Source: an uncultured Peptococcaceae bacterium (lineage in GTDB: Bacteria; Bacillota; Peptococcia; Peptococcales; Peptococcaceae). Taken from it: a DNA stretch of 32,375 bases. Location: NCBI GenBank assembly GCA_949743265.1, contig CATJSX010000085.1:1-32375 (forward strand), written 5' to 3'. Below the pieces are notes generated by a model. It saw nothing but the letters and a program-made list of their open reading frames with translations. It was not told where the DNA came from and made no database searches. Shown piece after piece: positions 1 to 32,375 of this stretch (position 1 is the first letter of the stretch; each line of letters starts with the position of its first letter). The position numbers were made by a program, and so were the translations under genes.

Positions 1-176
1 GGTAATGTTTAACAGATGTGCAGGGAAATTCATCTTTTTGCGTAGAAACAAATTATAAAGACTTCAAAATGCTGGGTGTGCTATTTTATCATTTTTTGTG
101 AAATATGTTAACCAGTATTCATTGATTGAATAGCGTTTGTTTTAAGAGTACATTATAATAATTTAGGGAGGTGAAA

Positions 177-800
177 ATGGTGGCTATTATTGATATCAGT
201 CGCGGACTAATGGAAGCGCCATTATATCCCGAAAGTATGTTGCCCCGTTTAAACAAAGCTAGTGATTGCGCTAAAGGCGATTTGTTTAATGAAACGATTA
301 TAACCGCTTCTGTACACACGGCTACTCATGCTGATGCTTTTTGTCATATGCCTTGTTCGTCGTCAGCCAGTATTGATCAAATGACATTGGCGTATTATCT
401 CGGTCCTTGTGATGTACTTTCTGTTGAGACCAAAATCGATGGTAATTTTTTGCGAAATGCTTTGCCAGATAACTGCTGTCGAGTTTTAATCAAAGGCAAC
501 GGCAAAATTTATGCCGAAGGCGATATTGGCGAAGTTTTAGCTGATAAAGGAATTATTACTTATGGTACTGATGCTGTATCAGTCGGTCCTTTGGATAATG
601 AAATAGCAGTGCATAAAAGTTTATTGTCACGAAAAATCGCCATCTTAGAAAATTTGGATTTATCTAAAGTCACCGAAGGACGCTACTTTTTGATTGCGCT
701 TCCTATCAAATTGGAAGATAGCGATGGGGCTTTTGTACGCGCTGTGCTTTTGGAAACAATCGAAGATATTTTACAAAATGATGATGGAGCACTGTTATAA
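177..800 (+). CDS. Cyclase-family metal-dependent hydrolase (kynurenine formamidase-like)
   Basis: Predicted 207-residue cytoplasmic protein of the cyclase / arylformamidase family (PF04199), whose members hydrolyse amide or ester bonds using a divalent metal. The family metal motif is visible as H47-T-A-T-H51-A-D53-A-F-C-H57; the Pro usually found two residues after the Asp is replaced by Phe. The N-terminal IIDISRGL is typical of the family, and the length matches the usual 200-220 residues. I chose ATG 177 because GGGAGG (166-171) lies 5 bases upstream; the in-frame GTG at 171 overlaps that ribosome site. No tryptophan-degradation gene is nearby, so the substrate is unknown and I give no kynB symbol. 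It appears to be a single gene, with nfeD starting 89 bases downstream. Confidence 0.75.
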   Translation: MVAIIDISRGLMEAPLYPESMLPRLNKASDCAKGDLFNETIITASVHTATHADAFCHMPCSSSASIDQMTLAYYLGPCDVLSVETKIDGNFLRNALPDNCCRVLIKGNGKIYAEGDIGEVLADKGIITYGTDAVSVGPLDNEIAVHKSLLSRKIAILENLDLSKVTEGRYFLIALPIKLEDSDGAFVRAVLLETIEDILQNDDGALL

Positions 801-813
801 GATAGGGCGGTTA

Positions 814-822
814 TGGTATACT
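814..822 (+). promoter_or_regulatory. Candidate extended -10 promoter for nfeD-floA
   Basis: TGGTATACT fits an extended -10 element (TGnTATAAT type). No good -35 is seen. Transcription would start near 829, giving a leader of about 60 bases before the nfeD GTG. Confidence 0.35.
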
Positions 823-889
823 TAATAAGAGTATCGTAATTTCAGTCGAAAAATTCAACAATAGTTGTTTCAAAAAAGGTGGTGCACTA

Positions 890-2254
890 GTGAAAAAACG
901 AATAAAACTTTTATTATTTTTGTTGTGCGCGTTGTTGCTTATGCCCTTGGCAGCGTGCAGCAATAGTACGTCGGACACAAGCATAAATTCCGAAATACAC
1001 AACGCCCAGAAAAAGGTTATGATTATTCCGCTAACAGAAACAGTAGAAAAAGGTTTAGCGGCTTATATGGAGCGCAATTTTGCGCGAGCTGAAGAAGAAA
1101 GCGTTGATTACATTATTATCCAAATGGATACGCCCGGCGGTCGCGTCGACGCCGCTCAAGAGATTAAACGAATTATTTACAAAACAGATATTCCAACTAT
1201 TGCTTTAGTAGAAGCTAAAGCCATTTCAGCTGGCGCTTATATTGCTTTAGCTTGTGATAAAATCGCTATGATGCCGGGCTCAACCATTGGAGATGCCGAG
1301 ATGCGCATCGGTAATGAGCGGGCCGATGAAAAATATTTATCGGCATGGCGAGAAGAATTCGCAGCAATGGCAGAAGCAAACGGACGCGACGGCGAAATTG
1401 CAAAAGCTTTTGTCGATCGAGATATCGAAATTCCTGATGTGGTGGCTAAAGGTCAACTATTGACATTAACTGCTAACAGCGCTTATGCACTAGGAATGAA
1501 CGATTATTTAGTTGATGATTTGAACGCTCTATTGCTTGAATTAGATCTAGCAGAAGCGGAAATCATCAATGGTAATATGACCATGGGCGAACAAATTACT
1601 CGTGTGATCACCAATCCAACAGTGGCGCCGATTCTCTTAACGTTGGGAATGATTTGTTTAGTATTAGAATTTTTTACGCCGGGGATTGGCATTTTTGCCA
1701 TAGCGGGCATAACTTGTTTAGGACTATATTTTGGGGGGCATATGATTGCAGGTATGGCGAGTTGGATTGCGTTACTTTTGTTTTTAGTGGGGCTGGTATT
1801 TTGTGCCGTTGAAATTTTTGTGCCGGGCTTTGGTCTTTTTGGTATTCTAGGCTTGGCATCTATTATTGGCAGTATTTTTTTAACAACGCCTGATGTGGCG
1901 ACTGCTGTACGTTATACCGCTATCGTTTTAACTTTGGCAGTCGTAATGACGCCTATTTTAATCAAGATACTGAGTAAACGCAAATTTTTCGACAAGTTGA
2001 CCGTAAAAGAACAGTTGACAACCGAAAAAGGCTACACCGCTAGAAATCAATCACTGAATGAGCGAGTTGGTGCGGAAGGCATTGCTTTAACGGTACTGCG
2101 TCCGGCAGGCACAATGGAGCTTGCTGACGGAACTCATTTAGACGTTGTTACCAGAGGGGATTTCATCGAACAAGGCGCTCAAGTCAAAGTCATCGGCATT
2201 GACGGGACGTGGCTTATTGTTCGGGAGATAAAAACAGATCACAGAGAGGAGTAA
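890..2254 (+). CDS. nfeD: NfeD-family membrane-bound serine protease (long form)
   Basis: A 454-residue long-form NfeD with a ClpP/SppA-like protease domain (about 40-225), a membrane region of four or five helices (about 238-365) and a C-terminal NfeD OB-fold (about 390-450). In archaeal 1510-N the catalytic pair is Ser-Lys. Here the matching residues appear to be Ser113 in AISAGAYIA and Lys148 before [17 protein letters not shown], which aligns with the family's K...GRN stretch. The N-terminus ([10 protein letters not shown]...) is a signal peptide ending in the lipobox L-A-A-C23, so the protein is probably a lipoprotein. GTG start, with a GGTGG-type ribosome site just upstream. floA begins 4 bases after the stop; NfeD and flotillin-like proteins are a conserved pair in membrane-domain and envelope-stress functions. 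Confidence 0.88.
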
Positions 2255-2258
2255 GATT

Positions 2259-3242
2259 ATGGAACAAATAGGCGGTTTAATTATTTTTATGTTGCTTATT
2301 ATCGTTTTACTGCTGGTATTTTTCCGGTTTGTACCAGTAGGTTTGTGGATATCAGCTTTGGCAGCTGGTGTAAAGGTCGGATTATTTAATTTGGTGGGCA
2401 TGCGTTTACGTCGGGTACCACCGCACAAAATCGTGATGCCGTTAATCAAAGCTAATAAAGCGGGCATGGATATGGATACCTCACAACTGGAAGCCCATTA
2501 TTTAGCAGGAGGTAATGTTGATCGTGTCATTGATGCGTTGATTGCAGCGGAACGGGCTGGTATTGAATTGAATTTTTCCCGTGCTGCGGCGATAGACTTG
2601 GCAGGACGCGACGTTAAAGAAGCCGTCATGGTTTCGGTAACACCAAAAGTTATTGAAACACCCGTCATTGCAGCCATGGCAAAAAATGGTATTCAAGTTA
2701 AAGCCACTGCTAGAGTGACTGTACGCGCTAATATTGATCGTTTAGTTGGTGGCGCCGGTGAAGAAACCATTATCGCCAGAGTTGGCGAAGGTATCGTTTC
2801 AACAGTTGGTAGCGCAGAAAATCACAAAGATGTATTGGAAAACCCCGATAATATTTCCAAAACCGTTTTAAAGAAAGGTTTGGATTCTGGTACAGCGTTT
2901 GAAATTTTATCTATTGATATTGCTGACGTTGACGTCGGACGCAATATTGGCGCTGAATTGCAAATTGATCAAGCGGAAGCTGATAAAAATATCGCTCAAG
3001 CGAAAGCTGAAGAACGTCGAGCAATGGCTGTAGCGCTGGAACAAGAAATGCGAGCAAAAGTTCAGGAAATGAAAGCCAAGGTTGTCGAAGCGGAAGCTGC
3101 TGTGCCGGAAGCTATGGCGCAAGCGCTCAAAGATGGCAACATTGGTGTGATGGATTATTATAATCTGAAAAACATTACCGCAGATACCACTATGCGGGAT
3201 AATATAGCCAAATCCACCAATCCTAATTTTGATAAGGAATAA
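2259..3242 (+). CDS. floA: Flotillin-like protein FloA (YqfA)
   Basis: A 327-residue flotillin-like scaffold protein, close to the usual ~330 residues of FloA. The N-terminal hydrophobic hairpin (about 5-40: [18 protein letters not shown]...) anchors it to the membrane. A PHB/SPFH-type domain follows (about 60-230, including [20 protein letters not shown] and [20 protein letters not shown]). An Ala/Glu-rich coiled coil (about 230-290, [20 protein letters not shown]) drives oligomerisation. In Bacillus FloA organises functional membrane microdomains, and its NfeD partner is encoded just upstream. The ATG is preceded by GAGAGGAG. A small membrane-anchored Lys/Pro-rich protein follows 29 bases downstream. 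Confidence 0.93.
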
Positions 3243-3271
3243 TCCGAACCTTAATAGAAGGCAGGTGATTG

Positions 3272-3853
3272 ATGATAGTGGAAGCAATCGTTTTACTCGT
3301 GCTTATTTCTATCATTCGCAGTGTGGTGGAAAGCCAAAAAGCGAAAGAAAAAAGTATTGTCAAAGAAATCGAAAGAAAAAATTCATCTCAAAACGCAGCG
3401 AATCGTCAACGAGAAACACAATCAACTACTGTCCAAGAAAATGAAGAAACGTTGAGCACATTGCTGGGCAATATATTTGAAGACTTCAAAAAAGTCATTG
3501 TTCCCGAAACGACATCGCCGAAGCCCAAAACAAAAGCGGCTGAAGCAAAAACCGAATACAGACCGCCGCAAAAAACAAAAACTGCGGCACAAGGGTTTAA
3601 TAAAGGCTCCAAAGAACAACTAAAGCCTCATGTTAAACCTCATCAAACATCGCTGACGCCTATTAAAAATGCTCATGAAAATGCGCAGCCGGATACTCAT
3701 CGTATTGAACTGAATCCTAATATTCATCAGCGCAAAACCAATGAAACACTGACGCCAAAAACAGCTATAGAAATCAAAACCGATCCCGACACTATTATTC
3801 AAAGTTTAATTTGGTCAGAAGTATTAGCAAAACCCAAAGCTTTGCGTCGTTAA
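3272..3853 (+). CDS. Small membrane-anchored Lys/Pro/Thr-rich protein of unknown function
   Basis: Not recognised. The 193-residue product has one N-terminal hydrophobic helix (MIVEAIVLLVLISIIRSVV) followed by a polar, low-complexity tail rich in Lys, Glu, Gln, Thr and Pro. The tail contains repeated charged segments (KEKSIVKEIERKN, TSPKPKTKAAEAK, PPQKTKTA). It looks intrinsically disordered and no catalytic motif is visible. I chose ATG 3272 because AGGTG (3263-3267) lies 5 bases upstream; an adjacent TTG at 3269 is possible. It lies 29 bases after floA and is closed by a strong terminator, so it is probably the last gene of the nfeD-floA operon and may be an accessory or tether for that complex. 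This role is inferred from position only. Confidence 0.65.
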   Translation: MIVEAIVLLVLISIIRSVVESQKAKEKSIVKEIERKNSSQNAANRQRETQSTTVQENEETLSTLLGNIFEDFKKVIVPETTSPKPKTKAAEAKTEYRPPQKTKTAAQGFNKGSKEQLKPHVKPHQTSLTPIKNAHENAQPDTHRIELNPNIHQRKTNETLTPKTAIEIKTDPDTIIQSLIWSEVLAKPKALRR

Positions 3854-3861
3854 TCAAACAG

Positions 3862-3898
3862 ACCGTTATTTGCCGATGCAAATAACGGTTTCTTTTTG
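3862..3898 (+). terminator. Strong rho-independent terminator of nfeD-floA operon
   Basis: A perfect 12-bp stem (3862-3873 with 3878-3889) with a CGAT tetraloop is followed by TTCTTTTT. It lies 9 bases after the stop codon at 3853. Confidence 0.9.
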
Positions 3899-4350
3899 CA
3901 GGAAAAACGTTTTTTGTGTCAAAGTTATAGAGTATAAACCACCAAAAAATGGAAATATCCAAAACAACGATAAAAAATAACCATTATTGAGAAAAATTTG
4001 TCGAAATGTTTGTTGAAGTAGTGTATAATGAAAAGCGTCATGTGCTATCAATTACCTTGAGTAAGCATAATGGATACTAGATGGTATTTTGATTGATTGA
4101 CATATAAAAATGAACCATAGAAATAACTAGGCGTAACATATTTGAGATAGCGTTATTTTAACAGACGTCTTCTAAAATTAAAGCAATGTATATCAATCAA
4201 TCGAACCTTTAAACGGAATAAAAAATTATTTAATGAACTGGAGTTGATCTACAATCAGAAAAAGAGACGATAAATAAATAATTTGTTTTATATAAATAAT
4301 AACACTTTTGAAAAATTTAGAAGGCGACGGTTGGACACTGGAGAATAGCT
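3899..4350. other. Long AT-rich intergenic region / leader before the HlyD-like gene
   Basis: About 450 bases without a supported gene. It contains a perfect TATAAT at 4024-4029 with only a weak -35 (TTGTCG 3998-4003, 20-base spacer), a TTGACA at 4097-4102 without a convincing -10, and the palindrome AGACGTCT at 4163-4170. A 10-bp inverted repeat GATTGATTGA / TCAATCAATC (4091-4100 and 4193-4202) could close a long stem. No known riboswitch was recognised. A short open frame starting near 4308 overlaps the next gene out of frame and looks spurious. Confidence 0.5.
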
Positions 4351-5322
4351 ATGGTGAAAACAAAGAAAAATTCACAACTGATAGAACGCATTATCCGCTA
4401 TATATTAGCTTTTGCAGTACTTTGGATTCTTGGAAGCTTCATCTATTCGTCTATTGTCGGACTGATGACCAAAACGATGACTATTGGGCAAGCGATAATC
4501 GAAACGGTTTATTCTCCGTATGGCATAATGATCTATGATAATTACTGCATCAAAGCGCCCTTAAGCGGCGAAGGCGAAGCTATCACGCCGGAAAATACAC
4601 GAGTGCGCAAGAATGAAGCAGTTTTTCGGGTAACAGCTACTTCTGGCACAGCTATGCAAAGTCAAACGAGCAAAACAATGTACGCGCCTGTATCTGGTGT
4701 GGTCAGCTATCAGATTGATGGTTATGAAAATATTTCTTCACCCGAAGAAATATTAGCACTAGATCTGGCGACGATTTATGAGACAGAGCGAAAAACTTCC
4801 GACGAAAAAATCTTGGCAAAAGAAGGCATCAATTACGCTAAAATTATCAACAATTTGGACGATATTTTTTTCTATATAGATTGTGAAAAAAACAGCCATA
4901 CAGAAACGTTTGCCGTTAATGAACGATACCGCATTCGTTTTCCAGAAATCGCTTATAGCACGCTTTGTCGAGTGATAGAAATCTATCCTTATCAAAAATC
5001 AAATGGTAACGAAATAGAAGAACGTTTGTTGGTTCACGTCGATATGGGCACAGCAGCACAGGATATTTTTAAACACAGAGTTTGGCAAGTGGAATTACCT
5101 TATAATGTAGCGAACGTTATTGAAATTCCTAAGGAAGCAGTCGTTTATCATGAAAATGAAGCGGGCGTTTATGAATTGGATAAGGGATTCGCTTACTGGC
5201 GCAGCATAACCATTAGTCTTGAGAAAGAAAACACCGTAGTAGTAGAAGATTTGCCGGAAGGAACAGAAATTGTAACAACACCAAAATTTGTTCAAGAAGG
5301 TGAATTCGTGAAAGCGAGGTGA
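4351..5322 (+). CDS. HlyD-like membrane-anchored protein heading the yggS-sepF cluster
   Basis: A 323-residue protein with one N-terminal membrane helix (about 15-38, YILAFAVLWILGSFIYSSIVG). A mostly beta, biotinyl/lipoyl-like region follows (about 65-130): IKAPLSGEGEAITPENTRVRKNEAVFRV, then MYAPVSGVVSYQIDG, the paired half-motifs typical of HlyD-family adaptors. A C-terminal beta domain (about 240-323) resembles the RND/HlyD adaptor end. No ABC transporter, RND pump or outer-membrane channel gene adjoins it, so an efflux role is not shown. Proteins of this kind next to yggS-sepF suggest an envelope or division role instead, which is inference. The ATG is preceded by TGGAG. The stop codon overlaps the yggS ribosome site GAGGTGAT. 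Confidence 0.65.
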   Translation: MVKTKKNSQLIERIIRYILAFAVLWILGSFIYSSIVGLMTKTMTIGQAIIETVYSPYGIMIYDNYCIKAPLSGEGEAITPENTRVRKNEAVFRVTATSGTAMQSQTSKTMYAPVSGVVSYQIDGYENISSPEEILALDLATIYETERKTSDEKILAKEGINYAKIINNLDDIFFYIDCEKNSHTETFAVNERYRIRFPEIAYSTLCRVIEIYPYQKSNGNEIEERLLVHVDMGTAAQDIFKHRVWQVELPYNVANVIEIPKEAVVYHENEAGVYELDKGFAYWRSITISLEKENTVVVEDLPEGTEIVTTPKFVQEGEFVKAR

Positions 5323-5328
5323 TAAAAA

Positions 5329-6027
5329 TTGAGCATAGCCGATAATTTAAAACAAATTGACCAAGAAATTAAAGAAGCAAAAGCAAAAAGTCCTCATCCC
5401 TCAGAAACAGTAACGGTTGTCATCGTCAGCAAAAAGCACACAATAGAAGAATTAAGAGAAGTCATCCCAACGGGAAACATCATTTTTGGCGAAAACAGAG
5501 TTCAAGAGTTATTGGATAAATATCCGGCTTTTATAGGACAAGCTGAGTGGCATTTGATTGGTCATTTGCAACAAAATAAAGTTAAGTATATTATCGACAA
5601 GGTGCAGTTGATTCATTCGGTGGACAGTTTGCACTTGATCAACGAAATCAATCGACGAGCTATGGCGGCTGATAAGATAATAGATATTTTATTGCAAGTC
5701 AATATTGCCGCTGAAGCAACAAAGTTTGGATTACAAACCAAAGAAGTACTTCCGATTTTGGAACAAATGAGCAATTATCCTCATGTACAGGTGCGAGGAT
5801 TGATGAATATCGCGCCCAATTATGAAGATAAAGAGCAAGTGCGACCGATTTTTCGGCAGATGTATCAATTATTTTGTCATCTTAAAGCGTTATCGTTTCC
5901 GCAGGTAAAGATGGAAATTTTATCTATGGGTATGAGCGGCGATTTTGTTATTGCCGTTGAAGAAGGAGCCAATATGGTGCGTATTGGCAGTCGTGTATTT
6001 GCTAAATCGAAAAATGAGGTGAATTGA
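5329..6027 (+). CDS. yggS: PLP homeostasis protein YggS/YlmE (PLPBP)
   Basis: A 232-residue alanine-racemase-fold protein that binds pyridoxal 5'-phosphate and controls its cellular pool. The Schiff-base lysine is K35 in VIVSKKHTIEELREV. Other family marks are IIFGENRVQELLDKY, WHLIGHLQQNKVKYI, IHSVDSLHL, RGLMNIAP and LSMGMSGDFVIAVEEGANMVRIGSRVF, with the terminal GSRVF as the phosphate-binding end. It starts with TTG at 5329; GAGGTGAT (5316-5323) overlaps the upstream stop and sets this start. sepF begins directly after its stop, as in many Bacillota ylm clusters. Confidence 0.95.
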   Translation: MSIADNLKQIDQEIKEAKAKSPHPSETVTVVIVSKKHTIEELREVIPTGNIIFGENRVQELLDKYPAFIGQAEWHLIGHLQQNKVKYIIDKVQLIHSVDSLHLINEINRRAMAADKIIDILLQVNIAAEATKFGLQTKEVLPILEQMSNYPHVQVRGLMNIAPNYEDKEQVRPIFRQMYQLFCHLKALSFPQVKMEILSMGMSGDFVIAVEEGANMVRIGSRVFAKSKNEVN

Positions 6028-6555
6028 ATGGGTTTTATGAACAAAGTGTTTGACGTTATGGGTTTTGTTGAAACAGAAGTTGACGATGAACAGGAAATCA
6101 TGGAACAGCCAAGCAGTCGTCAAAGTATGCCTACTGAGCGCAAAAATGCTGAAATCCGTCCCATATCTTCAGCAAAAAGTAATTTGGTGACAATGCAGCC
6201 AAGAGAGGTGAGTGTGGTTAATAATCATCATAACAGTGGTGCTAATGCTAAAATGGTTTTAGTAGCACCCATGGCTTTTGATGAAACACAAAATATCGCC
6301 GATAATTTATTAAAAGGCAGAGCTGTAGTGATCAATATTGAAGACTGCGATCCCGATATTGCCGCCAAAATTATTGATTTTGTCGGCGGAGTCGTTTATG
6401 CTATCAACGGCTCTATCCAAAAAGTTAGTCAGGGAATTATTCTAGCAGCTCCAGAAAATATTGATATTTCCAGCGAACTGCGCCAACAGCTGGCTGATGA
6501 ACAAACAGAAGTTTTTTCATGGGTGACGCGGTATAACAATAGGAGTGATTTTTAA
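6028..6555 (+). CDS. sepF: Cell division protein SepF
   Basis: A 175-residue FtsZ-associated division protein. The N-terminal MGFMNKVFDVMGF forms the amphipathic membrane-binding helix. A variable acidic/polar linker (about 15-80) follows, then the conserved core (about 83-172): VLVAPMAFDETQNIADNLL, GRAVVINIEDCD, AAKIIDFVGGVVYAINGSIQ, KVSQGIILAAPENIDIS. SepF binds the FtsZ C-terminus, anchors it to the membrane and forms rings. It begins exactly where yggS stops; its ribosome site GAGGTGAA lies inside the yggS end, so the two are probably translationally coupled. The length is usual for Bacillota SepF. Confidence 0.95.
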   Translation: MGFMNKVFDVMGFVETEVDDEQEIMEQPSSRQSMPTERKNAEIRPISSAKSNLVTMQPREVSVVNNHHNSGANAKMVLVAPMAFDETQNIADNLLKGRAVVINIEDCDPDIAAKIIDFVGGVVYAINGSIQKVSQGIILAAPENIDISSELRQQLADEQTEVFSWVTRYNNRSDF

Positions 6556-6556
6556 G

Positions 6557-7369
6557 ATGGATAAATGCTGCAAAATCGGTTTTGTAGGCAGCGGCAATAT
6601 GGCCAGCGCTATTGCTAACGGTTTATTGGAAAAACAACTGTATTCGCCTAAGGAAATCATCGCTTCTAATCGCAGTAAAGACCGCTTAAAGGCTTTTAAG
6701 GAACGTTTTGGCGTTCTGATAGCAGAAAACAATCAAGAATTAGTGCAAAAAGCGCAAACGATTATTATTGCCGTTAAGCCGCAACAGTTTTTAGCCGTTG
6801 CCAAAGAACTCAAGCCATTTCTGGATAAAAATCAACTAGTGATTTCTATTATGGCGGGCGTTTCGATAGCAACTATTAGCCAAGCGCTAGGCGAGCATTC
6901 TATCGTTCGCGCTATGCCTAATACACCCGCACAGATTGGTTTCGGCATGACAGCGATTTGTTATTATGGGCTTAATGAGGAACAAATCTCCTTAACGAAA
7001 GGAATTTTTAATGCCATAGGCGAACATATTATTATTGATGAGTCGCAGATTGACGCTGCCAGCGCCCTAAGCGGTTGTGGACCGGCGTACATGTACCAAA
7101 TTATTGAAGCCATTGCCGATGGCGGCGTTATGGTGGGATTACCTAGAGCATTAGCATATCAGCTGGTAGCTCAAACGATGGTTGGCGCTGGAGAAATGGT
7201 GTTAAAAACTAAAGAACATCCAGCCATTTTAAAAGATAATGTGACGTCTCCTGCTGGTTCCACTATTCGCGCTATCAATATTATGGAACAAAATGGCGTA
7301 CGGGGCGCATTGATGGCGGCTGTAGAAGCAGCTTATTTGAAAAATAAGCAGTTAGGAGAGATAAAATGA
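6557..7369 (+). CDS. proC: Pyrroline-5-carboxylate reductase
   Basis: A 270-residue enzyme for the last step of proline synthesis, reducing L-1-pyrroline-5-carboxylate with NAD(P)H. It has an N-terminal Rossmann fold (IGFVGSGNMASAIANGLL), the central segment AMPNTPAQIGFGMTAI, and the C-terminal helical dimerisation domain. That domain carries the family signature around SALSGCGPAYMYQIIEAIAD and VTSPAGSTIRAINIME. ATG 6557 is chosen because the protein then begins directly before the Rossmann strand; AGGAG (6541-6545) is 11 bases upstream, and an in-frame GTG at 6545 would overlap it. proC commonly sits between sepF and yggT in Bacillota. It overlaps yggT by 4 bases. Confidence 0.95.
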   Translation: MDKCCKIGFVGSGNMASAIANGLLEKQLYSPKEIIASNRSKDRLKAFKERFGVLIAENNQELVQKAQTIIIAVKPQQFLAVAKELKPFLDKNQLVISIMAGVSIATISQALGEHSIVRAMPNTPAQIGFGMTAICYYGLNEEQISLTKGIFNAIGEHIIIDESQIDAASALSGCGPAYMYQIIEAIADGGVMVGLPRALAYQLVAQTMVGAGEMVLKTKEHPAILKDNVTSPAGSTIRAINIMEQNGVRGALMAAVEAAYLKNKQLGEIK

Positions 7370-7647
7370 TCAGAGGTTTGCTGGATGGAATCATTGTCGT
7401 TGGTATTGAAGTTTTGGTATGGTTAATGATTATCCGTGTTTTTTTGTCATGGATTCCACACAATCCATACAATCCAATTCTCCGGTTTATTTACGATATG
7501 ACTGATCCTATGTTGAATTTTGTCGGTCGCTATATGCCTGATAGTTTGCGAATGCCGCTGGATATTACGCCAATCGTTGTGCTCATAGGTTTGCAGTGCG
7601 TGGTAGGTCCGTTATTGCGAGCTATTGTTCGTATGCTACCTTTTTAA
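7366..7647 (+). CDS. yggT: YggT/YlmG family membrane protein
   Basis: A 93-residue integral membrane protein with two hydrophobic segments (about 5-28 and 63-88). Between them lies the conserved loop FLSWIPHNPYNPILRFIYDM followed by TDPMLNFVGRYMP. YggT/YlmG proteins are found in ylm division clusters and are linked to envelope, nucleoid or osmotic functions, but their biochemical role is not settled. The ATG overlaps the proC stop (ATGA), which indicates translational coupling. Confidence 0.9.
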   Translation: MIRGLLDGIIVVGIEVLVWLMIIRVFLSWIPHNPYNPILRFIYDMTDPMLNFVGRYMPDSLRMPLDITPIVVLIGLQCVVGPLLRAIVRMLPF

Positions 7648-7674
7648 ATGAAACGATTTTGATAGGATATAATC

Positions 7675-8424
7675 ATGGATGAAGAAAAAAATTTTTTGAA
7701 ACGTTTGGACGAACTGGTTTCACGTTCTCAAAAACGTTACAGTACTGAACGTACCGATTTTTTACCAATACGGTTGCAAAATATAGCGCGGGATTATTTA
7801 GAAAAAAATGGCGAGTCCTATTTATTTTGTGGCGGCTTTGAGCAAGCAGAACGTCAGCGCTTGATATTATTTCCGCCTTATACGGAAATCGATTGTCAAG
7901 AGGCAGAAATTAGTCTGATAAGATTGCAGGGACGAATGGATTTTGTTAAAGTTAGCCACCGTGATTTTTTAGGCGCTGTTTTGAGTTTAGGCGTTAAACG
8001 AGAAAAATTCGGCGATTTGTTAGTAACAGAAGACGGCTGTTATCTTTATATGGCAACGGAAAATAAGGATTATTTGTTGAGTAATCCACTTAAAGTCAAA
8101 AATGTGCCGTTAAGCACTCAAGAAATTTCATTGGAAGAATGGACACCGCCAAAACCTATAACGAAAGAAATAGCGGTCACCGTTTCCTCTTTGCGCCTTG
8201 ACGCAATTTGCGCTCATGGCTTTGGACTCTCGCGCGCCAAAGCTTTAGAAGCGATTAAAAGCAGTAAAGTGCAGCTCAACCATTTAGAAACAACCGATGG
8301 CGATGCTTTAGTCAAAACAGATGATATCTTATCTTTTCGAGGAAAAGGAAAAATAAAAATTGGCGAAATTTTAGGAGAAACGAAAAAAGGCAAACTGCGG
8401 GTTAATTTACAAAAATATATTTAG
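7675..8424 (+). CDS. ylmH: S4-domain RNA-binding protein YlmH
   Basis: A 249-residue YlmH-like protein. The N-terminal and middle region (about 1-160) includes YLFCGGFEQAERQRLILFPPY, typical of the family. The C-terminal S4 RNA-binding domain (about 165-235) reads VSSLRLDAICAHGFGLSRAK, then a Lys-rich end. YlmH relatives bind ribosomal complexes and have been linked to rescue of stalled ribosomes; the gene's conserved place before divIVA links it to the division cluster. The ribosome site ATAGGAT is modest. The gene ends 28 bases before divIVA. Confidence 0.9.
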   Translation: MDEEKNFLKRLDELVSRSQKRYSTERTDFLPIRLQNIARDYLEKNGESYLFCGGFEQAERQRLILFPPYTEIDCQEAEISLIRLQGRMDFVKVSHRDFLGAVLSLGVKREKFGDLLVTEDGCYLYMATENKDYLLSNPLKVKNVPLSTQEISLEEWTPPKPITKEIAVTVSSLRLDAICAHGFGLSRAKALEAIKSSKVQLNHLETTDGDALVKTDDILSFRGKGKIKIGEILGETKKGKLRVNLQKYI

Positions 8425-8452
8425 CCTAAGGCTCATAAAAGGGGATGAAACA

Positions 8453-9070
8453 GTGCTCAAACCAATGGATATTCACAACAAAGAATTTCGTAAAGCCGTA
8501 AGAGGCTACGATGCCGAAGAAGTTGATGAATTTTTAGATGAAATTATTGTTGACTTTGAAAAAATGCAGAGAGAGTTGGATTCGTTGCGTAATCAGCTCA
8601 GTACATACAGTGAAAATATGTCTACCTATAAAGAACGAGAAAACGCACTCAATAATGCGCTGATTACTGCCCAGCAGTTTGCCGATAATGTGTGCCATGA
8701 AGCGGAAGAAAAAGCCCGTAAAATTGTAGAAGATGCCGAGGAAAGAGCTCGCGAAATCATCGGTTCATCAGAAAGTGCTCTAAAAACCATGAGCGCTAAT
8801 TACGAAGCGCTTTCTTTAAAACACAATGAACTTAAAGATAATATGCGCCGTTATTTGCAGAATCAACTACAAAGTTTAGATAGTGATGATATTATCATTG
8901 AGCCACTGGGCTCTTTAGTCAGCAAAGATGTTAGTACAATGGTCAAACATGTTGTCAATGAAGTTAAAAATGATGATGACAATGAAGAAACCAAAATCAA
9001 TGCCAAACTCAAGGAATTGATGGACGCAAAAATTTATGACAAAGGCGACCAAAATGATTATCGTTATTAA
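8453..9070 (+). CDS. divIVA: Cell division/polarity protein DivIVA
   Basis: A 205-residue coiled-coil protein that recognises negatively curved membrane at septum and poles. The N-terminal lipid-binding domain is intact (LKPMDIHNKEFRKAVRGYD, then EEVDEFLDEIIVDFEKM). Long heptad-rich helices follow (about 30-145). The tail is acidic (DDDNEETK). GTG start at 8453 with AGGGGATG just upstream. It is the last gene of the ylm-like cluster and is followed by a hairpin terminator. Confidence 0.95.
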   Translation: MLKPMDIHNKEFRKAVRGYDAEEVDEFLDEIIVDFEKMQRELDSLRNQLSTYSENMSTYKERENALNNALITAQQFADNVCHEAEEKARKIVEDAEERAREIIGSSESALKTMSANYEALSLKHNELKDNMRRYLQNQLQSLDSDDIIIEPLGSLVSKDVSTMVKHVVNEVKNDDDNEETKINAKLKELMDAKIYDKGDQNDYRY

Positions 9071-9086
9071 ACATACTAAACGTTAT

Positions 9087-9120
9087 AACAGCCAGTAAGA
9101 AAAAATCTTACTGGCTGTTT
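9087..9120 (+). terminator. Hairpin terminator after divIVA
   Basis: A perfect 14-bp stem (9087-9100 with 9106-9119) with an AAAAA loop; only a short T-run follows. Its outer 10 bp are the same as those of the hairpin after rpe at 17649-17681. Confidence 0.75.
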
Positions 9121-9158
9121 GCGATAACCTGCTTTTTCTGCCAATTGCTATCGACACC

Positions 9159-9205
9159 TAGCCCAAAAACTGCTGGAAATCAAATTTTCAGCAGTTTTTG
9201 GGCTA
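9159..9205 (-). terminator. Long inverted repeat between convergent divIVA and glpK, probable glpK terminator
   Basis: A perfect 17-bp inverted repeat (9159-9175 with 9189-9205) is extended by about four inner pairs to roughly 21 bp around a 5-base loop. It lies 31 bases downstream of the glpK stop. There is no strong T-tract after the stem on either strand, so the terminator role is probable rather than certain. Confidence 0.55.
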
Positions 9206-9236
9206 TTCAGTTTTCATGATTAGTATTAACATCAGT

Positions 9237-10733
9237 TCATTCGTCACTCAGCCAATCTTTGGTTTTTGTAACAGCTTTACACCAGCCTCTATAATTTTTT
9301 TGACGTATCTCTTCGTTCATCATCGGCAAGAATTGTTGATCAAGACGCCATTTTTTCTCAATTTCGGCTTGATCTGACCAATAGCCGACGGCTAATCCGG
9401 CCAGATAAGCGCCGCCTAAGGCCGTTGTTTCGGTGATTATTGGTCGTTTAACAACACAATTGGTGATGTCAGCTTGAAACTGCATTAAAAAATTATTGTT
9501 ACAAGCGCCACCATCAACTTTTAAATCAGTAACCGTCAGATTAGCATCTTCCATCATTGCCTCCAATACATCTTTCGTTTGATAGGCGATTGATTCTAAC
9601 GCCGCTCGAATGATATGGTTGCGTCCGCTGCCTCTAGTTAACCCCAGTATACTACCTCTGGCATACATATCCCAATAGGGCGCTCCCAAGCCAACAAAAG
9701 CCGGAACCATATAAACGCCGCCGTTATCTGCTAATTTACCAGCAAAATATTCGGTATCAGCGGCGTCATTAACCAAATGAAGCTCATCACGAAGCCACTG
9801 CACCACAGCGCCACCGACAAATATAGATCCTTCCAGTGCATACTGCACTTTACCGTTAAGACCAACGGCAATAGTCGTTAACAAACCATTTTTGCTTTTG
9901 ATATAATCATCGCCCGTATTCATCAACAAAAAACAACCGGTACCGTAAGTATTTTTGGCTGTTCCTTTGCTGAAGCAAGCCTGTCCAAATAAAGCGCCTT
10001 GCTGATCGCCGGCAATACCAGCAATAGGAACTTTATGACGCCCATCGCTGCCCGCTTGTACATAGCCATAAATTTCCGAAGAATTGCAGACCTTAGGCAG
10101 CATACTTTCCGGAATATCTAAACGTGCCAAAATTTTTTGATCCCACTGCAATTTTTTAATGTCATAAAGCATCGTTCGTGAAGCGTTAGTATAATCCGTA
10201 ACATGAACACTGCCTTTCGTCAAATTCCAAATTAGCCAACTATCCACGGTACCAAAGAGCAATTCGCCTCGCTTAGCGCGTTCTTTCGCATGAGGTACAT
10301 TTTCCAAAATCCAGTTGATTTTTGTGGCTGAAAAATATGCGTCAATAACCAAACCTGTGTGTTCTTTGATATAATCAGTCCAACCTTCCGCTTTTAGCGT
10401 ATCACATAATTCAGCTGTTCGGCGACACTGCCAAACGATGGCATTATAGATAGGTTTACCTGTCGCTTTTTCCCAAACGATAGTCGTTTCACGCTGATTA
10501 GTAATCCCAATAGCCGCTATATCATCATAAGTGACACCGGCTTTCGCCATGACCTCCTGTAAAACCCCGTACTGTGTTGCCCAAATTTCAGTAGGATCAT
10601 GCTCAACCCAGCCTTCTTTGGGATAAAACTGCATAAATTCTTTTTGACTCTTCGCTACGATATTTTGCTCATGATCAAAAATAATCGCCCGCGAACTGGT
10701 CGTGCCTTGATCCAACGCAATAATATAACGCAT
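9237..10733 (-). CDS. glpK: Glycerol kinase
   Basis: A 498-residue FGGY-family kinase, the usual GlpK length, which converts glycerol and ATP to glycerol 3-phosphate. The ATP-binding start is [18 protein letters not shown]. Other marks are [30 protein letters not shown] (glycerol-binding Arg-Glu), [35 protein letters not shown] and the FGGY signature [19 protein letters not shown]. Lengths and motifs are intact, so it should be active. GGGGGAG precedes the ATG on the minus strand. No glpF or glpD lies nearby, so it is a single-gene unit with its own promoter and probable terminator, convergent with the division cluster. Confidence 0.97.
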
Positions 10734-10774
10734 GATATCTCCCCCAGTTAATCGTTTCTCAATACTTTTTTATC

Positions 10775-10803
10775 AATGTAAATCAAGAATAAAACTTTGT
10801 CAA
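10775..10803 (-). promoter_or_regulatory. glpK promoter
   Basis: On the minus strand a perfect -35 TTGACA (10798-10803) is followed by a 17-base spacer and -10 TACATT (10775-10780). The predicted start lies about 35 bases before the glpK ATG. Confidence 0.75.
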
Positions 10804-11190
10804 GCTGCCGCCATGAAACCAATTTTGACCGCAAATATGCCGCCAAACTATTTTTTCTTCTGAAAAATTTTCATAACAAATTTTTTCTCTTACTCATTTA
10901 AACCCATGACTATATATGGTCCGATATGCGCATGAAGCTACTGAATCAAATAATTTCTATAAAAACTATCTGCAATAATAGTCATAAAGTAAAAAAATGG
11001 TAACAGTTTAACTATGACGTTAACAAAAAGTAACTATTTCGGTAAAATGTAGCAATAGGCTTGTGTGGAAATTAGAGAAATAATAAGTAATTCATCAGAC
11101 GGCGTTTCAGAAATTTTCGAGCAGGTCTTCATGAAGCATTTTCAGGACTCATTATTACAGCTTAAGTTTTCATGAGGGAGGCACTTTATT
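10804..11190. other. Intergenic region between divergent glpK and recombinase genes
   Basis: Besides the two promoters at its ends, this AT-rich stretch holds short dyads: ATGCGCAT (10926-10933) and CTTCATGAAG (11127-11136), plus repeated GTTAAC/GTAAC-like words around 11000-11035. These could be recombinase binding or crossover sites, but none matches a recognised res site. No open frame is supported. Confidence 0.4.
11020..11048 (+). promoter_or_regulatory. Recombinase gene promoter
   Basis: TTAACA (11020-11025), a 17-base spacer and TAAAAT (11043-11048) make a good sigma-70 type promoter. The 5' leader before the ATG at 11191 would be about 135 bases. Confidence 0.6.
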
Positions 11191-11802
11191 ATGCAGGTTT
11201 ATGCTTATGTCAGAGTATCGTCAAGAGATCAAAATGAAGCAAGACAACTTTTGGCGTTATCCGAATACAATATTCCGAAAAAAAATTTATTTGTTGATAA
11301 ACAATCCGGCAAAGATTTTGAACGACCAGCTTACCGAAGAATGATGCGCCGTCTGGGCGAAGGCGATTTACTACTCGTCAAATCTATTGATCGTTTAGGA
11401 CGCAATTATTCAGAAGTTATTGAACAATGGCGTATCATTACCAAAGAAAAGCGAGCTGATATTCGCGTTTTGGATATGCCATTGTTAGACACAACCATAG
11501 GCAAAGATGTTTTGGGAACTTTTATTGCTGATCTGGTGCTACAAGTTCTCAGCTATTCAGCCCATTCAGAGCGTGAAAGCATTCATCAACGACAGGCAGA
11601 AGGCATTGCAGCGGCAAAAATGCGAGGCGTACAGTTCGGCCGACGCTGCAAACCATTGCCAGAGGATTTCATTGACTTATTTAGATTGTGGGAACAAAAA
11701 GAAATGACAACGCTGGAATTTGCTAAAGCCTGTGATATGAGTCGCGCCACTTTATATAAACATATTAAAAATTATCGCGATTTGCTGATGAAAAATAATT
11801 AA
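11191..11802 (+). CDS. Small serine recombinase (resolvase/invertase family)
   Basis: A 203-residue recombinase of the resolvase/invertase family. The catalytic serine is Ser10 in AYVRVSSRDQN. The family residues D67, R68 and R71 (KSIDRLGRN) and the later HSERESIHQRQAEGIAAAK segment fit gamma-delta resolvase numbering closely. A C-terminal helix-turn-helix of the Hin/resolvase type (about 165-197, TTLEFAKACDMSRATLYKHI) binds DNA. The ribosome site GAGGGAGG supports the ATG. There is no transposase, IS end or phage gene beside it, so the target is unknown: it may act on a distant site, invert a local segment, or be a leftover of a mobile element. It is flanked by housekeeping genes on both sides. 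Confidence 0.88.
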   Translation: MQVYAYVRVSSRDQNEARQLLALSEYNIPKKNLFVDKQSGKDFERPAYRRMMRRLGEGDLLLVKSIDRLGRNYSEVIEQWRIITKEKRADIRVLDMPLLDTTIGKDVLGTFIADLVLQVLSYSAHSERESIHQRQAEGIAAAKMRGVQFGRRCKPLPEDFIDLFRLWEQKEMTTLEFAKACDMSRATLYKHIKNYRDLLMKNN

Positions 11803-11837
11803 GGCACAAATTTTTTTGGAAAAAAAAGCGCCTTTAC

Positions 11838-11866
11838 TGGCAATTTGCGCCGAAATATAGTATGAT
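11838..11866 (+). promoter_or_regulatory. Candidate promoter for prpC operon
   Basis: TGGCAA (11838-11843), a 17-base spacer and TATGAT (11861-11866) are suitably placed about 100 bases before prpC. The -35 is weak. Confidence 0.35.
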
Positions 11867-11968
11867 AACCATAAGGCTTTGCGAAACAGAAATTTCGAGA
11901 AAAATTTTTAAGGAATGCACAATCATAATAAACCAGAAATTTTTGTTCAGAGAATAGAGGTGATAAAA

Positions 11969-12682
11969 GTGACTGTTGCTTGGCGCAGTGAAACCGGTTT
12001 GGTCAGAACGCATAATGAAGATAGTTTATATATTGACGAAGATAAAGGAATTTTCTTAATAGCCGACGGCATGGGAGGACACGAGAATGGTCAGTTGGCT
12101 AGTTCTTTAGCGGTCAAAATTTTTGCTGAAGAAATGCTAAACCATCAAACCGACGACTTTTCTTTGGATAATCTGCATAATGCTATGACAAAAGCTAACG
12201 ATGCCGTATATCACCAGCAGAATCTTTTGTCAGGCAAAATCATGGGCACGACCTTTAGCGCGGTAGCAATTACCAAAGATCAGCTGCTTATTGGTCATAT
12301 TGGCGACAGTCGTATTTATCGCTTACAAGAAACGAGCGTTGAACAACTGACCCATGATCATTCCTATTTAGCGGAGTTAATCCGTTTAGGCGAAATCAAT
12401 GAAATAGAAGCCAAAAACAGCACGCAGAAAAATGTGCTGATCAAGGCTTTAGGACCAGAAGCAGCCATCGAAGCGCAATATTTGCAACAAAAAATCTCTG
12501 TTGGTGATAAAATTTTGCTTTGCACTGATGGACTTTATAATTTAATCAGTGATGAAGAAATTTGGCAAATGGTCAAGCAAAGCGAATCCCTGCAAAAAGC
12601 AGCTGACCAGTTGATTGAAACGGCGCTTTTGCGCGGAGGTTTCGATAACATCACGTTGATTTTATATGAACATGAAGCATAA
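11969..12682 (+). CDS. prpC: PP2C-family Ser/Thr protein phosphatase (PrpC/Stp)
   Basis: A 237-residue metal-dependent protein phosphatase that reverses PknB-type phosphorylation. The conserved motifs are complete: RTHNED18, IAD33GMGGHENG, GTTFSAVAI, GHIGDSRIYRL, LTHDHSYLAELIRLGEI, LCTDGLYNLI and GGFDNITLILYE, giving the Asp ligands of the metal centre. I chose GTG 11969 because AGAGGTGAT (11956-11964) sits directly before it and the protein then begins at the family's usual position (TVAWRSETGLVR). An in-frame ATG at 11915 would add 18 unlike residues. It overlaps the start of ftsW by 17 bases. Phosphatase and kinase genes in one operon are standard in Bacillota. Confidence 0.93.
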   Translation: MTVAWRSETGLVRTHNEDSLYIDEDKGIFLIADGMGGHENGQLASSLAVKIFAEEMLNHQTDDFSLDNLHNAMTKANDAVYHQQNLLSGKIMGTTFSAVAITKDQLLIGHIGDSRIYRLQETSVEQLTHDHSYLAELIRLGEINEIEAKNSTQKNVLIKALGPEAAIEAQYLQQKISVGDKILLCTDGLYNLISDEEIWQMVKQSESLQKAADQLIETALLRGGFDNITLILYEHEA

Positions 12683-14015
12683 TCTATGGCTAGGGTTGCA
12701 CCTCAGCAGTGCGCTAATGCTGATAGGACTAGCGCAACTCTATTGCCATGAAATGGTAGATGAGCGGGGCATCTTACTTTCCTGTATAGTATTGGCGTTA
12801 TTCTATAGCGAAGGCTATTTTTTACACCAAAAAGCAACTAAAAGCGCGCCCTTATTTGCACCAGTAGCGTTTTTATTGACCATGAGCTGGCTGATATTGT
12901 GGCGACTCAATCATATTTGGGCGCTAAAGCAGCTGGTATGGATTGTCTCTGGTCTGGCGATATTATCTCTGGCTGTAATCATCAGTCAAAAAGCGCCAAA
13001 AGAGAAAGTTTTAAAAGCGCAATATTTTTGGTTATTGGCTACATTTCTTCTTTTAGTAGCGCCATTAGTGATTGGCTTTGAAAAAGGAGGCGCTAAAAGC
13101 TGGATTGATTTGGGTGTCGTAACCGTTCAGCCTTCAGAACTCGCCAAAGTAACTTTTTTGTTGTTTTTAGTGAGTTTCTACAAAAATACCAAACAGCCAA
13201 AATACACACAAGTAATTTTTTTACTGTTTTCTGTATTACTTTTGTTGTCTTTATTAGTGTATCAAGTTGATTTAGGCACAGCACTGATTTTTTATAGTTT
13301 ATTTATTATAGAAATGTACTTAGCTACCGGTCGACGAATTTGGGCTATTATCGGTTTGACGTTTTTGGCAATAGCAGGAATTTTAGCTTTTCAACATTTT
13401 GGTCATGTACGTACGCGCGTCTATAATTGGCTTGATCCATGGCGTGATCCGTTAGGCGGAACGTATCAGTTGGTTCAGTCTTTGGGCGCATTAGCCGCTG
13501 GCGGCTGGTGGGGAACCGGCTTAGGCAGCGGAAAACCGTATTTGATTCCAGCAGCGCAAACTGACTGCATTTTTGCCGTTATCGGCGAGCAAATGGGTTT
13601 TATTGGTTGTTTGGCGGTAATGAGCGCATTGGTATGGTTTTTTTTGCTGGCAGCGCGCCTCATAGTGGCTATTGAAACGCGAGGCAGTTTTTTGCTTTCT
13701 AGCGGCTTAACGTTATATTTCATAGCACAAAGTATGTTGATTATAGGCGGTGTAACGAAATTTATTCCTTTAACAGGCGTTACTTTGCCTTTTGTCAGCT
13801 ATGGCGGTTCTTCTATGCTGACGTGTCTGGGTGCTTTAGGATTGATAATTGGTTTATGCAATCAGCAAGGTACAGCAATAACATTGCAGGTAAAAAAAAT
13901 TAGCCGCGTTAAGTGGACTGTTTTAGCGGGTTTCTTGCTTTTAAGCATCAATTTGCTTTATTGGCAGATAATAAAAGGAGCGGATACGCTCGTTAAAATG
14001 TTGGAAGTCGTATAA
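12666..14015 (+). CDS. ftsW: SEDS-family peptidoglycan glycosyltransferase (FtsW/RodA/SpoVE)
   Basis: A 449-residue polytopic membrane protein with about 10 helices, of the SEDS family that polymerises lipid II. Family marks are KSWIDLGVVTVQPSELAKV, YQVDLGTALIF, WLDPWRDPLGGTYQLVQS, GTGLGSGKPYLIPAAQTD300CIFAVIGEQMGF and FVSYGGSSML. Asp300 matches the catalytic Asp297 of E. coli FtsW (motif AHTDFIF). It begins inside the end of prpC at ATG 12666, or ATG 12672; no strong ribosome site is visible, so coupling to prpC translation is likely. FtsW and RodA cannot be told apart here; operon context in Bacillota often places an FtsW plus a class B PBP at this site. The PBP gene is absent. Confidence 0.9.
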   Translation: MNMKHNLWLGLHLSSALMLIGLAQLYCHEMVDERGILLSCIVLALFYSEGYFLHQKATKSAPLFAPVAFLLTMSWLILWRLNHIWALKQLVWIVSGLAILSLAVIISQKAPKEKVLKAQYFWLLATFLLLVAPLVIGFEKGGAKSWIDLGVVTVQPSELAKVTFLLFLVSFYKNTKQPKYTQVIFLLFSVLLLLSLLVYQVDLGTALIFYSLFIIEMYLATGRRIWAIIGLTFLAIAGILAFQHFGHVRTRVYNWLDPWRDPLGGTYQLVQSLGALAAGGWWGTGLGSGKPYLIPAAQTDCIFAVIGEQMGFIGCLAVMSALVWFFLLAARLIVAIETRGSFLLSSGLTLYFIAQSMLIIGGVTKFIPLTGVTLPFVSYGGSSMLTCLGALGLIIGLCNQQGTAITLQVKKISRVKWTVLAGFLLLSINLLYWQIIKGADTLVKMLEVV

Positions 14016-14037
14016 ATCAAGAAAGGGGTGAGCAAGC

Positions 14038-15948
14038 ATGAATGAGATCTTGGGCGATCGGTATGAGTTGTTGGAACAAATCGGCAGCGGCGGTATGGCT
14101 GTAGTTTATTTAGCAAGGGACACATTTTTGGACCGTTTAGTAGCTGTAAAAGTTTTGCGTGACGAATATGCTAATGAACAGGATTTCACCCGTCGTTTTC
14201 ATCGGGAAGCCAAAGCAGTCGCTAGTTTGTCTCACCCTAATATCATCAATATTTATGATTTTGGCGAAAGCGGACACAAAAGTTATTTGGTCATGGAATA
14301 TATTGAAGGCAGAACTTTGAAAGATATTATCAAAGAACGTTCGCCTCTACCTTTAGAACAAATTTTAGATATCAGCCAACAAATCTGTGCGGGCATTTCG
14401 GAAGCGCACAGTCAAAATATTATTCATAAGGATATTAAGCCCCACAATATCCTTATTGATAAAAACGGTATCGTTAAAGTAACGGATTTTGGCATCGCAC
14501 AGGCAGCAAATAATATTACGATTACGCATAATAAAGGTATCTTAGGCTCAGCACACTATTTTTCGCCGGAACAAGCCAGAGGCGACATTGTAGACTGGGC
14601 ATCGGATATTTATTCCATTGGCGTAGTGATGTACGAAATGGTGGTAGGCAAGGTACCTTTCACTGGAGAAAATCCGGTGACAGTGGCGCTAAAACATATT
14701 CAAATGCAGCCGCAGCCGCCATCATCTTTAGGAATTGATGTTGATCCCGCTTTAGAATGGATTATCATGAAAGCTTTATCAAAAAATCCCAAAGACCGTT
14801 TTCATAACGTCTCGGAAATGGAAGAAGAATTAGCAACTATTCAACTGGGACGGAAACGAAATAATAAAAAATACGATCTTGGCAAAAAATATGCCGTTTT
14901 AGAAACATCCGCTACCTCTACAGAAGTCGTAGCTAAAGCAACTAATGACGAAACAAGGATTGTCAAACAAGATTATTTAGAAGAAATTGCCGAAGAAGCA
15001 GAAGATAAACCAAGAGGAAAAAAGATTAGGGTATTAAATTTATTTTTGTTTTTATTGATTGCTATAGCATTAGGCACAGCAGGATTTTTCAGCGTTCAGA
15101 AAATATTTGCCAATAATGAGCTGGAAGTGCCCAACGTTATCGGTGAACGAGAGATTGAAGCAGAAAGAAAATTATTGAGTGCTAACTTGACAGTTGTTTA
15201 TGACGAAGCGGAATATGATAATGAAATGGAAGCTGGATTGATTTTGCGGCAAACGCCAACAGCTGGCACTAAAGTCAAAGAAGGCAGAGAAATTACTTTA
15301 GTCGTTTCTTTAGGTGAGAGCCTGATTGAAGTGCCTCAAATCACTGGCATGAATAAAAATGAAGCGGAAGCAACTTTGAATAATAAAAAGTTGATACTTG
15401 GTCAAGAAACAACCAACTATTCTCCCGACGTGCCGGAAGGTGATATCATTATTCAAATTCCTCGTCAGGGAGAAATGGTCAGCGCTGGCACAAAAATAGA
15501 TTATACCATTAGTTTAGGACCAACGCCTAAAATGGTAACGATTCCTGACCTAAGCAAAAAAACGTTAGATGAAGCCAAGGCTGAATTGCGCAAAGCAGGC
15601 TTAGTTTTAGGCACAGTAAAAAAAGAAGAAAGTTATACGCACGAAACAGGGACAATCATTCGTCAATCATTAGCGGCCGATGGTCAAACCATGCAGGATA
15701 CCGTGATTGATTTGGTTGTTAGCGACGGTCCCGGACCTGATGTGTACAAAGTTGGTAAGGTTGAAATGCTCGTGCCTGAAACAGGAACGATGGTATTGGA
15801 ATTAGTAGATGATGACGGCAGCGCTATTATTTATAGCAAAGAATGGCTGCAAGACGACTATTTGTCAACAGAGTTTACTTATAAAGGTTCAGGGTATGTT
15901 AATATTTATTGTAATAATCAACTGGTAGAGACGATACCGCTAAGCTAA
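14038..15948 (+). CDS. pknB: PASTA-domain Ser/Thr protein kinase (PknB/PrkC/Stk)
   Basis: A 636-residue membrane kinase that senses muropeptides or lipid II and controls wall synthesis and division. The kinase domain (8-265) has the P-loop GSGGMA (16-21), Lys38, Glu57, catalytic loop H130-K-D132-IKPHNIL and DFG at 150-152, followed by GSAHYFSPEQARG. The usual HRD arginine is Lys131. A juxtamembrane linker (270-330) leads to one membrane helix (332-355). Three PASTA repeats lie outside (about 361-427, 428-495, 498-565). A C-terminal beta tail (570-636) has no recognised name. AGGGGTGAG precedes the ATG. It lies 22 bases after ftsW and 19 before rsgA, so they are co-transcribed. Confidence 0.95.
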   Translation: MNEILGDRYELLEQIGSGGMAVVYLARDTFLDRLVAVKVLRDEYANEQDFTRRFHREAKAVASLSHPNIINIYDFGESGHKSYLVMEYIEGRTLKDIIKERSPLPLEQILDISQQICAGISEAHSQNIIHKDIKPHNILIDKNGIVKVTDFGIAQAANNITITHNKGILGSAHYFSPEQARGDIVDWASDIYSIGVVMYEMVVGKVPFTGENPVTVALKHIQMQPQPPSSLGIDVDPALEWIIMKALSKNPKDRFHNVSEMEEELATIQLGRKRNNKKYDLGKKYAVLETSATSTEVVAKATNDETRIVKQDYLEEIAEEAEDKPRGKKIRVLNLFLFLLIAIALGTAGFFSVQKIFANNELEVPNVIGEREIEAERKLLSANLTVVYDEAEYDNEMEAGLILRQTPTAGTKVKEGREITLVVSLGESLIEVPQITGMNKNEAEATLNNKKLILGQETTNYSPDVPEGDIIIQIPRQGEMVSAGTKIDYTISLGPTPKMVTIPDLSKKTLDEAKAELRKAGLVLGTVKKEESYTHETGTIIRQSLAADGQTMQDTVIDLVVSDGPGPDVYKVGKVEMLVPETGTMVLELVDDDGSAIIYSKEWLQDDYLSTEFTYKGSGYVNIYCNNQLVETIPLS

Positions 15949-15967
15949 AAAGATTGGGGAACAAACA

Positions 15968-16843
15968 ATGAAAGGACATATTATTAAAGGGTACAGCGGG
16001 TTTTATTATGTGTTTTCTCAAGGCAAAATCTACGAATGTTCTTTGCGGGGAAAAAATCGCTGCAAGAGCGTGCGTTTTCTAGTAGGGGATTTGGTAAATT
16101 TCGAGATTATCAGCGAAGACAAAGGCGTGATTGAGAAATTGCTGCCTCGTAAAAACCAGTTGCTGCGCCCACCAATTGCTAATGTTGATCAATTGATCAT
16201 TGCGGCTGCGGCTAAGGAACCATCGCCTGATTTGCGACTAATTGACCGACTAAGTATATTGGCTCAATGGAACAATATTGAGCCTATTATTTGTTTTAAT
16301 AAAAGTGATTTGATCACGGAAGAAGAACGGCAAAAATTGCAGGCTATTTATCAACCGACTGGTTTTCGACTATTTTGGACCAGCGTCTTAAACCAAGAAG
16401 GCATCGACGCATTAAAACAATGCTTAAAAGGCAAAATTTCGGTTTTCGCTGGCAATTCCGGCGTCGGAAAATCCAGTTTAATGAATACTTTAGGCGGTCA
16501 TTGGCAGCTAGCAACCGGAAAAGTCAGCGAAAAGTTAAAGCGCGGACGACATACGACACGCCACGTAGAATTATTTAGTCTTGATGAAAATGCTCTTTTG
16601 GCTGATACCCCAGGCTTTAGTTCCTTAATGCTACCAGAAGATTTAAAACGAGAGGAATTAGGAAAACTTTTTCCTGAATTGATGTTTTTTTTGGGGCAAT
16701 GCCGTTTTGCAACCTGCCTGCACCATCAAGAACCAGATTGCGCCGTAAAAGAAGCCGTGGCAAACGGCAATATTGCAAAAGAGCGCTATGAAAGCTATTT
16801 AATATTTTTACAAGAAGTTATCGCTGCCGAAAGGAGTTATTGA
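15968..16843 (+). CDS. rsgA: Ribosome small-subunit-dependent GTPase RsgA (YloQ)
   Basis: A 291-residue circularly permuted GTPase that acts in late 30S maturation. It has an N-terminal OB fold (about 1-65). The G motifs run in permuted order: G4 NKSD (111-114), G1 GNSGVGKSS (162-170), G2 in RGRHTTRHVEL, G3 DTPG (213-216). The C-terminal zinc domain has ligands C245, C250, H252 and C258 (CRFATCLHHQEPDC). ATG with GGGGAA upstream. Together with pknB and rpe it forms the conserved Bacillota order pknB-rsgA-rpe. Confidence 0.96.
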   Translation: MKGHIIKGYSGFYYVFSQGKIYECSLRGKNRCKSVRFLVGDLVNFEIISEDKGVIEKLLPRKNQLLRPPIANVDQLIIAAAAKEPSPDLRLIDRLSILAQWNNIEPIICFNKSDLITEEERQKLQAIYQPTGFRLFWTSVLNQEGIDALKQCLKGKISVFAGNSGVGKSSLMNTLGGHWQLATGKVSEKLKRGRHTTRHVELFSLDENALLADTPGFSSLMLPEDLKREELGKLFPELMFFLGQCRFATCLHHQEPDCAVKEAVANGNIAKERYESYLIFLQEVIAAERSY

Positions 16844-16845
16844 TC

Positions 16846-17505
16846 ATGATTATCGCGCCATCATTATTGTCAGCTGATTTTGCTTATCTCTCTCAAGAAG
16901 TAGCCGATGTGGAAAAATCGGGAGCTGATTGGCTTCATTTAGACGTTATGGATGGTCAATTTGTACCTAATATTACTTTTGGCGCTGGTTTGATTAAAGC
17001 ACTGCGCCCTCACAGCAAACTATTTTTTGATGTGCATTTGATGATCGAATCGCCAGAGCGATATATTGCTGATTTTGCACAAAGCGGCGCTGATTTAATT
17101 ACTGTACATGTTGAAGCAACGAAGCATTTACATCGCGCTATTCAAACCATCAAAAGCTATCATCTGAAAGCTGCGGTCGCTCTAAATCCTGCTACACCGC
17201 TTGCTGCGGTAGAGGAAATTTTGCCTGAAATTGATATGGTGCTTTTGATGAGCGTTAATCCCGGTTTTGGCGGACAGCAATTTATTGATATTACTACCAA
17301 AATTCGTCGTTTAAAAGCACTATGCAACACCTATCAGCTTCACCCACACATTCAGGTTGATGGCGGCATCACAGTGGAAACGGCTCCACAAGCTATTGCA
17401 GCTGGCGCCGACGTATTGGTTGCTGGTTCGGCAATTTTTGGACAACGTGACCGTCAAGCAGCTATTGAAACCATACGCCAAAGCGTCATGATGAAAGAAA
17501 TTTAA
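16846..17505 (+). CDS. rpe: Ribulose-phosphate 3-epimerase
   Basis: A 219-residue TIM-barrel enzyme that interconverts D-ribulose 5-phosphate and D-xylulose 5-phosphate in the pentose phosphate pathway. Motifs are IAPSLLSADFAYL, WLHLDVMDGQFVPNITFG (metal-binding His/Asp), DVHLMIESPERYI, LLMSVNPGFGGQQFI, IQVDGGI and VAGSAIFG (phosphate binding). ATG 16846 is chosen because AAGGAG (16831-16836) lies 9 bases upstream; a TTG at 16840 would overlap the rsgA stop and sit too close. It is the last gene of the prpC-rpe operon. Confidence 0.96.
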   Translation: MIIAPSLLSADFAYLSQEVADVEKSGADWLHLDVMDGQFVPNITFGAGLIKALRPHSKLFFDVHLMIESPERYIADFAQSGADLITVHVEATKHLHRAIQTIKSYHLKAAVALNPATPLAAVEEILPEIDMVLLMSVNPGFGGQQFIDITTKIRRLKALCNTYQLHPHIQVDGGITVETAPQAIAAGADVLVAGSAIFGQRDRQAAIETIRQSVMMKEI

Positions 17506-17868
17506 TCGTAGTATGACGCGCAAAATTATAAGGAAAAAAGTTACTCTCTTGATGATACAAAAGGAATTTTGACTTTAATAAATGTGAAGGAGAAAACGAT
17601 AAATCATACGTGAACTAAATTAGACTCTATTTCTCATTAAAATTATCCAACAGCCAGTGATTATTGATTTCACTGGCTGTTTCTTATGATTAAAAATCAG
17701 TTCTGCAAAAATAACCATTTTTAAAACGCTCATTTTTGTAAAAATTGCATAGCGCTATTTTAACGTTGGAAGACATACTTTTTATTTTGCTTTCTCAAAT
17801 TTTTATCGTCAAACTTTCATTATTCAATAGAAAATATCTATAACAAATTCTTTAGATGTAATTTTTTT
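17506..17868. other. Intergenic region after rpe
   Basis: AT-rich non-coding stretch holding the rpe hairpin terminator (17649-17681). No gene, RNA family or repeat other than that hairpin is recognised; the promoter and TTGCAA elements of the next gene follow. Confidence 0.5.
17649..17687 (+). terminator. Hairpin terminator of the prpC-rpe operon
   Basis: A perfect 12-bp stem (17649-17660 with 17670-17681) with a 9-base loop, followed by TCTTAT. The outer 10 bp (AACAGCCAGT / ACTGGCTGTT) are identical to the hairpin after divIVA. Confidence 0.7.
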
Positions 17869-17916
17869 TTGCAAGCGTTATGAGTGATTGCAATGATTTT
17901 TTGTATAAATTGCAAT
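17869..17916. repeat. Three TTGCAA elements upstream of the phosphohydrolase promoter
   Basis: TTGCAA occurs at 17869-17874, and inside two perfect 8-bp palindromes ATTGCAAT at 17887-17894 and 17909-17916. The two palindromes start 22 bases apart, about two helical turns, and the last ends 4 bases before the -35. This is the layout of an activator or repressor operator; the regulator is unknown. Confidence 0.5.
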
Positions 17917-17920
17917 TAGG

Positions 17921-17949
17921 TTGACAAGCATGAAAAGAAGATATAAAAT
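17921..17949 (+). promoter_or_regulatory. Strong promoter of the AlkP-like gene cluster
   Basis: Perfect TTGACA (17921-17926), a 17-base spacer and TAAAAT (17944-17949). The predicted start is near 17956, about 78 bases before the first gene's ATG. Confidence 0.8.
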
Positions 17950-18033
17950 TATTTTGTAAGAATTAGACATGGCTTCAAATATAGAAAAACAAGGTTTGGA
18001 GTCGTAACAAAATTATTGTAGAGGTGATCGATA

Positions 18034-20073
18034 ATGGTACCAGCAAAAGCTACAAAAGTAGCGGTATTAGGGGTAGACGCAATGGATCCGCGTCTAACCA
18101 GAAAGTATGTAGACATGGGCATTATGCCTAACACCAAAAAGATTTTAGAAGCAGGTTCAGCTAGAGAAGACTTAGTTTTATTAGGCGCTCTGCCAACTGT
18201 TACTCCCCCACAATGGACAACGCTAGCTACAGGTGCTTATCCGCAAACTCATGGTATTACCGCTTTTTACAGACAAGGCGGCGATATGGATATGGTTAAC
18301 TTAAACTTCAATTCCGAACACTGCAAAGCAGAACAATTATGGAATGTTACCGCAGAAGCCGGCAAAAAGACACTCGTTTGGCATTGGCCCGGCAGTGCAT
18401 GGCCACCAAGCTCTGATAGCCCAAATCTTTCTGTCGTTGACGGTACTTCTCCTGGTGGGGTTAACATGAGTAGCGCTCAAGTTGACGTAGAATTCATCGT
18501 TATGGCTAGCGACTTGACAGAAGTAACCACCTATCGTTCCGGCGCTATGGATTCTTCAGCTAAAGTTCCTTGCGTTGTTACTGGTTTGGATAAAGAAGAA
18601 CCGAAAAAGAAAAATACCGGTATGGCTGGTATGATGCAAAGAAAAATGGACGATGGTTTCCGCTTGTACATCATGGATCCGTGGAAAGACGGTCAAGGCG
18701 GTTCCAACGCTATTCCTGCTGACGTTGCTTATTCTACTTTGAAACCAGCAGACAAATGGAGCATTGATTTACCAGAAGGCGCTAAAGAATTTACCTTGTT
18801 ATTATCTGGTGGTTTAGTTCGCCGTCCAGCATTATTATTAAAAAATGATCAAGGCGTTTACGATCATGTTGCAATTTACAAAAACAAAAAGACGATTGAA
18901 CCAATGGTCACCATCAAAAATCGTGAATACGTTCGCGATATCGTTGATGATTGCGTAAAAGATGATGATATCATCCAAGCAAGCCGTGATATGCGCGTAT
19001 TGGAAATCGCTGAAGACGGTTCCAAAGTTAGAATGTGGGTTTCTGCATCCATGAATATCAAAGCTGACATGATGTGGCATCCAAAAGAATTATACAAAGA
19101 AATCGTTGAAAACGTTGGTTATCCATCCCCATGCTCTACATTGGGTTTTGGTGACTTTGAATTGATTTATGACTGCATGCATCAATGCTGGCAGCATGTT
19201 GCTGATTTCCAAGCTGATTCTTTGAATTACCTAATGGAAAATGCTGGTTATGAAGTTGTCTTTTCTCATTTCCATGCACCAGATTTGCAGAAACATATGT
19301 TTATCCGTGATTTAGCAAAAGGTACCGAAAACACTACTGCAGAACAATATGAATTCATCATGCAAGCTATTTACAAACAAACCGATGATTATCTGGGCAA
19401 ATTCGTTCATTTCTTGGATAAAGGCTGGACTTTGATGGTTGTTTCTGACCATGCACAAGTCTGCCCGAAATACGGTCTACGCGGCTTGGGCGATACTGGT
19501 ATGAACGTTCAGATCATGGAACAATTAGGTTATACCGTATTAGAAGTCAATCCAGAAACCGGTAAGAAAAAGAGAAGAGTTGACTGGACCAAAACAAAAG
19601 CTGTTGCTAACCGTGAAATGCATATCTATCTGAACTTAAAAGGCAGAACCGATCATGGTATTGTTGATCCAGAAGATCAGTACGAATTGGAAGAACAAAT
19701 TATTACCGATTTGTATAATATTAAAGATGAAGAAAGCGGCAAACGTATTATCGCATGGGCTTTGCGCAGAAAAGACGCTGTGCCTCTGGGCTTAGGCGGC
19801 GAATATCCTGATTGTGGTGATATTATTTACTGCATGGCTGAAGGGTATGAACATGACCATGATGATAGCATGGCTACATCTTTAGGTGAATGTGATACTT
19901 CTGCTGGTCCAATTTTCTTTGGCGCAGGTCCTGGCTTAAAGAAAAACTTCTACACCGACCGTATGATTCGTCAGGTAGACGTTGCACCAACGATCGCTAC
20001 CATTTTGGGTGTCAGAATGCCTAAAGAATGCGAAGGCGCCCCAATCTATCAGATTTTAGAAGAAGTATTTTAA
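18034..20073 (+). CDS. AlkP-superfamily phosphohydrolase/phosphomutase, paralog 1
   Basis: A 679-residue protein of the nucleotide pyrophosphatase/phosphodiesterase branch of the alkaline phosphatase superfamily (PF01663/COG3379-like). The two-metal site is complete: D15 (LGVDAMDP), nucleophile T57 (PTVTPPQWTTL), D417 and H421 (HAPDLQKH), D472-H473 (VVSDHAQ) and H609 (HDHDDS). There is no signal peptide or membrane helix, so it is cytoplasmic. It is the most divergent of the four paralogs: it lacks their MLR.KGLT start, and has a Lys/Met-rich stretch (about 188-205). GAGGTGAT precedes the ATG. The strong promoter and frequent use of C-ending codons (TTC, ATC, AAC) suggest high expression. The substrate is unknown. 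Confidence 0.88.
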   Translation: MVPAKATKVAVLGVDAMDPRLTRKYVDMGIMPNTKKILEAGSAREDLVLLGALPTVTPPQWTTLATGAYPQTHGITAFYRQGGDMDMVNLNFNSEHCKAEQLWNVTAEAGKKTLVWHWPGSAWPPSSDSPNLSVVDGTSPGGVNMSSAQVDVEFIVMASDLTEVTTYRSGAMDSSAKVPCVVTGLDKEEPKKKNTGMAGMMQRKMDDGFRLYIMDPWKDGQGGSNAIPADVAYSTLKPADKWSIDLPEGAKEFTLLLSGGLVRRPALLLKNDQGVYDHVAIYKNKKTIEPMVTIKNREYVRDIVDDCVKDDDIIQASRDMRVLEIAEDGSKVRMWVSASMNIKADMMWHPKELYKEIVENVGYPSPCSTLGFGDFELIYDCMHQCWQHVADFQADSLNYLMENAGYEVVFSHFHAPDLQKHMFIRDLAKGTENTTAEQYEFIMQAIYKQTDDYLGKFVHFLDKGWTLMVVSDHAQVCPKYGLRGLGDTGMNVQIMEQLGYTVLEVNPETGKKKRRVDWTKTKAVANREMHIYLNLKGRTDHGIVDPEDQYELEEQIITDLYNIKDEESGKRIIAWALRRKDAVPLGLGGEYPDCGDIIYCMAEGYEHDHDDSMATSLGECDTSAGPIFFGAGPGLKKNFYTDRMIRQVDVAPTIATILGVRMPKECEGAPIYQILEEVF

Positions 20074-20090
20074 TTGATTATGGTTTAACA

Positions 20091-20123
20091 ACATCTGCGA
20101 CCGTATGATATGGTCGCAGATGT
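20091..20123 (+). terminator. Intercistronic hairpin after paralog 1
   Basis: A perfect 12-bp stem (20091-20102 with 20112-20123) with a 9-base loop. The T-run after it is weak (AACTTTATT), so it may be a partial terminator or an mRNA-stability element. Confidence 0.55.
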
Positions 20124-20156
20124 AACTTTATTCAATCGAAAGGGTGTCGACTAATT

Positions 20157-22262
20157 ATGTTAAGAAGTAAAGGTTTAACTGACAAGGTTTTACTCTTAGG
20201 TATTGATGGAATGGATCCTCGTTTTTCTCGCAAAATGGTTGATGAAGGGAAAATGCCCAATTTGAAAAAAATCATTGAAAAGGGTTCTGCTCGTCACGAT
20301 TTGCGTATGTTAGGTGCCGTACCAACGATTACGCCGCCCATGTGGACAACACTATGCACAGGTGCTTATCCAATGACTCACGGAATTGAAGACTTCAATA
20401 TCAACGTGAAAGGCGAATTGGATATCAACTTTGGCGGAATTTATTCCAAATACTGTCATGCCGAACAATTATGGAACATCACAGCTGAAAACGGCAAAAA
20501 AACACTTGTTTGGCATTGGCCCGGCAGTGCATGGCCACCAAGCACTGATAGTCCGAATTTGATGGTTGTCGACGGCACATCACCAGGGGCATTAGGGTTC
20601 GGTTATGCGATGCGCGATTGGGAAAATATTTCTTGTGCCAGCACTAAAGCTACTGAAGCTAAATTTTATCCGTCTGCTTTACGCTCAACCGCCAACTTCA
20701 CCGGCGACCCTGCCGAGTTGGGTCATGTACCTTCACCATACACCAAAGTAGAACATCAACCATACTTTGATGAATTATGGAATGCATTTAAAGAAGGCAT
20801 TGATGGATTTAATGGTCACAAAATGAATAAAGGCATGGATATTCGTACTAATATTCTCATGCCGGGGGATTCTCAAATGGCGACATTGCATTGCTATCAA
20901 TCCAATGTTGGTCTTTCTCCTATCACCGAACCAGAAGGTTGGGGATTTGAAGTTCCAGCAGGCGCTAAAGAATTTACCTTGCTGCAATTATTCGGTAAAA
21001 TGACAAGACCTTGCTTGTTATTAAAGAACGACAAAGGCGTTTATGATAAAGTGGCAATTTATGGCAAAAAAGATGCAGCAACACCTATCGTTGTTCTGGA
21101 AAATGACGTCTATACCCCCAATGTTGCTGATGTGGTTCCAACCAGAGAAGGCAAACTGGAACAAGTGGTTAGAAATATGCGCGTCTTAAACATTGCTGAA
21201 GACGGCTCTTTCGTTCGTATTTGGGTATCCAGCGCCTTTACAGCCGAAGAAGATAGCGTATTCTATCCAAAATGGATCTTCAAAGAAATTAAAGAACATT
21301 TCGGCGCGCCAGTTCCAACCGGTCAATTAGGCGACGGCGATTTGGACGTTATCAATAAATGTAACTTAGAACAATGGAAACAAGCAGCTAAATGGCAAGC
21401 TGACAGCATTAACTATATGATCAAAGAACACGGCGTCGAAGTAGTCTTTTCTCACTTCCATGGTCCTGATATGTCTGGACATACTTATATGACTTCTTTG
21501 AAAAACAGAGAAGACTCCAACGCTGATGAAAAAGACATTTATAAGTGTCATGAAAACACCTATATGATGACCGATGATTATATTGGTGAATTCTTGCCAT
21601 TATTAGACAATGGCTGGGCAATTTTGATTTTCTCCGACCATTCTTTAATTTGTCGTAACGAAGATAATCATCCTTTTATTGGTGATAACTACGGCATTAA
21701 TACAGGCTTAATGGTAGATTTAGGTTACACTGTCTTGAAAAAAGATGAAAACGGCAAGTATTTGCCCGCTATTGATTGGGTAAATACCAAAGCGATTCAA
21801 CAACGCTCTAATAGTATTTTCATCAACCTCAAAGGTCGTGATCGTTTCGGTATTGTTGATCCAGCTGATAAGTATCAATTGGAAGAAGAAATTATTACTG
21901 CTTTGTATCAAGTCACTGATCCCCAAACGAAACGCCGTGTCGTTTCCTTAGCTTTACATCAAAAAGATGCTAATTTGTTGGGCTTAGGCGGCGAATACAC
22001 CAGCGGCGATATTATTTTCTTCTTGCATGACGACTATGTTCATGATCACGGTGAATCATTATCTACTGCCGAAGGCTATGCTGATACTTCCGTTGGACCA
22101 ATTTTTGTAGCTGCCGGTAAGGGGATTAAAGAAGGCTTTGAAATGAAACTGTTCCCACGAGAAGTTGACGTTGCTCCAACAGCTGCGGTACTTCTTGGGG
22201 TTAGAATACCTAAAGAATGTGAAGGCGCACCAGTCTACAGCATTCTTTCTGAAGAACTATAA
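20157..22262 (+). CDS. AlkP-superfamily phosphohydrolase/phosphomutase, paralog 2
   Basis: A 701-residue paralog of the preceding gene. Metal and catalytic residues are kept: D17 (LGIDGMDP), nucleophile T59 (PTITPPMWTTL), D438 and H442 (HGPDMSGH), D494-H495 (FSDHSLI) and H631 (HDHGESL). The segment KKTLVWHWPGSAWPPSTDS is shared almost unchanged by all four paralogs and is probably part of the substrate pocket or cap. The middle (about 150-260) differs most between copies and may set specificity. It starts MLRSKGLTDK; AAAGGGTG lies 12 bases before the ATG. No export signal. It follows paralog 1 by 83 bases containing a hairpin. Confidence 0.88.
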   Translation: MLRSKGLTDKVLLLGIDGMDPRFSRKMVDEGKMPNLKKIIEKGSARHDLRMLGAVPTITPPMWTTLCTGAYPMTHGIEDFNINVKGELDINFGGIYSKYCHAEQLWNITAENGKKTLVWHWPGSAWPPSTDSPNLMVVDGTSPGALGFGYAMRDWENISCASTKATEAKFYPSALRSTANFTGDPAELGHVPSPYTKVEHQPYFDELWNAFKEGIDGFNGHKMNKGMDIRTNILMPGDSQMATLHCYQSNVGLSPITEPEGWGFEVPAGAKEFTLLQLFGKMTRPCLLLKNDKGVYDKVAIYGKKDAATPIVVLENDVYTPNVADVVPTREGKLEQVVRNMRVLNIAEDGSFVRIWVSSAFTAEEDSVFYPKWIFKEIKEHFGAPVPTGQLGDGDLDVINKCNLEQWKQAAKWQADSINYMIKEHGVEVVFSHFHGPDMSGHTYMTSLKNREDSNADEKDIYKCHENTYMMTDDYIGEFLPLLDNGWAILIFSDHSLICRNEDNHPFIGDNYGINTGLMVDLGYTVLKKDENGKYLPAIDWVNTKAIQQRSNSIFINLKGRDRFGIVDPADKYQLEEEIITALYQVTDPQTKRRVVSLALHQKDANLLGLGGEYTSGDIIFFLHDDYVHDHGESLSTAEGYADTSVGPIFVAAGKGIKEGFEMKLFPREVDVAPTAAVLLGVRIPKECEGAPVYSILSEEL

Positions 22263-22288
22263 CAATTAAAATAACGCAAAAAATAGGC

Positions 22289-22322
22289 AGCTGATTGAAG
22301 GACGAAAGACTTTTAATCAGCT
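22289..22322 (+). terminator. Intercistronic hairpin after paralog 2
   Basis: AGCTGATT (22289-22296) pairs with AATCAGCT (22315-22322), with about four further inner pairs including wobbles. TTGCTTATT follows, a weak T-run. Confidence 0.45.
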
Positions 22323-22406
22323 TGCTTATTAAATAGCCAAAATAAATGAGTGGTCATTTGTAAAAAATACGTATATCTGTAGTTTTTGGATAAAAGGAGT
22401 GAACTT

Positions 22407-24503
22407 ATGTTAAGAGAAAAAGGATTGACCCAAAAATTGTTATTATTAGGAATTGATGGTATGGATCCCAGATTTACCAGACGTTTAGTTGATGAAGGTA
22501 AAATGCCTAATACGAAAAAATTTATTGAAAAAGGCGCAGCGCGCCAAGATTTAATGCTTTTAGGCGCAATTCCAACAATTACACCGCCAATGTGGGCAAC
22601 ACTAGCTACCGGCGCTTATCCCATGACGCACGGCATTATGGATTTCAATCTTTCTGCACCCGATGCAGCTGATGTAACTATTGGCGCTTTCTTTTCAAAT
22701 TTTTTAAAAGCAGAGCCATTATGGAATGTCACAGCTGAAGCGGGCAAAAAAACTCTGGTCTGGCATTGGCCCGGCGGTAGTTGGCCGCCAACCACAGATA
22801 ATCCTAATCTAATGGTAGTTGATGGTTCCAGCCCCGGTTCAGTCGGCATGGTTTATGCTACACGTGATTTTGATACGATGTTTATCGCTAGTGATAAAGC
22901 CGAAAAAGTTTCTTATATGCCTTACTCAGTTAAAACATCGGAAGTAGTCGGCGATGAAAAATTGGAATTCATGAGTCTACCGCAAAAATCACCTAATACG
23001 CCAGAATTTAAAGAAAAAATGAAGCGTTATTTTGATGATTATCGAAAAGACATTGAAGTTCATGGTTATCATGCCAGTGAAGGCGATTGTACTTGTAGCG
23101 TACAATTTGAAGAGGACAACGGTTTGATGTGGATGCTAGCAGATTTTCCAACCAGTTGCTCTATTTCGCCAATTTTTCCTGCTAACGGCTGGCATATCGA
23201 TATCCCAGCCGAAAGTAAAGAGTTTGTGCTGGTAATGGGCTATGGCAAAATCACTCGCTATGCGTTAATTTTGAAAAATGAACAAGGCAAATACGATCGT
23301 GTAGCCATTTATAAAAACAAAGACACGCAAGAACCTCTAGTGATTTTAGAAAATGACGTTTTCACGCCGTATATTTATGATAAACAGCCTTCCCGTCAAG
23401 GTGAAGAAAAAGTTATGCGCAATATGCGTATGTTGAAAATTGCTGAAGACGGCAGTTATGTTCGCATTTGGAGTTCTCGTTCTGTATCCTGTGAAGATGA
23501 TTGCGTATGGTATCCTAAAACGCTTTTCAAAGAAATTGTTGATCGTTTTGGTCCGCCGCTGCCAACTAGTCAAATGACCGGTAACGACGCTGATTTGATC
23601 TTAAAATGCAATAACGAACAATGGAAATTAGCGGCTAATTGGCAGGCAAAATCATTGAAATATATGATCGATGAACATGATGTCGACGTTATTTTTTCCC
23701 ATTATCACGGACCAGATTTACAAGGACATAACTATATGAAATATCTTAAAGAACGCGATACCTCGCGTTATAGTGAAGATGAAGTCGTCAAATTTGCTGA
23801 AGCTACTTATAAAGTTACGGATGATTATATCGGCGAATTTCTGCCTTATTTAGATAAAGGCTGGACTATTATTATTTTCTCTGATCATGCGCAGATTTGT
23901 CCAGAAGAACAGCCTCATGTTATTGGAGAAAGCTGCGGCGTCAATGCCGACCCACTGCGTCAGTTTGGTTACACGGTATTGAAAAAAGATGAAAATGGTC
24001 ATGATTTGCCAGAAGTTGATTGGAGCAAAACAACAGCTATTCAAACTCGCGCCAACAGCATTTATCTCAATATCAAAGGCAGAGACCCTCATGGTATTGT
24101 TGATCCTGCCGATAAATATGAATTGGAAGAAAAAATCATCACTGATTTGTACAGCTATCGTGACAAAAAAACTGGTCATCGTGTAGTTTCTTTGGCGTTG
24201 CATAATAAAGACGCTGTTCTTTTAGGTTTAGGCGGTCCTATGGGTTCTGATATTGTACTTTGTGTTCATGATGACTACGGTTTTGATCATGGCAATACAT
24301 TATCTACAGCTTGTGGGCACAATGATACGACCGTATCACCAATTTTCATGGCAGCAGGCAGCGGCGTTAAAGAAAATTATTGCATCAATCGCTACATTCG
24401 TGAAGTTGATGTCGCACCAACAGCCGCTGTTTTATTGGGTGTAGATATGCCGGCTCAATGTGAAGGCGCACCAGCTTATCAAATTTTTACTGAAAAAATG
24501 TAA
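22407..24503 (+). CDS. AlkP-superfamily phosphohydrolase/phosphomutase, paralog 3
   Basis: A 698-residue third paralog. Active-site residues are D17, nucleophile T59 (PTITPPMWATL), D437 and H441 (HGPDLQGH), D493-H494 (FSDHAQI), and the His of FDHGNTL near the C-terminus. The C-terminal motif VDVAPTAAVLLGV is shared with copies 2 and 4. I chose ATG 22407 because AAAGGAG (22393-22399) lies just upstream and the protein then begins MLREKGLTQK like its paralogs; an upstream in-frame start at 22386 would add seven unlike residues. The variable middle (about 150-255) has a Cys-containing stretch GDCTCSV not seen in the others. Substrate unknown. Confidence 0.88.
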   Translation: MLREKGLTQKLLLLGIDGMDPRFTRRLVDEGKMPNTKKFIEKGAARQDLMLLGAIPTITPPMWATLATGAYPMTHGIMDFNLSAPDAADVTIGAFFSNFLKAEPLWNVTAEAGKKTLVWHWPGGSWPPTTDNPNLMVVDGSSPGSVGMVYATRDFDTMFIASDKAEKVSYMPYSVKTSEVVGDEKLEFMSLPQKSPNTPEFKEKMKRYFDDYRKDIEVHGYHASEGDCTCSVQFEEDNGLMWMLADFPTSCSISPIFPANGWHIDIPAESKEFVLVMGYGKITRYALILKNEQGKYDRVAIYKNKDTQEPLVILENDVFTPYIYDKQPSRQGEEKVMRNMRMLKIAEDGSYVRIWSSRSVSCEDDCVWYPKTLFKEIVDRFGPPLPTSQMTGNDADLILKCNNEQWKLAANWQAKSLKYMIDEHDVDVIFSHYHGPDLQGHNYMKYLKERDTSRYSEDEVVKFAEATYKVTDDYIGEFLPYLDKGWTIIIFSDHAQICPEEQPHVIGESCGVNADPLRQFGYTVLKKDENGHDLPEVDWSKTTAIQTRANSIYLNIKGRDPHGIVDPADKYELEEKIITDLYSYRDKKTGHRVVSLALHNKDAVLLGLGGPMGSDIVLCVHDDYGFDHGNTLSTACGHNDTTVSPIFMAAGSGVKENYCINRYIREVDVAPTAAVLLGVDMPAQCEGAPAYQIFTEKM

Positions 24504-24510
24504 AAACATA

Positions 24511-24535
24511 AATTGTTTATTGATAATAGACAATT
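24511..24535 (+). terminator. Small intercistronic hairpin after paralog 3
   Basis: An 11-bp AT-rich stem with one T-G wobble (24511-24521 with 24525-24535) and a 3-base loop. Without a T-run, it is more likely a processing or stability element than a terminator. Confidence 0.35.
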
Positions 24536-24557
24536 ACTAACAAGGAGGACACGAACG

Positions 24558-26636
24558 ATGTTAAGAAGCAAAGGTTTAACCGAGAAGATTTTGCTTTTAG
24601 GAATTGATGGTATGGATCCTCGTTTTTCCAAAAAAATGGTAGATGAAGGTAAAATGCCTCATTTAAAAAAAATGATTGAACAAGGAGCAGCTCGTGAAGA
24701 TTTAATGCTCTTAGGCGGTATGCCCACCATTACACCGCCGATGTGGGCAACATTAGCTACTGGCGCTTATCCCATGACCCATGGAATCATTGATTATAGT
24801 ATTCGCGTTCCCGGCGAATTGGATATGACACAGGAAGCCTTTTACTCTAAATTTTTGAAAGCTGAACCCTTGTGGGATGTTACCGCCAAAGCTGGCAAAA
24901 AAACATTGGTTTGGCATTGGCCCGGCGGCGCTTGGCCACCAACCACTGACAATCCTAATTTGATGGTTGTTGATGGCACGTCTCCCGGCGGTATGGGTAA
25001 TACCACACATAAACGAGATGAAGAAGTGCTTATTGTCGCAACGACTAAAACTACTAGCGGCGGTTTTATGCCGTATGGTTCTAACAATAGTCATATTGAC
25101 TGCGATTTCAGCGAATTAAGACCACAAGCCAGAGCTATGACAATGAATCTAAAAGATGAACGAATCGCTGAATATTATCCAGAATACTTGGAAGGCATTG
25201 TTTTTCAAGATTATGTACCCTCCAAATTCTCTATCAGAAATGCTATTTTCTTCAAAGACAGCAACATGTTTCATCTAGCTGATTGGGCTTTACATGTTTC
25301 TATGTCGCCGATCAGCGAACCGACAGATTGGGCAAACGCACCAGAAGACGCAAAAGAATTTACTATTTATTATATGTATGGTAAAATACAAAAACCCGCG
25401 TTGATTTTGCAGCATAACGGCAAATATGATCAAGTTGCCGTTTATGGCTCTAAAGCAGATAAAGAACCACTTTTCGTGCTTAATGAAGATGAATATACGC
25501 CAAACTGTCCCGATACTTTGCCAACTAAAGATGGTTTGGTCAATGTTGTGCGTAATATGCGCTTATTAGAAGTAGCCCCAGACGGCAGTTACCTTAGAAT
25601 GTGGGCAAGTTGCGCTAATGATTGTGACAATAGCGATTGTTGGTATCCACGTTGGATTTTTGATAAAGTTAAAGCAAAATTTGGCCCGCCACCTGCTACT
25701 TCCATGGCAGCAGGACAAGACGCTGATCTTATCTTGAAATGTGGTCAAGAACAATGGAAACAAGCTGCTAAATGGCAGTCAGACTGCATGAAATATATGA
25801 TGACCAATGAAGGTGTAGAAGTTGTCTTTTCTCATTTTCACGGACCAGATATGGCAGGTCATTCTTACATGAAATATTTGAAAGATCGCGATACGTCCAA
25901 AGTCGGTGAAGCAGAAGTACGCAAATGGGCAGAAAACACCTATATGTGGACTGATGAGTATATTGGTAGCTTTTTGCCGCTGGTCGACGAAGGCTGGACA
26001 ATTCTGCTTTTCTCTGATCATTCTTTGATCTGCCCAGAAAATGAACCCAATGATATTGCTGATAATAGCGGTATCAATGTAGGCATTATGAAAGAATTGG
26101 GCTATACTGTTTTGAAAAAAGATGAGAATGGCAATGAAATCGAGGAAATCGACTGGAGTAAAACACGTGCTATACAAACACGCGCTAACAGCATTTATAT
26201 CAATTTAAAAGGTCGTGAAAAACGAGGCATCGTTGATCCTGCTGACAAATATGAATTGGAAGAACAAATTATTACTGATTTGTACGGCTATCGTGATAAA
26301 AAAACCGGCAAACGTGTCGTTTCTGTCGCACTGCATAACAAAGACGCTGTTTTATTAGGTATGGGTGGAGAATATGCAGCGGATATTATTATTTTAGTTC
26401 ATGAAAATTACAATTTTGATCACGGAGAATCTTTATCAACCGCTACTGGTCATAACGACACTTCTGTTGGTCCGATTTTTGCCGCTGTAGGTCCCGGCGT
26501 CAAAAAAGGCCATGTTATTAACCAATACGTTCGTGAGGTCGACGTCGCACCAACAGCTGCCGTTCTATTAGGCGTAGACATTCCAGCACAATGTGAAGGT
26601 GCGCCGGCTTATCAAATACTCACTGAGAAAATGTAA
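24558..26636 (+). CDS. AlkP-superfamily phosphohydrolase/phosphomutase, paralog 4
   Basis: A 692-residue fourth paralog, with closest visible similarity to copy 3 (shared DNPNLMVVDG, VDVAPTAAVLLGVD, PAQCEGAPAYQI). Active-site residues are D17, nucleophile T59, D431 and H435 (HGPDMAGH), D487-H488 (FSDHSLI), and the His of FDHGESL. ATG 24558 is set by a very good AAGGAGG (24542-24548) and by the shared start MLRSKGLTEK; an in-frame ATG at 24513 would add 15 residues and lie inside the upstream hairpin. The variable region (about 150-255) again differs. It is the last of the four, 137 bases before the GH3 pair. Confidence 0.88.
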   Translation: MLRSKGLTEKILLLGIDGMDPRFSKKMVDEGKMPHLKKMIEQGAAREDLMLLGGMPTITPPMWATLATGAYPMTHGIIDYSIRVPGELDMTQEAFYSKFLKAEPLWDVTAKAGKKTLVWHWPGGAWPPTTDNPNLMVVDGTSPGGMGNTTHKRDEEVLIVATTKTTSGGFMPYGSNNSHIDCDFSELRPQARAMTMNLKDERIAEYYPEYLEGIVFQDYVPSKFSIRNAIFFKDSNMFHLADWALHVSMSPISEPTDWANAPEDAKEFTIYYMYGKIQKPALILQHNGKYDQVAVYGSKADKEPLFVLNEDEYTPNCPDTLPTKDGLVNVVRNMRLLEVAPDGSYLRMWASCANDCDNSDCWYPRWIFDKVKAKFGPPPATSMAAGQDADLILKCGQEQWKQAAKWQSDCMKYMMTNEGVEVVFSHFHGPDMAGHSYMKYLKDRDTSKVGEAEVRKWAENTYMWTDEYIGSFLPLVDEGWTILLFSDHSLICPENEPNDIADNSGINVGIMKELGYTVLKKDENGNEIEEIDWSKTRAIQTRANSIYINLKGREKRGIVDPADKYELEEQIITDLYGYRDKKTGKRVVSVALHNKDAVLLGMGGEYAADIIILVHENYNFDHGESLSTATGHNDTSVGPIFAAVGPGVKKGHVINQYVREVDVAPTAAVLLGVDIPAQCEGAPAYQILTEKM

Positions 26637-26646
26637 ACATCTCGTC

Positions 26647-26675
26647 AGCGCAAGAAGAGAAATTCTTTTTGCGCT
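26647..26675 (+). terminator. Hairpin terminator after paralog 4
   Basis: A 12-bp stem with one G-T wobble (26647-26658 with 26664-26675) and a 5-base loop, followed by a T-rich stretch (ATTTTATTTTTG) starting 8 bases later. It probably ends or reduces transcription into the GH3 genes. Confidence 0.5.
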
Positions 26676-26723
26676 ATTAGCATTTTATTTTTGAAGGACG
26701 CTTTAATGAATAAATGAAGTCGT

Positions 26724-26753
26724 TTTACATAAGGTAATGGACAAGGTTATAGG
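26724..26753 (+). promoter_or_regulatory. Candidate promoter for the GH3 genes
   Basis: TTTACA (26724-26729) and TATAGG (26748-26753) are 18 bases apart. The leader to ATG 26774 would be short, about 15 bases, but would still include AGGA. Confidence 0.3.
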
Positions 26754-26773
26754 GAAAGATGAGGATAAGTTAA

Positions 26774-28390
26774 ATGAACAAAATAATTAAAACAGCGCCA
26801 GAAGAGATTGCCGAAAAATTGGGCGATTTCTATCAGAATGGATGGAATACCTTATTCAATTCAGGTGCTGATTGGCAACAAAGGGTACTGGAAGACATCA
26901 TATATTTAGCCCAAGACAGCCTATATGCTAAAGAGCACGGCTTTGCTCAGATCAAAACGAAAGCAGAATTTGAAGCCATGGTACCCGTATCCGATTACAG
27001 TGATTATCAACCATATATTGAAACCAATATGAAAGAAGATAATCATCAGCTGATCGGCTTAGCAACCGATTACTATTTAATGACAACAGGTACTGCTACT
27101 GGTCAAGTTAAATTTTTTGCTGAAACAAATATTGGCGCACTAGCTCGTCAATTAAGTATTGATATTTGGAATATGCTTCTGATGAAAAATGTTCCACAAA
27201 TGGGGCAGCCCAACATGAAAATGCTGGCCATTGTTAACTGTGCGCCTATCGATAAAGCGCCTAACAACCTGCCGATTTTGCGTGCGTCTGGTCAAGCTGC
27301 CAAAGCGCTGTGGGAAAGAGCAGGAGAGCTATATGTTTTTCCTTACGAATTTTTAGAAGCAGAAATGAGCGATGATGATAGACTCTATTTAACAGCACTT
27401 TATACCGTCAAAGACGTTGATTTTTCATTAGTATTTAGTAACAATCCTGCTTATTTCAATATGATTCTGGATCAAATAGCGCAAAAACCGCAAAAAATAA
27501 TTGACGATATTCGACACGGCTATTTCTCGGTCGATTTAAAAGAAACAGATCGTCTGCTTTTAACAGCGCAATTTTCCGCTGACGAAAAACGAGCTAATGA
27601 GTTGCAAAAATTATTTGATGACTATGGTTATTTGCCTGTTGAGCAAATCTGGCCTAAACTTATCTTTGTTGGTACGTGGCTACCGGGCACAGCAGGGCGA
27701 TTAGCTAAAGATGTTATGCGTCGTTTACCCAAAAATGTGCAGTATATTTCGGAAGGTTATGGTGCTAGTGAAGCCATGCTTAATATCCCTTATGAATTTT
27801 CTAAACCTTATGGTCCTATTGCCGCTTACGCTTATTACTATGAATTCTTACCTTTAGATGGTGGAAAAATTTTATCCATGACAGAAGTTCAGGATGGCGA
27901 ATACTATGAGCTTTTGATTACTACTTATTCAGGCTTATACCGTTATAATATGCATGATATCGTTCAAATTCAAGGTTTTACAGGTGATACTGCTAATATA
28001 GCCTTTTGTTGCAAAAGCTCAGAGGTCTGTCATTTATCTGGAAAAACAATTTATGGTTTTGTTTTGACGGAATTGATAGAGCGAGCCGAAAAAATGCTGG
28101 GCATTTTACTCAGTTATTTTCAATTTTTAGTTGAAGACGACCAACTTTCCGTAGTCATTCAACCTTACGAGAACGATTTCAATACCGAAATGTTTGGCGA
28201 ATGTCTAAAAATTATTGCTCAAGAAGCAGGAATTATTTTGAAACATCTTTATGTCGTTAAAAAAGGCTATTATAATGAGCTATTCCGTCGCTTAGCGCTT
28301 AACGGCAGAAGTATGCAAAACATTAAACTGCCGTTGGTTATAGAAGAAAAACCCTCTGCTGAATGGCTACAACAAATTTATCATAGCTAA
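26774..28390 (+). CDS. GH3-family acyl-adenylate enzyme (acid-amido synthetase-like), paralog 1
   Basis: A 538-residue member of the GH3 branch of adenylate-forming enzymes (PF03321), named from plant enzymes that join amino acids to auxin or jasmonate. The three ATP/AMP motifs are visible: TTGTATGQVKF (104-114), EGYGASE (327-333) and LYRYNMHDIVQI (388-399). In the third, the Gly usual in plant GH3 (YRYxxGD) is His. Other GH3-like segments are VSDYSDYQPYIE and YYEFLPLDGGKILSM. No carrier-protein or membrane segment is present. AGGA lies 7-8 bases before the ATG. It probably activates a carboxylic acid as its AMP ester and passes it to an amine or other acceptor; the acid is unknown. Confidence 0.82.
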   Translation: MNKIIKTAPEEIAEKLGDFYQNGWNTLFNSGADWQQRVLEDIIYLAQDSLYAKEHGFAQIKTKAEFEAMVPVSDYSDYQPYIETNMKEDNHQLIGLATDYYLMTTGTATGQVKFFAETNIGALARQLSIDIWNMLLMKNVPQMGQPNMKMLAIVNCAPIDKAPNNLPILRASGQAAKALWERAGELYVFPYEFLEAEMSDDDRLYLTALYTVKDVDFSLVFSNNPAYFNMILDQIAQKPQKIIDDIRHGYFSVDLKETDRLLLTAQFSADEKRANELQKLFDDYGYLPVEQIWPKLIFVGTWLPGTAGRLAKDVMRRLPKNVQYISEGYGASEAMLNIPYEFSKPYGPIAAYAYYYEFLPLDGGKILSMTEVQDGEYYELLITTYSGLYRYNMHDIVQIQGFTGDTANIAFCCKSSEVCHLSGKTIYGFVLTELIERAEKMLGILLSYFQFLVEDDQLSVVIQPYENDFNTEMFGECLKIIAQEAGIILKHLYVVKKGYYNELFRRLALNGRSMQNIKLPLVIEEKPSAEWLQQIYHS

Positions 28391-28444
28391 GAAGACAATT
28401 CAACCAATAATACGCTTGCGTTTTAATAATCGATTTTCATAATA

Positions 28445-28450
28445 TATAAT
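28445..28450 (+). promoter_or_regulatory. Isolated TATAAT between the GH3 genes
   Basis: A perfect -10 hexamer about 85 bases before the second GH3 gene; the -35 region is AT-rich but unconvincing. It could give the second gene some separate expression. Confidence 0.25.
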
Positions 28451-28533
28451 AATTGGCTGCGGCAGATAATTTTTATGGAGAAGATTATACGTAGTATGTT
28501 ATACTGGTGGAGCAGAGGGGGAATATTGGGGAA

Positions 28534-30213
28534 ATGAAAGAATATCAAAAAGCGTTGGCACAAGCGGCAAAGGAAAATGAAAACGGCGAAAATAATTATA
28601 AAACAATTCCTGAAGCGCTCTTAGAAGTGCATCCGCTGAAACTTTATGAAGAAATGAAGACAATCTTGGCAGATTGTGAACATATACAGCGTATGGTATT
28701 GGCTGAAATCTTATCATTAGCAAAAGATAGTTGTTATGCAAAAGATTATCATTTAGCAAACACTCATGATTTGGAAAGTTGGCGCCAAAAAGCAAAAATT
28801 TCTTATTATGAAGATTACAAGCCTTATATTGAACGGGATATGGCTTCAGAAAGCAATCAGCTATATTCTAGTGAAACAGCGCTTTATATTGCGACAACAG
28901 GCAGTACAGGTGAAATGAAATATTTCACTGAGAGCAATGCCGGCAACGCCGCTAAACAGGTAATTATGGCAGTACGTGGGATGTATATGAGCGCTCTCTT
29001 GCCGGTAACGTTAGATATGGAAGCTAAAAATTTAACCATATCCAATTATGCTTCTGTGGGACAAAGCGCTGATGGTAAAATGATCGTGCGCGCTTCTGGA
29101 CAAACTGCTCGCAATATGCGTAAAAAAACGGGCACTATGAATATTTTACCAGTAGAGTTTTGGGAAATTGAGGGACTTGCCGCTAAAAATAGAGACTATA
29201 TGATTGCCGTTTATGCGTTGTCTGATAAAAGATTAGCTAAAATCTTTTGCAATAATTTAGCGCATTTCGGTCGTATTCTGGACAGAATCGTTCTTGAAGG
29301 AAAAGAAATGATTGAAGATATTCGTACGGGGCATTTTTCTGTGCCGTTAAGTGAAGATGTTCGGCAAATTTTAGCAGAAACTTTTCCACCCAACAAAGAA
29401 CGCGCAGATATGCTGCAAGCAATTATTGACCAAAAAGGTGCGCTTATCACTGAATGTGACGATATTGCAACTATTTGGCCTAATCTGAGTATGGTTGGCT
29501 GTTGGCTCTCAGCCAGCGTAGGACGTGACGCCAGAGAAGTGTTGCGCCGTTTGCCACCGAAAATCAAAGGATTTGATTTAGGTTATGGTGCCAGTGAAGG
29601 CAAAATCAATATACCTACCAAACTAGCTCGAGCTTCAGGAGTAGCAGCGCCGTTTGCTTGCTTTTATGAATTTTTACCGCTTTCGGGCGGAGAACCGTTG
29701 GGAATGTGGGAAGTCGCTGACGGCGGCTACTACGAATTATTGATTACAACCTATTCGGGCTTATATCGCTATAATTTGCAAGACATTGTTAAAATAGACG
29801 GTTTTATCGAGTGCACGCCCAATTTGGAGTTCTGTGGAAAAAGCAGCGAGGTCATCTACGCTAACGGTCAAAAAATTTACGGCTATCAATTGATGGAAGC
29901 GATATCATTAGTAGAAAAAGAGCTAGAGATGGAATTTACTTTAGCACAAGCTTTCAGCAGTAATGAAGAAGGCTATTATTACATCTTATCCGCATGGCAA
30001 CCTTTTGATGGTCATTTAGTCAAAGAAAAATTGGATAAAATAACAAAAGAACATCACAATATGATAAGTCGCGGAATTTATATAGTTGACAAAGATTACA
30101 AAAATACGATTTTCGATAATTTGACTCGCGATGATCGCGGCGTTTGCGGCATTAAGTTACCAGCAGTGGTTGACCATGCGCCTGATAGCCATATTGTAGA
30201 AATCGTATACTAA
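28534..30213 (+). CDS. GH3-family acyl-adenylate enzyme, paralog 2
   Basis: A 559-residue paralog of the preceding gene with an extra polar N-terminal stretch of about 15-20 residues. GH3 motifs are TTGSTGEMKY (121-130), GYGASE (350-355) and LYRYNLQDIVKI (410-421), where Gln replaces the usual Gly before Asp. Shared segments are YYEDYKPYIERDM, FYEFLPLSGGEPLGMWEV and YYELLITTYSGLYRYN. The start is uncertain: ATG 28534 has AGAGGGGG (28514-28521) 12 bases upstream, while GTG 28507 would add nine residues but has no ribosome site nearby. Two differing GH3 copies side by side suggest different acids or acceptors in one pathway, which is inference. A bidirectional terminator follows. Confidence 0.8.
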   Translation: MKEYQKALAQAAKENENGENNYKTIPEALLEVHPLKLYEEMKTILADCEHIQRMVLAEILSLAKDSCYAKDYHLANTHDLESWRQKAKISYYEDYKPYIERDMASESNQLYSSETALYIATTGSTGEMKYFTESNAGNAAKQVIMAVRGMYMSALLPVTLDMEAKNLTISNYASVGQSADGKMIVRASGQTARNMRKKTGTMNILPVEFWEIEGLAAKNRDYMIAVYALSDKRLAKIFCNNLAHFGRILDRIVLEGKEMIEDIRTGHFSVPLSEDVRQILAETFPPNKERADMLQAIIDQKGALITECDDIATIWPNLSMVGCWLSASVGRDAREVLRRLPPKIKGFDLGYGASEGKINIPTKLARASGVAAPFACFYEFLPLSGGEPLGMWEVADGGYYELLITTYSGLYRYNLQDIVKIDGFIECTPNLEFCGKSSEVIYANGQKIYGYQLMEAISLVEKELEMEFTLAQAFSSNEEGYYYILSAWQPFDGHLVKEKLDKITKEHHNMISRGIYIVDKDYKNTIFDNLTRDDRGVCGIKLPAVVDHAPDSHIVEIVY

Positions 30214-30320
30214 AAGAATAATCGTATCATTGACCAAAACAAAATTCAAAAATTGATTACATTGCTTTTAAATGAAGCAGCAAAAGATGCGAAATAAAAA
30301 AGTATGGATTTTGCTTTTAG

Positions 30321-30374
30321 TGATACAAAAAATCCCGTCAAACGATATGCTCTCGACGGGATTTTTTGGTATCA
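30321..30374. terminator. Bidirectional terminator between GH3 paralog 2 and FAD oxidoreductase
   Basis: A perfect 13-bp stem, AAAAAATCCCGTC (30327-30339) with its complement (30355-30367), ends in T6 on one strand and has A6 at the other foot. It can therefore work both ways. With one bulge the pairing extends through TGATAC / GTATCA. Confidence 0.9.
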
Positions 30375-30418
30375 ATTTACAATAGTTCAATCAGTATTTT
30401 TATAAAGCGCATTATCAG

Positions 30419-32227
30419 CTATACTTGAACAGCTTGGGGATTATCAGCGCTGAGCAGCAAGTAAAGATTGGCTACTAACATGATAACTTCTGCGGCTTGC
30501 GGATTTTTTTCGCTGTCGGCAAAATAGGGCAATAATGCTTCATCAATAACGCCCTCATTTTGTAAAAAAGTAAGCTGTTGCTGATAGCTTTCCGCCGGAC
30601 AATTCAAGGCTTTGGCAACCGTACCAATGATTTCTCCATTGGTCGGATTGTCGCCAACCTGCATATATTCTAGCGTTACGCCTGCTTTAACCATAGCTTT
30701 GTTAAACATATTTTGATAGCGCCATTTACTCATTTGGTCTTCTAAATGATAATTATTGTCATACCCGCCGTCCAAAAGTCCTAAGGCGCGAATGACTTTA
30801 ACGCCTTCATAAGCCCAATGATCCATAAAATCCTCATGAGTAGTAATGTCTTCCAAATAAGCACCTTGCGCCTTCAAAGTTTTCTGTACCCATTGGATAG
30901 CTTTCTTCGATAATGTCATTTCACGATAAGTCAAATCGTTATTAACAGAATAAGCTGTTGCTATACCAGCCGCCTGTCCTTCTGCCATGCCGATAGGAAT
31001 GACACGGGCACTGCCAGCTGCCAATGATTTATAAGAAGCGCTACGACCGACAACCAGCAAATTATCTATTGTCAACGGCACCAAAGAACGAAAAGGAATG
31101 GCATAGCGATCAGGACTGCCAATAACGGTACCATATCGTTGCGTAGCCGTCGGCTGTACATCAACAGGATAATTGCCAATAGCAATTTTATCCCACTGAT
31201 CTCGATTTTCCAAGACATCATCAATACTCAACTGATATTCGCCAATGATATGAAAACTTTCGCGAACATATAACTGTTCCGCTGTGCCCACTAATTCAGC
31301 ATCCTCAAAGCCAATAAAATTTTCTTGAACATAAGGAAGAATATGATTCAATTCAGCTCGCCCACGCTCAATAGCAGCGGCTTTACTTTCTTTGTCCAAA
31401 ACATCAACGCCAAAAATAATTAACGCATTAACCAATACCTTGCCATCGTCTTGCCGTGCAGCGTTAAAGCCTCGCAAACGCATCATTTCATCCTGCGGTT
31501 CATAACTAAAACCTTCCTGTGTGTAGCCCCAAGCAGCCTTTTCATTAGCACCAGTACCGGCATTGCCGTCGTTTTCTAAGTACTCGACGACTTTATCCCA
31601 ATGAACGTTTTGCAGCGTAAAAACCAAAGTAACGCCCATTTGCCGATCTTTTTCACCGATATCTTCGCCGGCAAAAGTATGAGGCACACCACTGGCAATA
31701 GCTACATCAGCGTCAACAGTAGCATCAATAACTCGTGCGGAGCGATATTGTTTCGTATCGCCGTCTTCCTTGACTGTAACGCCAACAATGACATTATCCT
31801 CTAATAACGGCTCAAGAAATGACGTGTTTAGTTTTAAATCAATATTTACTTCGTCCGTCACCATTTTGAGAAAAACACTTTTAGCTTTTTCAATATCAAA
31901 AGCTGTTCCGCCAACGGCATCATAAAACTCTTCAAAAATGCCTTGCGTTAATAAAGTGCCGTCACGTCCGTGACACATATCAATAAAATTAAGTTGACCC
32001 AATGTCATTAAGCCGCCTAATGCTGCATCATCTTCTATCAAAAGCGTTTTCATGCCGTTACGCGCTGCTGAAACCGCAGCGACAACACCTTCCGGTTCAC
32101 CGCCAACAACGATAACATCGTAATCAGTATTCGCAAAAACGGGTTTCTCTGCTACCTTAGCGCCAGCTTGCTGGCACCCCGTTAACAAAAAACTGACCAA
32201 AAGCACTAATGCAGTAAATTTTTTCAT
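30419..32227 (-). CDS. Lipoprotein FAD-dependent oxidoreductase with SLH-like C-terminus
   Basis: A 602-residue flavoprotein of the FAD_oxidored type (PF12831-like). A signal peptide ends in the lipobox L-T-G-C18, so it is probably lipid-anchored outside the cytoplasmic membrane. The FAD-binding fold starts at YDVIVVGGEPEGVVAAVSAA (36-55), with ribose-binding Glu65 (LLIEDD) and GGLMTLGQLN; a second FAD segment is NLLVVGRSASY...GSARVIPIGMAEGQAAGIA (about 389-423). At about 464-512, DFMDHWAYEGVKVIRALGLL then YDNNYHLEDQMSKWRYQNMF resembles an S-layer-homology repeat (HWAY, G-x-L, R/K-W/E pattern). The substrate is unknown. GGAGG precedes the ATG. It is transcribed towards the GH3 genes. Confidence 0.8.
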   Translation of the reverse strand: MKKFTALVLLVSFLLTGCQQAGAKVAEKPVFANTDYDVIVVGGEPEGVVAAVSAARNGMKTLLIEDDAALGGLMTLGQLNFIDMCHGRDGTLLTQGIFEEFYDAVGGTAFDIEKAKSVFLKMVTDEVNIDLKLNTSFLEPLLEDNVIVGVTVKEDGDTKQYRSARVIDATVDADVAIASGVPHTFAGEDIGEKDRQMGVTLVFTLQNVHWDKVVEYLENDGNAGTGANEKAAWGYTQEGFSYEPQDEMMRLRGFNAARQDDGKVLVNALIIFGVDVLDKESKAAAIERGRAELNHILPYVQENFIGFEDAELVGTAEQLYVRESFHIIGEYQLSIDDVLENRDQWDKIAIGNYPVDVQPTATQRYGTVIGSPDRYAIPFRSLVPLTIDNLLVVGRSASYKSLAAGSARVIPIGMAEGQAAGIATAYSVNNDLTYREMTLSKKAIQWVQKTLKAQGAYLEDITTHEDFMDHWAYEGVKVIRALGLLDGGYDNNYHLEDQMSKWRYQNMFNKAMVKAGVTLEYMQVGDNPTNGEIIGTVAKALNCPAESYQQQLTFLQNEGVIDEALLPYFADSEKNPQAAEVIMLVANLYLLLSADNPQAVQV

Positions 32228-32283
32228 CTTTGCCTCCTATATTTTTATAATGTTTAGTGATTGAAAAGTCTTTGAATGGGTTT

Positions 32284-32312
32284 ATTATACCGATGATATT
32301 TATACAAAGCAA
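32284..32312 (-). promoter_or_regulatory. Promoter of the FAD oxidoreductase gene
   Basis: On the minus strand, TTGCTT (32307-32312), a 17-base spacer and a perfect TATAAT (32284-32289). The predicted start lies about 50 bases before the ATG. Confidence 0.6.
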
Positions 32313-32375
32313 GCGTTAGAATAGAAAATCATATGAATTTCATCTTGTTATATTTAAAACGTACTAATACATTGA

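Follow-up and report, generated by a model that had tools for sequence, protein, structure and literature searches.

Four tandem AlkP-superfamily hydrolases beside a GH3 gene pair in an uncultured Peptococcaceae bacterium form one block of a large, lineage-specific family

Four AlkP-superfamily hydrolase genes followed by two GH3 genes, all on one strand, raise the question of whether the six genes build one pathway or are two sets that merely lie next to each other. The stretch that was analysed, here called the window, is an entire contig of 32,375 nucleotides (C85) from the 3.04 Mb genome of an uncultured Peptococcaceae-type member of the Clostridia (G000), described as a gut bacterium. The named relatives reached through the GH3 genes are likewise uncultured Peptococcaceae, several of them recovered from the cecum of goat, buffalo or cattle, and for the named relatives as a whole the samples, cecal and other, are mostly from herbivores. 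We compared this genome with 12 others of its family (13 genomes in all) and with a sample of about 396–398 genomes of the phylum. An earlier note on this DNA had put forward, as a reasonable hypothesis, a pathway that builds acid conjugates and processes phosphorylated or nucleotidyl intermediates, an interpretation that is partly supported by our findings: the four hydrolases (AlkP1 to AlkP4) stand in tandem as one local group within a lineage-specific family of two-metal, cytoplasmic hydrolases with a Thr nucleophile, and the two GH3 genes make up a conserved unit of their own, loosely tied to them.

The open reading frames lie where the earlier note had placed them, the hydrolases in 18034–26636 and the GH3 genes in 26774–30213 on the plus strand, with Pfam matches far over cut-off. 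AlkP1 (18034–20073, 679 aa), AlkP2 (20157–22262, 701 aa), AlkP3 (22386–24503, no more than 705 aa, with a possible true start at position 22410, where an ATG lies in frame) and AlkP4 (24513–26636, at most 707 aa) match PF01663 at 87–112 bits (87 for AlkP1; cut-off 23), and AlkP2 to AlkP4 are 43–47% identical to AlkP1. For AlkP4, the copy whose structure was modelled, translation more likely begins at an in-frame ATG at 24558; residues 1–13 have low pLDDT. GH3-A (26774–28390, 538 aa; PF03321 124.7 bits, PF23571 68.6 bits) and GH3-B (28507–30213, 568 aa), which matches the same two domains, share 38% identity. The strong promoter that had been proposed matches a sigma-70-type promoter-like site at 17921–17949 on the plus strand (TTGACA-17-TAAAAT, 11 of 12 matches), 85 bases 5' of AlkP1, which is the best of 57 such sites in the stretch (39.6 expected from shuffles). 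The proposed bidirectional terminator corresponds to a strong hairpin at 30329–30369 (−23.9 kcal/mol on the plus and −27.5 on the minus strand; z −6.1 and −6.8), flanked by U/A-rich sequence on both strands and situated between GH3-B and a convergent gene for an FAD oxidoreductase. While the block is bounded at both ends in this way, it is also interrupted, all on the plus strand, by strong hairpins between AlkP1 and AlkP2 (20091–20123; 15-pair stem, −25.9 kcal/mol, z −6.8, terminator-like or a processing site) and between AlkP2 and AlkP3 (22289–22322; z −4.7), by a weaker one between AlkP4 and GH3-A (26647–26675; −18.1 kcal/mol, z −2.8), and by a promoter-like site 5' of GH3-B (28423–28450; TTAATA-16-TATAAT, 10 of 12). 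Because of these three hairpins and the second promoter-like site, one transcript across all six genes is plausible rather than established. An Rfam search of the window gave no match.

The block does not stand alone: outside it, the genome has another 71 intact copies of AlkP. With 75 intact and three broken copies, the subfamily occupies ~5% of the genome's bases. First-look PF01663 candidates, whose counts are upper bounds and not scored matches, reach 81 in this genome; two relatives have 35 and 24, and in a 396-genome sample of the phylum the counts outside the family stay at or below 17. By scored matches (E <= 1e-13) the other 12 family genomes have 2 to 32 each, with 32 in G010 and 20 in G002. 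At E <= 1e-40 the subfamily was found in only 16 of 398 genomes sampled from the phylum, and the sequences from outside the family are scattered over the tree and not gathered in one clade (FastTree, 165 sequences, a partial sampling of the family's AlkPs that serves as a guide only). The expansion is real and unusual, its members form a distinct subfamily, and the window holds one block of it. The copies are mostly 40–60% identical and for 37 of 64 the nearest sampled relative is in another genome, in agreement with the earlier suggestion of related but distinct substrates over dosage. The expansion also loses members, because three copies, on contigs C146, C13 and C95, have broken frames. 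Orthologs of AlkP1 occur at 77–87% identity in seven other family genomes, and the AlkP1–AlkP2 tandem is kept in G006, G007 and G011. The genes next in line in G007 and G011 encode an SLC13 carrier, a cysteine-rich protein and a permease-less ABC ATPase, to which the G007 locus adds a 312-aa protein of a type without Pfam match and a LysR gene; the block in the window lacks these partners, and neither a LysR nor an SLC13 gene is found inside its AlkP/GH3 block.

The usual company of the AlkP genes is of another kind than GH3. Neighbourhoods in the source genome could be assessed for 64 of the 75 intact copies, and within two genes of the AlkP there was a co-directional gene for an SLC13-type carrier in 44 cases and a LysR gene in 43, one or the other in 51 and both in 36. 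Carrier and LysR genes stand beside 23 and 23 of 29 copies in G010, 14 and 15 of 17 in G002, and 13 and 13 of 16 in G012. Among the 181 genes close to an AlkP, 43 are LysR genes and 40 encode SLC13-type carriers, compared with 8 and 9 of 266 more distant genes (Fisher p about 1e-11 for LysR, 5e-10 for the carriers); these p-values are indicative, the genes being non-independent. The carriers match PF00939/PF03600 and the regulators PF00126/PF03466. The usual unit is a LysR regulator, an AlkP and an SLC13-type carrier, and the strong concentration of both partners near the AlkP genes is what leads us to read these as units in which an intracellular hydrolase is combined with a carrier and a switch specific to it. 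No SLC13 gene was found beside the AlkPs outside the family, which suggests that the carrier is a later partner. Nearly every AlkP of the subfamily outside the family (L148–L162) adjoins a thioredoxin with a CHVC motif and a thioredoxin reductase; the latter has a C-terminal thioredoxin-like part. A further set recurs next to AlkP genes, consisting of a cysteine-rich (zinc-ribbon-like) protein, a permease-less ABC ATPase and a protein of ~312 aa without Pfam match, in the family as well as in an unrelated one (f9) and incomplete in some loci (L187 12033–14217, L186 3270–5449, and L049, L078, L070, L065, L059, L038, L039, L153, L163 and L245).

In an alignment of 70 copies the nucleophile Thr74 and the metal ligands Asp32, Asp446, His450, Asp502 and His503 are present in all and His637 in 69, so the two-metal sites described as intact in AlkP1 to AlkP4 are indeed so, nucleophile included. 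The nucleophiles of PhnA, Xac NPP and PafA fall at the position of Thr74 in a sequence alignment. Nearly all copies lack an N-terminal signal peptide and open at once with the first strand of the fold; the four of the window, earlier called cytoplasmic, have no such signal. The AlphaFold model of AlkP4 (pLDDT 93.7) finds its relatives by Foldseek at E 5e-13, its core matching NPPs and PafA with Z about 30 over 332–408 residues, and roughly 300 residues of the model lie beyond this common core. By residue set and by core fold alike, these are members of the NPP/PhnA/PafA branch of the AlkP superfamily. The hallmark of the subfamily is the third residue after the His-Gly-Ile motif, which is Phe in 45 and Tyr in 25 of the 70 copies and Asn in PhnA and Xac NPP, an Asn that we take to contact the transferred (phosphate) group in NPP, PafA and PhnA.

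Measured against known enzymes, the hydrolases share with the NPP/ENPP group (Xac NPP, ENPP6, ENPP7) the core fold (Z about 28–31 over ~350 residues), the two-metal ligands and the Thr nucleophile, but they are ~300 residues larger, intracellular and 16–20% identical, with the Asn after the motif changed to Phe or Tyr. ENPP6 and ENPP7, which act on choline-type substrates, stand near the top of the Foldseek matches with scores that tie with those of other NPPs, and we do not count this as evidence. Phosphonoacetate hydrolase PhnA is the best sequence match among solved structures and also has a Thr nucleophile, but the AlkPs lack its Asn and are much longer, and they score 23.7–24.5 bits on the PhnA model TIGR02335 (cut-off 407.55). 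PafA shares the nucleophile, an alignable C-terminal half and, apart from inserts, the overall fold, but the equivalent of its Asn100 is replaced, and the AlkPs reach 21–33 bits on the PafA model NF042991 (cut-off 650); PafA is an exported protein. With Phe or Tyr at the Asn position in 70 of 70 copies, the family is not NPP, PafA or PhnA proper. We found no description of this subfamily in the open-access literature.

The replaced Asn could signify a chemistry other than phosphate ester hydrolysis, and this lends some weight to the alternative that the family cleaves organic sulfates or the C-P bonds of phosphonates and has expanded for the use of such compounds. The match to phosphonoacetate hydrolase (E 7.8e-12) and the fact that SLC13 carriers include those for sulfate (PF00939) point in the same direction. 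Against it, the nucleophile is Thr in every aligned copy with no Cys or Ser of the formylglycine type, which does not fit a formylglycine sulfatase; the PhnA model is missed by a wide margin (24 against 407), and no phosphonate genes were recognised next to AlkP copies. We therefore consider this alternative unlikely, if the strongest of the competitors. The sulfatase expansions of the PVC superphylum (PMC6388578) are likewise large, lineage-specific and within the AlkP superfamily, but those are polysaccharide sulfatases, whereas the enzymes described here are Thr-type and intracellular and have their own carriers and regulators.

A more specific hint at the substrate comes from choline metabolism. 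In G004 (L238), a LysR gene faces a co-directional run of SLC13, AlkP, microcompartment shell protein, ALDH, CutC and CutD genes, CutC being over cut-off, and one AlkP with its carrier heads the choline TMA-lyase operon. In G007 (L239), an SLC13–AlkP pair lies near cutD–cutC on the opposite strand, with small exporter-like ORFs in between. Outside the family, AlkP genes stand beside CutC (1544.7 bits, cut-off 1050), CutD (521.6 bits, cut-off 360) and BCCT carriers, and also beside a pyrrolysine-type TMA methyltransferase whose first part scores 497.8 bits against a whole-protein cut-off of 525. In the guide tree, most of these cut- or TMA-linked AlkPs group with the source genome's copy on C10 (L075) and its relatives L222 and L204. 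A single ortholog group thus lies in or beside cut clusters, with carrier and LysR; the window and its genome differ from such clusters in that CutC is absent from the former and none scores over cut-off in the latter. Published descriptions of an AlkP in cut clusters were not found in the open-access literature. In the anaerobe Eubacterium limosum, phosphocholine occurs as an intermediate of catabolism (PMC12155760). Given the cut, TMA methyltransferase and BCCT neighbourhoods, a choline ester is most simply inferred to be the ancestral substrate, and most likely the ancestral enzyme released choline from an ester such as phosphocholine. By gene context this applies to the one ortholog group, to which the C10 copy is the nearest in the source genome; the other copies there would be tied to choline by homology only, because their genome has no CutC over cut-off.

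Considering these findings, our preferred reading, to which we give a probability of about 0.55, is that the AlkPs and their carriers work as import-and-cleave modules whose substrates are small organic esters, at first those of choline and later a range of others, with the GH3 pair standing apart. The SLC13-type carrier would import a small anionic or zwitterionic organic ester, which the AlkP would cleave in the cytoplasm, the freed alcohol or amine serving as a source of carbon, energy or nitrogen, and LysR would turn each unit on in response to the substrate of that unit. The ancestral AlkP would supply choline from an ester such as phosphocholine to choline TMA-lyase, and other paralogs may have shifted to related esters. 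The thioredoxin and thioredoxin reductase genes next to the AlkPs outside the family count against the import-and-cleave reading, which explains no role for them. A bolder version is a good deal more tentative: this would be a gut anaerobe equipped with import-and-cleave modules by the dozen, each regulated on its own and specific to one small organic ester, all derived from a choline-ester hydrolase that feeds trimethylamine formation, and in some of them GH3 may process the released acids or amines. If true, this would be an undescribed way of life. An extreme specialisation such as 75 intact copies in 3 Mb implies that the substrate class is abundant and varied in the habitat, and should the link to choline hold, these enzymes would be an unrecognised family that feeds choline to trimethylamine formation, a reaction that matters in medicine and agriculture. 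The evolution of specificity round a fixed catalytic site could also be studied with this family as a natural library.

The two GH3 proteins are GH3 family members by their Pfam domains and fold, GH3-B matching plant GH3 structures over its full length. The view that both sets of enzymes keep their catalytic motifs holds for the AlkPs and for GH3-B, whose motifs I–III are recognisable (TTGSTG..K, YGASE, GLYRYNLQD), but not for GH3-A, whose ATP motif I is degenerate in all seven orthologs. This contrast suggests a pair of an active and a degenerate partner, in which GH3-B is probably an active acyl-adenylate/amide synthetase. Identity to the plant amido synthetases is 16–21%, and the tandem arrangement with a degenerate partner is unlike both these and the bacterial OlsH (PMC12493201); on the model for OlsH lyso-ornithine lipid synthetase, of ornithine lipid synthesis (NF052613), the two proteins score 28.2 and 25.6 bits against a cut-off of 620, and we rejected an OlsH-type role on these scores. 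The pair occurs in seven family genomes, split into pieces over two contigs in G011, and as a rule a convergent LysR gene comes after it. Outside the family, the next relatives are from Methanobrevibacter curvatus, where they also form a pair, Sporomusa and Thiorhodococcus. The methanogen pair (L088 524–3854) is followed by genes that read as a multidrug exporter of the MATE type and phosphatase/anti-sigma-type regulators, and the Sporomusa GH3s (L089 9080–11647, L092 2618–5182) carry a fused N-terminal extension of ~300 aa and adjoin a HATPase-type protein and a MATE-like transporter gene.

A joint pathway, with the GH3 enzymes forming acid conjugates by way of acyl-AMP and the AlkPs processing phosphorylated or nucleotidyl intermediates, has to be weighed on the distribution of the two sets. 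The conserved neighbourhood that it predicts exists in part, the pair adjoining AlkP genes in three of the seven genomes, here, in G011 (L032) and in G012 (L033). In G012, which belongs to another genus, the neighbour is an AlkP1 ortholog (86–87%), in G011 it is other AlkPs, and a rough random-placement model puts three of seven at a chance of about 0.003. Moreover, the site 3' of a gene named argH from its sequence holds the GH3 pair in G004 and AlkP1 in G007 and G008. On the other side, 71 of the 75 AlkP copies lie away from GH3, and in G005, G007 and G008 the GH3 genes and AlkP1 fall on separate contigs, though contigs end immediately 5' of GH3-A and the genes may still be linked there. A fixed two-enzyme pathway finds no support in the presence of AlkP in all 13 family genomes and of GH3, counting any match, in eight, G001, G002, G003, G006 and G009 having AlkP without GH3. 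Co-occurrence in the phylum sample is confined to three genomes and is unlinked in the two outside the family, and the nearest outside GH3s adjoin MATE-type and other transporter-like and HATPase-type genes, judged from sequence, and not AlkP. The AlkP–GH3 link is possible and not required, and we hold the joint pathway to be possible but secondary, slightly less probable than sulfate-ester or phosphonate use. Just 5' of the G012 pair are two fumarate-reductase-like flavoproteins of 580 aa each (L033 7424–9166 and 11772–13514) and an SLC13 carrier.

A role of the AlkPs in releasing phosphate from imported organophosphates when phosphate is limiting would accord with their superfamily and with the GH3–LysR unit of G007 and G008, which adjoins a PstS-type binding protein, permeases, an ABC ATPase and a sensor kinase, but the LysR regulators are individual to each copy and not shared, 75 copies exceed any such need and the cut-linked copies lie in a carbon catabolic operon, which makes phosphate scavenging improbable. 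An inflation of copy number by a collapsed or mixed assembly or by contamination, conceivable with 208 contigs, is hardly credible for intact frames mostly 40–60% identical in an assembly that is 98.4% complete and 0.9% contaminated, with the family also expanded elsewhere (32 matches in G010, 20 in G002).

Some minor observations were made along the way. The pst/pho-like arrangement at L028 3777–11477 and L029 3734–11527 comprises a phosphate-binding-type protein, permeases, an ABC ATPase and a PAS histidine kinase next to the GH3–LysR unit. Upstream of the block, the window carries a cell-wall and signalling run at 11915–17505 of a PP2C phosphatase, an FtsW/RodA-type protein, a PASTA kinase, RsgA and ribulose-phosphate epimerase, with the FtsW/RodA gene between phosphatase and kinase. 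A serine resolvase/recombinase-type gene (PF00239) at 11191–11802 is flanked by a glycerol kinase gene and the PP2C gene, and at 3269–3853, 3' of floA, there is an ORF of 194 aa without Pfam match.
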